A stretch of 57,957 nucleotides of DNA from a virus: IMG/VR virus record IMGVR_UViG_3300034375_000839, positions 1 to 57,957 of that record, one strand, 5' to 3'. A model generated the notes under the pieces. That model was not told where the DNA came from. It worked only from the letters and a program-made list of their open reading frames with translations, and made no database searches. The translations under genes were made by a program, and so were the position numbers. Every line of letters begins with the position of its first letter. Positions within the stretch are counted from its first letter, which is position 1. This document shows positions 1 to 57,957 of this stretch, one piece after another.

Positions 1-2
1 TT

Positions 3-191
3 ATTGATATTATTATGTTGCATCTTGCAGAAGACCAACAAGGATATCAAAACTTTGAAAAATTTGGTGGGTTACCTTCTACTAAGTCTTTTGGCACTAG
101 CCCAACTGGTGATATAAAATTTACTACTACTGGTGCTGGGGCAGTAGGAGACTCTTACCAAGTGGTTCTTAGAGTGTCTAAAGATTATTAA
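3..191 (+). CDS. 3' end of a virion-associated gene (5' end outside window)
   Basis: The window opens inside a reading frame whose last 62 codons are visible, ending in LRVSKDY and a TAA. It contains SPTGDIKFTTTGAGAVGDSY, a Thr/Gly-rich beta-type stretch that I associate with small structural genes of marine podoviruses. It ends 11 bp before the next gene, with that gene's AAGGAGA ribosome site between. Its counterpart at the other end of the window (just before 57746) is an unrelated 29-residue gene, so this end of the contig may represent a different strain. Function unknown. Confidence 0.6.
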   Translation: MDIIMLHLAEDQQGYQNFEKFGGLPSTKSFGTSPTGDIKFTTTGAGAVGDSYQVVLRVSKDY

Positions 192-202
192 GGAGAATAA
201 AT

Positions 203-1003
203 ATGGCTCAAGTATCTTCAATTAGTAGGGTTGGAACTACTGAGCCATTTTATCTTCAAGTAGCTCGTAATCAAATATCATTTCACAAAAGTATTTTTAA
301 ATTTGGTAATAATACAAGTGTTGGAAATACTTTAGAAACAGTATGGGCAGAAGGTGGTCTTTATAGTTATCTAACTTCTGCTTCTGTACTAAAAGTCTCT
401 AGTTCTTCAACTGCAGATACTTCAGCAGGAACAGGAGCAAGAACTGTACAACTTTTTGGCTTAGATACAAACTATGATGAAATAAACGAAACAGTTACTT
501 TAAATGGTCAGACTGCAGTAAATACAACTAAAGAGTATTTAAGAATCAATAGAATGGTTGTTAGGTCTGCAGGAACTGGTGGTGCAAATGCAGGTGTTAT
601 ATATGCAGGCACAGGTACAGTTACAACAGGTGTTCCTGCTAATGTTTATGCTTCTGTAAATGGAGTAACAGGAGCAAATCAAAGTCTGATGGCTCTTTGG
701 ACAGTCCCAGCAGGATACACTGCTTACATTCTTCAATATGATATATCTAATGGAACTACTTCTAATACTCCTGCAGTTTGTAAAATGGTACTAGCAGTAA
801 GACCTTATGGAGAAGTTTTTCAATCTAAAGATGTTAAATCTTTAACAACAAGTATGCACGTTGAAGAAACATTTTCAATTCCTTTAAAGGTTGAGGAAAA
901 ATCAGATATTGAGGTAAGAGCATTATCTTCTTCAGGTAGTGTCAGCTTTGATATTTCAGCAGCTTTAGAAATTATATATATTAAGAATGAGACATTGACA
1001 TGA
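203..1003 (+). CDS. virion structural protein, 266 aa (variant of the gene at 57746)
   Basis: A Ser/Thr/Gly-rich, beta-sheet-type protein without a cleavable signal, typical of phage decoration or head-tail proteins. It has a strong AAGGAGA site 6 bp upstream. It overlaps the next gene by 4 bp (ATGA). Bases 292-414 are identical to 57835-57957, where a second copy begins with a clearly different N-terminus (MAQVSSISRVG here, MAVYSSITRFG there). The shared core implies recombination between alleles or strain variation. The precise role is not recognisable; the structural call rests on composition and position. Confidence 0.65.
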   Translation: MAQVSSISRVGTTEPFYLQVARNQISFHKSIFKFGNNTSVGNTLETVWAEGGLYSYLTSASVLKVSSSSTADTSAGTGARTVQLFGLDTNYDEINETVTLNGQTAVNTTKEYLRINRMVVRSAGTGGANAGVIYAGTGTVTTGVPANVYASVNGVTGANQSLMALWTVPAGYTAYILQYDISNGTTSNTPAVCKMVLAVRPYGEVFQSKDVKSLTTSMHVEETFSIPLKVEEKSDIEVRALSSSGSVSFDISAALEIIYIKNETLT

Positions 1004-1671
1004 GTACATCAGGCACATATGACTTTTCTATGGACATAGATGAAGTCATTCAAGAAGCAATGGAAATGATAGGTGGTGAGCCTACACTAGGACATGAACC
1101 TAAATCTGCAAGAAGGTCAATTAACTTACTACTATCTGATTGGCAAAACAGAGACATAATGTTATGGACTGCAGAAACTTCTGTGTTTACAGTTTCTGTA
1201 AGTACAACTACATATTCACTTGCATCTTCAAGCATTGACGTATTAGAAGCAGTTGTTAATAGAGATAATACTGACATACAGTTAGAACGTATATCTATGC
1301 AAGAATATTTAAAGATACCTAATAAGAGACAAACAGGTAGACCTACTCAGTATGCAGTAAGACATGAAAGAGATAACCCTGTAGTCTATCTCTGGCCGCT
1401 ACCTGAAAATTCTACAGACCAAGTAAAGATAGAACTTATAAGATATATGCAGGATGTTAATAAGTCTGCAGTACAAACAGCAGATATTTCAAGAAAGTTT
1501 TTACCATGTTTAAGTGCAGGTCTTGCATATTATATGTCAATGAAAAGACCTAATGTAGACATGAATAGAATTACAATGATTAAAACAGAATATGAAGAAA
1601 GACTTGCAAGAGCTTTAACTGAAGACAGAGAAAGAGCAAGTCTTTTTATAACACCAAAGATTAGTATATAA
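1000..1671 (+). CDS. head-tail adaptor / tail tube-like protein, 223 aa
   Basis: The N-terminal helical region (IDEVIQEAMEMIGG, then SINLLLSDWQNRDIMLW) followed by a beta segment and a C-terminal helical region (KTEYEERLARALTEDRERA) is the layout of P22 gp4-like or T7 tail-tube-A-like adaptors, which dock under the portal. The length of about 220 residues fits. The start overlaps the upstream stop (ATGA), so the gene is translationally coupled. It is the second adaptor-like gene in the genome, after 51319. The family placement is inferred from pattern, not searched. Confidence 0.6.
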   Translation: MSTSGTYDFSMDIDEVIQEAMEMIGGEPTLGHEPKSARRSINLLLSDWQNRDIMLWTAETSVFTVSVSTTTYSLASSSIDVLEAVVNRDNTDIQLERISMQEYLKIPNKRQTGRPTQYAVRHERDNPVVYLWPLPENSTDQVKIELIRYMQDVNKSAVQTADISRKFLPCLSAGLAYYMSMKRPNVDMNRITMIKTEYEERLARALTEDRERASLFITPKISI

Positions 1672-1949
1672 TGGCTACAAATAAAAATGTATATGGTTTG
1701 TGTGACACTTGTGGTTTTAGATATAAGTTAAGACAGCTTAAAAAAACCAGTTATGGAACAATGGTATGTCCTCAAGATTATGATGGAGCATATGATTTAA
1801 AGAACCATCCACAAAATAAAAGTCCACGAATACAAGAAAACTTTTTTATTAGAGATTCACGACCTGACCCTAGAACAGATATACAATCTAATTGGGAGTC
1901 ATTAGAACAAAATTGGGAAGATACTAACAATGATTGGAATACAATATGA
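1671..1949 (+). CDS. small putative zinc-ribbon virion protein, 92 aa
   Basis: The N-terminus carries CDTCGF and then a lone Cys in MVCPQDYD, which looks like a partial zinc ribbon (CxxC...C). The C-terminus is acidic and Asn/Trp-rich (NWESLEQNWEDTNNDWNTI). It starts on TAATG of the adaptor gene and ends in ATGA with the fibre gene, so it belongs to the head-tail operon. Similar short proteins with repeated NW motifs sit next to adaptors in marine phages, to my recollection. Role unknown. Confidence 0.6.
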   Translation: MATNKNVYGLCDTCGFRYKLRQLKKTSYGTMVCPQDYDGAYDLKNHPQNKSPRIQENFFIRDSRPDPRTDIQSNWESLEQNWEDTNNDWNTI

Positions 1950-3391
1950 GTAATTTTACAGGGCAAAAAATTGCAAATACTTATAAACAATTACTTCAAG
2001 TTAATACAAGTAACTCAGATTTAAGTAGCACTTTAATAACTGTAGAGACAGGAGCAGGTAATGCAACTCCACTACAACTTGCAACAGACAAAGTTAATAT
2101 TAATGGAACATTTCAATTAGGTGGAGAAACTTTAACTGCCAATGTTTCTGCATTAAATAACATTGCAGACCTTTCAGGTATTACAGGAATTGTTGTAGGA
2201 GATTCAGGAAGTCTTTCAGGAAGAACTCTTGTTGGTGGAAGTCCTATAACAATTACTAATGCTAATGGTACTGCAGGCAACCCTACTATAAGTCTTGCCA
2301 CTACAGGGATAACTTCTGCAACTTATGGACCATTAGCTAGACTTAATATAGATACATATGGAAGAGTTATAGATGTAAGTATTGCAACTACAGTTTCTGC
2401 AAATTCATTTATAGGTGGAGTTTTTAATGGTTCTTCTCTTACTGTAGAAAACGATACTTCTATTGGTGGTGATGTAGTTATTCAAGGCACTACTAATATG
2501 AAGGCAGTTAGTGCAACTGATGTAACTTTAAATAATCTTACTGTCGGAACTAAAATAACTGCAGCAACAGTTACTGCAACTACAATAGAAACAAGTGTAT
2601 TAAGAGCAACTAAAGCAAGTATAACAGATTTAACTGCAGACACTTTAAGTTTTGATAGTGTGTCTGTTAGTTCTATAAACACAAATATTGTTAATGTTGT
2701 TAGTTCTACAAACTTATCTGATAATGCCACTCTTAATTTTGGTGATGATAATGATTTAATTATTCAACATAATGGAGTTCATTCTGTAATTAAAGAAGCA
2801 GGAACTGGTGATTTATTTATTCAGAGTAACAGAATAAAATTAACTAATACTGGTTCGTTTTCAATGCTTACTCTTGCAGATGGACAAGACGCAGAGTTTC
2901 CATATGGTGTACAAGTTAGTGGTACAGTAAGTGCAACAAGTTTTGTAGGACCTACTATTACTTCTATTAATAATGTAATAGCTAATGTAAGTGCTTTAAC
3001 ACAAACTAATCTTGATGCAGTTACATCTATTAATACAGTTATAGATAATCTTAGTGCAACTATAGCAACAAGTATTGATAATAGAACTCAAGCAATTACA
3101 AGTATAAATAATGTTATTACAAATCTTAGTGCCACATTTGCTACAAGTATTGATAATACAAATACAAATGTAACAACTAATATAAATGCCATTACAAGTA
3201 TTAATACTGTTATTACAAATCTTAGTGCAACAATGGCAACGAGTATTGATAATACAAATACAAATGTAACAACTAATATAAATGCTATTACAAGTATTAA
3301 TACTGTTGTAGCTAATTTATCTTCTACAATGGCAACAAGTATTGATAACACTAATGGTGCAGCTCTTGCATTTGCTATTGCATTAGGATAA
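1946..3391 (+). CDS. tail fibre protein with tandem coiled repeats, 481 aa
   Basis: I start the gene at the ATG at 1946 (ATGA overlap with the previous stop) rather than an upstream TTG at 1934. The N-terminal half is a Thr/Ala/Gly beta-rich fibre shaft. The middle has DNATLNFGDDNDLIIQHNG, a motif shared with other phage fibres. The C-terminal part consists of about three 32-residue repeats of the type AITSINTVITNLSATMATSIDN, a regular hydrophobic spacing suited to a trimeric coiled coil. It very likely forms part of an adhesion fibre. The exact repeats at DNA level make repeat-number change easy. Confidence 0.75.
   Translation: MSNFTGQKIANTYKQLLQVNTSNSDLSSTLITVETGAGNATPLQLATDKVNINGTFQLGGETLTANVSALNNIADLSGITGIVVGDSGSLSGRTLVGGSPITITNANGTAGNPTISLATTGITSATYGPLARLNIDTYGRVIDVSIATTVSANSFIGGVFNGSSLTVENDTSIGGDVVIQGTTNMKAVSATDVTLNNLTVGTKITAATVTATTIETSVLRATKASITDLTADTLSFDSVSVSSINTNIVNVVSSTNLSDNATLNFGDDNDLIIQHNGVHSVIKEAGTGDLFIQSNRIKLTNTGSFSMLTLADGQDAEFPYGVQVSGTVSATSFVGPTITSINNVIANVSALTQTNLDAVTSINTVIDNLSATIATSIDNRTQAITSINNVITNLSATFATSIDNTNTNVTTNINAITSINTVITNLSATMATSIDNTNTNVTTNINAITSINTVVANLSSTMATSIDNTNGAALAFAIALG
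3089..3352 (+). repeat. 96-bp direct repeat, about 2.75 copies, in the fibre gene
   Basis: Units begin at 3089, 3185 and 3281 (period 96 bp, 32 codons, in frame). Units two and three are nearly identical; the first is more diverged; the third is cut short near 3352. More distant versions are visible upstream from about 2955. The in-frame period means copy number can change without breaking the fibre. Confidence 0.85.
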
Positions 3392-3406
3392 AACATCAAG
3401 TATAAT
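3378..3406 (+). promoter_or_regulatory. sigma-70-like promoter before 3429
   Basis: TTGCAT at 3378-3383, a 17-bp spacer and TATAAT at 3401-3406, followed by further overlapping TATAAT-like hexamers up to 3416. The -35 lies inside the end of the fibre gene. The same TTGCAT-17-TATAAT arrangement occurs at 50971. It would boost expression of the fibre block starting at 3429. Confidence 0.5.
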
Positions 3407-3428
3407 ATAATATAATAAGGAAAAAGAA

Positions 3429-3776
3429 ATGGCAAACTTATTTTTATCAGAAACAAATGCAGGGATTGGAACATCGTCTGCTACCATATTAACATGTGGT
3501 GCTGATACTGAAACTACCATTATAGGTCTTAGTATTTCTAACATAGTTACAAGTCAAATCACTGTAGATGTACAGCTTGATGCTTCAGGTCGTACTAGTG
3601 GTACAGAAGACAGTGTATACATTGTTAAGGATGCACCTATACCTGTAGGTGGTTCATTGGTAGTTGTAGGTGGAGACCAAAAACTTGTATTAGAACCAGG
3701 AGATGCAGTTAAAGTTACATCTAGTCAGGCATCTTCTGCTGATGTTGTTCTGAGTCATCTAGATATTACAACATAA
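3429..3776 (+). CDS. small virion structural protein, 115 aa
   Basis: A compact all-beta sequence with alternating hydrophobic residues (TTIIGLSISNIVTSQITVDV, then PVGGSLVVVGGDQKLVLE), ending VVLSHLDITT. This resembles small fibre-attachment or decoration proteins of marine podoviruses. It has an AAGGAAA ribosome site, and a promoter-like sequence precedes it. It lies directly before the first long fibre. The function is inferred from composition and context only. Confidence 0.6.
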   Translation: MANLFLSETNAGIGTSSATILTCGADTETTIIGLSISNIVTSQITVDVQLDASGRTSGTEDSVYIVKDAPIPVGGSLVVVGGDQKLVLEPGDAVKVTSSQASSADVVLSHLDITT

Positions 3777-3786
3777 GGGGTAACGT

Positions 3787-5346
3787 ATGACATACGTAGG
3801 GAAAAAACCTGCCGATATAATTGCAACTGCTGTTGACACAACTACAGGTACGTTTAGTGGTGACCTGACAGTAGACACAAACACACTTTATGTAGACTCA
3901 GCTAACAATAAGGTTGGTGTGGGTACTGTAAGTCCTCAAAGAATCTTACATTTAAATGAAGCTACTAGTGGGTCTAATTATTTACATATTACCAATAGCA
4001 CTACTGGTACAACATCCACAGATGGTTTGATATTTGGTATAGATGGTTCAGAGCAAGGTTATATTTGGCATTATGAAGCAAAAAACTTTATATTAGGAAC
4101 TAATAACACAGAACGCATGAGAATAGACTCCAGTGGCAACGTGGGTATTGGTACTAGTAGTCCTAGTGTTGAACTTTCAATCGCTGGTTCTGACCCGCAA
4201 CTTGTCCTTTGGGAGGGAACTGATGGAGCAAGTAGTTCAAAGGTTCAACTTGGAACGGGAGCTGTTCAAGGTTTTGTAAATATTCATAAGGGAGATGGAA
4301 CAAGAACAGTTCAATTAAACTCTGATGGTGATACCTACCTTAATGGTGGCAATGTTGGTATTGGTACTAGTAGTCCTTCAGAAACACTTGAGATAAACAG
4401 TGGCATAGGAAACATTGGTGCAAAACTTGTAAGCACAGACAATTTAGCAGTAATTGCCTTTAAAGATAACAGCACAACAGATGTTCAGTATTTAGGTGCT
4501 AATGGTGATAACTTAGTGTTTCATGCAGGAACTACACCATCAGAACGCATGAGAATAGACAGCAATGGAAGAGCCTTAATAAATTTAACTGGAGAAGTTC
4601 AATCTTCTAATGCAAAGTTACAGATTAGCAATACTGCTGATGATGTTGTTTTAATTAACAGAACAAATGATGGTGACCAAATAACTTTTCATGTCAATGG
4701 AAACTCTGCATCAGGAAGTATTGGTACTTTTGATGCAGGTTACTTATATATTGCATCAACTCGTACAACAGATGCAGGTATAAAAATTGGTACATCTCGT
4801 GTTGTGCCGAGTACCACAACTGGTGCAGATAGGGATGATGCTATTGACTTAGGTTATTCTAGTGGTCGTTGGAAAGACCTCTACCTATCAGGTGGTGTAG
4901 TCTTTGGTAGCACTGGTGGTGCAGTAACAAGCAAAACTTTGGATGACTATGAAGAGGGAACTTGCACATTTACTTATACTGGAAGCAGTGGTAATCCCAC
5001 TGTAACCTATGGTAGTGTTAGATATGGTTTTTATACAAAAATAGGTAGAAAAGTTTTTATTGAAGGAAGGATTAGAACAGATGCTTTTAGTGGTGGTTCA
5101 GGTTTACTTCAAGTATCTGGTTTACCATTTACTGTATCAAATATAGACCCAGACAAATACACTTCAGGTGGTGGTATAGTTTCAAATGATTTTGGTTCTA
5201 ATCAGCCACATTCAACAATGGCAATAGCAGGAACTACATCATTTTACTGTATATATGGAAACTATAATGTAAATAATATTTCTGATTGTCAAGATGGTTC
5301 TAATAAAAATCAAATACAGTTTTCATTTTTTTATATGGCAATATAA
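3787..5346 (+). CDS. tail fibre protein with GNVGIGT repeats, 519 aa
   Basis: Starts MTYVGKKPADII, a common N-terminus in marine phage fibres. It then carries repeated blocks of the type ERMRIDSSGNVGIGTSSPS, beta-helical repeats typical of receptor-binding fibres. The C-terminal region from DDYEEGTCTFTYTGSSGNP to the end is a conserved fibre tip module in cyanophages and pelagic phages. No peptidase S74 auto-cleavage domain is visible. It shares 29-bp DNA repeats with the fibre at 8100. Confidence 0.8.
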   Translation: MTYVGKKPADIIATAVDTTTGTFSGDLTVDTNTLYVDSANNKVGVGTVSPQRILHLNEATSGSNYLHITNSTTGTTSTDGLIFGIDGSEQGYIWHYEAKNFILGTNNTERMRIDSSGNVGIGTSSPSVELSIAGSDPQLVLWEGTDGASSSKVQLGTGAVQGFVNIHKGDGTRTVQLNSDGDTYLNGGNVGIGTSSPSETLEINSGIGNIGAKLVSTDNLAVIAFKDNSTTDVQYLGANGDNLVFHAGTTPSERMRIDSNGRALINLTGEVQSSNAKLQISNTADDVVLINRTNDGDQITFHVNGNSASGSIGTFDAGYLYIASTRTTDAGIKIGTSRVVPSTTTGADRDDAIDLGYSSGRWKDLYLSGGVVFGSTGGAVTSKTLDDYEEGTCTFTYTGSSGNPTVTYGSVRYGFYTKIGRKVFIEGRIRTDAFSGGSGLLQVSGLPFTVSNIDPDKYTSGGGIVSNDFGSNQPHSTMAIAGTTSFYCIYGNYNVNNISDCQDGSNKNQIQFSFFYMAI

Positions 5347-5359
5347 ATAGGAGATAAAA

Positions 5360-5635
5360 ATGGCTTTAACAGAAGAGACAATACAAGACAAAATAGAAAT
5401 CGTAGGTGACTACAAAATGGTTCAGGTGAGGACAGCAGTGGTTATCAAGAGAGATGGCACAGAGATAAGCAGAAGCTTCTCAAGGCACGTTGTTGCACCT
5501 AATATAAGTGCAACTGACTTAGCCAATGAGAGTACAGAAGTACAAGCAATATGTAATGCAGTACATACAGAAGCAATCAAGACAGCATATGCTACACATT
5601 TAGCTAACACACATTTAGCTAACCAAGAGGTTTAA
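5360..5635 (+). CDS. small fibre-associated protein, 91 aa
   Basis: Short protein with an N-terminal charged helix and a beta segment (VQVRTAVVIKRDGTEISRSF), then a helical Ala-rich C-terminus with HLANTHLANQEV. Similar short proteins lie between fibre genes in marine phages and may be chaperones or fibre-tip partners; that role is an inference. It sits between two fibres, 13 bp after the first, with a GGAGATAA ribosome site. Confidence 0.6.
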   Translation: MALTEETIQDKIEIVGDYKMVQVRTAVVIKRDGTEISRSFSRHVVAPNISATDLANESTEVQAICNAVHTEAIKTAYATHLANTHLANQEV

Positions 5636-5638
5636 TTA

Positions 5639-7417
5639 ATGGCATACATAGGAGTATCTCCTTCCAACGGAGTTAGACAAAAACATACCTATACTGCTAC
5701 TTCAGGTCAGACCACGTTTACTGGTTCAGACAATGCAGAGAATGTTACGTTAAGCTATAGAGATAGCAACTACGTTGATGTATATAGAAATGGTGTTAAG
5801 CTAGGTGACGCAGATTATACTGCCACTAGTGGTACATCTGTTGTACTAGGAGAAGGTGCTGCTGTTAATGATATAGTAGAGATTGTAACATATGATGTAT
5901 TCTCTGTAGCTGATACAGTAAGCAAGGCAGATGGTGGTACGTTTGATGGTAATGTTGCAATGGCAGGTACTCTTGCAGTTACAGGTGAGACTACTCTAAG
6001 TACACATCTTAACATGGGTGATAATGATATTATAAAAGTAGGTGACGGTGCTGACTTACAGATTTATCATGACCCATCTGCTCCCGGAGGAGCAACAAAC
6101 TTTATAAAAGAAAATGGAGGAATCTACACTTTTATTCAAGGTAATACTTTAAGACTAAGAAATAGAGATGGAAGTAAAAATTATATTAACATGGTTAGTG
6201 GTGCTGGTGTTGATATATACTACGATAATGCACCCAAACTAGCCACCACCTCAACAGGCATACAAGTAACAGGTAACATAGCTAATGCTAGTGGTGATTT
6301 TACACTTGATGTAGCAGGAGATATTACTCTTGATGCTGATGGTGAAGATATAAGATTAAAAGATGGTGGTTATGAATGGGGTAGATTTACTCATACAGGT
6401 CATTTTGGGATACAAAATCCAGTCAGTAATGCAGACATACAGTTTTTTGGCAATGATGGTGGTGCGACTATTACTGCTCTTACACTTGATATGTCAGATG
6501 CAGGTACTGCTACATTTAATCACGATATAAAACTATCTGATAATGCAATTATTGATTGTGGTGGAAACCTAAGATTAGATGCTGAAAATGCAAATATAAT
6601 TTTTCAAGATACTGGAACAGCTTATGGAAAAATATTTAAAAGTAGTGATGACTTTGTAATAAAATCAGAAATTAATCACGGAGACATAATTTTTCAAGGA
6701 TTTTATAATGGTTCTACTATAACTGCTCTTACCCTTAATATGGGAATTGATGGTACTGCCCAGTTTAAGGATAAAATACAATGCAATTCTATAAATACTG
6801 GTTCTTCTACTGGAAGTTTAACAATGTTTGGTGGTGGTACAAACAAGGGTGGTACGATTGAGTTATCAGGTGGTAACAATACTGGCTCAACTGGAGCAGG
6901 TATTGTATTTAAAACTGGTGCTTCTACTAGCAGTCCTTCAGAAAAAATGAGGATTGACCAATATGGTCATGTAACTATGCCAAATCAACCTGCTTTTCAA
7001 GTTTATGGTAATACAAATACAAGCATTTCCTCATTAGCAACTTACACAACAGCTATTTTAAATGTCGAAGTATTTGACCAAAATGGCGATTTTAACACAG
7101 GTAATTATAAATTTACAGCACCTGTTACTGGCAAATATCAATTAAATGCAATTGTTAGGTTAGATGATTTACAAAATGATTCTACTTTTTATATAGCACA
7201 GATAGGAACATCAAATAAAGAATATAAAGTGATTTTAGATACAGATGTTTTTAGTGCTGATTTACAATATCACACATTTACAATTAGTGTATTAGCAGAT
7301 ATGGATGCAAGTGATACTGCAGAAGTACAAGTCTATCAAAATTCTGGAACTTTAGGAAGTTCTGTAGTAATAGGAAATCCAAATTACACAATTTTTTCAG
7401 GCTACTTAGTAGCATAA
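5639..7417 (+). CDS. tail fibre protein, 592 aa
   Basis: The N-terminus MAYIGVSPSNGVRQKHTYTA followed by a TFTGSDNAENVTLSYRDSNYVDVYRNGVKL segment is a frequent virion-attachment domain of marine phage fibres. The middle is a beta-rich shaft with ADLQIYHDPS and repeated ITALTLDMSDAGTATF blocks. The C-terminal about 150 residues form a C1q/TNF-like jelly roll (FNTGNYKFTAPVTGKYQLNA is the classic start), a trimeric host-binding domain. The start at 5639 follows an AGAGG site. Confidence 0.8.
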   Translation: MAYIGVSPSNGVRQKHTYTATSGQTTFTGSDNAENVTLSYRDSNYVDVYRNGVKLGDADYTATSGTSVVLGEGAAVNDIVEIVTYDVFSVADTVSKADGGTFDGNVAMAGTLAVTGETTLSTHLNMGDNDIIKVGDGADLQIYHDPSAPGGATNFIKENGGIYTFIQGNTLRLRNRDGSKNYINMVSGAGVDIYYDNAPKLATTSTGIQVTGNIANASGDFTLDVAGDITLDADGEDIRLKDGGYEWGRFTHTGHFGIQNPVSNADIQFFGNDGGATITALTLDMSDAGTATFNHDIKLSDNAIIDCGGNLRLDAENANIIFQDTGTAYGKIFKSSDDFVIKSEINHGDIIFQGFYNGSTITALTLNMGIDGTAQFKDKIQCNSINTGSSTGSLTMFGGGTNKGGTIELSGGNNTGSTGAGIVFKTGASTSSPSEKMRIDQYGHVTMPNQPAFQVYGNTNTSISSLATYTTAILNVEVFDQNGDFNTGNYKFTAPVTGKYQLNAIVRLDDLQNDSTFYIAQIGTSNKEYKVILDTDVFSADLQYHTFTISVLADMDASDTAEVQVYQNSGTLGSSVVIGNPNYTIFSGYLVA

Positions 7418-7454
7418 GCCAAAGTGAAACAACGTAACATAAAGGAGTTATAAA

Positions 7455-7754
7455 ATGGCAAACCATACAAAGACAGTAACATTAACAGATTTACAACAGA
7501 AGATTTTATCTAATGATTTGTATAACGACACAGACAATGCAGGAATAGATACTTGGATACAAGGTGCTGTAGATGGCAAGATAAACAACTGTTGGAAAAG
7601 ATTTCAACAAGAGTGGACTACAAAACTAATGAACGACAGTAGCTTCACAGACCCAATACCATCTAATCAAGCAGACTTTGTTGCACTTGTAACAGCAAGA
7701 AGCGACTATCAAAATCGTAAACAACGTGATGATGCCAGTAATATAGGAGAATAA
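7455..7754 (+). CDS. small fibre-associated protein, 99 aa
   Basis: A mostly helical protein: KTVTLTDLQQKILSNDLYN, then WIQGAVDGKINNCWKRFQQEW, and a C-terminal charged helix. It has a strong AAGGAG site and lies between a C1q-tipped fibre and the first of two paralogous accessory genes. I know similar sequences only as hypothetical proteins beside marine fibres; a role in fibre assembly is inferred. Confidence 0.55.
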   Translation: MANHTKTVTLTDLQQKILSNDLYNDTDNAGIDTWIQGAVDGKINNCWKRFQQEWTTKLMNDSSFTDPIPSNQADFVALVTARSDYQNRKQRDDASNIGE

Positions 7755-7755
7755 A

Positions 7756-8085
7756 ATGGCAGTAACATATACTTGGTCAATAGTTGATATGGAAAGACAA
7801 ATAACAATGGGCGATAAGTCTGATGTTATTACACAAATAACATATAAACTAGATGGCACAGAAACAGTAGATGGTACAGAATATACTGGCTCTATAAGTG
7901 AAACTGTTAGTGTTGAACTTGGCAGTCAACCATTTCAAGAATTTAGCTCTGTAACAGAAACAGATGCAATACAATGGGTAAAAGATAAGTTAGGTGCAGA
8001 TGGCATAGCTAATTCTGAGTTAAATGTGTCTAATCAAATAACTGAATCACAAACACCTATAACAGCAATGGGATTATCTTGGTAA
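7756..8085 (+). CDS. fibre accessory protein, paralogue of 9895, 109 aa
   Basis: Begins MAVTYTWSIVDMERQI and ends in GLSW. The gene at 9895 begins MAVTWTIANMERDL and ends in GVSW, and both share an AIxWxKDxLGA block near the C-terminus. The pair is therefore a duplicated accessory gene, each next to the fibre at 8100. The first half is beta-rich, the second a helix. A role as fibre chaperone or tip adaptor is inferred from this pairing. Confidence 0.65.
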   Translation: MAVTYTWSIVDMERQITMGDKSDVITQITYKLDGTETVDGTEYTGSISETVSVELGSQPFQEFSSVTETDAIQWVKDKLGADGIANSELNVSNQITESQTPITAMGLSW

Positions 8086-8099
8086 TTTAGGAGTAATAC

Positions 8100-9878
8100 A
8101 TGACAAGAGCAAAAGACATATCCAAGATAGTCACTGATGCAGACCTCAGTGGTACTCTTGATGTAACAGGTACAGTGACGGCAGGTGGGCTGACTTTAGC
8201 TCCTAGTCAAGTAATTAATTTAAATTCTGGTGCAGATTCTTTTGATGATATATTTCGTAATGACTCAGAAAACGCAACAATTATTAATGCTAGAAATAAT
8301 GTTAGAATAAATTTAGATTCTAATAGTGATAGCACAAGTGCTGAATTTGTTATTGGGTATAATGGCACAAACACAACTACAGCAAAGGCTTTATCTGTAG
8401 GTGAATCAGGTGACATCAGCTTCTACGAAGACACAGGCACAACACCAAAGCTATTTTGGGATGCTAGTGAAGAGGCTTTGGGGATTGGTACAACGACTCC
8501 ATCAACATTAATACATCTAGAAAGAGGCTCAACTGGTGCTGGTGGTGGTAGTAATGCAGGTATAACTATGACCAACAAGTTTGACTCTCCTGATAATAGT
8601 TGGTCAATCACTCCACAAAGAACTGGTGTTAGTAATACAGGATTACAAATAAGAGATGAGACTGATAGCAGAACAGATATGGTGTTTGATGGCTCAGGCA
8701 ATGTTGGGATTGGTACTAGTAGTCCATCTGATAAACTACATATTAAAGATGCGTCTTCAACAAACGTAATCATAGATGCACCAACAGATAATGCTAGTTT
8801 AACTTTGCAATGTGGTTCTTCAGATGCAGGAGCAGAGGGTGCTTTTATAAATTTTATTCAAAATACAACCTCTAAATGGCAAGTGGGTATGAACACTGAC
8901 AACACATTTAGATGGTATAATTATAATACATCTTCCGAAGCAATGCGTATAGACAGCAGTGGCAATGTTGGTATTGGTACTAGTAGTCCAGATGGTCGTG
9001 CAGACATTGCTCAAGACCAAAACACAACCAAGTTTACCGCACCTCACCTTGCCTTAACAGCTACTGGTACAACAGACACAACTGGGTTTACTGGTATATC
9101 TTATGCCACCTCTACTTTAACAAACTATGGTTGGACTGTTGGAGCATTAAGAGCAACATCTGGAGCTAATTCTGCTTTTCTTTTTACTCAACACAATGAC
9201 AGTGCAAGTGGTACAGAACGTATGCGTATCGATGCTAGTGGCAACTTGTTGGTGGGCAAGACGGCTACAGGTGACACGACAGAGGGTTTTGAAGCCCAAG
9301 CTAGTGGACGCACGACAATCTGTAGAGATAGCGCACAGCCTTTAAATGTTAGCCGAACAGGCACTGACGGCACACTGATAGCGTTTAAGGCGCAAGGCAC
9401 AGAAGAAGGTCAAATCACAGTATCTGGCACAACAGTTTCTTACAATGGTGGTCACTTAGCTAGATGGTCAAGATTACTTGATAACAGTAAAGACACAACC
9501 ATAGTCAAAGGTACAGTAATGACTAACCTTAATGAAATGGTTGAGTGGGGTGACGAAGATAACGAACAGTTAAATAAAATGGCAGTATCTAGTGTTGAGG
9601 GTGATGCTAATGTTGCAGGTGTTTTTGTTAACTGGGATGATGATGATGACTGGAATGACATGAACATTGCAATGACTGGTGATATGGTTATCCGTATTGC
9701 TCAAGGAATAACAGTCGCAAGAGGTGACTTGCTAATGAGTGCAGGAGATGGCACAGCGAAACCTCAAGGTGACGATATAGTTAGAAGTAAAACAATAGCC
9801 AAAGTTACTTCTACAAACGTATCACATACATATGATGATGGCACATATTTAGTGCCTTGTGTGTTGATGGCTTGCTAA
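8100..9878 (+). CDS. tail fibre protein with GNVGIGT repeats, 592 aa
   Basis: Starts MTRAKDISKIVTDADLSGTL, a widespread fibre N-terminus. It has repeated EAMRIDSSGNVGIGTSSPD-type blocks at roughly residues 195-215, 280-300 and 365-390. The C-terminal about 150 residues differ, with LLDNSKDTTIVKGTVM and NVAGVFVNWDDDDDWNDMN, an Asp-rich tip that may bind metal. The GGAGTAA site supports the start. Together with 3787 it shares near-exact 29-bp repeats, allowing recombination between the two genes. Confidence 0.8.
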   Translation: MTRAKDISKIVTDADLSGTLDVTGTVTAGGLTLAPSQVINLNSGADSFDDIFRNDSENATIINARNNVRINLDSNSDSTSAEFVIGYNGTNTTTAKALSVGESGDISFYEDTGTTPKLFWDASEEALGIGTTTPSTLIHLERGSTGAGGGSNAGITMTNKFDSPDNSWSITPQRTGVSNTGLQIRDETDSRTDMVFDGSGNVGIGTSSPSDKLHIKDASSTNVIIDAPTDNASLTLQCGSSDAGAEGAFINFIQNTTSKWQVGMNTDNTFRWYNYNTSSEAMRIDSSGNVGIGTSSPDGRADIAQDQNTTKFTAPHLALTATGTTDTTGFTGISYATSTLTNYGWTVGALRATSGANSAFLFTQHNDSASGTERMRIDASGNLLVGKTATGDTTEGFEAQASGRTTICRDSAQPLNVSRTGTDGTLIAFKAQGTEEGQITVSGTTVSYNGGHLARWSRLLDNSKDTTIVKGTVMTNLNEMVEWGDEDNEQLNKMAVSSVEGDANVAGVFVNWDDDDDWNDMNIAMTGDMVIRIAQGITVARGDLLMSAGDGTAKPQGDDIVRSKTIAKVTSTNVSHTYDDGTYLVPCVLMAC

Positions 9879-9894
9879 CTAACAGGAGAATAAA

Positions 9895-10206
9895 ATGGCA
9901 GTAACTTGGACAATCGCAAATATGGAAAGAGACTTAGTGCAGGGAGATAACACAGATATTGTGACTATTTTGCACTGGAGAGCATCTGATGAAGACTCAG
10001 ATGGTAACACAGGGTCAGCTTATGGCACAGTCGGTGTAACACTTGTAGGTACACCAACACCATACGCAGATATCACAGAGACACAAGCTATTGGATGGGC
10101 TAAAGATGCACTTGGTGCAGAGCAAGTAACATCAATAGAAGATGGTATAGCTGCTCAGATAGCTGCAAAAGCAAACCCAACAACAGCAAGTGGAGTATCT
10201 TGGTAA
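9895..10206 (+). CDS. fibre accessory protein, paralogue of 7756, 103 aa
   Basis: See 7756: the two share the N-terminal MERDL/MERQI region, the AIGWAKDALGA block and the terminal GVSW. Here the stop codon overlaps the next ATG (TAATG). The duplication brackets the fibre at 8100, suggesting that a fibre-plus-accessory cassette was copied or acquired as a unit. Confidence 0.65.
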   Translation: MAVTWTIANMERDLVQGDNTDIVTILHWRASDEDSDGNTGSAYGTVGVTLVGTPTPYADITETQAIGWAKDALGAEQVTSIEDGIAAQIAAKANPTTASGVSW

Positions 10207-10433
10207 TGACTGAACAAAACAATGTAATCACTATTGATGGTAAAGAGTATAATCAAGAAGATTTATCTCAAGACCAGAACTATTTTATCAATCAGATAAA
10301 AGACTTACAGGCTAAAGGTGCAAGTTTAAGATTCCAACTTGACCAAGTAACTGTAGCTCAGAATGCTTTTACAAACTCATTGATACAATCTGTTAAGGGT
10401 GAAGAAGAAACTAAAGAAGAAAAAGCTAGTTAA
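10206..10433 (+). CDS. DUF6447-like coiled-coil protein, 75 aa
   Basis: I start at ATG 10206 (TAATG overlap). The sequence NVITIDGKEYNQEDLSQDQ followed by a helical segment (IKDLQAKGASLRFQLDQVTV) and an acidic Glu/Lys tail matches my memory of DUF6447, a small family of marine phages and cyanophages next to tail genes. Function unknown; the family name is from recollection. Confidence 0.6.
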   Translation: MTEQNNVITIDGKEYNQEDLSQDQNYFINQIKDLQAKGASLRFQLDQVTVAQNAFTNSLIQSVKGEEETKEEKAS

Positions 10434-10667
10434 ATGGAAATAGATGCAATGTTATTCTGGAACATTATCTTAACAATGGTTGTTGTTCCTTTTGGTTGGG
10501 CATTTAATAAAATGTTTCAAGAGGTTAAACGTATACAAATACTTCTTAATAAGACAAGAGAAGAGTATGCACGTAGGGATGATGTGAAGGATGACATGCA
10601 TGAATTAATGGATGCAATGAAAAGATTAGAAGATAAGTTAGATAAGATACTAATAGGGAGTAGATAA
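10434..10667 (+). CDS. small membrane protein with coiled coil, 77 aa
   Basis: One N-terminal hydrophobic helix (LFWNIILTMVVVPFGWAF) is followed by a charged coiled coil (MHELMDAMKRLEDKLDKIL). The layout suits an inner-membrane anchored rod, as in some holin partners or spanin-like proteins, but it is far from the lysis genes at 22178. Start directly after the previous stop; stop overlaps the next start (TAATG). Role uncertain. Confidence 0.6.
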   Translation: MEIDAMLFWNIILTMVVVPFGWAFNKMFQEVKRIQILLNKTREEYARRDDVKDDMHELMDAMKRLEDKLDKILIGSR

Positions 10668-11389
10668 TGGCATCTACATATACAAGTAGAATTAGGTTAG
10701 AAAAACAAGCAGATGGAGAAAATCCTAACTCTTGGGGTTTGATACTTAATCAAAATGTTATAGACTTAGTTGATGAAGCAGTTGCAGGTTATGAGGTTGT
10801 TTCTGTTTCAAGTGTTGCTGTTGCTTTAACAAGTCAAGATGGTTCAAGTGACCAATCAAGAAAGGCAGGTTTAAAAATAGAAGGTACACTAACTGCAGAT
10901 GTAACTGTTTCTTTTCCTGCACAGGAGAAAACATACTTTGTTCATAATGGTACAACAGGTAATTATAATGTATTATTAAAAGCAGGAGCAGGTACTGCAG
11001 TTACTGCTACAAGTCAAGGTTTAAGTATGGCAGTTGCAACAGATGGTACAACTATTAATACTATGAAGTCTGAAGATAATGATTCAAAGATATATAATCC
11101 TTTTCTTGTTACCTCAACTTTAACTTCTACTGATACAGTAACACCAAGTGCAGGTAAGTCAATATATCAAAGAGTGGACACAACTGGAGGTGCAGTTACA
11201 ATTACATTAGCAGTAGGTGATTTATCTATAGGTCAGTATATTATTGTTGATAAAATTGGAGGTAGTGCAGGTATGACTTTAGCTTATCCAGGAAGTTCTC
11301 AAGGAATAAGTTTAGGAGATTCTACTGAACTAGCTATGGCAATATATAATGGTACTGCTTTTTCTTTTGTAGAAACAGTTAAAGCATAG
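10667..11389 (+). CDS. tail/virion structural protein, 240 aa
   Basis: Starts MASTYTSRIRLEKQADGENP, then NSWGLILNQNVIDLVDEAVAGY, a motif I associate with the attachment end of marine phage fibre-like proteins. The rest is a beta-rich Thr/Ser/Gly sequence repeating short hydrophobic strands up to GTAFSFVETVKA. It is probably part of the tail spike/fibre complex. Coupled to the preceding gene by TAATG. Confidence 0.6.
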   Translation: MASTYTSRIRLEKQADGENPNSWGLILNQNVIDLVDEAVAGYEVVSVSSVAVALTSQDGSSDQSRKAGLKIEGTLTADVTVSFPAQEKTYFVHNGTTGNYNVLLKAGAGTAVTATSQGLSMAVATDGTTINTMKSEDNDSKIYNPFLVTSTLTSTDTVTPSAGKSIYQRVDTTGGAVTITLAVGDLSIGQYIIVDKIGGSAGMTLAYPGSSQGISLGDSTELAMAIYNGTAFSFVETVKA

Positions 11390-11396
11390 GTTTTAT

Positions 11397-12551
11397 ATGT
11401 CAATACCTTTAATATCTAATTTATCTTTTACTAAAGTTAGTTCAGCAGGAAATTTAAATGATAAAGTACCTGCAACTAGAATTAATTTACCTGTACAATA
11501 TTTTAAAAATGTAGATAATATATCAGGCAATTTAACTTTAGATGATAATACTGCTCATAAAAAAGTAATATTAGATACACAAGATAAAACTATTATTAAT
11601 ACTTCAGGGTCACCTTTAACTAATGATAATCCAAATACAACTATGGATTTAAAAGGTAGTGGGAATATACAGTCTGAATTAAAGTCACATACTGTAACAG
11701 AAGCTGATGATGGATATACAGGAACTACAACTGTTACTGCTTTAAATGATTCATTGGTTATTGTAGATGATTCACATACTTATGAAACAACAGTAGTAGA
11801 TGATGAAAGGTCTGCAGGAGCAGGGGTTGCATTTGGTGATGGATTAACAACTGTAAGAGACCCTTCTACAAATAGTAATCAAGGTTGGTTAGTTAATGAA
11901 ACTTATTATACAACTGCATATACATCTCTTATAGGTGGTACATCTATGTCAGGTGCAAATCGTTCTGATTTTGCAATGTCATTTACACATGCTTTCTTAG
12001 AAGATGGTACACCTATTAGTGGAGCATTGACAGGTCCTGGAGGACCTAGTAGTTATGATGGTAGAACTGCACCTAACCCTTCAATAAATACAACACACAG
12101 TATTGGAGGAAGTACTTATAGATATATGAAATGGGATGATTGTATTGTAGGTGTTAATAATGGTAACTCAGGAGTTTTTGACTTTTATGCTTTTATAGAT
12201 GTAAATACTGGTAAGTTAGTTTTTGCAATGAACCAAGGTCGTGGAGCATTTAACCAAATTAAAAACGTAGAAATAGTAGGTACTGTTAATGGAAGAAAAA
12301 TTAGATTTACAAACAACTTATTAATACCTGCATTCTTAACAGGAGATAATCCTTTTACAGATGTGTCAGTTGATTCAAGTGCAACAGTAACTGCAACTAG
12401 AGATAGTACTGTAGGTTCATTTGAAATAACTGCATCAATTACAGGTAGTGATGGTGGTGGTCAACCTTATGCACTTGTGTCAGTTAATGATGGTGCAGGT
12501 AGCCTTAATACTACAGATTATACAGGAACATTTTCAGTAAGAGCATTTTAA
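11397..12551 (+). CDS. virion structural protein, 384 aa
   Basis: Beta-rich protein with an Asp/Thr-rich shaft-like N-terminal half and a C-terminal domain (SVDSSATVTATRDSTVGSFE...LNTTDYTGTFSVRAF) that looks like an Ig-like or lectin-like fold. No catalytic motif is visible. It lies between another structural gene and the gp10-like protein, only 2 bp before the latter. A tail or spike role is inferred. Confidence 0.6.
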   Translation: MSIPLISNLSFTKVSSAGNLNDKVPATRINLPVQYFKNVDNISGNLTLDDNTAHKKVILDTQDKTIINTSGSPLTNDNPNTTMDLKGSGNIQSELKSHTVTEADDGYTGTTTVTALNDSLVIVDDSHTYETTVVDDERSAGAGVAFGDGLTTVRDPSTNSNQGWLVNETYYTTAYTSLIGGTSMSGANRSDFAMSFTHAFLEDGTPISGALTGPGGPSSYDGRTAPNPSINTTHSIGGSTYRYMKWDDCIVGVNNGNSGVFDFYAFIDVNTGKLVFAMNQGRGAFNQIKNVEIVGTVNGRKIRFTNNLLIPAFLTGDNPFTDVSVDSSATVTATRDSTVGSFEITASITGSDGGGQPYALVSVNDGAGSLNTTDYTGTFSVRAF

Positions 12552-12553
12552 AT

Positions 12554-14425
12554 ATGGCTTCAACAGATTCAAAACTAACCAAACTAAATTTTCTTCCTGG
12601 ATTTCATAAGGAATCTACACAGTATGCAGAAGAAGGTAAATGGTTTGAAGGCAATAGGGTTAGGTTTAGAGAGGGTAAGCCTGAAAATATTAGAGGTTAC
12701 ACTAAACATAATACTGAAAATATAGAAGGTATTGCAAGAGACATACTTACATGGTCTGATAATGATACAAGAAAGCATATTATTGTTGGTACAAATAAAG
12801 AAGTTATAGTAGAAAAGGATGCAGTATTATATGATGTAACTCCTATTGTAAGTGTAGTTTCTGCTTCAGATATTTTTACTACAACTAATGGTTCTATTGA
12901 AGTTGTAACAAGTATTACAAATCATGGTAGAAGTGCAGGAGATAAATTTATTGTTGAAGGTGCAGATGCAGTGGGTGGTATAACCCTTGTAACACTTACA
13001 CCTTATACTGTTACTAGTGTAACTGATATTAATGTTTTTACTTTTAATGCTAATACAACTGCAACAGGAACTGCAACAGGTGGTGGTACTGCAGTGTCAG
13101 TAGCTTATTTACTTAAAAATGAATTATCAGATAGTATTCAAGGTTTAGGATATGGTGCAGATATTTATAATGCAGGTACATCTACTACAGGAGTAAGAGG
13201 TTGGAATGATGCAGCAACTGCTTCAGGTATTACATTCCAAGGCTCTCAGTGGAGTTTTGATAACTGGGGTGAAGATGTTTTAGGATTAAGAAGGGGTGGT
13301 AATATTTATTACTATGATGCAGATGTATCTATAAGTCCTGAAAGAATGAAACCTATTACAAGTGCAACTAATGCACCACATGTAACTGCAACGTCTGCAC
13401 CTACACAGTCTAACTTTATATTAGTTTCACCTAATGATAGACATGCCATATGTTTTGCAACAAATGAATTTGGTACAGGTGACTTTAATAGTATGTTAGT
13501 TAGATGGTCTGACCAAGAAGATTTTACTAATTGGACTCCTGCAATTAATACAACTTCAGGTGAAACTGCACTTGCAGATGGTACAGAAATTATAGGTGCA
13601 GTAAGAACAAGAAGTGCCATACTTATATGGACTGATAATGCTTTATATAGTATGTCATATATAGGTGGTCGATTTGTATTTTCATTTAATCAATTAGGAA
13701 CTAACTGTGGATTGATTGCACCTCATGCGGCAATAGACTATGATGGTGTGTCATATTGGATGGGAGATAATAACTTTTATGGTTATGATGGTAGAGTACA
13801 AAACTTACCATGCACAGTAAGAAGACACTTGTTTGAAGATTTTAATAATACAAATAAAGATAAAGTTTATGCAGGTATTAATTCTGAGTTTAAAGAAATA
13901 ATATGGTTGTATCCAAAAGCAAACTCTACTGAACCTAATGCATATATAATATATAATACTGAAGAAAAGACATGGGTATTTGGAGATAGTTTTTATACAA
14001 CATTTAAAGACAGAACTGTGTATGAAAATACAATTACTACAGGAAAAGTTTCTGCAACTGCTGACACATTTTTATGGGATAATGAACCTGAAGATGTGTA
14101 CACAGGAGATGGTACTGCATTAAGTTCTTTTCTTGAGTCTTCTTCTTTTGATGTAGGAGAAGGAGATAACTTAATGTTTTTAAATAGAATTATACCTGAT
14201 TATAAATTTGACTCAGGACAAGAGATTGAAGTATATGTAAAGGTAAAAGAATTTCCTAGTGATACTTTTAAAATTAAAGGACCTTTTACAATAAATGCTA
14301 ATACTAAGAAAGTAGATTTTAGAGCAAGAGGAAGGCAGGCATCTGTAAAAGTTTCTGCTACTAATGATGGTGCATGGAAATGGGGTTCTGTAAGATTGGC
14401 ACTACAACCAGATGGTAAAAGATAA
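12554..14425 (+). CDS. P22 gp10-like packaged-DNA stabilisation / tail hub protein, 623 aa
   Basis: The start KLNFLPGFHKESTQYAEEG, then WFEGNRVRFREGKPENIRGY, is the hallmark N-terminus of the large family of gp10-like hub proteins in marine podoviruses. These close the portal channel after packaging and carry the tail spikes. A second landmark is the beta-propeller-like repeat region with DRHAICFATNEFGTGD, RWSDQEDFTNWTP and VRTRSAILIWTDNALYSM. P22 gp10 is 472 residues; this one is longer. Its partners are the portal (44615) and the adaptors. Confidence 0.75.
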   Translation: MASTDSKLTKLNFLPGFHKESTQYAEEGKWFEGNRVRFREGKPENIRGYTKHNTENIEGIARDILTWSDNDTRKHIIVGTNKEVIVEKDAVLYDVTPIVSVVSASDIFTTTNGSIEVVTSITNHGRSAGDKFIVEGADAVGGITLVTLTPYTVTSVTDINVFTFNANTTATGTATGGGTAVSVAYLLKNELSDSIQGLGYGADIYNAGTSTTGVRGWNDAATASGITFQGSQWSFDNWGEDVLGLRRGGNIYYYDADVSISPERMKPITSATNAPHVTATSAPTQSNFILVSPNDRHAICFATNEFGTGDFNSMLVRWSDQEDFTNWTPAINTTSGETALADGTEIIGAVRTRSAILIWTDNALYSMSYIGGRFVFSFNQLGTNCGLIAPHAAIDYDGVSYWMGDNNFYGYDGRVQNLPCTVRRHLFEDFNNTNKDKVYAGINSEFKEIIWLYPKANSTEPNAYIIYNTEEKTWVFGDSFYTTFKDRTVYENTITTGKVSATADTFLWDNEPEDVYTGDGTALSSFLESSSFDVGEGDNLMFLNRIIPDYKFDSGQEIEVYVKVKEFPSDTFKIKGPFTINANTKKVDFRARGRQASVKVSATNDGAWKWGSVRLALQPDGKR

Positions 14426-14688
14426 TGGCTAGTTATCCACAGTTTACTGTATATAGACAGATACAAGATGTCAATGATATGTATGGAGAAATTGTTTCTT
14501 GGGGAAATAGATTAACATCTGAGTTAGAATTAAGAGATGACGAAGTAAGAAACCAAGCAGCAATAAGAGTAGAGGTTGTAACAACTGTTACAGAAATAGG
14601 TAGACCTCAAGCAGGTGACGTAGCTTTTTCTTCAGGAGAAAGTAAGTTTAAAGGTTATACAGGTTCAACATGGGTGGATTTTCATTAA
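14425..14688 (+). CDS. small virion-associated protein, 87 aa
   Basis: A short protein with a helical start (VYRQIQDVNDMYGEIVSWGN) and a beta end (GDVAFSSGESKFKGYTGSTW). The C-terminal GDVAFSSGESKFKGYTGS is a motif seen at the ends of several phage tail proteins, perhaps a small binding module. Coupled by TAATG at both ends. Not otherwise recognised. Confidence 0.6.
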   Translation: MASYPQFTVYRQIQDVNDMYGEIVSWGNRLTSELELRDDEVRNQAAIRVEVVTTVTEIGRPQAGDVAFSSGESKFKGYTGSTWVDFH

Positions 14689-14945
14689 TGGATATACAAA
14701 GTTATTTTAATTTAATTAGTAATAGTACATTTGTAGACAATATAAATAAAGGTATTACACAAACTGATGACTACTTTGGAACAAAAACAATTCAGGGTAT
14801 GGCATTAAACACAGGAATGTTGTATAATAAGAGTAATAAATTAGCTAGTAATATTAGTAACTTCCAATCTAACATGACTCAGGGTCAATCTAATTATATG
14901 ACACCAAATAAAGCAGGTAAGATAAATGGCATACTTAACCAATAG
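14688..14945 (+). CDS. small hypothetical virion gene, 85 aa
   Basis: I prefer ATG 14688 (TAATG with the previous stop) over an in-frame ATG at 14670. The product is Asn/Ser/Gln-rich (SNKLASNISNFQSNMTQGQS) and polar, with no membrane segment. It overlaps the next gene by 20 bp, as typical for this operon. It may be a minor ejected protein; function unknown. Confidence 0.5.
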   Translation: MDIQSYFNLISNSTFVDNINKGITQTDDYFGTKTIQGMALNTGMLYNKSNKLASNISNFQSNMTQGQSNYMTPNKAGKINGILNQ

Positions 14946-15618
14946 ACAAGCACCTAATAGTGGACTAGCAAACCTTCTTGCAATGAAAGGAAGAATGGGT
15001 GATACTGAATTAGTGCATATGTCTAAGCCTGAGATTGACATGATGGAAAGAATGGGCAAGATGACTATGAACCCTATGACAGGTTTACCTGAAGCATTTA
15101 GTTTAGAAGAAGAAATATCAGGACTTGCTTCTCTTATAAATATGCCAAGTGCAAAGACTGCAATGAATGACCTTATGGAATTTGGTAAAGAAAAGTTAAA
15201 GACTTTGACTATGAAAGAAATAGAAAAGGAAATGCCTAAACAGGACATGATGATGCCACCTATGCCACCACAACAGATGCCAATGCCACCACAGAAACAA
15301 CAAGGTATTGCAATGTTGGCAGGTGGTGCAAGACCTAAAGATTATTTTGAAGGTCAGGTATATGATGACAGAGGTGATGGTATGTCTGATGATATAGATT
15401 TTAAAGTTGAGGGAGACCCTGTAATTAAGGGAGCAAGGTTAAGTGCAGATGAGTATGTATTGCCTGCAGATTTAGTTGCAATGTTAGGTAATGGGTCTTC
15501 TGATGCAGGTGCAAAAAAATTAGATAGCTTTACTAAAGAAATGAGAATGAAAGCTTTTGGTACAAGCAAACAACAAAAACCAATTAATGCAACAAAAGAA
15601 CTAAAGGAAATAGTGTAA
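14926..15618 (+). CDS. virion protein with Met/Pro/Gln-rich linker, 230 aa
   Basis: The helical N-terminal half is followed by a remarkable Met/Pro/Gln stretch (MMMPPMPPQQMPMPPQKQQ) around residues 108-126, and then a conserved module: DDRGDGMSDDIDF, later YVLPADLVAMLGNGSSDAG. I recognise that module from many marine podovirus proteins located before the internal virion proteins. AGGTAAG precedes the ATG. Likely a minor or internal virion protein; the linker suggests a flexible connection. Confidence 0.6.
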   Translation: MAYLTNRQAPNSGLANLLAMKGRMGDTELVHMSKPEIDMMERMGKMTMNPMTGLPEAFSLEEEISGLASLINMPSAKTAMNDLMEFGKEKLKTLTMKEIEKEMPKQDMMMPPMPPQQMPMPPQKQQGIAMLAGGARPKDYFEGQVYDDRGDGMSDDIDFKVEGDPVIKGARLSADEYVLPADLVAMLGNGSSDAGAKKLDSFTKEMRMKAFGTSKQQKPINATKELKEIV

Positions 15619-17285
15619 TGGGATTTTTTGATTCAGATGTAGAATATCAGGGAGCTTATGATTTACCTACTGATTATAAATCAGGCTTGGCAGATATATT
15701 AGGTGAAGCTAAAAAATTATATGAAGCAAAAAAAGAAACAGGCTATCAAACTTATGAAGGTCCTAGAATTGCAGGCTTTACTCCTGAAGAACAAGCGGCA
15801 ATGACAGGCATTGCAGGTTTGGTAGGTACAGGTAGACAATACTTTGACCCTGCAACTCAGTATGCTAAAGGTTTAGGAGAACAGTTTACTGCAGATACTG
15901 CTCAGTCATATATGAATCCTTATCAACAGTCAGTAGTAGATGTTGAAAAAAGAAAAGCAAGAGAAGACTTTGAGCAAACTATGCAGGGCATTGGAGCAAA
16001 GGCAGTAGGTGCAGGTGGTTATGGTGGTTCAAGACAGGCAGTAGTAGAGGGTGAAGCTATAGGTGACTTAGGTCAAAGGTTAGGTGATATACAGGCAATA
16101 GGTCAGAAGCAGGCATTTGACCAAGCTCGACAAGCATTTGAAGCTCAGAAGGCAAGAGAAAGACAGGCAGGTAGTGCATTGGCATCTTTAGGTCAACAAG
16201 CACCACAACAGGCTTTAAAAGAGCTTACAGCCTTATCAGGTGTAGGTGAAGCAGGTAGAGGTATGGAACAGTCTAAAATGGATTTAGCTTATAAGGACTT
16301 CTTAGAAAGACAAGGTTTTGCAGGTGATGCATTAGAGGAATATAAAAGTAGTTTATATAAATACCCATATCAAGCTTATCAAAAACAAACTCAAGGATTT
16401 TCAAAACCAAGTTCATTTCAAAATCTTATGGGTATTGTAAGTGCAGGTGCAAAGGTTGCTCCTTTTTTAGGATTTAAAGAAGGTGGTCATATTGCCTTTA
16501 GGTCTCAAGGTGGACTGTCAGGTTTAACTGCTAATTATGAAGATGGAACAGGTGCAAGCACTGTAGGTAGTGGAACATCTTATAAGCAGGGTCTTATGGA
16601 TAGTTTAAAAAATATGATGAATTTATCTAGTATGAGCAGTGACTTAACTAGATTACAAGAGTTAAGAACTAAAATTGCAGAATCTAAAGCACAAAAAGAA
16701 ATAGGTAAGAATACTCTTTTAAATGCAATCGGTGAATTTGCACAAGGAGTTGCTTCAAGTTACGACCCAACTAAACCTCAAACAATGGCAGGTTCATTAG
16801 CTGCAGGAGCAGGTGCAGTTCAAGAAAGACAAGACCCTGATATTATAAAAGCACAAACAGAAGCAGAAGCTTTAGAAAGTGGTATTAAAACTAAACAGGC
16901 AATGGCAGAATTAACTAAAGATTATATAAAAGCTGCTTCAGATTTAGGTACAGATTTTGAAGTTGCAGATTCAAATGATTTAAGAAAAGATGTTGCTTTA
17001 AAATTTGGTTATAAATTAAATGAAAATAAAGAAATTGTTAAGGAAGATGGTACACCATTAACACAACAAGCTTCTGATAAAGTTTTTAATATGTATAAGA
17101 AAGCATTAGATAAGTATTTAGCTTTTGGTGGAGGTGCTAAAGGAAAACAAAAAGCAGTTGAATTTATAGCAGGACAGTCTAGTTTGCTTACAGGATTAGA
17201 TGGTGATAATAAAGGTAGTTCTTTAGATGATAAAGAAACACAAGATTATATAAATAAAGTAGAAAAAGAAATAGATTATAAATAA
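15618..17285 (+). CDS. probable internal virion / ejection protein, 555 aa
   Basis: Starts with YQGAYDLPTDYKSGLADIL, then long Ala/Gln/Glu/Lys helices (QTMQGIGAKAVGAGGYGGSR, GDLGQRLGDIQAIGQKQA). A Gly/Ala-rich hydrophobic patch (MGIVSAGAKVAPFLGF) lies near residues 273-290. A mostly helical protein of this size next to the 1294-residue protein fits the ejection-protein class of P22 (gp7, gp20) and T7 (gp14-gp16). That assignment is from position and composition. Confidence 0.6.
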   Translation: MGFFDSDVEYQGAYDLPTDYKSGLADILGEAKKLYEAKKETGYQTYEGPRIAGFTPEEQAAMTGIAGLVGTGRQYFDPATQYAKGLGEQFTADTAQSYMNPYQQSVVDVEKRKAREDFEQTMQGIGAKAVGAGGYGGSRQAVVEGEAIGDLGQRLGDIQAIGQKQAFDQARQAFEAQKARERQAGSALASLGQQAPQQALKELTALSGVGEAGRGMEQSKMDLAYKDFLERQGFAGDALEEYKSSLYKYPYQAYQKQTQGFSKPSSFQNLMGIVSAGAKVAPFLGFKEGGHIAFRSQGGLSGLTANYEDGTGASTVGSGTSYKQGLMDSLKNMMNLSSMSSDLTRLQELRTKIAESKAQKEIGKNTLLNAIGEFAQGVASSYDPTKPQTMAGSLAAGAGAVQERQDPDIIKAQTEAEALESGIKTKQAMAELTKDYIKAASDLGTDFEVADSNDLRKDVALKFGYKLNENKEIVKEDGTPLTQQASDKVFNMYKKALDKYLAFGGGAKGKQKAVEFIAGQSSLLTGLDGDNKGSSLDDKETQDYINKVEKEIDYK

Positions 17286-17287
17286 TA

Positions 17288-20200
17288 ATGTCAACAGAAG
17301 AAAAAAAATTACAAACATTTTTACCTGACCCCTTTTCTCCACTTGGAAGAACTGTAACTGCAGGTATAGGCGAAGCTTTGTCAGATGCTGCAGAAATGGG
17401 TAGTGATGCTTTAGAGCTTATCTATGGTAAAAAAAGAGCAGACATTATTGAAGATAAGTTATCTAATGTTGTTAATTTTTTTGATGAAAGTTTAGATAAA
17501 ACTGAAGTAGGTAAAGCAACTAAGCAAGCTTTACAAAAAAGTTTTTATCCTACAGACTTATCTCCTATGCAAGAAGTAGGAAAGGAAATAGTTTCTTATG
17601 TTACTCCATACACAGGTGTAGTAAAAGCATTAAAACCTGTAACTAAAGTAATAAAGAAAGTATCACCTAGATTAGAAAAAGGTGTGAGGTATGGTACTGC
17701 AGGTGTTATTGCAGATGTAATTGCTAAAGATGAAAATGAACAGCACTTAAAACCTATAATGGAATTAGTTGGTGCAAAAGGTATTAGTGAAGAAGTAGAT
17801 GACCTTGTAAATAAATTAGATATAAATCCTGATGATACAGTATCAGAAAGACTACTTAAACAAACTATAGATAGTGCAGGTCTTTCAGTTGCATTAGGTA
17901 TACCTCTTGCAGTTATATTTAAAGTTTTAAAATATAGTGGTGGAAAAGCATTAGGTAAAGCTAAAGCAATTAAAAATAAAGTTGACACACCTGTAGCAAA
18001 TACTTCAAATAAAATTGCAAGTGATGTAAAGGTTGTAGAACAAAAGCCAGGTAAGTATTTACAGCAGGGTAAAATAAGTTCTGTTTTAGGAAAAATAAAT
18101 ACAGGACTAGGTAGAATACTTACATCTAAAGGTGCAATGCCTGATGAATTGTTTAAGGCATACATTAAAAGAAAAACATATTCAGAAGCTAAAGAACTGG
18201 CAATAAAAAATAATTCTAAAAAATTAGAATCAGTTTTAAAAAACGCATCTAAAGGTTTAAATGATGCTGATAAACAAAAACTATTAGATGATACTAATGA
18301 GCTTCTTAAAACTAAACAATTTGTAAAGACAGGTGTAAAAAAATTAGATGGTAAGGTTATTGACCCAGGCACTATTAAAGAAGCTTTAAAATATAGTCAG
18401 CTTTCTTCTAGACTTCCAAATGAAATAGTAGATACTGTAACAAAGTTAAGGCAATCTATTGATAAAGAAAGTAAAAACTTAAAAGACTTAATGGGATTAA
18501 GTAAGAATAGTAAACTTGGTGCAGTTATAGATGCAAAAACAAGTTTAACAACTACTCCTTCTATTGAACTATATCTAACAAAAACTTATGACTTTTATAC
18601 TAATCCTGAGTGGGTAAAAAAATTAAATAAGGGTTTAAAAGAAGCTAAGTCTTTTAGGGAAGGTGTTACAGATAATACCCATAATACAGAGGTTATAGAT
18701 GTTATTAATAATATGAGAACACATCTTATTAAAAATAACAAATCTATTACTGAGAATAATGTTGATGGTATATTAGATAATTTTATAAATGATGTAACTA
18801 AAAAGAATAAAAATAGTTCTGGTTTATTTGCAAATATAATGGACTTTACATATGATGGTAAACCTATTAAAGTTTTTACTAAAAGAAAAGACATAGATGA
18901 ACCTGTTGCAAATTTTTTAGGAGAAGTTAAAGACCCTTATAGAAACTATGTAGAAACAATGCGTAACCTTAATAAGTCTGTTGCAAAGGCACAGTACTTA
19001 CAAGATATAAAAAAGTTTGCAGAAAAGTATGCAGGTAAAGATATTAAATTAGGTGGCTTTATTCCTAGTTGGATGGGAGTTCCTAGTCAAGTATCTAAAA
19101 TAGTAAGAGATAGTGAAATAGGAACAAGTACTAAATTAGCAGACTTAGCTAAAAAAGAAATGGGTGCAATAGGAAGTGATGGCTCGTCTATTGGTCTTGG
19201 TAAATATAGTACAGATGATACTTTATATAAAATGATTGATGAAGGTATAGATGTTTTTGATAAGTATCAATCTGGAAATCTTTTTACTAATATATTTACT
19301 AGACCTGCAGGATATATACAGGCAACTGAAACTGTGTTTGACCAGACTGCACATGCAGTTAATGCTTTAGGAATGTTGCAAACATTAATTGCAAATGGAC
19401 ATATACTAAGAGGAAGGGAAGCTGCAAAATCAGCTAAAACTTTATATCAAAAATATGCAAATAAAGATAAAGATGCAATGAAGTTTTTTGAAAAAGCAAA
19501 ACTTGCAGCAGTAGTAGACACAAGTGTTAATGCAGAAATTGTAAGAAAGAATTTAAATGTTCTTGATGAAGATTTATTAGCAAGAGGTAGTTATAAAGGA
19601 AAAGATTTAAAAGAAGGTGCAGGATTAACATTTAGAAAAGGAAAAGAAGGATTTAGAAAGTTTACAAAAGCAACTGCAGATGCTTATGGTATAGCAGATG
19701 ACTTTGGTAAATTAACTGCATTACAGGCAGAAATTGCTTCTTATAGAAAAGCTTTTCCTAATATGTCTGAGGATGAACTTTTTGATTATGCTGCGGAAGT
19801 GGTAAGAAACACAATGCATTCTTATAGCACTGCACTTCCTGTAGTAAGAGCTTTATCAAGATTTCCTTTAGGTACTTATGCAACATTTCCTGCAGAAACT
19901 TTAAGAACAGGTAAGAATATTGTTATAAAAGGTGGACAAGATTTTTATAATGGTATATCAAATATTATTAAAGCATCAAAAACAGGAGATAAAGAGCTAT
20001 TTAAAACAGGACTTGCATTAGCTCAAATAGGTTCAAGAAGATTAAGTGGAGCAATACTTGCAGGTGTAGGTTTAGACTATATGTTTGGTAATACAGACAA
20101 AGATGATATATTTGGAATGGGAGTTTCTAAAGAAGACTCAGAAGGATTAGATAACTTACTTAGTGAATGGCAACAAAATACAACAAAACATTTTAATACT

Positions 20201-21172
20201 CCTATATATGAATCAAGAGATGGAAACATATATACAAAGTTTGTAGATGGAGGTGCATTAGATACTTATGCATTTATAAAAGATGCAGCTAAAGCTATGT
20301 ATGGAGCAGTTCTTGCAGGTGTAAATCCTGAAGACACTAATATTAAAGATGATTTTGATGTTGAATTTAATAAACTTGTATCTCCTTTTATATCTGAAAA
20401 AGCTTTAACAAAAAGAATGTTAGAAATATATCAAGGAAGAGATGAGTATGGCAGAGAAATAAACAGACTAGATTCTACTAGTGAACTATTTACAAAAGAT
20501 TTAAATCCAGGTTTTGTAAAAAATATAGGAAAATTATGGGAAGATTATAATTCTGAAAAACATAAAGAAAGAAATGAGTTGCCTATAGCAGGTTCTAGCA
20601 AAGGTTATCCTGTAGTTTTTGAAGATACTGTATTCCATAATGCTACAGGTATTAGAAAACAAACTATGAATATTACTAAAGCTATAGGTCATTTTATATA
20701 TAACCAACAACAAGAAACTAAAAAACCTTATGAAAATTATATTAAAACATTAAAAGAATTTCCAACAAAAGTATATACTAAAGAAGATGAGTTAAACATT
20801 TTAAAGGCATATGCAGATTCACAGTTTGAAAAAAGAAAGTTAACAAAAGAATTTGCAGATAGATTAAATCAAATTAAAGAAATAAACTATTATAAAAAAG
20901 TAGGCGATAAAGTTTATAAACAAAAGTTTGGAATGAATGTTATAGCAAATGCAAATGCTAAACTAGGTAAAAGAAAGATAGATAAAAATCTTTTATTTTT
21001 ATTGACTGATAAAGGGGGTGCAGGATATTTTAAACCTGACAATCCTATAGATAAAAAAGCAAGAGAAATTATAAGAGATAAAAAACTACCACCTGAAATA
21101 ATGAATAAATTAATCTACATCAAAAATAAATTTGAAGGAAGTGCTTTAAGGAAGGACATTGACAATGAGTAA
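17288..21172 (+). CDS. large internal virion (ejection) protein, 1294 aa
   Basis: By far the largest gene. It is largely helical, with hydrophobic patches near residues 200 (AGLSVALGIPLAVIF) and 910-930 (RRLSGAILAGVGLDYMFG) that could insert into membrane. The region VVRALSRFPLGTYATFPAET is conserved in marine podoviruses, to my recollection. No lytic transglycosylase motif is evident, unlike T7 gp16. It is best read as the main DNA-ejection protein that leaves the capsid first. The start ATG 17288 follows AATAATA with a weak ribosome site. Confidence 0.6.
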   Translation: MSTEEKKLQTFLPDPFSPLGRTVTAGIGEALSDAAEMGSDALELIYGKKRADIIEDKLSNVVNFFDESLDKTEVGKATKQALQKSFYPTDLSPMQEVGKEIVSYVTPYTGVVKALKPVTKVIKKVSPRLEKGVRYGTAGVIADVIAKDENEQHLKPIMELVGAKGISEEVDDLVNKLDINPDDTVSERLLKQTIDSAGLSVALGIPLAVIFKVLKYSGGKALGKAKAIKNKVDTPVANTSNKIASDVKVVEQKPGKYLQQGKISSVLGKINTGLGRILTSKGAMPDELFKAYIKRKTYSEAKELAIKNNSKKLESVLKNASKGLNDADKQKLLDDTNELLKTKQFVKTGVKKLDGKVIDPGTIKEALKYSQLSSRLPNEIVDTVTKLRQSIDKESKNLKDLMGLSKNSKLGAVIDAKTSLTTTPSIELYLTKTYDFYTNPEWVKKLNKGLKEAKSFREGVTDNTHNTEVIDVINNMRTHLIKNNKSITENNVDGILDNFINDVTKKNKNSSGLFANIMDFTYDGKPIKVFTKRKDIDEPVANFLGEVKDPYRNYVETMRNLNKSVAKAQYLQDIKKFAEKYAGKDIKLGGFIPSWMGVPSQVSKIVRDSEIGTSTKLADLAKKEMGAIGSDGSSIGLGKYSTDDTLYKMIDEGIDVFDKYQSGNLFTNIFTRPAGYIQATETVFDQTAHAVNALGMLQTLIANGHILRGREAAKSAKTLYQKYANKDKDAMKFFEKAKLAAVVDTSVNAEIVRKNLNVLDEDLLARGSYKGKDLKEGAGLTFRKGKEGFRKFTKATADAYGIADDFGKLTALQAEIASYRKAFPNMSEDELFDYAAEVVRNTMHSYSTALPVVRALSRFPLGTYATFPAETLRTGKNIVIKGGQDFYNGISNIIKASKTGDKELFKTGLALAQIGSRRLSGAILAGVGLDYMFGNTDKDDIFGMGVSKEDSEGLDNLLSEWQQNTTKHFNTPIYESRDGNIYTKFVDGGALDTYAFIKDAAKAMYGAVLAGVNPEDTNIKDDFDVEFNKLVSPFISEKALTKRMLEIYQGRDEYGREINRLDSTSELFTKDLNPGFVKNIGKLWEDYNSEKHKERNELPIAGSSKGYPVVFEDTVFHNATGIRKQTMNITKAIGHFIYNQQQETKKPYENYIKTLKEFPTKVYTKEDELNILKAYADSQFEKRKLTKEFADRLNQIKEINYYKKVGDKVYKQKFGMNVIANANAKLGKRKIDKNLLFLLTDKGGAGYFKPDNPIDKKAREIIRDKKLPPEIMNKLIYIKNKFEGSALRKDIDNE

Positions 21173-22178
21173 AGATTTAACAAAACTATCTAGAAAAGAA
21201 CTAGAAAGTAAATTAGCTAAGAAGTATGGTGTAGATAAATATCTTAATCAGAGAAGCCAACTACTTGACTTATTAGGTACAAAGGGTGAGACTGATATAC
21301 AAACAGGATTTACAGGTCCTGAGACTGAAGCCTTGTCAATTATATTAGGTGATGCTAAAAAAGCAGAAGGTGGTATTATAAGTTTGGCAGTAGGGTCAGG
21401 TGGTGTAGGCTCTGAAGATGATGACGATTATAGTGGTAGTGGTCCTTCTGCAGATGAAACAGGTTCTGCTAATGAAGGTGATATGGGAGCTTCAGGTGGT
21501 GCAGGAAATGATGGTAGTGATAATAATGATGAGTCTATTGAAGTTTCAGAAAGAGGAGATGTTTTTGGTGCAGGTCCTACACAATATGGAAAAGATTTTA
21601 CTCAGCAACAAATAGATGCATACTCAGGAGAAGTTGATAGAAACCCTCAATTAAGAGGATTTTTGGGTAAAAGTATTAAAGATAAAATTGCTGAAAAAAA
21701 TTTTAATATAGAAAGAAATAAAGATGGTATGATTACAGGAGTATACAGTCAGGCAGGATTACCAGGAGCTTTAGGTGTACTATCAGGTTTGCTTGGTGGA
21801 CCTACAACAGGAACTGTTTATACTGGGTATGGTAAGGGTGCAGAAATTACAGGTAGTGATGATAATTCTGACGAGCCTTCAGAAATGATAAAGAAAATAG
21901 TTGAGGAACAAAAGGAAGAAGACTTACCACTTACTCAAGAAGAGATTGACTACTATACAAGAGGTATGGGTACTGCAACTAAACCTTTAAAAAGTTTAAA
22001 GGATGTTAATGAATATATGTCAAGCTTAATAGGAAAAACTGGAAGTCCTACAGGTGCAAAGCTTTCTAAGGATAAAAAGTTTTTAATATTACCTAATGGA
22101 AAGATTATCAATCTTAGGACAGGTAAGGTTCAGGAAAGCATGTCAGGTTTAGAATTATTCAGAGGAGGTTTAATCTAA
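21165..22178 (+). CDS. virion-associated hypothetical protein, 337 aa
   Basis: Start at ATG 21165 after AAGGAAGGA; an upstream in-frame TTG is less likely. The N-terminal KLSRKELESKLAKKYG helix is followed by an extremely Gly/Asp/Ser-rich acidic segment (roughly residues 80-135) and a C-terminal part ending GKVQESMSGLELFRGGLI. The acidic linker suggests a flexible or charge-mimicking region. It overlaps the 1294-residue gene by 8 bp and is coupled to the lysozyme by TAATG. Function unknown. Confidence 0.55.
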   Translation: MSKDLTKLSRKELESKLAKKYGVDKYLNQRSQLLDLLGTKGETDIQTGFTGPETEALSIILGDAKKAEGGIISLAVGSGGVGSEDDDDYSGSGPSADETGSANEGDMGASGGAGNDGSDNNDESIEVSERGDVFGAGPTQYGKDFTQQQIDAYSGEVDRNPQLRGFLGKSIKDKIAEKNFNIERNKDGMITGVYSQAGLPGALGVLSGLLGGPTTGTVYTGYGKGAEITGSDDNSDEPSEMIKKIVEEQKEEDLPLTQEEIDYYTRGMGTATKPLKSLKDVNEYMSSLIGKTGSPTGAKLSKDKKFLILPNGKIINLRTGKVQESMSGLELFRGGLI

Positions 22179-22663
22179 TGAAATATAACATGACAGAATT
22201 ACTAGACCAATTAGTTGAGCATGAAGGTCTAGAGTTAATACCTTATGAGGACAGTCTTGGGATTGATACTATAGGTATAGGTAGGAACTTAGAGCATAGA
22301 GGATTGACTGAAGCAGAGTTAGGTTACATAGGTAAAGATATATCAGATATATTTGAATGGGGTATTACTAAAGAACAGGCATACTACTTAGCACAAAATG
22401 ATATTAAAATAGTTGAGGAAGAGATTTGTAAAGCACATCCTTGTGTGATAGAATTAGACGAAGTTAGACAAAGAGTATTAATTGATATGGCATTTAATAT
22501 TGGTGTGCCAAGACTCAAAAAATTTGTTAAGATGTGGCAAGCCATACATGACAAAAACTTTGAAGAAGCAAAGGCTCAGATGCTAGATTCTCGTTGGGCG
22601 AATCAAGTAGGTAACAGGGCAGTGCGACTCTCTAATGCAATGAAATCAGGGGAGTGGGTATAA
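22178..22663 (+). CDS. endolysin, T4-type lysozyme (GH24), 161 aa
   Basis: EGLELIPYEDSLGIDTIGIG near the N-terminus matches the T4 lysozyme active-site motif. Glu16, Asp25 and Thr31 have exactly the T4 spacing (E11, D20, T26). VLIDMAFNIGVP and SRWANQVGNRAVRLS are further family motifs. It cleaves the N-acetylmuramic acid-GlcNAc bond in peptidoglycan. It has no signal peptide, so it needs a holin for release, and the next gene is a candidate. Length equals T4 lysozyme (164). Confidence 0.9.
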   Translation: MKYNMTELLDQLVEHEGLELIPYEDSLGIDTIGIGRNLEHRGLTEAELGYIGKDISDIFEWGITKEQAYYLAQNDIKIVEEEICKAHPCVIELDEVRQRVLIDMAFNIGVPRLKKFVKMWQAIHDKNFEEAKAQMLDSRWANQVGNRAVRLSNAMKSGEWV

Positions 22664-22665
22664 TA

Positions 22666-23052
22666 ATGTGGGGTGCAGTTATAAGTGGTGTGACGAGTCT
22701 TGCTTCTTCTTATATGGAAGATAGAAAAGTAAAGTCAGAACATAAAGCAAAAGTAGAACAGGCAAGAGTCAATGCAGAAATTAATAGAATTGAAAAAGCA
22801 GCACAGTCAGACCAAGACTATGACCTTGAAGCTTTACGACAAACAAGATACAGTTGGAAAGATGAATATGTACTTGTCATCATTACCTTACCTTTCATTG
22901 GAAGCTTCATACCTAATATACAAGACCATGTTCTCAAAGGATGGGAATATATAAACAAAGCACCTGAGTGGTATCAATGGAGTTTTATGGGAGCAGTTGC
23001 TGCTTCACTAGGTATCAGATGGGCTTTCAAGTTCTTCAGTGGTAAGAAGTGA
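22666..23052 (+). CDS. holin-like membrane protein, 128 aa
   Basis: Start at ATG 22666, 2 bp after the lysozyme stop. A weakly hydrophobic N-terminal region is followed by a charged helix. Two hydrophobic segments follow: VLVIITLPFIGSFI at about residues 70-83 and SFMGAVAASLGIRWAF at about 108-123. Similar 3-TM proteins after lysozyme genes are annotated as holins in marine phages and gene transfer agents. Its last 45 bp overlap the antisense terminase small subunit gene, an unusual convergent overlap. Confidence 0.65.
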   Translation: MWGAVISGVTSLASSYMEDRKVKSEHKAKVEQARVNAEINRIEKAAQSDQDYDLEALRQTRYSWKDEYVLVIITLPFIGSFIPNIQDHVLKGWEYINKAPEWYQWSFMGAVAASLGIRWAFKFFSGKK

Positions 23053-23484
23053 TTCGTCTTCTTCTTCCTCTTCCATATCTTCAGGAAAAGCTTTTGACAT
23101 TAATTCAAGCACCTTGTCTATCCCAAGAATTTCCATACCCTTAACAATTTCTTCCTCTAAGGAATCAGAAGTTATCTCATCTGCATCTATATTATTACCT
23201 CTAATTCTAGAGAGCAACTCTAATGCTTTTAATGCAGAAGTTGTTTGTCCTTGGGTACGTGCAACATTGTATTGATTTTCTATTTCATCAACAACGTCAA
23301 TGCTTGTTGTCATGTTAACAGTTAGTTCTTCTATTCTTTCTTGAATAGCAGTATCTTGTAGTAATCTTGAGCCTGTGTTGTGTGCAGAGACTTGACTATA
23401 TCCTGCATCCTTTGCGGCTCTTGTTGCATTCCTATGTAGGATATAGTTCTGACAAAACTTTTCATGCTTTTCTTTAAGCAGCAT
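23008..23484 (-). CDS. terS: terminase small subunit, 158 aa
   Basis: The N-terminal KFCQNYILHRNATRAAKDAG, then YSQVSAHNTGSRLL, is the helix-turn-helix of the Terminase_2 family, which recognises the packaging site and brings DNA to the large subunit. A central helical oligomerisation region and a very acidic C-terminus (FPEDMEEEEEDES) follow. I prefer ATG 23484; an upstream TTG at 23490 is possible. It lies on the opposite strand and about 19.4 kb from the large subunit (42933). It ends inside the holin-like gene. Confidence 0.8.
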   Translation of the reverse strand: MLLKEKHEKFCQNYILHRNATRAAKDAGYSQVSAHNTGSRLLQDTAIQERIEELTVNMTTSIDVVDEIENQYNVARTQGQTTSALKALELLSRIRGNNIDADEITSDSLEEEIVKGMEILGIDKVLELMSKAFPEDMEEEEEDESLLTTEELESPSDT

Positions 23485-25756
23485 TGTCAATCATCTCGTA
23501 GTAGTATTTTTCTTTTGCCTTCAAAGAGTTCTTCCAAACTTCAGAAACTAGTGTGTTAGTACCATGAACCTTGAGAGACATGTCCATATTCTTATCATCA
23601 AATAGTTTCTCACAGTCCTGTGCCATTGCAAGCAACTCTCCTGTAGTCCAAAAGTATTCTCCATTGGTTTCCACCTTAAAGTATTTAGGTTTACCTGAAG
23701 TTTTTTCTTTTTTCATTTCTTCTGTTACTTCAGGAACTGAGCAGTCAAAACCAAATAACTCAAAGTTTCTAAAGCCAAGTATGTGAGCAATGGATATTGT
23801 TCTCATGGCTGCACAAGTTCCACCTGATACCAATGTTTCTCCTTCTTCTATGCCTGTATCCTTAGCAATTTTAAGTTTATCTTTGACAGTCTTATCTCTT
23901 AGTGCTTCAGAGTAGGCAGACCAACCTTTAATATTTGCACCTTTTTTTATAAGGTATTTAGTAACTGAAGGGTCAGTCATAGAAGCTACAAGAAAGATGG
24001 TGTCCTTGTTTATCTTTTTAAATAAATCTTTTCTTACTACACCATGAGTACTTGTGCCTGTGATAGGTCTTGGGTCAAGTATAGAACATATAAAAGGACT
24101 GATGCCATGTTCTAGTAATTTAGGATAGCTGTGCTTAACACAAAAGATTTTAGTGTTAGGTTCTCTAGCTTTCTTTTTTAGTAAGTTAAAGTCTGTGCTT
24201 GAACCACCTGAAACAATAAGGGCAGTTTCATTATGTATTCTACCATGCTTCAACCAATTAAAATCTTTAATTAACTTTTTATTTTCTTTTATGTTTACAA
24301 ATATTTCATCCTTTGGTCTTGAGTCTTTAGGTGTAACCACAATAGGCATACGAGTAATTTCATCAGGTAGTTTTTCTACCTTCTTACTGTTAGCAACAAA
24401 AGCAATATGTGTTCTACCACCACCTAGAACTTTATCATTAGAGGGAAGAACAACTTTACCATATGCTTTTATTTCTTTTAGTAATTTATTAACACCCATA
24501 TTTTTTTCTAAAGGCTTCTGTCCAAACTCATCCTCAGAAAAGAAATCATCAAACACAAGTATAGGAACTTTCTTTAGATTATTATAGTCAGCCTTTACAG
24601 TTTCATATGAATGACCACCATCTATAAAAGCAAAGTCAACATTACGAGCTAACTTATTTTTCTTTAGTGTAATCTTAGAGTCACCTTTGTAAAGCTTAAA
24701 TATAAATTCTTTATTCTTCTCTTTCATTTTTTCTTTGAATTGATTTAGTCTTGTTTCAATAAGCTCTATTGTATGATGCTTCTTACTATTCATTTCTATA
24801 TCATCAGTAAGAGCAGTTGCTTCTTCAAACAAATCAAAACCAAAATATGTAAACCTGTCTGTGTATTCAAAGGCTGCAAGTGCCATTTCTATAGCTCTGC
24901 CACCATTCCATGTACCTACTTCAGTAAGTGTTTTAGGTTTGTAGTGTCTTATAATATCTGCAAGCTGTCTATATCTAGGTAACTTTACATCCTGTGCAAG
25001 AGTATTCTTTTTGTTTTTTAGATTACCTTTGTAGTGTATAAAATATTCTGAAAGAGGTGACTGCATGAAGGCAGTAAGACCTTTACAATTTTCTGATAGA
25101 TTGTTGACTACCATACCATGTGCCTTGTAGATATTAAGAAGTCTTTCAAATATAAAACCATCATGCCATTCTCTGTACGAAATAGTTTCACCTATTGTAT
25201 AACAACCTCTTAGGTCTGCAAGTATTGAACAGGCATCATGGTACTGTAAGTTAAAACCCATGAAGCTTGTTTCGCTGTAGTCAACATCTTTTCTTCCTAG
25301 ATGTACAAGACTTGCTTTGTTAGGTAACCACTTGTCAACTGCAGATTTATCTAGTCTCTTTGTAGTAACTGTATCTGCATCAAGCCATACTAACCACTGA
25401 GGTTCTTCAGGGTTCTTATTTTCTTCCATCATCTTGAAGGCTCTGTCAGTTAGGGCATACACTTTATGACACCACTTGACTGCATCTAGTCTCCAGTTGT
25501 AAGGCATTGTTCCACCTTCAGTACCATCATGCTTCTTCATCTTCTCACGATAGTCAGTCATTTCTTTTACATCATTAAGATGTATATATACAATGCTAGA
25601 AGAAGTAGGATGGTCAACCTTTTCAATGTCAAAATCATGGTAGTAAGCATATAGTTTAAAATGTTTTGGATTCCATTTTTCTGCCACACTTTTAAGCATT
25701 TCTTTTGCATAGGTATTATATCCTTCCTCGCTGAAAGAAGTTACGAATGTATACAT
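23474..25756 (-). CDS. three-domain glycosyltransferase / methyltransferase / DUF115-like protein, 760 aa
   Basis: I start at ATG 25756 (AAAGGAA site, 1 bp after the upstream stop). An open frame continues 45 codons further but overlaps that gene. Residues about 1-235 are glycosyltransferase-like with an LDADTV metal-binding motif. Residues about 250-460 are a class I SAM methyltransferase (LTEVGTWNGGRAIEMAL, and FAFIDGGHSYETVKADYNNL for the acidic loop). Residues about 500-760 resemble DUF115/MptE-like enzymes of flagellin-glycan synthesis (ALIVSGGSSTDFNLL, HGISPFICSILDPRP). It probably builds or modifies a glycan on virion or host surface; the substrate is unknown. It overlaps terS by 11 bp. 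Confidence 0.75.
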   Translation of the reverse strand: MYTFVTSFSEEGYNTYAKEMLKSVAEKWNPKHFKLYAYYHDFDIEKVDHPTSSSIVYIHLNDVKEMTDYREKMKKHDGTEGGTMPYNWRLDAVKWCHKVYALTDRAFKMMEENKNPEEPQWLVWLDADTVTTKRLDKSAVDKWLPNKASLVHLGRKDVDYSETSFMGFNLQYHDACSILADLRGCYTIGETISYREWHDGFIFERLLNIYKAHGMVVNNLSENCKGLTAFMQSPLSEYFIHYKGNLKNKKNTLAQDVKLPRYRQLADIIRHYKPKTLTEVGTWNGGRAIEMALAAFEYTDRFTYFGFDLFEEATALTDDIEMNSKKHHTIELIETRLNQFKEKMKEKNKEFIFKLYKGDSKITLKKNKLARNVDFAFIDGGHSYETVKADYNNLKKVPILVFDDFFSEDEFGQKPLEKNMGVNKLLKEIKAYGKVVLPSNDKVLGGGRTHIAFVANSKKVEKLPDEITRMPIVVTPKDSRPKDEIFVNIKENKKLIKDFNWLKHGRIHNETALIVSGGSSTDFNLLKKKAREPNTKIFCVKHSYPKLLEHGISPFICSILDPRPITGTSTHGVVRKDLFKKINKDTIFLVASMTDPSVTKYLIKKGANIKGWSAYSEALRDKTVKDKLKIAKDTGIEEGETLVSGGTCAAMRTISIAHILGFRNFELFGFDCSVPEVTEEMKKEKTSGKPKYFKVETNGEYFWTTGELLAMAQDCEKLFDDKNMDMSLKVHGTNTLVSEVWKNSLKAKEKYYYEMIDNAA

Positions 25757-25757
25757 A

Positions 25758-26522
25758 TTAATTTTCCTTTGGTAATATTCTTGAGTTGTATGAGTTGTGT
25801 AGTGTATCCCACTCACCTGCGTAGTGAGCATCACATAGTCTCTTTGGTTTCCAACTGTCAAACCAAGGACCACCTGTAGTAAAATGTACATTACATGGGT
25901 TTATTGATTCATCAGTCCATCCATCTAGGAAGTTCCACTTAGGATGGATAGAACCTATCTCTTCATCTTCTAGCCAACTAAAGTTATGTAGCCATCTACC
26001 TGACTGTTCATTAACATCCTTGATTGTAAGTCTTTTGTTGGCAGGGTGTTCGCAGTTCCATAGTATAAAGCTAGACCAATTCTTTCTATTATAATTAGTC
26101 TGTATTTGATTGTCCATTTTAAAAATTTCTTTAGGCTTGTACTCATGCTTAACAACAGAGACTGCATACTCATCAAACTGTCCATACTCTTCAAAGACTT
26201 CTGTTATGTCTGCTCTTAACAACATATCACAATCCATAAAAATAGCAAGACCTTTATGAAGATTAATAAAAGGTATTAAGAATCTTGTAAATGTAAACTC
26301 ACTACTGAAAGGTCTCTTGTCTGAAGAGTCTATCTTCTGATGTTGGTCATCAAGAAAGTAAGTTCTTTTGTAGAGACCTGATAAACGTAGGGATGATTGT
26401 TCAAGGGGAATGATATCATATTTATGGGTATACTTTTCTATTGAAAATTTTAATACCTCAAAAGCAATATGTTCTTTAGGGTCATACCCTACATATATAA
26501 CAGGTCTTCTACTAGTAAACAT
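25758..26522 (-). CDS. glycosyltransferase, GT8-like, 254 aa
   Basis: VIYVGYDPKEHIAFEVLKFS at the N-terminus is a nucleotide-sugar binding beta-alpha unit. FMDCDMLLRAD carries the DxD metal motif. PFSSEFTFTRFLIP and HFTTGGPWFDSW match GT8/GT24-like folds. It transfers a sugar from a nucleotide donor. I use ATG 26522; a GTG at 26531 is possible. It is 1 bp from the three-domain protein, so the two act together. A similar enzyme occurs in cyanophages. Acceptor unknown. Confidence 0.75.
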   Translation of the reverse strand: MFTSRRPVIYVGYDPKEHIAFEVLKFSIEKYTHKYDIIPLEQSSLRLSGLYKRTYFLDDQHQKIDSSDKRPFSSEFTFTRFLIPFINLHKGLAIFMDCDMLLRADITEVFEEYGQFDEYAVSVVKHEYKPKEIFKMDNQIQTNYNRKNWSSFILWNCEHPANKRLTIKDVNEQSGRWLHNFSWLEDEEIGSIHPKWNFLDGWTDESINPCNVHFTTGGPWFDSWKPKRLCDAHYAGEWDTLHNSYNSRILPKEN

Positions 26523-26524
26523 TT

Positions 26525-26755
26525 TTACCACTTAAAAAATTGGTCAATTAAATTAAAGTGATTAGGCATGACAGTTGTTGCTCCATACTTTTCTTTTGCA
26601 ATATCTCTATACTTATTATATTTTTGAGTTGCAATTTCAGAAGCAGCTTCAAACTCTTTCCATGCAGATTTTAAGTCACCATACTTTAAGTCTTCCACTT
26701 CTTTTTGTTTAGATTTTATTTCTTCTTCAAGTTTTTTAATCTTATCGTCTGACAT
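26525..26755 (-). CDS. coiled-coil accessory protein, 76 aa
   Basis: A charged coiled coil from the start (KIKKLEEEIKSKQKEVEDLK), then a second helix with aromatic residues and a hydrophobic C-terminus (HFNLIDQFFKW). It is the first gene after a strong promoter and has an AAAGGAG site. The stop is 2 bp before the glycosyltransferase ATG at 26522. It may scaffold the two transferases; that is inference from operon position. Confidence 0.65.
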   Translation of the reverse strand: MSDDKIKKLEEEIKSKQKEVEDLKYGDLKSAWKEFEAASEIATQKYNKYRDIAKEKYGATTVMPNHFNLIDQFFKW

Positions 26756-26796
26756 AGTATACTCCTTTCCATTACCAGAAGATTTCTTCTATAGGA

Positions 26797-26825
26797 ATTA
26801 TAATATATATTGAATAGTGAGTCAA
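26797..26825 (-). promoter_or_regulatory. strong sigma-70 promoter of the glycosyltransferase operon
   Basis: Reading the minus strand: TTGACT (26825-26820), a 17-bp spacer, TATAAT (26802-26797). This is within one base of the bacterial consensus. It fires 42 bp before the coiled-coil gene and gives the glycosylation/terS block its own transcription unit, independent of the nucleotide-metabolism operon upstream. Confidence 0.75.
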
Positions 26826-26832
26826 GGACTTT

Positions 26833-27459
26833 TTAATAAAAGTACTCGTCAGTATCTCCAAGCCTTTTATTCTTTTCGTTTTCTACTTGGTAGTACTCTG
26901 TACTTACTTTAAAATCAGGCTTCAAAGGTTCTTCAGGTGTGAGGGAATTATCATAGACTCTCATTCTGTTATTGGGATAGAGAGCATACTGTCCATTCAC
27001 AAGTTCAATTAAATTAAAAGACTTATGCTCTTCAGGCACTTCACTTGTGCTGTAGTCTATTTCATCTGCAAAGGGATGGTAGTTATCAAGGGTGCAGATA
27101 TAAAATCCCTTGACAGTTCCAAAGTCATGTGTTAAAATTTCGTAGTCCATTGTGGAGATAAACTGTTTATGTATGTTGACTACACCATAGTCCATACAAT
27201 TCCAAAACTGTAAATTGTTAAGTGGCATATCAGGGTCAGGTAACTTAGGCTTGGACAGGAATGCAGAGATGGGAAGCTTGTCAAACAATGCACCATACTT
27301 AGGAAGATATGTTTCAAAGTAGAAGGCTCTTCCAGGTATTGACTTAGCAGTCACCCAGTTACCTTCTACAAATTCTCCATGACCATCCTTGAAGTCTCTT
27401 AGATATTCTTTTCTTACCCATACTTTGTTTGAAGGTAGGTTAGCTATTAGTGTTGACAT
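26833..27459 (-). CDS. conserved phage protein of unknown function, 208 aa
   Basis: WVRKEYLRDFKDGHGEFVEG, then SIPGRAFYFETYLPKYGALF and DKLPISAFLSKP, are strongly conserved in hypothetical proteins of marine podoviruses and cyanophages that I recall. The middle holds VPEEHKSFNLIELVNGQYAL and PNNRMRVYD. It is a soluble protein with no recognisable catalytic motif. It lies 3' of the ribonucleotide reductase and ends 8 bp before the -35 box of the next promoter. Function unknown. Confidence 0.7.
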   Translation of the reverse strand: MSTLIANLPSNKVWVRKEYLRDFKDGHGEFVEGNWVTAKSIPGRAFYFETYLPKYGALFDKLPISAFLSKPKLPDPDMPLNNLQFWNCMDYGVVNIHKQFISTMDYEILTHDFGTVKGFYICTLDNYHPFADEIDYSTSEVPEEHKSFNLIELVNGQYALYPNNRMRVYDNSLTPEEPLKPDFKVSTEYYQVENEKNKRLGDTDEYFY

Positions 27460-27571
27460 TATTTTTCTTGAATACCTTTCTTCCCTTAAAGAATACTATT
27501 GAGTTTATGCAAGTGTTAATGGTGATTGCAATTAACAACCACCACTGCCACCAATCAAGTTCATTCCCCAT
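27440..27571 (-). CDS. micro membrane protein coupled to ribonucleotide reductase, 43 aa
   Basis: ATG overlaps the reductase stop (TAATG), giving MGNELDWWQWWLLIAITINT, then CINSIVFFKGRK and a basic Asn-rich tail. A Trp-rich N-terminus precedes a single membrane helix and a positive C-terminus (N-out, C-in expected). It ends 20 bp inside the next gene. It is too short for most gene finders, but start overlap, frame and topology look real. Role unknown. Confidence 0.6.
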   Translation of the reverse strand: MGNELDWWQWWLLIAITINTCINSIVFFKGRKVFKKNNVNTNS

Positions 27572-29508
27572 TATGTTATGTCCACTATCTCACACGAACC
27601 TGCAACACAAGCAAACTCTTTACTGCCTGTAGTTGTATCTTCTTTTTCGTAGTCTGATAATTTAGACCAATCAATAGACTTAGGCATTATATTTTTTAAC
27701 TCCAAGTATTCTTCTCTTTCTACATCTTGGTAAGGTGCTTGCTTATATACATGGTCATAAAAAGGAAGGAAGGAAATGCCTGATACCTCATCAAAGTTTT
27801 TATAAACCCATGCTCCTACTTCCATCCACTCATCCTTCTTAACAGATATAGTTACAGAAGGTTTGTGTTCACACCAATGTCTCTGAAAGATTAACCAATA
27901 ATCTAATTGTTCAATAGCAGTCATTTCAGTTCTAGTTATTGCACCTTCAGGAGACTTAGTAGGAAAGCTAAACACAGTTGTGGTTTCGTGTTCAATACCT
28001 ACAGAAGGTTCTGAAGGAATGCCTGCATCTTTCATAAACTGTGTGAGTGGGTCTGTGTTCCCTGCTCTTACAGTTCTTATGTAGTATTCACTATGTCTTG
28101 CATGAATACCTGATGCACTATCAACCAACTGACTAACTGTACCACTAGGTTTGACACAAGTAATTGCAGTTGACTGAGGTATACCTAACATCTTGGCATA
28201 CTTTTTATTTGTTTCTACTGCAACATTCTTTAGATTTTCTAGTGTATCTTTTAATGTAATGTTGCGAGGTGTAAGTAAAGGACAGTCAAGTATACCTGTA
28301 AGAGAAACTCCTAACAGTCTTTCCTCTTCTGTATTCTGTTTCCATATCTTACGTAAATATTTAAAGTTAGTAAGTGTTGATTGAAGTGTTCCTAATATTG
28401 TTGCAACTTCTACTTTTTGTTTTAGAGATTCTATAGTGTCACCTTCTCTACAAACAACTTCAGTTAGGTTACAGAACTGATAAGGTCTTAGAATAATTTC
28501 ACTACAAGGATTGCAACCAAACTCATGGTCAGCATCTCGTCTACCATTTTCTTTGACTTTGTTTTTTGCTGCCTGTCTATTGAAGATACCTCTCTCACCT
28601 GAATTAGATTCATATAGAGACAACCATTCTTTCATAAATGTTCCTATGTTAGGTTTATCTCTATAGGCAACAGAGTTATTGGCTTGACCTCTTTGACCAT
28701 TTCTTATTATATTTTCTTCAGGTATATCCCACCACTCTCCTGACTTACAATGTCTTATTTGGTCATCATTTAAATTAGACAAAGAGATAAGGGCAGAACG
28801 TCTTACACCACCTACAACAACTGCCTGTCCAATCTTACACATGATATCATGGCACTCAATAGGATAAAGTCTTCTGCCTTTTGCATCTTTAAACTTATCT
28901 ATAGTAAACTTACATAGATTAAGGAAAGGTTCAGGTCCTGATGCTCTACCACCCATAGTATTTAACTTAGCTCCTGCAGGTCTTACTTCAGATACGTCTA
29001 TTGTAGGTATCTGACCTACATATAACATAGCAATTAACTCTCTCAAAGCTTTTGCCCAACCTGGTCTAGAGTCAGCAACCTTTATAACTGTAGTGCTGTC
29101 TTCAAAATGCTCATTAACAATAGGTAGTTTGTCAACATTACTTCTTTCAACAGAGAAGCCTACACCTGTACCACACATAAGAATGTACATACACTCGTCA
29201 AAGGCTCTAGGTGAATCTACAGGTATGTAACTGCAGTTGTAGCTAGTTACATTACAATTCTGAAGAGCAGGTCCTGCAGTCATCAATGCCCTCATAGAAG
29301 GCATAACTTCTAGACCTAGTATCTTTTGTTCTAGTTTCTTTCTAAGAGAATCTGTTAAAGTTTTACTATGCAATCCCTGCATGTAGTCAAAATATCTTGA
29401 GACAGTTTCTGTCCAAGTCTCTCTTCTTTGTTCGTCTTCCTTCCATCTTGCATAGCGAGATAAAGCAATAAAGTTTTGATAGTCTGTTGGTAGTAAGTTA
29501 CTTTTCAT
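27571..29508 (-). CDS. nrdJ: class II (B12-dependent) ribonucleotide reductase, monomeric type, 645 aa
   Basis: Converts ribonucleoside triphosphates to deoxyribonucleotides with adenosylcobalamin, supplying phage DNA synthesis. An N-terminal region with NCNVTSYNCSY (Cys85 and Cys92) supplies a disulphide-forming cysteine. NPCSEIILRPYQFC holds the radical cysteine, the catalytic Glu two residues later and the second disulphide cysteine 11 residues on, as in the Lactobacillus enzyme (C408, E410, C419). CVAGSC (CxxxxC) at the C-terminus is the reductant shuttle. It needs host or scavenged B12. TAGGAC precedes the ATG. Confidence 0.9.
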   Translation of the reverse strand: MKSNLLPTDYQNFIALSRYARWKEDEQRRETWTETVSRYFDYMQGLHSKTLTDSLRKKLEQKILGLEVMPSMRALMTAGPALQNCNVTSYNCSYIPVDSPRAFDECMYILMCGTGVGFSVERSNVDKLPIVNEHFEDSTTVIKVADSRPGWAKALRELIAMLYVGQIPTIDVSEVRPAGAKLNTMGGRASGPEPFLNLCKFTIDKFKDAKGRRLYPIECHDIMCKIGQAVVVGGVRRSALISLSNLNDDQIRHCKSGEWWDIPEENIIRNGQRGQANNSVAYRDKPNIGTFMKEWLSLYESNSGERGIFNRQAAKNKVKENGRRDADHEFGCNPCSEIILRPYQFCNLTEVVCREGDTIESLKQKVEVATILGTLQSTLTNFKYLRKIWKQNTEEERLLGVSLTGILDCPLLTPRNITLKDTLENLKNVAVETNKKYAKMLGIPQSTAITCVKPSGTVSQLVDSASGIHARHSEYYIRTVRAGNTDPLTQFMKDAGIPSEPSVGIEHETTTVFSFPTKSPEGAITRTEMTAIEQLDYWLIFQRHWCEHKPSVTISVKKDEWMEVGAWVYKNFDEVSGISFLPFYDHVYKQAPYQDVEREEYLELKNIMPKSIDWSKLSDYEKEDTTTGSKEFACVAGSCEIVDIT

Positions 29509-29509
29509 T

Positions 29510-29854
29510 TTAATGTCCTAACACTGCGTTGATTCGTTTTCTTGTATATTCTACTTCACCTGATTCTAAAACTTTAAATGCAAACTCTCTCATATAATTA
29601 TGGTCAATGTTTGCATAGTCACATACCATTTTAAAATCTTCTGAGGTAACACCTACAGATGCAAAGAACCATGCCTTTGCCCTGTCTCTTTCAAGTGAGG
29701 ATGTCTCAGGCTCACCCTTGTAAGAAGGTTTAGTCGCATCAAGTAATGCCTGAAGGATGACACACATATATAATGTTTGTTCAGGAGTTGTTCTTTCTCT
29801 AAAGACATCTTCCTCAACAACAAAGTTTAAATTTGTATTTACTTTGTTATCCAT
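29510..29854 (-). CDS. conserved helical phage protein, 114 aa
   Basis: A helical protein with DVFRERTTPEQTLYMCVILQ, then RAKAWFFASVGVTSEDFKMV, which I know as a hypothetical protein beside nrdJ and endonuclease genes in marine podoviruses. It is adjacent to nrdJ (1 bp gap) and overlaps endonuclease I by 16 bp. It may bind DNA or regulate the reductase; unproven. Confidence 0.65.
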   Translation of the reverse strand: MDNKVNTNLNFVVEEDVFRERTTPEQTLYMCVILQALLDATKPSYKGEPETSSLERDRAKAWFFASVGVTSEDFKMVCDYANIDHNYMREFAFKVLESGEVEYTRKRINAVLGH

Positions 29855-30213
29855 TCTTTTGGTATCCCATCACTGAATTTGCAATACTTGAATCCATTCT
29901 TCTCACACCAAGTAGCATAAGTCATCTTTCCATTTTTGTATAGCTTCCTATTGGGATTATCAAAGACAAATCGAATGTCGTAATGAGGACACTGCTTTCT
30001 TACAAACAGATGTTTCTTTCTGTCCTCTAGTACGAACCTTCCCTTTACCTCTAGGATAATCCCATTACTTAATACAAAATCAGGAATATACTTTTTGGAT
30101 TCTAGCCATTCATAATTTATGATTAGCTTTTCGTATTTAAATGATACCTTATTTTCTTTTAAGAAGCAATAGGTATTGTACTCTGAATTAGAACGAAACT
30201 TATGCTTTGGCAT
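29839..30213 (-). CDS. T7 endonuclease I-like Holliday junction resolvase, 124 aa
   Basis: PDFVLSNGIILEVKG has Asp45, Glu55 and Lys57, spaced exactly as T7 gp3 D55, E65, K67. Glu11 fits T7 Glu20. DRKKHLFVRKQCPHYDIRFV and WCEKNGFKYC are further clear family matches. It resolves branched DNA before packaging and degrades host DNA. Overlaps its neighbours on both sides (14 and 16 bp). Confidence 0.9.
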   Translation of the reverse strand: MPKHKFRSNSEYNTYCFLKENKVSFKYEKLIINYEWLESKKYIPDFVLSNGIILEVKGRFVLEDRKKHLFVRKQCPHYDIRFVFDNPNRKLYKNGKMTYATWCEKNGFKYCKFSDGIPKEWITK

Positions 30214-31063
30214 TAGTAATTTCTTCTACATCAGGAGTCTTGTTAACCTGTGTTAGATAACGTACTCCTGTGGAATACTTGAACTTTCTTAATCCTTTGC
30301 CTTGATTAGCATCAGACCAACAATGTTCCTTGTATCCACAGAAGACGCAACCTAGTGCAAGTTTTTTATTACCTGACTTGCCATCAGGTTCATCAGGAAA
30401 ACATTTCTGAGGTGGAGAGGAAGACTTAACAACATCCTTGAGATGTTTGACCCTGTCAGAAGCATTTATCATATGTATACTTTCCACAGGCATGTAAGTA
30501 AGTTCTCCTGTAGATTTGTCTATTGCAAGAAAGCCTGCTGAGTCATCACCTGCACTCTCTGCATAGGCACTTATCTGAGATATGTAACCAAATGGGTCAT
30601 TGGTAGTAAGAGAACCATCCTTAAACTTCTTGAAGCTATAAGATGAAGCACTCTTTATATCAACAAGAGTACCATCTATCCTACAATCCTTATGACCCTT
30701 GACACCTTCTATCTCTTCCATCTTCTGCATTTCAGATACGTCATGTCCTGAAGCTTCTGCAAGAAGTATAACAAGAGACTCTAGGATTTCTCCATACAAA
30801 AACTTTATTTTAGTTTTAGCATCTAGTTTATTTGGTTTTATATCTGACTTTATATCATACCATAATTGTCTGTCAGGTCTTCCTATTTGAGAGAGCCTTA
30901 ACGTAGTTACGTCATCTCTCTTCTCAAATAAGAACTTCTCAATAGAGTCCATTACATTTTTGTTAAAGGTTTCTATAAAAGTTTTATCAGTTTTTCTTTT
31001 ATCTAAACCTTCATCAATAGTCCTGTAAATATCTTGGACTAATGTGTCTACCTTTTTGCTCAT
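30200..31063 (-). CDS. Cas4/RecB-like PD-(D/E)XK exonuclease, 287 aa
   Basis: I start at ATG 31063 after AAAGGAA; an open frame extends 14 codons further. GHKDCRIDGTLVDIKSASS holds the nuclease core (Asp then DIK), and QISAYAE is the RecB motif III. Near the C-terminus KCFPDEP and then GCVFCGYKEHC place four cysteines as in Cas4/AddB 4Fe-4S clusters. It probably degrades or recombines DNA in the role of T7 gp6 exonuclease. The precise polarity is unknown. Confidence 0.8.
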   Translation of the reverse strand: MSKKVDTLVQDIYRTIDEGLDKRKTDKTFIETFNKNVMDSIEKFLFEKRDDVTTLRLSQIGRPDRQLWYDIKSDIKPNKLDAKTKIKFLYGEILESLVILLAEASGHDVSEMQKMEEIEGVKGHKDCRIDGTLVDIKSASSYSFKKFKDGSLTTNDPFGYISQISAYAESAGDDSAGFLAIDKSTGELTYMPVESIHMINASDRVKHLKDVVKSSSPPQKCFPDEPDGKSGNKKLALGCVFCGYKEHCWSDANQGKGLRKFKYSTGVRYLTQVNKTPDVEEITNAKA

Positions 31064-31122
31064 AATATATTCCTTTATAAAATTTTCCCACCAACCACAA
31101 CCCACTTCAGCATTAAGCTTAT

Positions 31123-31581
31123 TTAGAAAGGAATCTCATCAGAGTCTAAGTTATCTCCTGACTTATATCCATCAGGTATGACATCAAAGTCCTCACCTTC
31201 TGAATATTCTACAAGATTAATAACTTGGACTGCCTGCAGGTCAGCACCTATACCACTCTTACCTGCATAACTCCATTCATACGTTTTATAAAGGACATTA
31301 ACATCAGAACCATTTCCAACTAATGTTCCCTTGATGTCTCTCTTTTGAGAGTCTTTTAAAGATGGTGGATTGTTTTGACTACCATTCTTAGAAGTTACTT
31401 TTCTCTTCAGGGTAACAAAGTCTCCTCTATCATCATCTTTATTCTTTACTGCTAGACCTGAGTCTATAGCTTTCTTTTTATTAGCTTCATCTAAAGCTAG
31501 GTCAATACTCCAAACAGGCTCGAATGTAGTGTTTGGATTTGAAATAGATGCCCAATAGGCTTTACCACTTAATACTGGCAT
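31123..31581 (-). CDS. ssb: single-stranded DNA-binding protein (T7 gp2.5-like), 152 aa
   Basis: An OB-fold-sized beta protein with AYWASISNPNTTFEPVWSID at its start and a C-terminal acidic tail ending DSDEIPF, like the E. coli SSB tip DDDIPF that recruits partners. It coats ssDNA and stimulates polymerase and helicase. AAGGAG site; a consensus promoter lies 57 bp upstream. The family is from motif and position between the nuclease and polymerase genes. Confidence 0.75.
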   Translation of the reverse strand: MPVLSGKAYWASISNPNTTFEPVWSIDLALDEANKKKAIDSGLAVKNKDDDRGDFVTLKRKVTSKNGSQNNPPSLKDSQKRDIKGTLVGNGSDVNVLYKTYEWSYAGKSGIGADLQAVQVINLVEYSEGEDFDVIPDGYKSGDNLDSDEIPF

Positions 31582-31637
31582 ATGTCTTACTCCTTAGTTT
31601 GTTAGTGCAATCTTAGTTGCTTGTTAAATTATAACGA

Positions 31638-31666
31638 ATTATACTACACCTCAAAAGGTATGTCAA
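31638..31666 (-). promoter_or_regulatory. perfect consensus sigma-70 promoter before ssb
   Basis: Minus strand: TTGACA (31666-31661), 17-bp spacer, TATAAT (31643-31638). The spacer ends GAGGTGTAG, and the promoter at 36375-36403 ends its spacer with AAGGTGTAG too. It drives ssb, both nucleases and probably the reductase. Confidence 0.85.
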
Positions 31667-31670
31667 CCCA

Positions 31671-33323
31671 TTAATGTGTTTCATACCAATTTTTTCCTAT
31701 TTTATATTCACTATCCAAAGGACATTGAACATTCAGTTCTTTCTCTACAAGCTTCATAGCCTTTTGAGTTAGGTCTCCAAACCTTTCAGCTTGGTCTCTA
31801 CGAACCTCAAATTGGTATTCGTCATGGATAGATGCAACAAGTTTATAATCATATCCCTGTTGCACCTTTAAAGTTATTTGTCGTAACCATTCCTTACAAA
31901 TGATTGCACCTGCACCCTGTAGTAGTAGGTTCATTGATGCATGAAATTGTCTGACCTTTAGTAGTCTACCATCAATACCTCTTATGAGTCCTGTCTTGGC
32001 TACTCTGTCTACCTTATCACGCAAGGTCTTAAGAGCAGGCATATTGGACATAAACTTATTGATAATATTCTTGCCTTCAGTCTTACCACCACCAACTATC
32101 TGACCTATCTTATCAGGTCCTGCTCCATAGATTAGAGCATAGATAAAAGTCTTTGCTTGGTCTCTTGTCTTCAGACCTGCAGCCTTCTGATTGGCAGTAT
32201 GTATGTCACCTTCAACAACTTCCTTTGTAAACTTGGAATCACCCATGTAGTGGGCAAGGCAACGAAGCTCTAGGCTAGATGCATCACAACCTAGTAACAC
32301 ATAATTACTATTGGTAGGTATCCAAACTGACCTACATTCCTTTCCATAGGGAGAATAGGAAGCAGGAACTTGAGCCATATTTGGAGAGTTGTGAGCCATT
32401 CTTCCACTAATTGCTTTTAGTGTCATCACTCTACCATGCACCTTACCATCTTCTTGGACTACTTGTATCCAAGACTTAATCTGAGAAACTCTCTTCTGTA
32501 ATAGAAGATACTGAGCAATCTGTTTTGCTTCAGGAATATCTTTAATTTTTTTCAATGTTCCTTCATCAACAATAGGATGCCCTGTTGGTGTCAGGTTCTC
32601 AGGTTTCCAACCTTTCTCTATCAACCTCTTTGATATTTGTTGTCTAGAGTTAGGGTTGAACTCTTCCACACTATCAATCAATCTGTTACCTGTCTTCTCA
32701 GAGTATCTTTCTGTAATGATAGGTGGGAATATTTCTTGTAATTCTTTTTCTATCTTGTCTGCTTCTTCTTCAAGTCTTGCACATAACTTATCTGCCTGTT
32801 CAATGTCTAGTTTAAAACCATTCTCTTCCTGTCTGTTAACTATGGCTCTGACTTGATGTTCAAGAAGCATTGACTTCTTTGAATATTTTTTTAGTGTAGG
32901 TAATAAATGTTTATATAATTTATATGTCAACTCAACATCTTGTATACAATACTTTAACATATCTTCATTGAAGTGAGAGAAGTCATTGTAATCTATCTTA
33001 CCAAATCCCAATCTCTGTCCCCATGCCTTGAGTGAGTGTCCACCTTCTAGCATAGGGTCAGATAATTGTGAAAGGATAAGTGTGTCTCTGACCTGTGCAA
33101 GTTTTATCCTGCTACCTGTCAGCTTGTTGAGTATGGGAGCATCAAATGATATCCCATTATGCATAATAAATATATCTACAGATTCACTCCACTTAGCAAA
33201 GTCTTTTAGTGTATCTCCATACCATGATAATACATCTCCTTTATCAATGTCTTTGGCAACAATACAATGAATGACCTTTGCCTTGATGTCATCAGTTTCA
33301 ATATCTACTACAAATTTTCTCAT
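31671..33323 (-). CDS. family A DNA polymerase with 3'-5' exonuclease, T7-like, 550 aa
   Basis: Exonuclease motif Exo I is VVDIETDD (Asp7, Glu9); HNGISFDAP is Exo II and YCIQDVELTYKL Exo III. Polymerase motif A is GCDASSLELR (Asp347), motif B RDQAKTFIYALIYG, motif C SIHDEYQFEV. Tyr395 sits where E. coli Pol I has Phe762, as in T7 gp5; in phages this residue tends to go with fast, lytic replication. It is shorter than T7 gp5 (704) and may use another processivity factor. Its ATG overlaps the primase-helicase stop. Confidence 0.92.
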   Translation of the reverse strand: MRKFVVDIETDDIKAKVIHCIVAKDIDKGDVLSWYGDTLKDFAKWSESVDIFIMHNGISFDAPILNKLTGSRIKLAQVRDTLILSQLSDPMLEGGHSLKAWGQRLGFGKIDYNDFSHFNEDMLKYCIQDVELTYKLYKHLLPTLKKYSKKSMLLEHQVRAIVNRQEENGFKLDIEQADKLCARLEEEADKIEKELQEIFPPIITERYSEKTGNRLIDSVEEFNPNSRQQISKRLIEKGWKPENLTPTGHPIVDEGTLKKIKDIPEAKQIAQYLLLQKRVSQIKSWIQVVQEDGKVHGRVMTLKAISGRMAHNSPNMAQVPASYSPYGKECRSVWIPTNSNYVLLGCDASSLELRCLAHYMGDSKFTKEVVEGDIHTANQKAAGLKTRDQAKTFIYALIYGAGPDKIGQIVGGGKTEGKNIINKFMSNMPALKTLRDKVDRVAKTGLIRGIDGRLLKVRQFHASMNLLLQGAGAIICKEWLRQITLKVQQGYDYKLVASIHDEYQFEVRRDQAERFGDLTQKAMKLVEKELNVQCPLDSEYKIGKNWYETH

Positions 33324-34966
33324 AAAAAGTCCTCTACATCTGATTGGTTGTCAGACTCAAGTGGATTGGAAATCTCTTTCAATCGACCTGTGTCCTTGTC
33401 ATATAACAGGTAAGCAGAGACACCTGTCTCACCTGCATATCTATTCTTTAGTACCCTGACAGTTGTTGTATTAGCCATGACAGGGTCTTCTGCTTGTTGG
33501 TCTCTCTCTAGTGCAATGACTGCATCTGATATCTGTGCAATAGAGTGTGAACCTCTTAGCATTGATAAGGATATTTCCTTACCCTGTTCCTGACCTTTAT
33601 CTCCTGTTGCTCTTCTCAAGTGAGATACTAGTAGCATGGCACATCTAGTTTCTTCTACAAGAGAACGTAGCTTAGTCATAAGTTGGTCAATGTTTCTTCT
33701 CTCATCCTCACCTTCAATACCTGATACAAGTATGGATAGGTGGTCAATGAGTATGTACTTACAGTCTAGTGCCTTGACCATGTATCTTACTCTGTTAAGT
33801 ATCTCATCAGTAGTAATAGAACCAAAGTGGTCAAAGCCATAGAACCTTCTAGTACCAATAGTCTTTCTTTCAAACTCTTTTAGTTGTTCTACTGTATAGT
33901 TCTTCTGTACTTCCTTGATATACAATCTGTCACTTGCTTCTACTGACATAATATGTAACATAGTTCTTGTTATGTTTTCTTCAAGAGAGAACACACCAAT
34001 GTTATGTTCAGTATTAGTTAGTAAGTGATGCATAAGTTCTCTCATAAGAGAAGACTTGCCTGCTCCTGTACCTGCAGTAAAAGTAACAAGTTCACCTGTA
34101 CGCATACCATACAACTTCTCATTGAGTCCATCATAAGGATAAAGACAAGTCTCTGTGTCATCTTCCTCATATATTCTTGATGTAATATCTGCAAGGTTAT
34201 GTATGCCTGCAGGAGTGTAGGGTTTAGCATTCCAAAAGTCTTGAGTGAACTCTTGCTTCTTACCTTTCATAAGATACTCATTAGCATCCTTGTATCTCAT
34301 GTCCATGATAAGACACTTGTTAGGTTCAAATATCTGAGCAACTTTTGTGGCTGCTTTTCTTCCATGCTCATCACTATCAAAGCATAACACAACCTTATCA
34401 AACTTATTTACATAGTCATAGTTAGCCTTGATATCTTTGAGTGCAGACTGACAACCATTCTTTATTGAAAGACATGCCCACTTAGAACCTTGTAACTCAT
34501 AGGCAGACATTGCATCAATCTCACCTTCACATATAGTAAGATACTTACCACCATGAGGAAACTTATTCTGTCCAAACAAGACTGCCTTGGGGATGTTACC
34601 TTCTGAAGAGAAACCTTTATTCTCTACAAGTCTTATCTTATTACCTATGTGACTATTATTAATGTCATAATAAGGATATATATGCTTGACCACATTGTGA
34701 TTTCTATCGTGTAAGACTTGGACATTAAAAAATTGTGTAGTCTCTCTCTTAATTGCTCTATCAGGTATACCATCTATAACTCCACTACTAAAATTTTGGT
34801 GATTACTATTTATGGATATAGGTTTTGTTACTTGTTCCATATCGTCTCCCTTTGAATAAGTTCTACATGAAAAGCAAAACTTAGTTCCACCTTCATATAA
34901 TACATTTGCATCAGATGAACCACACCTATCGCAACTACCTTTCTTAACTACTTTTGATTCACTCAT
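33320..34966 (-). CDS. primase-helicase, T7 gp4-like, 548 aa
   Basis: N-terminal zinc finger with Cys12, Cys15, Cys31, Cys34 (CDRCGSSDAN...CFSC) for template recognition. TOPRIM motif LTICEGEIDAMSAYEL at about residue 145. Walker A FTAGTGAGKSSLM at about residue 290 and Walker B YILIDHLSILVSG for the hexameric 5'-3' helicase. Closely matches T7 gp4 (566). It makes RNA primers and unwinds DNA for the polymerase encoded next to it. AAGGAATGATATG holds the ribosome site. Confidence 0.92.
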   Translation of the reverse strand: MSESKVVKKGSCDRCGSSDANVLYEGGTKFCFSCRTYSKGDDMEQVTKPISINSNHQNFSSGVIDGIPDRAIKRETTQFFNVQVLHDRNHNVVKHIYPYYDINNSHIGNKIRLVENKGFSSEGNIPKAVLFGQNKFPHGGKYLTICEGEIDAMSAYELQGSKWACLSIKNGCQSALKDIKANYDYVNKFDKVVLCFDSDEHGRKAATKVAQIFEPNKCLIMDMRYKDANEYLMKGKKQEFTQDFWNAKPYTPAGIHNLADITSRIYEEDDTETCLYPYDGLNEKLYGMRTGELVTFTAGTGAGKSSLMRELMHHLLTNTEHNIGVFSLEENITRTMLHIMSVEASDRLYIKEVQKNYTVEQLKEFERKTIGTRRFYGFDHFGSITTDEILNRVRYMVKALDCKYILIDHLSILVSGIEGEDERRNIDQLMTKLRSLVEETRCAMLLVSHLRRATGDKGQEQGKEISLSMLRGSHSIAQISDAVIALERDQQAEDPVMANTTTVRVLKNRYAGETGVSAYLLYDKDTGRLKEISNPLESDNQSDVEDFL

Positions 34967-34967
34967 A

Positions 34968-35177
34968 TCATTCCTTACTTGTTGTTAGTATCTTTGCAAT
35001 AGCTTCCATTGCACTCTTCTTAATTGAGTAGTACTTATTATCTATCTTATTATTATAAGCAACTATACATTCATATAAGTCTTTGTCTTTATCATAAGAT
35101 ACTACACACTCAACTTGTTTACCATCTACAAAACCATAGTAGTTATCATAGCCATATTGATTAGTCATCTTCTCCAT
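34968..35177 (-). CDS. small hypothetical protein, 69 aa
   Basis: Acidic/aromatic protein with NQYGYDNYYGFVDGKQVECV, a small beta domain, then a C-terminal helix. It precedes the primase gene by 1 bp and overlaps the upstream gene by 17 bp. ATG 35168 is an alternative start three codons later. Not recognised. Confidence 0.5.
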   Translation of the reverse strand: MEKMTNQYGYDNYYGFVDGKQVECVVSYDKDKDLYECIVAYNNKIDNKYYSIKKSAMEAIAKILTTSKE

Positions 35178-35346
35178 ACTCCTGTTTTATTATTTCATTT
35201 ATAAAGTCAGTATCACTTTCAATCTTGTCTGCGACCTCTTCTCTAGCATACTTCTTTGCTTCATGGTGAGTGTATCCTTCTTGGATTAACTCCTCATAGA
35301 TTTCTTTGTAGAGTTTCTGCTTGTCATTATCCCAAAGATTTTTCAT
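35161..35346 (-). CDS. small hypothetical helical protein, 61 aa
   Basis: Charged helical protein (IYEELIQEGYTHHEAKKYAR, then EEVADKI), ending in EYGEDD. The pattern suggests a small helix-turn-helix-like or coiled protein; not recognised. It overlaps the DUF3310 gene by 20 bp. Confidence 0.55.
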   Translation of the reverse strand: MKNLWDNDKQKLYKEIYEELIQEGYTHHEAKKYAREEVADKIESDTDFINEIIKQEYGEDD

Positions 35347-35638
35347 AGTTTTCTCTGTTCTTTATAAGTTTATTTAGATACCATTGAGCTTTCTTTAAAT
35401 CTTCAGTACCATTCTTGTATCTATATCTCCATAGATATTTCATAATGTTACCCTGTAGATAGTAAGCAAACCCTTCATCAGTCATTGCTTCAATAGCATC
35501 TATTGTTTCAATGCCTGCATTGTTGTAGTGAGGTGGACTGTTTACCATGTCCTCAAAGGAAGGTAATGTCATACCTTCTCCTATGTCATTAGTCTCTATA
35601 AGTTTTTTTACCATGTAATTGTCATACCTTTCTTCCAT
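35327..35638 (-). CDS. DUF3310 family protein, 103 aa
   Basis: SPPHYNNAGIETIDAIEAM, then YYLQGNIMKYLWRYRYKNGT and EDLKKAQWYLNKLI, is the complete DUF3310 signature (HYxxxGxExID, KYxxRxxxK, DLxKAxWYL). The family is common in phages and was suggested to be a nucleotide kinase-like or metabolism-linked protein, but its function is not established. Length typical. Confidence 0.85.
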   Translation of the reverse strand: MEERYDNYMVKKLIETNDIGEGMTLPSFEDMVNSPPHYNNAGIETIDAIEAMTDEGFAYYLQGNIMKYLWRYRYKNGTEDLKKAQWYLNKLIKNRENYEKSLG

Positions 35639-35646
35639 AAATACAC

Positions 35647-35850
35647 CTATGAATAATTAATTTTCTTTACTACATCAACGTAAGATTCTAACTTATCATT
35701 GAAGGTAGGCTTATCCATTAACTCCATCTTGTCAATGGCTTCCCATTCATCATTCGCACTTACTACAAAGGTGTTCTTAGTTATTTCAATTACATTAACT
35801 TCCCACCTATTGAGTAGTCTCTTTCTACCCTTTGAAACTTTACGAATCAT
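35647..35850 (-). CDS. small hypothetical protein, 67 aa
   Basis: Basic N-terminus (RKVSKGRKRLLNRWEVNVIE), then a beta-alpha segment (TFVVSANDEWEAIDKMELMD). The WEVNVIEITKNTFVVSANDE stretch resembles small phage proteins with a strand-turn-helix fold. It lies between DUF3310 and the nuclease-like gene. Function unknown. Confidence 0.5.
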   Translation of the reverse strand: MIRKVSKGRKRLLNRWEVNVIEITKNTFVVSANDEWEAIDKMELMDKPTFNDKLESYVDVVKKINYS

Positions 35851-35861
35851 ACCACAGTTTC

Positions 35862-36284
35862 CTATACATTGTCAATCTCCCTAAAAGTTTTAATTACATC
35901 AGATGAAAATAATTTCTGCAAGTTTAGTAGATACATTCTACTTGCATTATGGTCACCACCTGACACACTCTTTTTATAATCTAAGTTATCAATAATTTTA
36001 CGTAAGCTATTGATATCAAAGACTAATGTACAGAACACTTCCTTGCCTATACATAGATTATGAAACCAATAATCTGCTTCAGTTGTTTGGATTCCACTTG
36101 GCTTTCCATATGACTGATACTCTATGGCAATGTTGCCTGTCTTTTGCCATATGTCTCTCTCAGATTTGACTTCAATCTTTTTATCTTGCAACATATCTGC
36201 CACAAGTTTTTCCCTTACCTTACCATACTTCAAGTCCATATCAAACTTTTTCCTGTTAGGTTTTGAGGGTTCTAAATTTTCCAT
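35862..36284 (-). CDS. putative PD-(D/E)XK endonuclease, 140 aa
   Basis: DLKYGKVREKLVADMLQDKK, then IEVKSERDIWQKTGNIAIEY, has the spacing of resolvase/VSR-like nuclease cores: an N-terminal helix with Glu, then E-x-K. WFHNLCIGKEVF is a further conserved stretch. It could act in recombination, host-DNA degradation or protection. GGAACTC precedes the ATG. The activity is an inference from the motif. Confidence 0.55.
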   Translation of the reverse strand: MENLEPSKPNRKKFDMDLKYGKVREKLVADMLQDKKIEVKSERDIWQKTGNIAIEYQSYGKPSGIQTTEADYWFHNLCIGKEVFCTLVFDINSLRKIIDNLDYKKSVSGGDHNASRMYLLNLQKLFSSDVIKTFREIDNV

Positions 36285-36295
36285 TGAGTTCCTTT

Positions 36296-36376
36296 CTAGT
36301 ATAAACTTGTGAATGCAAGGATGTATACCATTGCAAATAAACTTAGTAATAAATATTTAATATCTTCATTGCCCAT
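36296..36376 (-). CDS. possible 26-aa membrane peptide
   Basis: Reads MGNEDIKYLLLSLFAMVYIL then AFTSLY. One hydrophobic helix, no good ribosome site; its start lies at the -10 hexamer of the promoter at 36375-36403, so the transcript from that promoter would not include it. It is preceded by another small membrane ORF. It is more speculative than its neighbours. Confidence 0.25.
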   Translation of the reverse strand: MGNEDIKYLLLSLFAMVYILAFTSLY

Positions 36377-36403
36377 TATACTACACCTTGAGTGCAATGT
36401 AAA
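36375..36403 (-). promoter_or_regulatory. sigma-70 promoter before the nuclease-like gene
   Basis: Minus strand: TTTACA (36403-36398), 17-bp spacer ending AAGGTGTAG, TATAAT (36380-36375). The AGGTGTAG-TATAAT block is shared with the ssb promoter (31638-31666), suggesting a common regulator or extended element. It would drive 36284 down through the primase-helicase and polymerase. Confidence 0.65.
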
Positions 36404-36500
36404 TGCATAGTATAATTATTAATAGTTTACCATAATCAAGGTCATACTTTGTACCTTCGCCATAGTTTACATTAAAAAAATCTATAATTCTATGTAACAT
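36381..36500 (-). CDS. micro membrane protein, 39 aa
   Basis: Reads MLHRIIDFFNVNYGEGTKYD then a hydrophobic helix LLIIILCIYIALKV. The start lies 1 bp after the stop of 36502-36732, with AAGGGA upstream. One C-terminal membrane helix. Overlaps the promoter region at 36375-36403. Likely real from the ribosome site and topology; role unknown. Confidence 0.45.
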   Translation of the reverse strand: MLHRIIDFFNVNYGEGTKYDLDYGKLLIIILCIYIALKV

Positions 36501-36501
36501 T

Positions 36502-36732
36502 TTACCAATCCCTTCTATCTAAGTCAAAGGCACGTCTTAAATCCCACATGCTCTGCTCTAAGTTTCTTATGTCAGATAAATATAAGTCTTGACACTCAAA
36601 CAACATCTGTAGTGCTGAACTTACATGCCTTTCAGTTTCTTTAACTGCTTTCATTTGTTCATCAGTCATACCATCAATACCTTTTTTCCTATTAATTTCA
36701 ATTAATTCAGATTCACTTTTTTTATTAGTCAT
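36502..36732 (-). CDS. small hypothetical protein, 76 aa
   Basis: A helical, charged protein (TDEQMKAVKETERHVSSALQ and SDIRNLEQSMWDLRRAFDLD). Coupled by TAATG to the methyltransferase gene, so it may regulate or assist that enzyme; that is a guess. Not recognised. Confidence 0.5.
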   Translation of the reverse strand: MTNKKSESELIEINRKKGIDGMTDEQMKAVKETERHVSSALQMLFECQDLYLSDIRNLEQSMWDLRRAFDLDRRDW

Positions 36733-37754
36733 TATACATACTCCTTGTTGTTATTGTTATACATTTCATTCCATCCATCTAAGTGGATACCTTTTAATAT
36801 GTGTGCAATCACATCAACTGTCCAACCATTGCCAATCATCTTGTATCTTTGTGAGTTGGATACATGATTAGTGTAGTTGTCAGGTAGTGTTTGTAATCTC
36901 TCACACTCAAGTGGTGTAAGCTTTCGCCACATGTCCTTGCTAGTTGCAACCTTTGGTTCTCTATGTCCACCTTGCATGGTGGTAAGTGTAGGTGCTTTAC
37001 CTTCTTGTGCATACACTCTCTTGATTGAGTCATGCCCTTTGAGGTCAGCAGTACCTACTCTAATCAATCCATCTTTAGACATGGTAGGGTTCTCCTTGAG
37101 TACCATAGTACGTTGCTTACGTTCAATACTATTCCACCATACTGCACCATTATATCTTGCAGTAAGGCAATGAGACTTACCACCACTAGTCATCTCTTCA
37201 GTCTCATAACCATCTTCAAGTATGTTCTGCATAGTCAAGCCTTTGCATATCATAGGTGGTATAGTTATCTGCTCATAGCTATCTCCTACACGTTTACCAA
37301 ACCAATACAATCTGTATCTGTTTTGTGCTGATACATACTTAGAGTTCAATGGTTGAGGTTGGAATCCCATGTAATCAGATATTACATCTTGAGATTTCTT
37401 AGCCATTCGTACATTCTCTAGCAGTACATACTTAGGTTTAACTATCTCAAGCATCTCCACGAAATTAAAGAACAATTTACTACGTGGGTCATCAAAGTTA
37501 AGCTGATGTCCTGCGAATGAGAACCCTTGACAAGGTGAACCACCCATCATCAAATCAATATCCCAATATGCTATCTCGTGTGGGTCTAAGTCTGTAACAT
37601 CTCCTAGCTGAACAGTATTAGGAAAGTTAGCTTGAGTTACCTTGATTGGATACTTATCAATCTCACTTGCAAAGTAGTTATCTACCTTGAAGCCTGCTCT
37701 TTGTAGTGCAATTTGACCACCACTACAACCATCAAATAAACTTAGTACATTCAT
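36732..37754 (-). CDS. DNA cytosine-C5 methyltransferase, DNMT3-like, 340 aa
   Basis: Motif I LSLFDGCSGGQIAL binds SAM. Motif IV GGSPCQGFSFAG has the catalytic Cys75. Motif VI is LLENVRM, VIII QNRYRLYWFG, IX KLTPLECERLQTLPD and X GNGWTVDVIAHI. KVDNYFASEI and DDPRSKLFFNFVE recall eukaryotic DNMT3 enzymes (KDLGIQVDRYIASE, RLFFEFYRLL), a known phage type. It methylates C5 of cytosine, probably protecting phage DNA from host restriction. The target sequence is not readable. AGGAGT site. Confidence 0.9.
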   Translation of the reverse strand: MNVLSLFDGCSGGQIALQRAGFKVDNYFASEIDKYPIKVTQANFPNTVQLGDVTDLDPHEIAYWDIDLMMGGSPCQGFSFAGHQLNFDDPRSKLFFNFVEMLEIVKPKYVLLENVRMAKKSQDVISDYMGFQPQPLNSKYVSAQNRYRLYWFGKRVGDSYEQITIPPMICKGLTMQNILEDGYETEEMTSGGKSHCLTARYNGAVWWNSIERKQRTMVLKENPTMSKDGLIRVGTADLKGHDSIKRVYAQEGKAPTLTTMQGGHREPKVATSKDMWRKLTPLECERLQTLPDNYTNHVSNSQRYKMIGNGWTVDVIAHILKGIHLDGWNEMYNNNNKEYV

Positions 37755-37756
37755 TG

Positions 37757-37963
37757 TTAAACTCCTATAATGTGATACTCACCATGCTCATCTATAAGTG
37801 TAAGTATGGCTTCATGTTTTGGTGTGCTTGTTTGAATCTCTAGCCTATGAACTACATAAGGTAGTTGCTCCATACGAAACTTAAACTCTTTCATGTTAAG
37901 AGCATTACCTTCCACTAGATTTTCTAACATAAGTCTTACTTTTATTTTATCTTTTTGATTCAT
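37757..37963 (-). CDS. small hypothetical protein, 68 aa
   Basis: Basic/charged protein with KVRLMLENLVEGNALNMKEF and a C-terminal beta pair (EAILTLIDEHGEYHIIGV). It ends 2 bp before the methyltransferase ATG and overlaps its upstream neighbour by 4 bp. Not recognised. Confidence 0.55.
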   Translation of the reverse strand: MNQKDKIKVRLMLENLVEGNALNMKEFKFRMEQLPYVVHRLEIQTSTPKHEAILTLIDEHGEYHIIGV

Positions 37964-38166
37964 ATCTTTTCCCTTCCTTGTTTGAAGAAATCATTCTGAA
38001 CCATGAAGTCTGCATATACAGTTATACCAAACTCATAGCCTTGTTTGTAGTAAGGATTTCTACTGTTATCATCTCTACTACCATGAAGTATTGCATCTGC
38101 AACACCATCTTTAAAATATCTTAAGTCTTTCTTAGTTAGTATTTCTACTTTAACTAGTTCTGACAT
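37960..38166 (-). CDS. small hypothetical protein, 68 aa
   Basis: RYFKDGVADAILHGSRDDNS, then YYKQGYEFGITVY, looks like a small soluble domain. A GGAGAATTAACTATG ribosome site is strong. It lies in the early gene string. Not recognised. Confidence 0.55.
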   Translation of the reverse strand: MSELVKVEILTKKDLRYFKDGVADAILHGSRDDNSRNPYYKQGYEFGITVYADFMVQNDFFKQGREKI

Positions 38167-38168
38167 AG

Positions 38169-38345
38169 TTAATTCTCCTCTTTAATCAAGATATAAGAAG
38201 CACCTAGTACACCTAAGAAACTAAAGGTATAGATTATGGTAGGAATTAAACCACCCTCATCTACAACGTCTCCTACAGAGATTGTTACACCTATTGTAGA
38301 AACTATAAGTAATACTATTCTTGCAAAGTTATAATTTAAATTCAT
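38169..38345 (-). CDS. small two-helix membrane protein, 58 aa
   Basis: Reads MNLNYNFARIVLLIVSTIGV, then TISVGDVVDEGG and a second hydrophobic helix (IPTIIYTFSFLGVLGASYIL), ending IKEEN. AAAGGACAATAGATATG gives a good ribosome site. Two membrane helices with a short outside loop. Just below common length cutoffs but well supported. Function unknown; early membrane proteins of phages often alter host uptake or exclusion. Confidence 0.6.
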   Translation of the reverse strand: MNLNYNFARIVLLIVSTIGVTISVGDVVDEGGLIPTIIYTFSFLGVLGASYILIKEEN

Positions 38346-38347
38346 AT

Positions 38348-38566
38348 CTATTGTCCTTTCTTGTTTGGTCTTGTTTTATCAAAGTATCTCATAAAGTAAT
38401 CTCTTGCAAGATGTTCATGTTTTTCTCCAAAAGATTCCTTCACTTGCTCAATGATTGTTGACATTGCCCAACCTCTAATCTTTGGGTTGGCTTTACCTTC
38501 TTTCATTTTAGTTTCAATAAAATTTATCACTTCCATTTTCTCATCTAAGTGTGGTGTTAAAGTCAT
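38348..38566 (-). CDS. small hypothetical helical protein, 72 aa
   Basis: Helical and charged (EKMEVINFIETKMKEGKANP, then IIEQVKESFGEKHEHLARDY). ATG overlaps the previous stop (ATGA). Not recognised. Confidence 0.5.
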   Translation of the reverse strand: MTLTPHLDEKMEVINFIETKMKEGKANPKIRGWAMSTIIEQVKESFGEKHEHLARDYFMRYFDKTRPNKKGQ

Positions 38567-38820
38567 TGTTTATTTCCTTTCATTTTGTTTTTAGATTTCT
38601 CATTAGATAGTTGCAGTAATAGTTTATCTATCTCTGCATCTTGTTCGCTATTGATGTCTTCAAGTACTCTTATTCTTTCAAAGAGTCTTGACTGTTCATC
38701 AAGTAGGAATTTTTCTAGCTCAAGGTATGTAGATTTCTCTACCATGTTCAAGGCTTTCTCCTTCCAAAAGTCTGCCTTGTTTTTTTCTCTTTCATACCAA
38801 ACTTTCATTGGGTTTGTCAT
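38563..38820 (-). CDS. small coiled-coil protein, 85 aa
   Basis: A continuous coiled coil (LNMVEKSTYLELEKFLLDEQ and EQDAEIDKLLLQLSNEKSK). Start overlaps the stop of the 47-aa gene (TAATG). Probably a DNA-binding or scaffold-like early protein; not recognised. Confidence 0.5.
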   Translation of the reverse strand: MTNPMKVWYEREKNKADFWKEKALNMVEKSTYLELEKFLLDEQSRLFERIRVLEDINSEQDAEIDKLLLQLSNEKSKNKMKGNKQ

Positions 38821-38963
38821 TATCTTATCTCCTCTATACGTTCAATGACTACATCATCATAGCCTTTGTCTTTCCACTCATCTGCATCTTTCTTTGCATC
38901 ATTGTAGTTGGTATAGTAATCATCTACACCACCTACCCAAACTATATATTTGTATTCTTGCAT
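38820..38963 (-). CDS. small phage protein of the VGGVDDYY type, 47 aa
   Basis: Reads MQEYKYIVWVGGVDDYYTNY, then NDAKKDADEWKDKGYDDVVI and ERIEEIR. VWVGGVDDYYTNYNDAKKDA is the signature of a tiny protein I know from many phages, always uncharacterised. It begins 1 bp after the upstream stop and its TAA overlaps the next ATG. Below most length cutoffs but convincing. Confidence 0.7.
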   Translation of the reverse strand: MQEYKYIVWVGGVDDYYTNYNDAKKDADEWKDKGYDDVVIERIEEIR

Positions 38964-38964
38964 A

Positions 38965-39324
38965 CTACCACTCCTCTATTTTAAAGTTGCTGAATAACTT
39001 ATCATGGTCAATGTATCTCTTGCCCATAAAGGTTACTCTCTTTTTAAGTTCCTCAAGAGTTAAGTTCTTAGGTGATACTGATTCACCCATCTCATCACAT
39101 GACATGATAACTGCATTGCCACTTACAATGTAATCATCTATGGTAAAGAAGTAATTGTATTCTCCCAAGTTACCTTCCTCATCAGTCCATATGTCATTAC
39201 CATTTATTTGGTATGGATACATTTCTAACATGTTACAATTAATTAGTTCTTTTTTATGATGATAATCTACTACATCAGTTTCAACTATCAATTCATTCTT
39301 AGCATCTATAAAATAAGCTTTCAT
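38965..39324 (-). CDS. hypothetical protein, 119 aa
   Basis: Reads AYFIDAKNELIVETDVVDYH..., a mainly beta early protein ending with KNLTLEELKKRVTFMGKRYI. It resembles uncharacterised early proteins of marine podoviruses. A run of AAAGGAAAG supports the start. Function unknown. Confidence 0.55.
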   Translation of the reverse strand: MKAYFIDAKNELIVETDVVDYHHKKELINCNMLEMYPYQINGNDIWTDEEGNLGEYNYFFTIDDYIVSGNAVIMSCDEMGESVSPKNLTLEELKKRVTFMGKRYIDHDKLFSNFKIEEW

Positions 39325-39345
39325 TAGTTTTCTTTCCTTTGTTGT

Positions 39346-39417
39346 TTAAGATACAATACAATAGGCAATTACTGCCCAAAATACTATTGTTGCGACTAGG
39401 TCATAACTCATTGTCAT
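39346..39417 (-). CDS. possible 23-aa membrane peptide
   Basis: Reads MTMSYDLVATIVFWAVIAYC then IVS. Its ATG overlaps the upstream stop (ATGA), a one-helix peptide. Both the coupling and the length of the hydrophobic segment suggest it is translated, but evidence is thin. Confidence 0.35.
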   Translation of the reverse strand: MTMSYDLVATIVFWAVIAYCIVS

Positions 39418-39680
39418 ATTCCCACTCTCATTTCTGCAATGGCTTGCATTTCTATATCTTCAAACTCTAACCTTTCCATTTCCTTTTTTGCTAGTTGTAA
39501 GATACGTGACCTACTAATAGTACCATCATACTCATGCTCCCATTGTATGTAACCATCTGCATTAAAGATAATATATACATCATCTTTAACATCATACTCA
39601 CAATAGTAGTAGTCATTAGCAAGCATTACATTAGGTGGTAACTGCTCTTCATCAGTCTCTAAGTTATATATTATACCCAT
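39414..39680 (-). CDS. hypothetical protein, 88 aa
   Basis: I start at ATG 39680, after AAAGGAAAATAAA. The protein is acidic and beta-rich (YYCEYDVKDDVYIIFNADGY), with an EHEYDGTISRSRILQLAKKE helix, resembling small early phage proteins. Function unknown. Confidence 0.55.
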   Translation of the reverse strand: MGIIYNLETDEEQLPPNVMLANDYYYCEYDVKDDVYIIFNADGYIQWEHEYDGTISRSRILQLAKKEMERLEFEDIEMQAIAEMRVGI

Positions 39681-39693
39681 TTTATTTTCCTTT

Positions 39694-40104
39694 CTATATG
39701 TAAACTTTAGGGTTACCATTTTGTGTTGAATCCATGTGTATCATACCAACCCAATCTCTTGGAATCTCATTCCATTCTTTAGGTTTGTATTGGTTATCAC
39801 TCATGCCTTGATGCATGAAGTAATCATCTTCATATGGGTTATATTTTACTCTATCCCAATCAGCAAACTCTTTCTTCAAAGATTCTGATGTGGATACAAA
39901 ATACTCACTCATATAGCCTACTGCAAAGGCATGAACATTCTTCTTACCTTCTTGTCGCACTCGCTTCTGTCCACCTTTACGAACAATAAAGTTACCTTCA
40001 AGCACTACACATTTCTTATGGTCTATCACTAGACCACTCTTGCAATCTTGTATGCTCCAAGTTTTCTTGTGTAAGTTCCAATAAACTCTAACTTTTTTCT
40101 TCAT
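39694..40104 (-). CDS. conserved hypothetical protein, 136 aa
   Basis: I start at ATG 40104 (AAAGGAAAAGTAATG). KKKVRVYWNLHKKTWSIQDC, then GLVIDHKKCVVLEGNFIVRK and GGQKRVRQEGKKNVHAFAVG, are a motif set found in hypothetical phage proteins, including cyanophage ones, that I recall. It may be a nucleic acid-binding protein from its high Lys/Arg content. Function unknown. Confidence 0.6.
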   Translation of the reverse strand: MKKKVRVYWNLHKKTWSIQDCKSGLVIDHKKCVVLEGNFIVRKGGQKRVRQEGKKNVHAFAVGYMSEYFVSTSESLKKEFADWDRVKYNPYEDDYFMHQGMSDNQYKPKEWNEIPRDWVGMIHMDSTQNGNPKVYI

Positions 40105-40378
40105 TACTTTTCCTTTCATGTTGTTTATACCAATCTAAAGATGCTCCTCTAATTAGATTTGTATACTCTATACCATATCCACTTCCTGCCTTCAATGTTT
40201 CTTTATCAAGTAAGTGTTTATGCATATGGTCTATGTTATCCCAATTATCTAATATCTTTTTACATAAATAATCAAATTGGGTATCTTCTAAAACATTCAA
40301 ATCACATTCATAATATAAGTATGAACTCATTAGATAAATAGGAACTAGCCTATTATTTGAAATGTTATTTAATTCCAT
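40088..40378 (-). CDS. hypothetical protein, 96 aa
   Basis: Helical protein (RLVPIYLMSSYLYYECDLNV, then LDKETLKAGSGYGIEYTNLI) that resembles a small DNA-associated early phage protein. Strong GGAGAAGG site. Overlaps the genes on both sides. Not recognised. Confidence 0.55.
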   Translation of the reverse strand: MELNNISNNRLVPIYLMSSYLYYECDLNVLEDTQFDYLCKKILDNWDNIDHMHKHLLDKETLKAGSGYGIEYTNLIRGASLDWYKQHERKSNEEKS

Positions 40379-40958
40379 GTATCCTTCTCCATGTTACCCA
40401 AGTAATTGCTTGTAATTCATATGCCTTGATACCTAGTTTTTTAGATGCTCTAAGGTAGGCTTTTTGTATATCCTTATACTCAGTCTTGGCAATGCTTGTA
40501 TTGGGTGTAGTCAATCCTTGTCTATCATTGTAGTAAATATTTCTTGCATGACCATCAATGGTAATATCTTGCTCATCTCCACTTATATTTCTAAAGAATG
40601 ATACAATCTTTTTACCATTTAGTATTGTAATTGTTTCTTCGTAGCTAGGCATTGTTTCAAGTATGTGCCAAGCTTTTGCCTTCATCTTATGATAGGTGCT
40701 TACCTTGATGCTATCCATATCATTGCCATTGATAAAGGCAGTACATAAATCTTTAGCATTAATAATATTCCTTTCCCATTTATTGTTTGGTGATAATGCA
40801 CTTGTTACACCAATAACAATATGAATAGGTAAATCCAATTCTAATGCAATCTTTTTACAATCAGTATAAGCATTTACATACCAAGTTAAACCATGTTTTA
40901 TTTCACTTGGATTGGCTAAATGATATACTAAAATAATATTCTTAGTTGTAATTGCCAT
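40365..40958 (-). CDS. putative helix-hairpin-helix DNA glycosylase-like protein (DUF7178-like), 197 aa
   Basis: GVTSALSPNNKWERNIINAK, the central KMKAKAWHILE helix, then SFFRNISGDEQDITIDGHAR and ELQAITWVTWRRIHG, match a phage family I recall as DUF7178. The ITIDGHARNIY core sits where HhH-GPD base-excision enzymes keep their catalytic Asp (LDxHVxR), suggesting a glycosylase fold. It could excise a modified base or counter host DNA modification. The fold is inference. Sole medium-size protein in the small-gene string. Confidence 0.5.
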   Translation of the reverse strand: MAITTKNIILVYHLANPSEIKHGLTWYVNAYTDCKKIALELDLPIHIVIGVTSALSPNNKWERNIINAKDLCTAFINGNDMDSIKVSTYHKMKAKAWHILETMPSYEETITILNGKKIVSFFRNISGDEQDITIDGHARNIYYNDRQGLTTPNTSIAKTEYKDIQKAYLRASKKLGIKAYELQAITWVTWRRIHGIK

Positions 40959-40983
40959 TATTTATCCTTTCAAGAAATGAAAA

Positions 40984-41004
40984 GGAAGCACATAGTATGC
41001 TTCC
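40984..41004 (-). terminator. rho-independent terminator after 41016
   Basis: Perfect 7-bp stem GGAAGCA / TGCTTCC with a 7-nt loop, followed on the minus strand by TTTTCATTT. It lies 12 bp downstream of the stop of 41016-41228 and limits the repeat-promoter gene string. Confidence 0.65.
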
Positions 41005-41015
41005 CTAATTAAGTT

Positions 41016-41228
41016 TTACTTAACCAAGCTTATGCTTGATTTATGAACATTAAGCTTTTGAGCAAGTGACTCAATAAACTGTTCAGTTGTACACCACTTA
41101 CCACTTAGTAAGTCTTGGTTACTGTTTCTGAAAGTAACACTTGTTAGGGTTGGTGCATTCTCACTACCATTGTTATGAGAAATAGAGAAAGTTTTAAATC
41201 CTTTAGGATTGTATGAATTTTTAAGCAT
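41016..41228 (-). CDS. small early protein with putative DNA-binding helix, 70 aa
   Basis: KTFSISHNNGSENAPTLTSV, then CTTEQFIESLAQKLNVHKSS, includes a short helix-turn-helix-like C-terminus. It follows repeat copy 1 by 38 bp and a strong AAAGGAAA site, and has a terminator behind. It is a single-gene cassette. It may be a small regulator; the role is unknown. Confidence 0.6.
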   Translation of the reverse strand: MLKNSYNPKGFKTFSISHNNGSENAPTLTSVTFRNSNQDLLSGKWCTTEQFIESLAQKLNVHKSSISLVK

Positions 41229-41266
41229 AACATTTTCCTTTCATTTAGTTGTTAATTGCTTAGTAG

Positions 41267-41290
41267 TATATATTGATTTCTATGTATCCA
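41267..41290 (-). promoter_or_regulatory. early promoter repeat, copy 1
   Basis: Minus strand TGGATACATAGAAATC then AATATATA, one of five copies. A TATACT box runs over its end. It stands 38 bp before the ATG of 41016-41228. Exact match of 24 bp to copies 2-4. Confidence 0.75.
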
Positions 41291-41309
41291 TAGTTCAAAT
41301 ATACTTAGC

Positions 41310-41336
41310 TAGGTAGGAAAGGGGAAGCCCTACCTA
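41310..41336 (-). promoter_or_regulatory. hairpin between early cassettes (possible terminator)
   Basis: An 8-bp stem TAGGTAGG / CCTACCTA encloses an 11-nt purine-rich loop. It lies after the stop of 41353-41562 and before repeat copy 1. No U-tract follows, so it may be an RNA-processing or stability element rather than a terminator. Confidence 0.45.
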
Positions 41337-41352
41337 ACAAGGTATACTTGGT

Positions 41353-41562
41353 TTACTTTAACCTAGCTATATTATTTTCTATTGCATCATAAAATATGTC
41401 CTCATTAAATCTTGGGTTTTGTGATGCACAATAAACCCTTACCAATTCTATTTCTGAATGAGTATAATTATTCCTAGCAATGATTTTAGTTATTTCTTCA
41501 AAATCTCTTTTAGTAGGATTTTTTCTAATCTTGTATTCAAATACGTCATCTCTAATCCACAT
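41353..41562 (-). CDS. small early protein, 69 aa
   Basis: Helical, charged protein with FEYKIRKNPTKRDFEEITKI, then NYTHSEIELVRVYCASQNPR. It follows repeat copy 2 by 29 bp and a strong AAAGGAA site. Not recognised; cassette structure same as its neighbours. Confidence 0.6.
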   Translation of the reverse strand: MWIRDDVFEYKIRKNPTKRDFEEITKIIARNNYTHSEIELVRVYCASQNPRFNEDIFYDAIENNIARLK

Positions 41563-41591
41563 TGTTTTATTCCTTTCTGATTAGTTGTTAT

Positions 41592-41615
41592 TATATATTG
41601 ATTTCTATGTATCCA
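41592..41615 (-). promoter_or_regulatory. early promoter repeat, copy 2
   Basis: Exact copy of the 24-bp repeat, followed by TATAAT. It overlaps the last codons of the upstream gene: its first bases are read there as Met-Asp-Thr-stop. 29 bp before the ATG at 41562. Confidence 0.75.
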
Positions 41616-41838
41616 TTTTTCTAAATTTGTAGTATTCATCAATTTTTTCTAGTGTATTATGTCTAGCATTTAGTATATTAGATAAATCAATTATATCTAC
41701 ATATTTAGGATTAATAGATAATAATTCATTTAGTAATTCATCAAATACTCTTTTTACTTCTTTTACTTGATAGTTTTTAAAAGTATCTTTTCCAAACTTT
41801 CTTGTAATTTCTTCTTCTAGTTTTCCTGTAGTATTCAT
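41605..41838 (-). CDS. small early coiled-coil protein, 77 aa
   Basis: LEEEITRKFGKDTFKNYQVK, then EVKRVFDELLNELL and a C-terminal helix ending FRKMDT. Its 3' end lies inside repeat copy 2, so the repeat doubles as coding sequence. It follows repeat copy 3 by 28 bp. Not recognised. Confidence 0.6.
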   Translation of the reverse strand: MNTTGKLEEEITRKFGKDTFKNYQVKEVKRVFDELLNELLSINPKYVDIIDLSNILNARHNTLEKIDEYYKFRKMDT

Positions 41839-41866
41839 AATGTTTTCCTTTCTGATTAGTTATTAT

Positions 41867-41890
41867 TATATATTGATTTCTATGTATCCA
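41867..41890 (-). promoter_or_regulatory. early promoter repeat, copy 3
   Basis: Exact 24-bp copy followed by TATAAT, 28 bp before the ATG at 41838 with its AAAGGAAA site. It starts 1 bp after the stop codon of the upstream gene. Confidence 0.75.
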
Positions 41891-41891
41891 A

Positions 41892-42143
41892 TTAGATAAC
41901 ATTATTTAATTTACCTTGTTGTATCATTAATATAATAAATCTTTTTAACATATCTTTTTCTTCAATTAGATTAAGCTTCCTATTTCTTTTATTTTCTATT
42001 TCGTCATATGGGTAAATAAAACTATCATATAATAATTCTATGTTTTTATCTAAAATTATATTTAATAGTTTATCTTCTTTTATACGTGATAAGAAGGAAG
42101 CAGTATCTAAATCCATATCATTTTTATTAGTTATCATAATCAT
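41892..42143 (-). CDS. small early protein, 83 aa
   Basis: MIMITNKNDMDLDTASFLSR, then IKEDKLLNIILDKNIELLYD and DMLKRFIILMIQQGKLNNVI, a helical protein with hydrophobic heptads, perhaps a dimer. First gene of the minus-strand early region, 47 bp after repeat copy 4, with an AAAGGATAA site. Not recognised. Confidence 0.6.
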   Translation of the reverse strand: MIMITNKNDMDLDTASFLSRIKEDKLLNIILDKNIELLYDSFIYPYDEIENKRNRKLNLIEEKDMLKRFIILMIQQGKLNNVI

Positions 42144-42190
42144 TTATCCTTTCATTGTTTAATGATTTGTGTTTATAAATTTCTTATTAG

Positions 42191-42214
42191 TATATATTGA
42201 TTTCTATGTATCCA
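42191..42214 (-). promoter_or_regulatory. early promoter repeat, copy 4
   Basis: Exact 24-bp copy, followed by TATACT on the minus strand, 47 bp before the ATG at 42143. Confidence 0.75.
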
Positions 42215-42371
42215 ATATAGTTTTATATAGTTATTTCAATAACTTATATTAATATTGGGTAGTGGGTAGGTAGTAAGTAAATAATGCAATATATAAACTC
42301 ATTAGATTAATAATAGATTTATGTAATCTTTCTAATCTAAACAGTTTGTTTTATTAAAAAATTTATATAGA

Positions 42372-42395
42372 TATATATTGATTCTTATGTATCCA
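42372..42395 (-). promoter_or_regulatory. early promoter repeat, copy 5 (variant)
   Basis: Same repeat with a two-base difference (TACATAAGAATC instead of TACATAGAAATC on the minus strand). No gene follows directly, but it lies 158 bp upstream of copy 4 and may be a further early start or an activator/origin site. Confidence 0.6.
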
Positions 42396-42541
42396 TTTAG
42401 AAAAAGGTAGTTTTTTGATAGAATTATATAGAATAGTATCTACCCCTACCAAAAAATCCTAGCTGTATATAATATATATATACCCTACCCCTAAATATTT
42501 TTAAAATTTTACAGGACTAACCATGCTCAACCTAGCTAAAT

Positions 42542-42553
42542 GGGTCGCCGCCT
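42542..42553. other. GC-rich 12-mer resembling lambda cos core
   Basis: On the minus strand it reads AGGCGGCGACCC. Lambda's cohesive end is GGGCGGCGACCT; the ten central bases agree. Such a GC-rich block is odd in this AT-rich region and sits 0.4 kb before the terminase large gene. A candidate cos site; chance similarity remains possible. Confidence 0.3.
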
Positions 42554-42617
42554 GATTAAGTTGATATGAGTATTTATAGTTTGAGTATAAAGTAATATAT
42601 AATTACAATAGGAGGTT

Positions 42618-42652
42618 GGGGTCTATCTATTTACCCCCGGAGGTCTAAATAG
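42618..42652 (+). promoter_or_regulatory. alternative hairpins in the leader of the packaging operon
   Basis: GGGGT (42618) can pair with ACCCC (42633), or CTATTTA (42627) with TAAATAG (42646). The two stems share bases, so only one can form. A GGAGGT also lies between. This is the layout of a switchable leader, though it could instead belong to a packaging or origin site. Confidence 0.35.
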
Positions 42653-42685
42653 AAAATAACATACTTTCCTATTTTATACAATAGT

Positions 42686-42705
42686 GTTATAATATTTTTT
42701 ATAAC
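42686..42705 (+). promoter_or_regulatory. -10 box with overlapping operator-like palindrome
   Basis: TATAAT at 42688-42693 is embedded in GTTATAA (42686-42692), spaced 6 bp from TTATAAC (42699-42705), a perfect 7-bp inverted repeat. The -35 (TTTCCT at 42665) is weak. A repressor bound here would cover the start site and control the late operon. Just upstream of an AAAGGAAAA ribosome site. Confidence 0.5.
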
Positions 42706-42720
42706 AACAAAGGAAAACTA

Positions 42721-42933
42721 ATGTATGAGCTTTTTGTATTAGCATGTTTAATGAATGACCCTACCCAATGTAAAACTTTAGCAGATTTAAAAAGTCCACA
42801 TGACACACATGACAAGTGTCTAGCAAGAGCCTATGTCATTGCAAGTGAATTACATACTTATATGCCTGGGTATTTTCCAAAAGCATATAAGTGTTTTGAT
42901 AAAAACAAAGAAGAAGGTAAAATAAATACATAA
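42721..42933 (+). CDS. small Cys-containing exported-like protein, 70 aa
   Basis: MYELFVLACLMNDPTQCKTL has a hydrophobic N-terminus too short for a standard signal peptide. Three further Cys (DTHDKCLA, AYKCFDK) recall a disulphide-bonded periplasmic protein. A related layout is seen at 56159. First gene of the rightward operon, coupled to terL by TAATG. Similar tiny proteins precede terminases of marine phages. Function unknown. Confidence 0.6.
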   Translation: MYELFVLACLMNDPTQCKTLADLKSPHDTHDKCLARAYVIASELHTYMPGYFPKAYKCFDKNKEEGKINT

Positions 42934-44456
42934 TGGAAGAAAAAACTAATATAGAAAATTACCTAGACTTTAAGATTAACTTAGATACATATATTAATTT
43001 AAGAGCAAGAGATGACTTTCTTACATTTGTAAAAGTATTTGCTCCTACTCTTGTATCTGATTTTAAGATGGGTAAGCATATTAAGTTACTATGTAGTAAA
43101 TTACAGGGTGTGGTAGATGGTAACATTAAGAGACTTATGGTATTTCTACCACCTCGTTCTTCTAAATCATTGATATGTAGTAAGTTATTTCCTGCATGGT
43201 ATATAGGTAACTTTTCAAACCATGAAATAATGTCAGTTTCACATAGTGACCAGCTTGCTTCTGACTTTGGTAGAACTGTAAGAGACATAGTTAATACAGA
43301 AAAGTTCCAAAGAATATTTAAAGGTGTAGCATTACGTAGTGACGTTAAGGCAGCAGGTAAGTGGAAAACAAATAAGAATGGTTCATACTATGCAGCAGGT
43401 GTAAGAAGTCAGGTTGCAGGTAGGGGAGCAAACATTGCCTTGCTAGATGATGTCATGTCAGAAGAAGATTCATTTAGTCAGACAGGTAGGAAGTATATCA
43501 AGGAGTGGTATCCTGCAGGTTTACGAACAAGGCTTATGCCTAATGGGTCAATTATTATTATTAATACAAGGTATCACTATGATGACCTATGTGGTTGGTT
43601 GTTAAAGCAGGAAAAGACTGCAGAGCAAAGCACCTATCCCTGGGAAGTTATTAGTATTCCGGCATGGTTAAATGAAGAAGCAGCAGAGTTACTAGACCTG
43701 CCTGTAGGTAGTTCGTACTTCCCTGAGTGGAAATCAGACGAGATACTACGAATAGATGAGCAGGAAATCAGAGCAAGTAATGGTGCAAGGTATTGGAACT
43801 CATTATATATGCAAGACCCTTCCCCTGATGATGGTGGTATAATTAAAAAGAAATATATAAACTGGTGGGAGTATGAAGAACCACCTGAGTGTCAGTTTAT
43901 TATACAGACATATGATACTGCATTTAGTACAAGTAGAACTGCAGACTATAGTGTTATACAGACATGGGGTATATTCCATGATTATGACGAGGACTATGGT
44001 CATGCATCTCATTTGATACTATTAGGTAACACAAGAGGTAGGTATGAGTATCCTGAACTTAGACGTATTGCACAGGATTTGTATAGAGACTTTAGACCTG
44101 ACGTATGTATTATAGAAAAGAAGGCAAGTGGTCAGTCTCTTATACAGGACATGCGTAGGGCAGGATTGCCTGTACTAGATTATCTTCCGGATAAAGATAA
44201 AGTTGCCAGAGTATATGCATCTACTCCCATGATGGAAGCAGGCAGAGTATGGCTACCTAAAAATAAAATATGGGCAGATGATTTATTTTCTGAGTGCATG
44301 TCATTTCCTAATGGCTCACATGATGACCAAGTAGACTGTATGACTATGGCAGTACACTACATGAAAGACAGTTGGAACTTAACACACCCGGAAGACCCTT
44401 CCTGGGAGGATGATGGAAGTAAAAAGGATAAAAGGGTTGCGTACTGGAGGGTATAA
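42933..44456 (+). CDS. terL: terminase large subunit, 507 aa
   Basis: The ATPase domain has a Walker A-like FLPPRSSKSLI at residues 71-81, a Walker B region (NIALLDDVMSEED) and a coupling motif (IIINTRYHYDD). The nuclease domain has TYDTAFSTSRTADYSVIQTW, IIEKKASGQSLIQ and SHDDQVDC, the metal-binding acids of the Terminase_6C fold. It pumps DNA into the prohead and cuts the concatemer. Small subunit is on the other strand at 23008. Confidence 0.92.
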   Translation: MEEKTNIENYLDFKINLDTYINLRARDDFLTFVKVFAPTLVSDFKMGKHIKLLCSKLQGVVDGNIKRLMVFLPPRSSKSLICSKLFPAWYIGNFSNHEIMSVSHSDQLASDFGRTVRDIVNTEKFQRIFKGVALRSDVKAAGKWKTNKNGSYYAAGVRSQVAGRGANIALLDDVMSEEDSFSQTGRKYIKEWYPAGLRTRLMPNGSIIIINTRYHYDDLCGWLLKQEKTAEQSTYPWEVISIPAWLNEEAAELLDLPVGSSYFPEWKSDEILRIDEQEIRASNGARYWNSLYMQDPSPDDGGIIKKKYINWWEYEEPPECQFIIQTYDTAFSTSRTADYSVIQTWGIFHDYDEDYGHASHLILLGNTRGRYEYPELRRIAQDLYRDFRPDVCIIEKKASGQSLIQDMRRAGLPVLDYLPDKDKVARVYASTPMMEAGRVWLPKNKIWADDLFSECMSFPNGSHDDQVDCMTMAVHYMKDSWNLTHPEDPSWEDDGSKKDKRVAYWRV

Positions 44457-44463
44457 CAGTATA

Positions 44464-44637
44464 ATGAAGATATTCAAATACAATACTGTAACCTACTGCG
44501 TAGAGTGTGGAGCAAAACGATATAGTAAATATTGTAAGTGCAACAGGTTACCAGTAAAGATGGGCAAATCCACAACCACAAAAAAATATAAAAGTCCAAT
44601 GATAAGGAAAGAGAATGGCAGTAGAAAAGAATCCTAA
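44464..44637 (+). CDS. small zinc-ribbon protein, 57 aa
   Basis: TVTYCVECGAKRYSKYCKCN contains CxxC...CxC, a zinc ribbon, followed by a basic Lys/Thr/Ser tail. It starts 7 bp after the terL stop and overlaps the portal start by 23 bp, a spacing typical of this genome. The ribosome site is weak. Could assist packaging or bind DNA; function unknown. Confidence 0.5.
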   Translation: MKIFKYNTVTYCVECGAKRYSKYCKCNRLPVKMGKSTTTKKYKSPMIRKENGSRKES

Positions 44638-47098
44638 TGAAGAAATAGCTCAAGATAATGTTATTAACTTAGATATTCAAAAAGAAAATACAATGAATAA
44701 TGTAAGTTTTGAACTTGACCCTGACACAGGTGAATTAGAGGTAGAGTTTGAATCTGACATAGTTGAAGAAATTGAGGAAGAGCAAGGAACTTTTTATGAG
44801 AACCTTGCAGACCTTATGGAAGAAGAAGACTTACAGGACATTGCAAATACTGTAATAGAAAAATATGATGCAGATAAATCTTCTAGGTCAGAGTGGGAGT
44901 CAATGTTTGAGAGAGGGTTTGACTTACTAGGACTAAAGCTTGAAGACACTACAGAACCATTTGAAGGTGCAGCAACTGCAGTACACCCACTACTTATTGA
45001 ATCTGCAGTTAAGTTTCAGAGTAAAGCAAGTGGAGAGTTATTTCCTTCTAAAGGACCTGTAAAGGTACAGATACTAGGTGACGTTACAGAAGCAAAGCAA
45101 AAACAGGCAAATAGAGTTCAGAACTTTATGAACTATCAAGTATCAGAACAAATGCCTGAATACTTTGATGAAACAGAAAGAATGTTGTTTCATTTGCCAC
45201 TACTAGGTTCTGCATTTAAAAAAATATATTATGATGATTCACTAGATAGACCTGTAAGTGAGTTTGTACCTATTGACCAATTTTATGTATCGTATTATGC
45301 TACAGATTTAAGAAGAGCAGATAGATATACACATATTCTTTATAGAAGTCCTGTAGAACTTGCAAGACAAATAAATGCAGGTATGTATAGAGACATAGAC
45401 TTACCTGACCCTACACAACCTACTCAGTCAGCAATGGCAGAAAAGATGGACACAGTATTAGGTCTTACACCTTCTACAGATACTGACCCCCAATATACTT
45501 TACTAGAACAGCATTGTTATCTTGAAATAGAAGACTATGACACTGCCTGTCCATATATTGTAACTGTAGAAGAGCAGTCACAAAAGGTATTGTCAATTAG
45601 AAGAAACTGGAATGAGGATGACAAAACAAAACAAAAGAAAATGTTTTTTACTCACTATAGATTTGTTCCTGGGTTTGGTTTCTATGGACTAGGACTTATA
45701 CATTTCTTAGGTAACCTTACAATGTCTGCCACTGCAGCAATGAGAAGTTTAATTGATGCAGGTCAGTTTGCAAACTTGCAGGGTGGTTTTAAAGCCAAGG
45801 GTGTTAAGGTTGTAGGAGATAATGACCCTATTGCTCCAGGTGAGTTTAAGGAAGTGGAAGCAACAGGCATGGACTTAAATAAGTCTATTGTAATGTTTCC
45901 ATACAAAGAACCTTCTAGAACTTTATTTGAAATGATGCAGTTTGTTGCAGGTGCAGGACAGAAGTTTGCAGACACAACTGAACAAGTTATAAGTGAAGGC
46001 TCTAACTATGGTCCTGTAGGTACAACTATGGCTCTGTTAGAAGCTTCAAGTAAATTCTTTTCTGCAATACATAAGAGATTACATAAGGCACAGAGAGAAG
46101 AGTTTAAGGTACTTGCACGTATTGATTCAGAAAGTTTACCCCAGAGATATCCTTATGATGTCCCAGGAGAGTCTTCAGAAATATTTAGAACTGACTTTGA
46201 TAAAAAGATTGACATTATTCCTGTAAGTGACCCTAACATTCCTTCGTCTGCTCACAGACTTATGATGACAAATATGGCAATGCAGGTAGCACAAAACGCA
46301 CCTCCGGGTATGTTTAATATGGAAGCATTAAATAGAACATTACTTAATGCAGCAAATATTCCTAACTTGGAAAATATTATGCCAAGTAAACCTAAACCAA
46401 TGCCACTTGACCCTGTTACAGATATTGAAGCAGCAACTAAGGGATTACCTATCAAGGCATTTACAGGTCAGAACCATGATGCCCATATTCAAATAAAGAC
46501 TATGTTCTTACAAGACCCTGCAAATGGTGGTAATCCAATAATGCAAAGAGTAAGTCCAATACTTCAGGCAAACATACAGGAACATGTAGTAATGAAGTAT
46601 CAGGAACAAGTCAATGGTATGACAAGACAGATTATGTCTCAAGCACCTCAAGGTGACCCTAACATGCAGAACCCTCAAGTTATTGAGCAAGTTATGGCTC
46701 AGGCTGCACAACAAGTTATGCAGGCAAATCAAGCAATGGCTCAACAAGGTGGTTCACCTGAACAACAAATGGTACAGATGGAAGCTCAAAGACTTGGTCT
46801 TGAAAAAGAAAAAGTTCAGGCACAGCTTGCAAAGGAAGCTACTGAGGGTGCATTAAAGAATAGAGACCTTGACCTTAAAGAACAAAAGATTGCCCTTGAT
46901 GCTTATAAGATAGGAGCAGAAGGTTTACTTAAAGCAGAAGAAAGAGAAAAGGACAGAAATACTGAGCAGGCAATGAATGCAGTTAAAATGCTTGTTGACA
47001 TGATAAAGCAGGGTGATAGTATTCAAAGTGCAGAAAGTATAAAGACTTCTGACGTTCTTATTAAAATGCTTGAAGATGCAAAAAAAGAAAGAGAATAA
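44615..47098 (+). CDS. portal protein, P22-like, 827 aa
   Basis: The core region has EDTTEPFEGAATAVHPLLIE, FLPLLGSAF-like helices and FGFYGLGLIHFLGNLTMSAT, followed by QGGFKAKGVKV, all typical of the P22 gp1-type portal. It forms the dodecameric ring for DNA entry, terminase docking and tail attachment. The last about 170 residues are Gln/Met-rich helices and a coiled coil (EQQMVQMEAQRLGLEKEKVQ), like P22's long barrel. P22 portal is 725 residues. AAGGAAAG precedes the ATG. Confidence 0.88.
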   Translation: MAVEKNPNEEIAQDNVINLDIQKENTMNNVSFELDPDTGELEVEFESDIVEEIEEEQGTFYENLADLMEEEDLQDIANTVIEKYDADKSSRSEWESMFERGFDLLGLKLEDTTEPFEGAATAVHPLLIESAVKFQSKASGELFPSKGPVKVQILGDVTEAKQKQANRVQNFMNYQVSEQMPEYFDETERMLFHLPLLGSAFKKIYYDDSLDRPVSEFVPIDQFYVSYYATDLRRADRYTHILYRSPVELARQINAGMYRDIDLPDPTQPTQSAMAEKMDTVLGLTPSTDTDPQYTLLEQHCYLEIEDYDTACPYIVTVEEQSQKVLSIRRNWNEDDKTKQKKMFFTHYRFVPGFGFYGLGLIHFLGNLTMSATAAMRSLIDAGQFANLQGGFKAKGVKVVGDNDPIAPGEFKEVEATGMDLNKSIVMFPYKEPSRTLFEMMQFVAGAGQKFADTTEQVISEGSNYGPVGTTMALLEASSKFFSAIHKRLHKAQREEFKVLARIDSESLPQRYPYDVPGESSEIFRTDFDKKIDIIPVSDPNIPSSAHRLMMTNMAMQVAQNAPPGMFNMEALNRTLLNAANIPNLENIMPSKPKPMPLDPVTDIEAATKGLPIKAFTGQNHDAHIQIKTMFLQDPANGGNPIMQRVSPILQANIQEHVVMKYQEQVNGMTRQIMSQAPQGDPNMQNPQVIEQVMAQAAQQVMQANQAMAQQGGSPEQQMVQMEAQRLGLEKEKVQAQLAKEATEGALKNRDLDLKEQKIALDAYKIGAEGLLKAEEREKDRNTEQAMNAVKMLVDMIKQGDSIQSAESIKTSDVLIKMLEDAKKERE

Positions 47099-47290
47099 AT
47101 GCTATCAGATGAAATAAGTAGAGCATTAGATAAAGAAATCGAAACAATAAAAAATTCCCTTGCATATGGTTCAGCTTCAGATTATCATACGTACATGAAC
47201 TGTGTAGGTCGCATTGCAGGTATTGAATGGGCTAAAGCAGAAATTAAAAACATAACTAGAAAAATGTTAGATGAAGAGGATGACGATTAA
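47099..47290 (+). CDS. small helical protein, 63 aa
   Basis: Helical (LDKEIETIKNSLAYGSASDY, then VGRIAGIEWAKAEIKNIT), with an acidic tail DEEDDD. Starts directly after the portal stop. Its TAA overlaps the next ATG. Similar small proteins follow portals in marine podoviruses, to my recollection. Function unknown. Confidence 0.6.
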   Translation: MLSDEISRALDKEIETIKNSLAYGSASDYHTYMNCVGRIAGIEWAKAEIKNITRKMLDEEDDD

Positions 47291-47706
47291 TGCAACAACC
47301 AAGTATGGGAGCAGCAACAAAGAATGATATGTGGATAACAGAGGAGCATGTAGAAGACCCTGCAGTACTCCCTACTATTCCAGGATTTCATATTCTTGTA
47401 AGACCTATATCAATAAAAGAAAAAACAAAAGGTGGATTATACTTACCTGATTCTGTAAAGAATGACATTGCTTACTTAACTACAGTAGGTAAGGTTCTTA
47501 CAGTAGGAGACTCAGCTTACTTAGATGAAGCAAAGTTTCCAAAAGGACCTTGGTGTAAAGCAGGAGACTATGTATGTTATGGTAAACATTCAGGTCAAAA
47601 GTTTTTTTATAAAGGTACTAAACTACTATTGTTATATGATGACCAGATTTCTATGGTTGTAGAAGACCCTAAAGATTTAGACCCAACATATAACTTATCA
47701 AATTAA
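47290..47706 (+). CDS. GroES-like co-chaperonin, 138 aa
   Basis: GFHILVRPISIKEKTKGGLY, then LPDSVK, matches the GroES N-terminus ([20 protein letters not shown]). VGKVLTVGDSAY and CKAGDYVCYGKHSGQKFFYK match the later strands, and LLLLYDDQISMVVE the end. About 20 residues extend each end beyond the usual 97. It likely caps host GroEL for folding the phage capsid protein, like T4 gp31. It sits right before the scaffold and capsid genes. Confidence 0.8.
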   Translation: MQQPSMGAATKNDMWITEEHVEDPAVLPTIPGFHILVRPISIKEKTKGGLYLPDSVKNDIAYLTTVGKVLTVGDSAYLDEAKFPKGPWCKAGDYVCYGKHSGQKFFYKGTKLLLLYDDQISMVVEDPKDLDPTYNLSN

Positions 47707-47720
47707 TTTCTTAAGCTTGC

Positions 47721-47749
47721 TTGCAAAGTAATTGAAATTAATATATAAT
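47721..47749 (+). promoter_or_regulatory. sigma-70-like promoter of the capsid operon
   Basis: TTGCAA at 47721, 17-bp spacer, TATAAT at 47744-47749. It lies in an 87-bp gap before the scaffold gene, giving the capsid genes extra transcription. Same TTGCAW pattern as at 3378 and 50971. Confidence 0.7.
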
Positions 47750-47793
47750 CAAAAATATGCGTAAACTTAGTTTCGCAAACTATGGAGAAATGA

Positions 47794-48777
47794 ATGACAC
47801 CAGATAATGAGTGGTCTACGATTGATACTTCACAATCGCAAAATAAAGAAGAAGACAAAGTAGAGTTTGAAATAGAAGGTCAGGAAGAACAGGCAGTTGT
47901 AGAAACAAAGCCAGAACAGCCTGCACCAGAAGTTCAAGTAAAAACAGAGACAGAAGAAGTTGTACCTGAGAAAAAACCTGAAGCAAATTCTTCAGGAGCA
48001 GAAAAAAGAATAAGACAATTAGTTCGTCAGAAGAAAGAACGAGAGGAACAAATTGAACAACTTATTTCAAGGCAGGCAGAGCTTGAAGAAAGACTAAAGG
48101 CTCAACAAAAGGAAGCAGAAACTTCTTTTACCAAAAGTTTTGAAACGACTGAAGAGCAAATTAAAAGTCGTATTGAAATGGCAAAAGATGTTTATAAGCA
48201 GGCTTTAGAATCAGGAGACTCAAGTTTAATTGTAAATGCACAAGAAAACTTGAACAATGCTCAGAATGATGCTAATGCATTAAAGATTGCAAAACAACAA
48301 TATGAAACACAGAAACCTATTGTTACTGAAGCAAAAGAAACTGCAAAACCTACTGCAAAGCCACAGTCAAATGTAAAGTATGATAAGCTTGCATTAGATT
48401 GGGCAGGTAAAAATCCTTGGTTTGGTCAAGACCAAGTAATGACTACGTTAGCATTAGAACTAGACCAAACATTAAAAGGAGAGGGTTATGACCCTTCTGA
48501 AGAAGATTTCTATAATGAAATAGATAACAGACTTCGTCAACAATATCCTGAAAGGTATGGAGTTGACACTCGTCAGCAGGAAACGACATCTCCTGCTCAA
48601 GTAGTCGGAGGAGCATCACGCACTCCTTCATCCTCGTCTAAGGGCAAGAAGGTTAGACTATCTAAAGAAGATATGCGACTTGCAGAAAAATGGGGTATAC
48701 CTCTTGAACAATATGCTGCAGAAAAGCTGAAGGTTGAAAAATCTGAAGGCGATTATACTACAGTTTACAATAAATAG
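47794..48777 (+). CDS. scaffolding-like protein, 327 aa
   Basis: Highly charged: an acidic N-terminus (EEDKVEFEIEGQEEQAVVET), a coiled coil (EREEQIEQLISRQAELEERL) around residues 80-110 and a basic C-terminus (SSSSKGKKVRLSKEDMRLAE). This layout and the place just before the major capsid gene identify capsid scaffolds, which organise the coat protein and leave before or during packaging. No protease motif seen. Confidence 0.75.
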   Translation: MTPDNEWSTIDTSQSQNKEEDKVEFEIEGQEEQAVVETKPEQPAPEVQVKTETEEVVPEKKPEANSSGAEKRIRQLVRQKKEREEQIEQLISRQAELEERLKAQQKEAETSFTKSFETTEEQIKSRIEMAKDVYKQALESGDSSLIVNAQENLNNAQNDANALKIAKQQYETQKPIVTEAKETAKPTAKPQSNVKYDKLALDWAGKNPWFGQDQVMTTLALELDQTLKGEGYDPSEEDFYNEIDNRLRQQYPERYGVDTRQQETTSPAQVVGGASRTPSSSSKGKKVRLSKEDMRLAEKWGIPLEQYAAEKLKVEKSEGDYTTVYNK

Positions 48778-48792
48778 TGTGGGGAAATTAAA

Positions 48793-49293
48793 ATGACACG
48801 AACAAGTACAATGGCAAAATCACGTAATACTGAAAGTCGTGAACTCAATAATAGGGAACAGGATATGGAATTTAGAGAACCTAATATGCTTGAGATTCCA
48901 GAAAATGTTTCTAATCGTTTTAGAAACGAGGGCATGGCTCTTCGTTGGATACGTATAAATCTTCGTGGAAAAGACGATTATACAAATGTTGGCAAGCGAA
49001 TACAAGAAGGTTGGCAATTTGTAGATATTAATGAAGTTCCTGAAATTCAACATACATCCTTCGTGAGGGATGAAGGTCGATATACTGGTGCAGTCTGTCG
49101 TGGAGACTTAGCATTAGCAAAAATGCCATTACAAAAAGCAGAAAATCGACAAAAGTTTTACGAGAACCAAAGCTCAGAAATGGTTGATGCAGTTAATCAG
49201 CAGTTAATGAGTGGGAATAATTCTCGTATGCCTATTAGAAATAATAGTAAAAGTCAGGTTACTAAGGGTAAGACACCTAGATTTCAAGATTAG
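48793..49293 (+). CDS. head-associated hypothetical protein, 166 aa
   Basis: Asn/Arg-rich. It has LEIPENVSNRFRNEGMALRW and RINLRGKDDYTNVGKRIQEG, then GWQFVDINEVPEI. It stands between scaffold and capsid genes in marine podoviruses of this type. The motif order suggests a head-completion or minor capsid protein; function unknown. Confidence 0.6.
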   Translation: MTRTSTMAKSRNTESRELNNREQDMEFREPNMLEIPENVSNRFRNEGMALRWIRINLRGKDDYTNVGKRIQEGWQFVDINEVPEIQHTSFVRDEGRYTGAVCRGDLALAKMPLQKAENRQKFYENQSSEMVDAVNQQLMSGNNSRMPIRNNSKSQVTKGKTPRFQD

Positions 49294-49348
49294 TCTAGTG
49301 TGTAGTAGTCTTAGTGATTGTTAATTTTAATTTAAGGGAGAAAAAACT

Positions 49349-49963
49349 ATGACTACAAGTGCAGCATTGTTTGGCTTCTCACCATCTCGTAAACGTGGTA
49401 ATAACCCAAATGCGATTGGAACTAATGAATATCCTATAGCTTCAGGTTATGGTGCAAATATTTTTACTGGTGACCTAGTAAGAATAAATGCAGGTAACTT
49501 AGAAGTTATTACAACTACTACTGAAGTAGTTCAGGGTGTCTTCATGGGTTGCAGATATGTTGAGAACGGCGAACAAAAATTTAAGGCATACTTTCCTTCA
49601 GGTACTTCTACTACAGATGCCTATGGAATAGTTGCTGATGACCCAAACCAAGTTTTTGAAGTACAGGCAGATGCGTCTGTTACTGCAGGAGACTTGCATG
49701 GTTCTCAAAACTTCGGAGTTGTTCTAGGAGCAGGTTCTACATTTACAGGTAAATCTGGACATGGTATAGATGCTTCAACTAGAACTACAGGAATCGCAAT
49801 GGTGCGTACACTGGATTATGTAAATGAGCCAGGTAACCAAGTAGATGTATCAGCAGAAAGAGCTTTTCTAAAATTAAATACTAGATTAGTTCAGCATACT
49901 GACAACTTCTTGACACCTATCGTTTCTGCTCCTGCAACTATTACAGCATATTTATTAGGTTAA
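49349..49963 (+). CDS. capsid decoration-like protein, 204 aa
   Basis: All-beta, with PIASGYGANIFTGDLVRINA at its centre, a beta-sandwich common in capsid-decorating proteins. Strong AAGGGAGAAAAAA site. It directly precedes the coat protein, 14 bp before that gene. Its role is inferred from fold-like composition and position. Confidence 0.6.
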   Translation: MTTSAALFGFSPSRKRGNNPNAIGTNEYPIASGYGANIFTGDLVRINAGNLEVITTTTEVVQGVFMGCRYVENGEQKFKAYFPSGTSTTDAYGIVADDPNQVFEVQADASVTAGDLHGSQNFGVVLGAGSTFTGKSGHGIDASTRTTGIAMVRTLDYVNEPGNQVDVSAERAFLKLNTRLVQHTDNFLTPIVSAPATITAYLLG

Positions 49964-49977
49964 GGGGAGGATAAACT

Positions 49978-50922
49978 ATGGCGATAAATAGAGCAAGTAT
50001 ATCAAAAGAACTTCTTCCCGGACTTAATGCTGTTTTTGGCATGGAGTATGGAGAAGTTTCTGATGAGCATAAGCCACTATTTGAAGTTGAAAACTCAGAT
50101 AGGGCATTTGAAGAAGAAGTATTATTTACAGGATTTGGTACTGCACCGACTAAAGCAGAAGGTGCTGCAGTTTCCTTTGATGATGCTCAAGAGTCTTTCA
50201 CTTCAAGGTATACACATGAGACAGTTGCACTGGCTTTTGCGATTACTGAAGAAGCAATGGAAGACAACCTTTATGACACTTTTGCAAAATTAAGAGCAAA
50301 GGGATTAGCTAGAGCAATGGCTAATACTAAGCAGGTTAAAGCTGCAGATGTGTACAATAATGGTTTTAATGCATCTTTTGTAGGTGGGGATGGACAGCCT
50401 TTCTTTTCGGCTTCACACCCAACTATAGGTGATGGTAACCAATCAAATACTTTAGGTGCAACTGACTTGTCAGAAGCTTCTTTAGAATCTGCATTGATTA
50501 CTATTTCTAAAGCAAAAGATGACAGAGGTATTTTGATTGGTCTTCAGACTCAGTCATTGCATATACCTTCTGACTTGGCATTTACTGCAGACCAAATTCT
50601 AAATAGTACAATGTCAACAACTATTGGGGTTAATCCAACAACTGCTGCAAATGGTGCAACAAATGTTAACGACATTAACTCAATCAGAAATCAGGGCATG
50701 GTTCCAGGTGGATTCTTTGTAAATAGAAGGTTCACTGATACGAATGCATGGTTCTTAAAAACTGATTGTCCTAATGGAGCAAAAATGTTTGTACGTTCAC
50801 CATTACAGACAAAAATGGAGCCAGACTTCGATACAGGAAACGTAAGATTTAAAGCTAGAGAAAGATATAGCTTTGGTTTTTCTGACTGGAGAAGTTATTA
50901 TGGAGCTTCAGGTTCATCCTAA
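49978..50922 (+). CDS. major capsid protein (Mu gpT-like HK97 fold), 314 aa
   Basis: Starts ASISKELLPGLNAVFGMEYG, with EVSDEHKPLFEVENSDRAFE next, the opening of the Mu gpT-type coat proteins. The centre (AFAITEEAMEDNLYDTFAKL) is the HK97 spine helix region. The C-terminus has GMVPGGFFVNRRFTDTNAWF and FKARERYSFGFSDWRSYYGA. It forms the icosahedral shell. A strong AAGGGGAGG site implies heavy translation; a terminator follows. Confidence 0.88.
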   Translation: MAINRASISKELLPGLNAVFGMEYGEVSDEHKPLFEVENSDRAFEEEVLFTGFGTAPTKAEGAAVSFDDAQESFTSRYTHETVALAFAITEEAMEDNLYDTFAKLRAKGLARAMANTKQVKAADVYNNGFNASFVGGDGQPFFSASHPTIGDGNQSNTLGATDLSEASLESALITISKAKDDRGILIGLQTQSLHIPSDLAFTADQILNSTMSTTIGVNPTTAANGATNVNDINSIRNQGMVPGGFFVNRRFTDTNAWFLKTDCPNGAKMFVRSPLQTKMEPDFDTGNVRFKARERYSFGFSDWRSYYGASGSS

Positions 50923-50956
50923 TAGATGACTGTAAGTTAATAACTTAATAAAAAAA

Positions 50957-50992
50957 GGGAGGGATAGCCTTTGCATCCTTCCCTATTTTTTT
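50957..50992 (+). terminator. rho-independent terminator after the capsid gene
   Basis: GGGAGGGAT pairs with ATCCTTCCC (nine pairs, one G-U) across an 9-nt loop, followed by TA and seven T. It insulates the capsid gene from downstream tail genes, which have their own promoter overlapping its end. Confidence 0.8.
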
Positions 50993-50999
50993 GTATAAT
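50971..50999 (+). promoter_or_regulatory. sigma-70-like promoter inside the capsid terminator
   Basis: TTGCAT (50971), 17-bp spacer, TATAAT (50994). The -35 lies in the terminator loop and the -10 just past the T-run, so one 43-bp element ends one transcript and starts another. Confidence 0.55.
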
Positions 51000-51020
51000 A
51001 AATATATTAAGGAGAATTAC

Positions 51021-51326
51021 ATGTCAACGAATATTAGAACAGGATTTGTAACAGGCAGTGGAGCAGTATTAGATACTCTTTCAAGTGTAACTGTTGCAGA
51101 TACAAGAGTAAGAGGTGTGTTTTTTAGTGGTGTAGGTACATTCCTTATTACAGGAAGTCAAACAAATGAAAATGATAGCACTTCAGGAAGTAATATAAAG
51201 TTTGTAGGAACTACAAATGTAAATGCAGGAGACATTATGATACCTGATAGTGGTGTAAGAATGATAGGTCCTGTTAAAGTTTCTGCTCCAACTTCAACTG
51301 CAACTATAACAGTTTTCTATGGCTAA
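51021..51326 (+). CDS. small virion protein, 101 aa
   Basis: I use ATG 51021 after AAGGAG (an upstream in-frame ATG at 50991 would lie over the promoter). Beta-rich (FFSGVGTFLITGSQTNENDS), like the small protein at 3429. The stop overlaps the adaptor gene by 8 bp. Probably a decoration or neck protein. Confidence 0.6.
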   Translation: MSTNIRTGFVTGSGAVLDTLSSVTVADTRVRGVFFSGVGTFLITGSQTNENDSTSGSNIKFVGTTNVNAGDIMIPDSGVRMIGPVKVSAPTSTATITVFYG

Positions 51327-51972
51327 TTATACATATCTAGTAAATGACATAATAGAGACTACAGAGAATGATAACTCTGACTTTACTAGTGCTATACCTA
51401 AATTTGTTAATAGAGCAGAGTTAAGATTAACAAAAGACTTAGATGATTATGGTTTAGTTACTTATACTTCCGTTGCAGTTTCAAGTGGTAAGAATATTAT
51501 TAACCTTCCTTCAGGAACAAGAATATTAAAAAACTTTAACATTAATAATGCAGGTACTAAAATAAATTTACTACAAAGAACTGATGAATTTTTAAATGAT
51601 TACTGGAATGTAAGTGCAAGCACAGGAACACCTCAATACTATGCACGCAGAGATAACACAACTATACTGATTGCACCTACTGCAGTGTCAACTGTTGATG
51701 GAGTAATAGTACATATATCAAGACCTACAACACTAAGCTCTGCATCAGATACAAATTACTTTTCAGACTTTTGTTATAATGCCTTGTATAATGCATCTAT
51801 GGTAGAAGCTTTATTGTTTATGAAAAACTATGAAGCAATTACTGTATATGAATCAAGATATAAAGAAGAAGTTCAGGCTCTTCGTAACCAAGCAAGAAGA
51901 ACCAGAAGAGATGATATGGAAACACCTGCAAGTCCTGCAGGAGGTGATAATACAATACTAGGGGGATTATAA
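51319..51972 (+). CDS. head-tail adaptor protein (phage SU10-type), 217 aa
   Basis: VNDIIETTENDNSDFTSAIP, then KFVNRAELRLTKDLD, is the typical start of the phage adaptor family docking to the portal. RPTTLSSASDTNYFSDFCYN and ALLFMKNYEAITVYESRYKE are the next conserved blocks. It extends the DNA channel below the portal. The 1000-1671 gene gives a second, different adaptor-like protein. Confidence 0.7.
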   Translation: MANYTYLVNDIIETTENDNSDFTSAIPKFVNRAELRLTKDLDDYGLVTYTSVAVSSGKNIINLPSGTRILKNFNINNAGTKINLLQRTDEFLNDYWNVSASTGTPQYYARRDNTTILIAPTAVSTVDGVIVHISRPTTLSSASDTNYFSDFCYNALYNASMVEALLFMKNYEAITVYESRYKEEVQALRNQARRTRRDDMETPASPAGGDNTILGGL

Positions 51973-51974
51973 TA

Positions 51975-52808
51975 ATGGGAATGACTAAAGCTGCAAGAAT
52001 GGCAATGGAAATGATGAGAAAATCTATGCCTTCTAAATCAATGAGTCAAGCAAATGCTCAAAGAGTTGAAGCTGCAATAAGAAAAAATCCAAAACTTTAT
52101 AAAGGACTATCTCCTTCTGAAGTTTTAAAAATGCTACCACCTAAAGGAATGACAGGTAAAGTTGTTGGTACACCTATAACAAAAGGAAAAAGAAAGAAAA
52201 AAGCAACACATGAACTTGTATATGAAGATGATAAGAATTATCCTACAATGAAAAAAATAAATAAAAAACCAACACATGAACTTGTATATGAAGATGATAA
52301 GAATTATCCTACAATGAAAAAAATTGTAACTAAAAAGTTTGTAGGTGGTGCATTAAAAACTATTAAAAAAGTTGGTGATGCAGTAAAGAAAAAAATAAAT
52401 AAAAAAGATTCTAAAGGTAATACTGTATCTATATTAGGTAAACCTAGTCCTAATCAAATTAAAACTAAAAAAGCAACTAAACAACAAAGAACTACAAGAA
52501 GAGAAAAAGCAAAATCTTTTGGTAAAGGTGTAACAACTACTACAGGTATAGGTCTTGCTATTGAAGGCTTAAAAGGTAAAAAGTCTCAAACACAATCAGA
52601 CCCTACACCTAAAACTGTAAAACCATTTACACCTAAATCTACTGCAATGCCAAAGCCTAGACCTAAGAAAAAAATGTACATGAAGGAAAGGTCAGGTAAA
52701 GACTCTAATGTAGAATTTGCAGTAGGCAAAGCTAAAAAGAAATTATTTGGTGGTGGTAAAGTAGGTGGTATGAAAGCAGGACCTGCAACACCTAATAGAT
52801 TATACTAG
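51975..52808 (+). CDS. Lys-rich virion-associated protein, 277 aa
   Basis: Starts MGMTKAARMAMEMMRKSMPS, then becomes extremely Lys/Thr/Pro-rich. It contains a duplicated 22-residue segment with HELVYEDDKNYPTMKK, and ends GMKAGPATPNRLY. Such basic, low-complexity proteins next to adaptors in marine podoviruses may neutralise DNA or be ejected with it; that is inference. An in-frame 55-bp DNA repeat produced the duplication. Confidence 0.6.
   Translation: MGMTKAARMAMEMMRKSMPSKSMSQANAQRVEAAIRKNPKLYKGLSPSEVLKMLPPKGMTGKVVGTPITKGKRKKKATHELVYEDDKNYPTMKKINKKPTHELVYEDDKNYPTMKKIVTKKFVGGALKTIKKVGDAVKKKINKKDSKGNTVSILGKPSPNQIKTKKATKQQRTTRREKAKSFGKGVTTTTGIGLAIEGLKGKKSQTQSDPTPKTVKPFTPKSTAMPKPRPKKKMYMKERSGKDSNVEFAVGKAKKKLFGGGKVGGMKAGPATPNRLY
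52204..52324 (+). repeat. exact 55-bp direct repeat (period 66 bp) in the Lys-rich gene
   Basis: Copies at 52204-52258 and 52270-52324 are identical, 66 bp apart (22 codons). Perfect identity suggests a recent in-frame duplication, or active expansion and contraction. Confidence 0.9.
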
Positions 52809-52817
52809 GAGAAAAAC

Positions 52818-54398
52818 ATGGTAGCATCTAAAATATTAAAAGGTATAAAGACTTTATCAAAGGCTGAAAAGAAAGCTAAAGCTCCTAAACCAAAAGGTAT
52901 TAAAGAAGGTAGTTCTGAATTTAGAGCTATATATTCTAAAAAGTTTAAAGAAGCTAAAGATAAAGGTCAAAAAAGAATAAGCATTAATAATGTTATAAAA
53001 AGGTCTCCTGATGGTAAAGGCTATCAAGATAAACCTAAAAAAGCTTTTTATATGGTTGAAAGAAGTAATAGAGCAAAGAAAAAAGATTTAACAGGTCTTA
53101 CCCCTAAAGAAAAAATGCAAAGAACAGCTATGGTTTCTGATGCTAAAAAGAAAATAAAAGGTTTAAGAAAAGATACTGAAGGCACAGGAGAAAAATCAAC
53201 AGTTAAATTAGCAGATAGAGTTATGGTTCTTAGTCCTAAAGCTAAAGGAAAGTCTGCATCTCAAATATTAAAAGAAGGAAGAGTAAGTCCTGCTACTAGA
53301 CAATATGTAAATCCTAATCTTATGGAAAGTGTAAACTCACCCTTAACTCCTAAGATGAGTAATGAAACAAGACGCATGAGAAGAATGGCTCAGTTAAAAG
53401 TTCTTCCTGAAAAATTTTTTAAAAGCAAATCAGAAGAGTTAGATGTTGTGCGAGGTAATATACCTCCTGCTTTAACATCTTCTCAGATAGCAAACAAACT
53501 TAGAGAGTCTGTTGCAAGAGGAACTCAAAAAATTAAAACTGATAAAGGGGTTGAAGAAACACCTGCAGTTGCAGCCACAGAACTTAAAAAGTTTCCTAAA
53601 AGAAAAACATTAAGCATAGGTGACAAGCTTAAAGGCACAATGGCAACTGAAAAAAATATTAAGAAACAAATTCTTAAAATTAACAAGGGTGACTTTGGAG
53701 GACCTAATAAGAGTTTTGCAAATAATTTAGTTGCTAAACAAGAAAAACCAAAAATAACAACTAAGACAATGTATTCTCAAAAAGAGTTAAATGCAATGTC
53801 TCCTGAAATAAGAAAAAGAAAAACTGTTAAAGGTTTACTAGAATATCAAAAAACTTTTAGTAAAGTAGAATTTAAAAAATTAAATGAAACTTTGGCTAAA
53901 GTAGAAAAAAGTCTTATGTCTAATCCTGCAAAGGCAACTCTAAATGATTTAAAAAATAGACCTTTAATTAAAAATGCTAAAAAAGGAAGTCCTTATGCAT
54001 CTATTAAAAATAGAGTTAGTAAATTAATTGAAAAGCAAAATCAAACTAAACCTAAATTAATAGGTAGTTTAAAAATGAAGCTTGATAATTTAGCAAATAG
54101 AAAGCCTGCAGCAAAAGGTGTAAAAGAAAAGTTTGGTGTAATACCTAGAAAATCAGGTGGTATACTTAAAGCAAAAGCAGGAACTAAAAAGAAAACTATA
54201 GGTAAAAGTAAACTTGGTAAATTAAAAGGTGCAATGCTTTCTCTTATGCCTATGGGTGTATATGACAGTATTGATATGATTGACACTGCAATAAGAACAG
54301 GTGTACCATTTAAGTCAGGTACTAAAGGAAAAACAATACGTGGCTGTGGTCAAGCAATGCGTGGCTATGGTAAAGCAATGAAAAAGGGGAGCAAGTAA
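52818..54398 (+). CDS. Lys-rich virion-associated protein, 526 aa
   Basis: Highly basic and mostly helical/disordered (MVASKILKGIKTLSKAEKKA, many KPK and KKP steps). The C-terminus CGQAMRGYGKAMKKGSK shares GYGKA with the next gene (KGYGKARKRP). The stop overlaps the next ATG. With 51975 and 54398 it forms a trio of Lys-rich genes. A DNA-condensing or internal virion role is possible but unproven. Confidence 0.55.
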   Translation: MVASKILKGIKTLSKAEKKAKAPKPKGIKEGSSEFRAIYSKKFKEAKDKGQKRISINNVIKRSPDGKGYQDKPKKAFYMVERSNRAKKKDLTGLTPKEKMQRTAMVSDAKKKIKGLRKDTEGTGEKSTVKLADRVMVLSPKAKGKSASQILKEGRVSPATRQYVNPNLMESVNSPLTPKMSNETRRMRRMAQLKVLPEKFFKSKSEELDVVRGNIPPALTSSQIANKLRESVARGTQKIKTDKGVEETPAVAATELKKFPKRKTLSIGDKLKGTMATEKNIKKQILKINKGDFGGPNKSFANNLVAKQEKPKITTKTMYSQKELNAMSPEIRKRKTVKGLLEYQKTFSKVEFKKLNETLAKVEKSLMSNPAKATLNDLKNRPLIKNAKKGSPYASIKNRVSKLIEKQNQTKPKLIGSLKMKLDNLANRKPAAKGVKEKFGVIPRKSGGILKAKAGTKKKTIGKSKLGKLKGAMLSLMPMGVYDSIDMIDTAIRTGVPFKSGTKGKTIRGCGQAMRGYGKAMKKGSK

Positions 54399-55783
54399 TG
54401 AGTATAGGAACAGGTATTAAAGGTACTTTATCTTTAGGTAAAGGTCTTGGCAAAACTATAGATGATGCTTACAAAAAGTATGTTAAAGGTGGTGGTAAAA
54501 AAACTAAAAAGGTATTTAGTGCAGAAGAGTTATCAAAGAAAAAACAACTTGAAAAAGCAAAACAAAACAGACAAATAAAACAACAAAAGTCTAAAAAAAC
54601 AGAAGTTGTTAAAAAGGGTAAAAAGGTATATGATAAACCAATAGGTCCTCAGCCTAAACCTAAAAGTGTTAAAGTATACGATAAACCAATAGGTCCTCAG
54701 CCTAAACCTAAAAATGTTTCTTCAAAACAAAACCAGATTAATAAAGCAAAACAAAACAGACAAAATAGACAAAAGAAAACAGTTGCTAAAGGTAAGACAG
54801 TATACAATAAACCTGCAGGACCTTTTCCTAAAGTTTATAAAAAACCTGCAGGACCTACACCTAAGCCTACAAGCTTTCTAAAAAGAAACAAAGGTAAAAT
54901 TGCAGCAGGTACAGCATTACTTTCAACTGTACCTTTTCTTATAAATACAGATGATTCTAAAATAGGTGCAAAAGAAAATAAAAAAGTAACACCTTCTAAA
55001 GATATAGGACCTGACACATCTAAAATAACAAAACCTACTACAGCTAAAGTAAAGAAACAAACACTACCTCAAACTAAAGCTGATGACTACACAGGTAGGT
55101 TTATAGATAAAAAAGGTAATGTTGCATATGATAGCTTTTCAGATTTCTTAGCACACATGACAGGCAAGCCTAAGAAACGAGCAATGCCTAAGAAAACTGC
55201 AAGAATAATAGGTACAGGTAACAAGCTTAAAAGAAAAGAAGCAGATACTAAAGGTGCAGGTAAGGGTGTAAAGTTTAAGGCATTTAAAGCAGGCACTAAG
55301 GATAAAACTATATCTCAAAAACAATTAGATAAAAATGCTAAATATAAAGCTTCTAAAGCATATCAACTTAAAAATATGGAAAAAGTTGGTTTAATGGATA
55401 TAATTAAAAATCCTATAAAAGCTATAAAGAAAAGTTCAAGTAATGTAACGACAGCTAGAAGAAGAGCAAAGCAAGTTGCAGCAGGTGACCCTATCGCAGA
55501 AAGGAAATATGGTACAGGAAAAAGAACTGGGGATAAAATGAGCTATATGTATCCAGAAGGAGTGTTAAAATTTAAACCTGATGGTTCAGTAGAAAAACCT
55601 CTTAAATCATATAAAAGAAATCCTAAGAGTAAAAATAGAAGTGGTTTTGAAGTTACTAATAAATCAGGTGGAGGATTGATTGCAGGTTTATATGACAAGC
55701 CTGAAAAAGCTGAAACATATAAAGGAAATACATCTTCTGCAAGACAGGTAAAAGGTTATGGTAAAGCAAGGAAAAGACCCTAA
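54398..55783 (+). CDS. Lys/Pro-rich virion-associated protein with KPxGPxPKP repeats, 461 aa
   Basis: Long basic protein with four related units: KVYDKPIGPQPKPK twice in tandem, TVYNKPAGPFPK and VYKKPAGPTPKP. A hydrophobic segment (GTALLSTVPFLINTDD) lies around residues 170-185. The C-terminus has KGYGKARKRP. Similar repeats suggest a flexible PPII-type spacer. Overlaps 55758 by 26 bp. Confidence 0.55.
   Translation: MSIGTGIKGTLSLGKGLGKTIDDAYKKYVKGGGKKTKKVFSAEELSKKKQLEKAKQNRQIKQQKSKKTEVVKKGKKVYDKPIGPQPKPKSVKVYDKPIGPQPKPKNVSSKQNQINKAKQNRQNRQKKTVAKGKTVYNKPAGPFPKVYKKPAGPTPKPTSFLKRNKGKIAAGTALLSTVPFLINTDDSKIGAKENKKVTPSKDIGPDTSKITKPTTAKVKKQTLPQTKADDYTGRFIDKKGNVAYDSFSDFLAHMTGKPKKRAMPKKTARIIGTGNKLKRKEADTKGAGKGVKFKAFKAGTKDKTISQKQLDKNAKYKASKAYQLKNMEKVGLMDIIKNPIKAIKKSSSNVTTARRRAKQVAAGDPIAERKYGTGKRTGDKMSYMYPEGVLKFKPDGSVEKPLKSYKRNPKSKNRSGFEVTNKSGGGLIAGLYDKPEKAETYKGNTSSARQVKGYGKARKRP
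54632..54713 (+). repeat. 34-bp direct repeat (period 48 bp) coding DKPIGPQPKPK
   Basis: Copies at 54632-54665 and 54680-54713 are identical. The 48-bp period is 16 codons in frame. Confidence 0.85.
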
Positions 55784-56051
55784 ACTAGGCACAGGTAAAA
55801 AACCTAAAGGTTCAGGCAGAAGGCTGTACACAGATGAAAATCCTAAGGATACTGTTCGCATTAAGTATGCAACCATATCAGATGCTAAGGAAACTATATC
55901 TAAAGTTAAAAAAATTAATAAGCCTTATGCAAGAAAAATACAAATACTTACAGTCCTTGAACAACGAGCCAAAGTATCTGGGAAAAAGGAACAAGCAAAA
56001 CTTGCCAAGCAAGGAAAAGAACAAATAAGGAAGAAGTATGGAAAAGCCTGA
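55758..56051 (+). CDS. basic conserved marine phage protein, 97 aa
   Basis: KDPKLGTGKKPKGSGRRLYT, then DENPKDTVRIKYAT and ISKVKKINKPYARKIQILTV, with EQRAKVSGK near the end. The GSGRRLYTDENPKDTVRIKY block is widely conserved in marine phages and some large eukaryotic viruses, to my recollection, always uncharacterised. A DNA-associated virion role is suggested by charge. Confidence 0.65.
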   Translation: MVKQGKDPKLGTGKKPKGSGRRLYTDENPKDTVRIKYATISDAKETISKVKKINKPYARKIQILTVLEQRAKVSGKKEQAKLAKQGKEQIRKKYGKA

Positions 56052-56154
56052 TAAATGTGAAACTTGTAAGTGTTATGAGTGTGATTGTGAAGAATGTAAC
56101 TGTGAATGTCATATACAAGAAAAGAATGAGGAGGTACAAGGAGTACCTGTATAA
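56038..56154 (+). CDS. metallothionein-like Cys-rich micro protein, 38 aa
   Basis: Contains eight Cys within 18 residues (CETCKCYECDCEECNCEC, spacing CxxC, CxC, CxxC), then HIQEKNEEVQGVPV. The spacing mixes CxC and CxxC steps as in metallothioneins, which bind Zn or Cu. It overlaps the gene before by 14 bp. Too short for ordinary gene finders. Metal binding is an inference. Confidence 0.55.
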   Translation: MEKPDKCETCKCYECDCEECNCECHIQEKNEEVQGVPV

Positions 56155-56158
56155 ATAA

Positions 56159-56341
56159 ATGATTGAGTTTGTGTTAGTGTTTATGATGGGATTAAGAGTA
56201 GTAGACCAAACACAAACCTTCCAAGATATAGATAGATGTTTGTATTTTGCAGAAAGACTACATAACCAACCTTCAATACCACAAAAGGAAGGAGCTAATC
56301 TACAAATAACAGCATATTGCAAACCCATAAGGAAAAACTAA
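56159..56341 (+). CDS. small exported-like protein, 60 aa
   Basis: Hydrophobic start MIEFVLVFMMGLRVVDQTQT, then DIDRCLYFAERLHNQP and QITAYCKPIRKN. The layout (hydrophobic start, single Cys in a helix, AYCKP at the end) mirrors the gene at 42721 (AYKCFDK). Likely a membrane or periplasmic factor; function unknown. Confidence 0.55.
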   Translation: MIEFVLVFMMGLRVVDQTQTFQDIDRCLYFAERLHNQPSIPQKEGANLQITAYCKPIRKN

Positions 56342-56342
56342 T

Positions 56343-56786
56343 ATGTTAGCAGAACTAGCCGCAGCAAATGCCGCATTCGGTATAATAAAAGAATTTATTT
56401 CTAACGGCAAAGAACTTTCAGGTTGTGTTCAACAAATAAGTGATTTTGTATTTGCAAAAGAAGAAATAGAAAAAAGTTTAAAGAAAAAGAAATCTAAAGG
56501 TATAGGAGGTACAGACTTAGAAGAGTTCATGGCTCTTGAGCAAATAAAAGAAAAAGAAGAAGAACTCAAGAAGATTATGATATATCTAGGTAGACCTGGA
56601 CTATGGCAAGATTGGCAGGCATTCCAAGCAGAAGCTCGTAAATCTAGACGTTATCAAGAAAAGATGGCAGAGAAACGTAAAGAAGAGTTGATGGAATATG
56701 TTGGTTATGGAATTGCATTTATAAGTGTAATATTTTTTGCAGGATTGATGGCATGGTTTGTAGGTAAATGGATAGGAAGATTTTAG
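56343..56786 (+). CDS. tail-anchored membrane protein, 147 aa
   Basis: The N-terminal LAELAAANAAFGIIKEFISN, then a long Lys/Glu coiled coil, ends in a clear membrane helix GYGIAFISVIFFAGLMAWFVGK near residues 120-142, orienting the charged part inside the cell. Similar proteins are found beside structural genes of marine podoviruses. Holin/anti-holin or ejection roles are possible. Confidence 0.6.
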   Translation: MLAELAAANAAFGIIKEFISNGKELSGCVQQISDFVFAKEEIEKSLKKKKSKGIGGTDLEEFMALEQIKEKEEELKKIMIYLGRPGLWQDWQAFQAEARKSRRYQEKMAEKRKEELMEYVGYGIAFISVIFFAGLMAWFVGKWIGRF

Positions 56787-56884
56787 AAACACCTTGTATA
56801 GGAGTATGCAAATTAAAAGATAATATATGTATAGGATGTAAAAGAACAATAGAAGAAATAAAAGAAGCTTATAAAGGAAAGTAA
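56768..56884 (+). CDS. DUF1289-like Cys micro protein, 38 aa
   Basis: ETPCIGVCKLKDNICIGCKR, then TIEEIKEAYKGK, is the DUF1289 pattern (SPCIxVCxxDxxxxCxGCxRxxEEI) of bacterial Fe-S or zinc-binding proteins. It overlaps the membrane protein by 19 bp and is followed by the next ATG 1 bp after its stop. A phage-borne copy is unusual. Recognised by motif only. Confidence 0.75.
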   Translation: MDRKILETPCIGVCKLKDNICIGCKRTIEEIKEAYKGK

Positions 56885-56885
56885 T

Positions 56886-57269
56886 ATGTCTACTGCAGTT
56901 AAGAGAGACCCTAAGAAATGGGAAGCAGCTAAGGCAAGAGCAAAAGCAAAGATGGGTGGAAAACATTCTGCAAGAGCTATGCAACTCGCTGTTAAATATT
57001 ATAAAGATTCAGGAGGTACATATTCAGGCAAAAAGAAATCTACTAATAAGTTGTCTAAGTGGACTAAACAAAAATGGACTACTAAGAGTGGTAAGAAGTC
57101 TTCTGAAACAGGTGAGAGGTATTTACCTAAAAAAGCGATTGACACTTTGTCGAACAAGGAATATGCAGCAACAACTAAAGCTAAAAGAGAAGGAACTAAA
57201 AAAGGTAAACAGTTTGTGAAACAACCTAAAAAGATTGCAAAGAAAGTTAAAAAGTATAGGATGGCATAA
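56886..57269 (+). CDS. DUF5872-like basic protein, 127 aa
   Basis: HSARAMQLAVKYYKDSGGTY, then TNKLSKWTKQKWTTKSGKKS, TGERYLPKKAIDTLSNKEYA and GTKKGKQFVKQPKKIAKKVK are the family's conserved blocks. I know this family from large eukaryotic DNA viruses and marine phages (DUF5872); function unproven. Highly basic, so it may bind DNA in the virion. Confidence 0.7.
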   Translation: MSTAVKRDPKKWEAAKARAKAKMGGKHSARAMQLAVKYYKDSGGTYSGKKKSTNKLSKWTKQKWTTKSGKKSSETGERYLPKKAIDTLSNKEYAATTKAKREGTKKGKQFVKQPKKIAKKVKKYRMA

Positions 57270-57623
57270 ATGAATAAGTTTCCAGGAGTTAAAAGATTAC
57301 CATCAGGAGGGATAGAGTATCGTGGGAAAAAATTTGCAGGATTTAATAAACCTAAAAGGTCTGACAGAGCAGGTAAAAAAGGCATGGTCTTGGCTAAGGA
57401 AGGCGATAAGATTAAGCTTATACACTATGGTGATTCTTCAATGGGTCACAACTATTCTCCAGAAGCTAGACAAAGTTTTAAGGCTCGCCACAAAAAAAAT
57501 ATACAAAAGGGTAAGATGTCAGCAGCTTATTGGGCAGATAAAAAATTATGGGCAGGAAAGGGCAAAAGCAAAAAAGCACCGCCTAAGAATCAAAAGCACG
57601 TCAAAGGAATCAGAAGAGCATAA
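57270..57623 (+). CDS. basic conserved protein, 117 aa
   Basis: VKRLPSGGIEYRGKKFAGFN, then SDRAGKKGMVLAKEGDKIKL and HYGDSSMGHNYSPEARQSFK, ending ARHKKNIQKGKMSAAYWADK. The GDKIKLIHYGDSSM and SFKARHKKN blocks recur in marine phage and giant-virus proteins, to my recollection, where a Cys or Trp follows. Virion-associated basic protein; function unknown. Confidence 0.65.
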   Translation: MNKFPGVKRLPSGGIEYRGKKFAGFNKPKRSDRAGKKGMVLAKEGDKIKLIHYGDSSMGHNYSPEARQSFKARHKKNIQKGKMSAAYWADKKLWAGKGKSKKAPPKNQKHVKGIRRA

Positions 57624-57656
57624 AAGAAAATGGTATGACTGGTTAAGAGGTAAGTA

Positions 57657-57746
57657 ATGGCTATTAGTAGAAGTAGTATCTCACAACAAATTAAAAAGCC
57701 TGCTACTAAAAAAATTAAAAAGAAAAAAATAAAAGGTAAAAAATAA
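57657..57746 (+). CDS. very basic micro protein, 29 aa
   Basis: Reads MAISRSSISQQIKKPATKKI then KKKKIKGKK; nearly all Lys in the second half. Starts in TAATG context (TAAGTAATG) and its own TAATG overlaps the next gene. It could be a DNA-neutralising peptide. This gene replaces the one at 3-191 in front of the variant structural gene. Confidence 0.55.
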   Translation: MAISRSSISQQIKKPATKKIKKKKIKGKK

Positions 57747-57957
57747 TGGCAGTATATAGTTCAATTACAAGATTTGGTAAACACGAACCCTTTTATTTAC
57801 AGGTTGCTAGAGAACAAATATTTAATCATAAAAATATTTTTAAATTTGGTAATAATACAAGTGTTGGAAATACTTTAGAAACAGTATGGGCAGAAGGTGG
57901 TCTTTATAGTTATCTAACTTCTGCTTCTGTACTAAAAGTCTCTAGTTCTTCAACTGC
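57746..57957 (+). CDS. 5' part of variant structural gene (homologue of 203)
   Basis: The 70 visible codons begin MAVYSSITRFGKHEPFYLQV against MAQVSSISRVGTTEPFYLQV at 203. From base 57835 the two are identical to the contig end. Truncated by the contig edge. See the entry at 203. Confidence 0.8.
   Translation, partial: MAVYSSITRFGKHEPFYLQVAREQIFNHKNIFKFGNNTSVGNTLETVWAEGGLYSYLTSASVLKVSSSST
57835..57957 (+). repeat. 123-bp terminal copy of bases 292-414
   Basis: All 123 bases agree with 292-414; the base before differs. The exact repeat at the contig end points to a circular or permuted genome closed here. Confidence 0.9.

Follow-up and report, generated by a model that had tools for sequence, protein, structure and literature searches.

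The DNA analysed here (the window) is the record of a marine bacteriophage, 57,957 nucleotides long, IMGVR_UViG_3300034375_000839 in IMG/VR, taken over its full length. On its minus strand, at 23008-23484, lies a gene for a protein of 158 aa with an N-terminal helix-turn-helix (HTH), a helical middle and a disordered acidic tail, which an earlier note, made from the letters alone, had named as the small terminase subunit (TerS). Profile searches agree with that name: the protein matches PF03592 (Terminase_2) with an E-value of 2.4e-15 and 57.8 bits, where the curated limit is 26.1, and PHROG 51, a family of small terminase subunits, with an E-value of 1.6e-20 over residues 2-116. No other family in Pfam or PHROG gives a convincing match, and small terminases are the top named matches in a search of a viral library; repeating the search at a looser limit with the terS of a relative gained no further phage. 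The reading frame is open from a TTG (23008-23490, minus strand), and an internal ATG at 23484 matches the starts of the relatives' terS genes, so that the start at 23484 is the correct one.

Structural comparisons point the same way. A profile built from 20 members of the family finds, among solved chains, the SF6/SPP1-like small terminases 3zqp (E 7.2e-11) and 4zc3 (E 1.5e-10) and the Pam5 small terminase 21di (E 7.1e-7, positions 4-101). The AlphaFold2 model is all-helical (mean pLDDT 77.4, pTM 0.39), with long helices at 61-77 and 81-97, candidates for the region that would form a ring, and a tail of low confidence from residue 140. Its top solved fold is a full-length SPP1-like small terminase (3zqq, E 1.1e-3, TMq 0.42 overall), while the DNA-binding domain 4zc3 fits with a TMt of 0.90 and an rmsd of 1.0 over 56 columns, and an HTH DNA-binding domain is hence predicted at the N-terminus both by sequence (E 1.5e-10) and by fold. 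The SPP1/SF6 protein G1P, which has the same Pfam-type domain, is thus the top solved-structure match on both counts. One could still argue that this is an HTH regulator recruited to the replication genes while the real TerS goes unrecognised, since the best sequence matches among solved structures span only the N-terminal HTH (profile positions 3-59) and the pTM of the full-length model is low. However, the PHROG 51 match runs well past the HTH, the Pam5 match extends over positions 4-101, Foldseek aligns the full-length SPP1-like terminase over 119 columns, the gene is present once in each of the ten relatives that have a large subunit gene (terL), and no other terS-like protein was found among the small ORFs scanned near terL. 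We find the regulator hardly credible, and judge from these matches that the protein is a genuine Terminase_2-type small terminase. It would work as small terminases usually do, assembling into a ring that binds concatemeric phage DNA, recognising the packaging site there and passing it on to TerL at the portal.

TerL (507 aa, PF17289, E 5.7e-15) is encoded by the plus strand at 42933-44456, close to where the structural genes begin. The gap between terS and terL is 19,448 bp and the two are on opposite strands, as the earlier note had described with a distance of about 19.4 kb. A terS closer to terL would have undone this description, and we looked for one by comparing selected small ORFs with the profile libraries and by searching the whole record with PF03592. 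The only match to PF03592 in the record is terS itself, and none of the other small ORFs scanned near terL belongs to a terS family. The 70-aa ORF directly before terL (42721-42933), partly conserved in several relatives, was considered as a nearer terS and rejected, as it matches neither Pfam nor PHROG.

The two genes belong to two divergent arms. The minus-strand arm (23008-42143) carries replication and nucleotide genes, namely a primase-helicase, a DNA polymerase, a single-strand binding protein (SSB), a Cas4-like exonuclease, an endonuclease, a ribonucleotide reductase and a glycosyltransferase/MptE gene, with terS as the last gene. The plus-strand arm carries terL, portal, GroES and capsid genes and continues across the ends of the record with tail and ejection genes, an endolysin (phage lysozyme, 22178-22663, PF00959, E 5.2e-12) and a holin-like gene. 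The ends of the record align with each other (217-414 against 57760-57957 at 88%, the last 124 bases being identical to 291-414), which makes a circular map of about 57.5 kb probable; at the join there are two alleles of a PHROG 8198 gene with diverging upstream halves. The genome is therefore probably circular, with a replication arm running on the minus strand from 42.1 to 23.0 kb and a structural arm on the plus strand that begins at 42.7 kb, crosses the record ends and reaches 23.05 kb, and the sign of the GC skew switches at about 23.0 and 42.3 kb. Between the heads of the arms lies an AT-rich intergenic region (42144-42720) that holds two of five copies of a 23-bp repeat on the minus strand (41267-42394), four of them exact and one with 2 mismatches. 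These copies sit upstream of the starts of the leading minus-strand genes or in the divergent gap, where none is expected by chance, and they are probably early promoters, or operators, that serve the minus arm. Besides the window, the repeat recurs exactly in only 3 of 147 loci, and a promoter scan of 40-44 kb gave nothing clearly above chance. Three other features of the record deserve mention: the match of a 96-residue ORF at 40088-40378 to NAD-dependent DNA ligases is confined to their N-terminal domain (PF22745, E 6.5e-13); the protein of 26833-27459 is labelled ferredoxin by PHROG 3704, whereas the homologous proteins of HTVC023P, HTVC027P and 023Pt_psg01 (35-38%) bear the annotation PurM, so that one of the labels is probably wrong; and an ORF of 485 residues with no convincing family match has internal repeats at 3004-3395, spaced by 75 and 96 bases.

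Upstream, terS adjoins the gene at 23474-25891 (minus strand, 805 residues), whose product has Methyltransf_24 and MptE-like regions and, by the label of the earlier note, a glycosyltransferase-like N-terminus; this product is conserved beside terS in all ten relatives. The earlier note had placed terS at the end of a glycosyltransferase operon. The operon is drawn too narrowly, since the 805-residue gene is itself the second-to-last of a minus arm of some 19 kb. In the window, 11 bp are common to the end of this gene and the start of terS, and all 27 rows compared (the window and 26 others) have the stop of the preceding gene 5-17 bp inside terS. Such an overlap suggests that translation of terS is coupled to that of the gene before it, which we consider likely.

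Downstream, terS meets the holin-like gene (22654-23052, plus strand), the last gene of the plus arm, tail to tail. This gene owes its label to its size and its position beside the endolysin; its sole strong match is PHROG 2524, a family with no assigned function, and it bears no similarity to the 'holin family protein' of CRP-810. The two 3' ends share 23008-23052, exactly 45 bp and codon on codon, so that the last 45 bp of terS are antisense-coding with the holin-like gene as the note had claimed. The overlap recurs widely. Our terS search gave 23 loci, two of which stop short of the terS stop; 17 of the remaining 21 have an antisense overlap, of 45 bp (10 loci), 48 bp (4) or 66 bp (3). Of seven additional records, six have overlaps of 66-69 bp and one, G024, in which a different ORF abuts terS, has none. 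In total, 23 of 28 resolvable relatives have the overlap and 5 show none; several of the loci are near-identical and not independent. Besides G024, the exceptions are four loci of the G009 type: G009 itself and L027, whose holin-like gene lies some 2.8 kb from terS, and L025 and L026, which end with no holin match. In G009 (L133), a minus-strand ORF of 341 residues lies beyond terS. With lengths of 45-48 or 66-69 bp in 23 of 28 relatives, the convergent overlap can be taken as old.

All these lengths are multiples of three, hence codons face codons, and differences can be counted in both frames at once. We did so for two groups of eight sequences each, leaving out near-duplicate loci and the L016 row. 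In the near group (the window and seven relatives), the holin frame shows 28.3% synonymous and 0.0% nonsynonymous codon differences within the overlap, and the terS frame 22.9% nonsynonymous and 1.6% synonymous. In the far group, nonsynonymous differences in the holin frame fall to 15.6% in the overlap versus 27.0% in the 45 codons before it, while in the terS frame they rise to 32.0% versus 22.7% in codons 1-100. The counts indicate that selection keeps the tail of the holin-like protein and that terS reads along passively, the seemingly conserved tail of terS being a by-product. A functional terS tail was considered and rejected, given that the differences in the overlap lie mostly at the third position of holin codons and alter terS. 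With the constraint mainly on the holin side, no joint function is needed: over these 45-69 bp terS would simply run on into the holin-like gene, and the overlap would persist through the constraint on the holin frame.

The convergent ends could also be given a regulatory role, in which minus-arm transcripts running past terS into the holin-like and endolysin genes would act as an antisense brake, delaying lysis until late transcription wins. The arms leave no intergenic room for a terminator, the terminator-like sites counted from 21 to 26 kb (4, with 2.2 expected, sd 1.4) do not clearly exceed chance, and the overlap is kept in 23 of the 28 resolvable relatives, all of which suits such a brake. 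Promoter-like sites scanned for around the junction did not clearly exceed chance either. Against the brake, the codon changes place the constraint mainly on the holin-like protein, so that the overlap is no evidence of a function at the RNA level, and G024 does with no overlap at all, as do G009 and L027 with their distant holin-like gene. We therefore regard it as unlikely.

Gene order in relatives, which the earlier note had proposed to compare, gives a clear answer. Profile and protein searches on 42 records, mainly the longer contigs out of 108 loci, found terS in 19, terL in 33 and both in 10. In all ten of these uncultured records the two genes are on opposite strands and 19.1-22.6 kb apart, the gaps in G009, G031, G035 and G036 being counted across the record ends on the assumption of circularity (31-34 kb within the linear record). 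All ten carry on one strand and in the same order the genes for polymerase, SSB, exonuclease, endonuclease, ribonucleotide reductase, a PHROG 28018 protein, the glycosyltransferase/MptE protein and terS, and on the other strand terL, followed by portal, GroES and capsid where the record reaches that far (on the landmark map, record G007 stops inside terL). Since every one of the ten records repeats the strand and the distance, and 23 of the 28 resolvable relatives the convergent overlap, the arrangement is not due to chance. A TerL tree of 22 rows gathers the window and nine relatives in one clade (support 100/100), separate from the HTVC023P-type group; the sister group (92/97) contains HTVC023P, HTVC027P, 023Pt_psg01, DSL-LC04, Pag-Yong1 and CRP-902, although several branches are long and the deep joins are accordingly unsure. 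In this uncultured clade, a relative of the HTVC023P-type pelagiphages, a distant terS on the opposite strand is thus a stable feature.

Among cultured or named phages, the closest by TerL are HTVC027P, 023Pt_psg01, HTVC023P and DSL-LC04 (38-40%), and in all four terS matches PHROG 51 and, weakly, PF03592. It lies at 4.7 kb from terL on the opposite strand in HTVC027P, at 3.1 kb on the opposite strand in 023Pt_psg01, and on the same strand at 4.8 kb in HTVC023P and about 4.8 kb in DSL-LC04. In the latter two it is 3' of the replication genes and on their strand, as in the window; in the former two it is opposite to them. The three HTVC023P-type phages (HTVC027P, HTVC023P and 023Pt_psg01) resemble the window in TerL (39-40%), portal, GroES (38-41%) and capsid (53-54%), and in having a PHROG 51/Terminase_2 terS that stands apart from terL. 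They differ from it in that terS is 3-5 kb upstream of terL instead of 19-23 kb away and does not meet the lysis genes tail to tail, in belonging to a distinct TerL clade, and in replication genes of only weak similarity. According to the available part of PMC9599517, the shared core of this type comprises helicase, DNA polymerase, terminase and GroES; the polymerase of the window is 21-25% identical to those of its cultured relatives over part of the protein, and no match to its primase-helicase was found in the first 50 kb of HTVC027P, HTVC023P, 023Pt_psg01 and DSL-LC04. DSL-LC04 resembles the window in its capsid (55%), its TerL (38%) and a terS apart from terL, co-oriented with and 3' of the replication genes, but has terS and terL on a single strand.

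Several other phages have terS beside terL. Roseobacter phage CRP-902 has a homologous TerL and capsid, yet its terS is directly upstream of terL, overlaps it and belongs to another family, PHROG 309 (L139, 1920-2408), which hints at a replacement of terS in the wider group. The gene is also directly before terL in PHS21, Pam1, Idiomarinaceae phage 1N2-2 and Aggregatibacter phage S1249 and, among the nearest terS matches, in GJ44, Seahorse and Mwe-Yong1318-1. In SPP1, terS is gene 1 and terL, directly after it, gene 2; the stop codon of the first overlaps the start codon of the second, and the region of gene 1 is also overlapped by pac (PMC6316719, available part). The stretches viewed of MR14, ctsTn925, S-TIM54, phiAO1, CRP-810 and Pag-Yong1 have no annotated terS, and in Vibrio phage 137E35-1 the gene is at the end of the record. 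Sc-Yong805-2 was rejected as a case of split genes, as the two are close on its circular record. A split is hence not unique to the uncultured clade, a lesser separation being already present in the deposited annotations of its cultured relatives. We found no paper commenting on it in the HTVC023P-type group and its kin, including the available parts of PMC9599517, PMC10149686 and PMC11288001, and the corresponding parts of PMC10307801, PMC9203015, PMC9729221, PMC8024684 and PMC7886860 describe no split of such a kind.

How the arrangement works and where it comes from can be approached from the arms themselves. As terS and terL are on different strands of divergently oriented arms, they must depend on different promoters, which bears out another statement of the earlier note and makes plausible its reading of the layout as split control of the two genes. 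The gene content of the minus arm suggests that it is expressed early to middle, and TerS would then precede TerL; this content and the five promoter-like repeats at the head of the arm lead us to infer that terS is early and terL late. Our preferred reading, to which we give a probability of about 0.7, is that TerS is a normal small terminase, co-transcribed with the replication genes and translationally coupled to them, that accumulates before TerL, the latter coming with the capsid genes. The layout itself would most likely go back to a replication arm that already ended, on its 3' side, with terS and was inverted or exchanged with respect to the structural arm. Such a move would explain at once the opposite strand, the 19-kb gap and the lysis-gene neighbour, with terS, last of the replication arm, brought tail to tail with the holin-like gene, last of the structural arm. 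Support for it comes from HTVC023P and DSL-LC04, in which terS is on the strand of the replication genes and 3' of them. HTVC027P and 023Pt_psg01, with terS opposite to these genes, speak against it, and the replication genes of the window and of its cultured relatives have too little in common for a plain inversion of one shared arm to be proven. The small number of loci with exact copies of the 23-bp repeat and the 5 relatives that show no overlap also count against the preferred reading as a whole.

Timing could also be irrelevant, terS having been carried along passively in the shuffling of arms and being expressed enough throughout infection. The place of terS does vary across the wider group, from adjacent in CRP-902 (with a terS of another family) through 3-5 kb in the HTVC023P-type phages and DSL-LC04 to 19-23 kb here, and terS plays the passive part where it overlaps the holin-like gene. 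The available part of the HTVC027P transcriptome study (PMC12753301) describes genes in mosaic early, middle and late clusters, with gp30, the upstream neighbour that overlaps terS (gp29), at high levels in the early as well as the late phase; from this, terS may be made throughout. Yet after the move its place has stayed fixed across the clade, even as terS identity falls to about 50%. We give passive carriage a little under an even chance. A bolder version of the preferred reading, with TerS made alongside the replication machinery marking concatemers before capsids are available, and an antisense transcript from the minus arm tying packaging competence to the delay of lysis, seems to us decidedly improbable.

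The products of terS and terL work together as a single machine, and the genes usually lie side by side. A clade that keeps them in different transcription units therefore offers a natural way to ask whether the subunits must be matched in dosage or timing. It also serves as a warning to annotators that terS should not be sought only beside terL. Finally, the overlap of terS with the holin-like gene offers an example of convergent genes in which one protein is under constraint while the other reads along.

Follow-up and report, generated by a model that had tools for sequence, protein, structure and literature searches.

The window, the whole stretch of DNA analysed here (57,957 nucleotides of IMG/VR virus record IMGVR_UViG_3300034375_000839), carries a short operon of transferase-fold genes on its minus strand. 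The largest gene (positions 23474–25756) is one open frame with an ATG start, and its 760-residue product joins a GT-A glycosyltransferase (residues ~1–245; 25022–25756), a class I SAM O-methyltransferase (residues ~258–460; 24377–24985) and an MptE-like/Maf_flag10/DUF115 transferase domain (PF01973; residues ~480–760; 23477–24319). A gene for a GT8-type glycosyltransferase of 254 residues (25758–26522, minus strand) precedes this fusion gene, with its stop codon 1 nt ahead of the fusion ATG; a 1-nt gap or overlap is also seen in relatives. Further upstream, an exact match to a sigma-70-like promoter, TTGACT-17-TATAAT, lies at 26797–26825 (minus strand). The last gene of the operon, terS (23008–23484, minus strand), encodes the terminase small subunit (Terminase_2, E = 2.3e-15; phrog_51), overlaps the fusion gene by 11 nt and lies downstream of it in relatives. 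Late genes up to position 23052 are on the plus strand. These features agree with the original prediction of a cluster opposite to the late operon that shares this promoter and runs into terS. That prediction had also included a coiled-coil gene (76 residues; 26525–26755, minus strand). This accessory open reading frame is confined to close relatives, at loci with at least 78% identity to the fusion, and is absent from the wider group; its membership of the system is not supported, and it lies outside the core.

Pfam recognized PF01973 (MptE-like/Maf_flag10) at residues 485–675 of the fusion (E = 3.2e-17, above the curated cut-off) and in 25 of 25 fusion members drawn from both clades described below, and Methyltransf_24 at residues 279–397 (E = 7e-10); the N-terminal glycosyltransferase had no Pfam match. 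Against the Protein Data Bank (PDB), phmmer with the fusion returned zero matches and profile searches with the GT-A, methyltransferase and MptE domains separately gave no significant sequence match, so fold comparison was needed. We therefore compared an AlphaFold2 model (pTM 0.46, with the mutual placement of the domains uncertain) with the PDB using Foldseek, which gave a fold match for all three domains. The GT-A domain matched LARGE1, GlyE and GT6 enzymes, and the methyltransferase domain matched COMT, TrmR and SpnH; the best match of the fusion, spanning 556 columns, was the Maf enzyme 5mu5. Assignment of the N-terminal segment as a GT-A glycosyltransferase is supported by this predicted fold, by its DxD motif (DAD, residues 126–128; EWHD follows at 196–199) and by its homologues Mosig_189 and ct7QV12 from two other phages. 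The second domain carries an ETGTWNGG-type SAM motif and IDGGHSY..DD. Predicted fold, motifs and Pfam thus bear out the proposal of three such domains in one chain.

The proposed GT8-like partner was likewise confirmed as a GT8 GT-A fold with DxD: the protein has MDxD and VHFTTGGPW motifs, its profile matches include WbbM, GlyE and glycogenin, and its fold matches are WbbM, GlyE, LgtC and glycogenin. The Mosig homologue scores above the Pfam Glyco_transf_8 cut-off, but the window protein does not. Its likeness to GT8 enzymes (the GT8 domain of WbbM, GlyE, LgtC and glycogenin) lies in fold, MDxD and weak profile similarity; identity is only ~10–17%, and donor and acceptor are not carried over from them. 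Motif counts show MDxD to be invariant across relatives, including 61 of 61 readable clade-2 proteins. Neither the fusion nor the GT8 protein has a transmembrane segment by hydropathy, so both are probably cytosolic. Taken together, the folds and conserved motifs support glycan and methyl transfer by these two proteins.

A search of viral contigs revealed that the fusion and its gene order recur in two clades. The fusion is kept as a single open frame in 75 of 75 complete loci of clade 1, to which the window belongs, and recurs in clade 2 at 42–55% identity, which argues that it is neither a frameshift product nor an assembly error. The order GT8–fusion–(methyltransferase–holin)–TerS holds wherever the contig shows it, clade 2 having GT8–fusion–methyltransferase–holin–TerS. 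We scanned the region about the start of the GT8 gene, 600–1,300 nt ahead of the fusion, for the pattern TTGAC[AT]-16/18-TA[TA]A[AT]T and found a promoter-type match in 50 of 65 clade-1 loci, compared with 0.34 expected from shuffled sequence. All 13 related contigs longer than 50 kb that were examined carry the fusion, which therefore behaves as a core gene. Five TerL-positive contigs shorter than 40 kb lack it and are uninformative because, by the window map, their ends stop short of the fusion region. In distant clade-1 loci, identity was 66–70% for the fusion, ~71% for RNR and 22–36% for the late protein s1294. The MptE motifs LDPR, MTDPS and GGTCAA are invariant across relatives, and median dN/dS in clade 1 was ~0.11–0.12 for all three fusion domains. 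Values were 0.08–0.10 in a clade-2 subclade without the GT-A DxD motif (10 pairs only) and 0.30–0.51 in the remainder of clade 2, for which synonymous saturation and composition bias are suspected. The phage collection searched yielded no cultured member of this group. A contig profile scan with the whole-fusion alignment found no relative, and a scan with the MptE domain only found one locus, on a contig binned in a Sneathiella metagenome-assembled genome. Because this is a phage contig inside that bin, no bacterial homologue was found; the bin proves nothing about the host of the phage. Across this large lineage of uncultured marine phages, the three transferase-fold domains and the separate GT8 protein stay together beside TerS as a core feature.

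The two clades differ in their methyltransferases. The SAM and IDG(G/D)H/DD motifs are intact in 76 of 76 clade-1 proteins, the window protein included. In clade 2, IDGGH of the internal methyltransferase is replaced by an IGGGN-type sequence in 56 of 56 proteins, with the SAM motif kept, and a separate SAM methyltransferase gene adjoins the fusion in all 58 loci that extend downstream. To judge from these sequences, methylation seems to have been retained as a function in clade 2 and is probably needed. The replacement is one evolutionary split and not many independent events. The GT-A domain is not always catalytic, as 14 clade-2 proteins have lost its DxD.

Related genes occur unfused in other phages, in which a GT8 homologue lies beside methyltransferase and/or sialyltransferase-fold and GT-A genes (Mosig_188/189 with FkbM methyltransferases, CcrColossus gp126/gp129, DLP_6 AAY80_200-202 and ctDrO704). 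These are separate, uncharacterized genes, whereas the window lineage has three domains fused in a fixed order; Mosig_187 and Mosig_185 did not match the MptE domain. Such relatives accompany methyltransferase, sialyltransferase-fold, tail or head genes: in ctDrO704 the relative and an FkbM methyltransferase are flanked by capsid and head-completion genes, in CcrColossus the relative follows a tail protein and is accompanied by an MptE-like gene, and in ct7QV12 it is near the large terminase. In Pelagibacter myophages, the genes around the relatives serve nucleotide metabolism and replication and are not structural. A0A6J7X5Q0 from an uncultured Caudovirales phage matches the fusion in structure over its full length (33% identity, 768 columns); it is annotated only as a methyltransferase-domain protein, and we found no study of it. 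The original description of an undescribed system, taken to mean that nothing like it exists, is not supported: this relative and several MptE-like phage proteins had already been deposited, uncharacterized, and the parts are known as separate genes in other phages.

Multidomain viral glycan enzymes are also known, and the GT-A/methyltransferase/MptE fusion is a variant of them. Chloroviruses encode three-domain GT/GT/MT enzymes, and in PBCV-1 the terminal part of the capsid glycan is made by A064R (GT–GT–MT) together with A061L, a methyltransferase encoded separately (PMC9614988). Like A064R, the fusion is one soluble viral chain of three transferase domains that include a GT-A with DxD and a SAM methyltransferase, and the separate methyltransferase beside the clade-2 fusion recalls the A064R/A061L pair (PMC9614988). 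This is a works-like analogy, drawn from description and not from sequence. The fusion has the order GT-A, methyltransferase, MptE, whereas A064R has a different second glycosyltransferase, no MptE/Maf domain, an algal host and a proven acceptor, the major capsid protein glycan.

In Maf enzymes, PF01973 follows a Rossmann domain that has features of a methyltransferase, and one Maf enzyme can use Kdo (PMC11339370). The fusion resembles Magnetospirillum Maf (5mu5) in having a Rossmann-like domain, the methyltransferase at residues 258–460, directly before PF01973, but differs in its extra N-terminal GT-A domain, in methyltransferase motifs that are intact in clade 1 and in its phage context. 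The flagellin/FliS-like C-terminal helical domain of Maf is absent from the fusion model, in which the chain ends ~85 residues past PF01973 in strands and short helices, with no large helical bundle. Maf transfers a nonulosonic acid from a CMP donor to Ser/Thr of flagellin; the fusion is compared with it by family and fold.

We propose, with moderate confidence, that the operon is a self-contained soluble unit for the cytosolic making of a short O-methylated glycan, most likely on a virion protein. The MptE/Maf-type domain would transfer one sugar in the cytosol of the infected cell, one or two hexoses from nucleotide sugars would be added by the GT8 and GT-A domains, and O-methylation by the methyltransferase would cap the glycan. 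By family analogy only, the sugar transferred by the MptE/Maf-type domain may be Kdo, another ulosonic acid or a nonulosonic acid, activated by CMP; a Kdo-type donor is suggested by the GT8 relative in S-SCSM2R, which sits with KdsA/KdsB of the CMP-Kdo pathway, and by the Maf enzyme that uses Kdo (PMC11339370). The most likely acceptor would be a tail fibre, capsid or other virion protein made late in infection, and its decoration would adjust how the particle adsorbs, how stable it is or how well it is shielded. This virion-side reading draws on the unfused relatives near capsid, tail and terminase genes and on the position of the operon beside TerS and holin. The TerS neighbourhood is only an association, and the early-type genes (RNR) upstream of the operon count against the reading, as does the non-structural setting of the relatives in Pelagibacter myophages.

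The same enzymes might instead remodel the host surface by modifying lipooligosaccharide or another surface glycan, blocking superinfection or altering receptor exposure. KdsA/KdsB beside the S-SCSM2R relative fit lipopolysaccharide chemistry, the PDB relatives of the GT8 protein include the lipopolysaccharide enzymes LgtC and WbbM, and pelagiphage glycosyltransferases were earlier read as modifying lipopolysaccharide, according to the citation of that work in PMC9599517. We nevertheless consider this rather unlikely, given that both enzymes lack a membrane anchor by hydropathy, that no flippase-like family appeared among the operon genes scanned, and that the operon is shared with late functions, TerS and, in clade 2, holin. 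A module so strictly kept also looks more like a slow-evolving core trait than like fast-changing surface-exclusion genes. Modification of a small molecule or host metabolite, such as a nucleotide or cofactor that receives sugar and methyl groups, is improbable: PF01973 also covers archaeal MptE, which taken literally would be a pterin diphosphokinase, but the fold match is to a Maf glycosyltransferase, the neighbours are glycosyltransferases and no folate or methanopterin genes were found among the proteins scanned. Phage DNA glycosyltransferases exist and a C5 cytosine methyltransferase gene lies in the window, but glycosylation of modified phage DNA bases is very improbable and not supported, as 14 related records all carry the fusion but only 3 have that gene, the domains look like enzymes that act on protein and lipid glycans, and no Tet/JBP oxygenase was found (weak evidence, as the Tet_JBP control was silent).

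Extending the proposal of a virion glycan, we tentatively suggest, as a possibility that is itself somewhat unlikely, that the operon is an autonomous protein-glycosylation pathway of the phage core, present throughout an abundant lineage of uncultured marine phages. The Maf-type domain would prime a virion protein with a CMP-ulosonic acid, and the fused and partner glycosyltransferases and the methyltransferase would extend and cap it; the pathway would be the equivalent, in viruses of bacteria, of the machinery that builds the chlorovirus capsid glycan. Characterized glycosylated phage particles are rare. Here, a compact operon fixed across a large marine phage group allows the enzymes, their order and a natural methyltransferase replacement to be deduced from the sequence. 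Should virion glycans be confirmed, chlorovirus capsid glycosylation would have a parallel among viruses of bacteria, and MptE-like genes, which are misleadingly named as pterin kinases in phage annotation, would gain a role that can be tested.

The 760-residue fusion enzyme is real. A first scan found 304 IMG/VR stretches encoding relatives of it, and among the best 80 of these 304 all 75 complete copies form one open frame of 740–800 residues, with a mutual identity of at least 66%. In the window, the cluster lies on the minus strand behind a TTGACT-17-TATAAT promoter (26825–26797) and comprises a 76-residue coiled-coil ORF (26525–26755), a GT8-type gene of 254 residues (25758–26522), the fusion gene (23474–25756) and terS (23008–23484), the gene for the terminase small subunit. 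A single nucleotide separates the end of the GT8-type gene from the start of the fusion gene, which in turn shares 11 nt with terS; on the plus strand, the late genes stop at 23052, facing terS. Because the cluster has the same G+C content as the window (34.3%), there is no sign of its recent import. Upstream, at 26833–27459 (minus strand), is a 208-residue phrog_3704 gene (labelled ferredoxin, E = 5e-103), which is also found near a GT-A/GT8 pair in some contigs resembling the Pelagibacter myophage Mosig (44–50% identity). Elsewhere in the window, a 96-residue protein (40088–40378, minus strand) consists of the NAD+-binding Ia domain of NAD-dependent DNA ligase alone (PF22745, E = 6.5e-13), the remainder of the ligase being absent from its frame, and, where the early and late operons diverge, a stretch of about 2 kb (40959–42932), in which the sole ORF of at least 80 residues is at 41892–42143 on the minus strand, is a possible control or origin region.

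Pfam places an MptE-like domain (PF01973, E = 3.2e-17) at residues 485–675 of the fusion and Methyltransf_24 (E = 7e-10) at residues 279–397, and finds no match for residues 1–245. The whole-chain AlphaFold2 model (27 sequences, mean pLDDT 78.4) has a low pTM of 0.46, so the placement of the three domains relative to each other is uncertain. Its PDB matches include Maf from Magnetospirillum (5mu5, E = 7e-8), LARGE1, GlyE and GT6 enzymes, and the O-methyltransferases COMT, TrmR and SpnH. These matches came without residue ranges, and it follows from the Pfam calls and known folds that domain 1 corresponds to the glycosyltransferases, domain 2 to the O-methyltransferases and domain 3 to Maf. The 254-residue partner is identified as a GT8-type enzyme by profile matches to WbbM (E = 6e-4), GlyE and glycogenin and by fold matches of its predicted model to WbbM, GlyE, LgtC and glycogenin. 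Hydropathy revealed no transmembrane segment in either protein.

The order GT8, fusion, TerS is kept in all loci long enough to display it; in 25 representatives whose GT8-to-fusion gap was measured, it is either +1 or −1 nt. The coiled-coil ORF occurs only in near relatives. A MAG-binned phage contig led to a second clade of 69 IMG/VR loci, with a mean identity of 48% to clade 1, the group of the window. Its layout is GT8–fusion–methyltransferase–(holin)–TerS, mostly with HSP20 before GT8; locus L085 carries both HSP20 (5259–5714) and a GTA-type holin (9608–10021) before TerS, features that are frequent in this clade. With the window's TerL as bait, the fusion was found in all contigs longer than 50 kb (L033, L054, L080, L276, L295, L303 and the window). 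Clade-2 contigs of that length also carry it (L180, L181, L191, L194, L201, L217 and L220), but they were retrieved through the fusion and thus give evidence of synteny, not universality. Within clade 1, identity is 80–83% for TerL, 82–90% for the capsid protein, about 71% for RNR, 66–70% for the fusion, 54–62% for GT8 and 22–36% for the late protein s1294; by this comparison, the fusion is conserved in the manner of a core gene.

Across all readable sequences compared, none departs from the MDxD motif of GT8 or from LDPR, MTDPS and GGTCAA in the MptE domain. The SAM motif ExGTWNGG of the fusion methyltransferase is retained in both clades (WNAG in 11), whereas IDGGHSY and DD, present in 76 of 76 clade-1 proteins, are replaced by IGGGN/IGGGD and DN/DH in 56 of 56 from clade 2. 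In every clade-2 locus with at least 450 nt downstream (58/58), the fusion is followed by a gene for a stand-alone methyltransferase; all 58 aligned copies of this gene have a DV(L/M)EH motif and 39 a clear SAM-binding glycine motif. Clade 2 thus looks like one methyltransferase swapped for another, which suggests that methylation matters to the pathway. Because the tree has a single split between the clades, the swap counts as one event, not 58. The GT-A domain has lost its DxD in a subclade of 13 proteins, which have NTN, and on a separate occasion in locus L216, so some lineages can do without it as an enzyme.

Parts of the system occur unfused in other phages. The GT-A domain is homologous to stand-alone genes in Mosig (Mosig_189, E = 2e-19) and podovirus ct7QV12 (E = 3e-14). 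Mosig has two FkbM methyltransferases followed by adjoining GT-A and GT8 homologues, a pair present in most Mosig-like contigs listed. The GT8 homologue adjoins an FkbM methyltransferase inside the head gene block of ctDrO704; stands behind a tail protein in CcrColossus, with the MptE-like gene gp126 (PF01973, E = 1.5e-7, slightly under the curated cut-off); and, in DLP_6, has a methyltransferase on one side and a GT29 sialyltransferase-family gene on the other. In cyanophage S-SCSM2R (L315, 7099–8520), KdsB and KdsA lie close to it, hinting at CMP-Kdo donor supply. These neighbourhoods point to GT8 plus a sialyltransferase-fold enzyme and/or a methyltransferase as a recurring phage combination, which in the window lineage, by contrast, is fused and fixed. 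Deposited sequences already include a full-length relative of the fusion, 33% identical, as well as several phage proteins of the MptE-like type, all unstudied, and the open-licence papers found on MptE-like, DUF115 and 6-hydroxymethylpterin diphosphokinase describe no such phage system. At a threshold of E = 1e-5, the fusion matched nothing in the nearest cultured TerL relatives, HTVC027P/023P (39–40%); a paper describing uncultivated phages related to HTVC023P names three glycosyltransferases but makes no mention of a methyltransferase, MptE or DUF115.

GT8 and GT-A enzymes use nucleotide-sugars as donors, and Maf enzymes attach nonulosonic acids from CMP-activated donors to flagellin by O-glycosylation. 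One Maf enzyme accepts Kdo (PMC11339370). Building on the observed presence, folds, conserved motifs and co-conservation of the enzymes, we propose that they would act in the cytosol to equip a late phage protein with a short O-methylated glycan that perhaps includes an ulosonic acid. A conceivable acceptor is a fast-evolving Gly/Ser/Asp-rich protein of 339 residues, encoded immediately before the lysozyme gene (21159–22178, plus strand) and matching nothing in Pfam or PHROG searches. The main rival is that the enzymes modify host lipooligosaccharide. DNA hypermodification is unlikely, as the C5 cytosine DNA methyltransferase (36732–37754, minus strand; E = 8e-55) is patchy in the lineage, present in 3 of 14 records against 14 of 14 for the fusion. 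The proposed pathway has a viral precedent in PBCV-1, in which A064R joins two glycosyltransferases and a methyltransferase in one chain and, with the separate methyltransferase A061L, completes the capsid glycan (PMC9614988).
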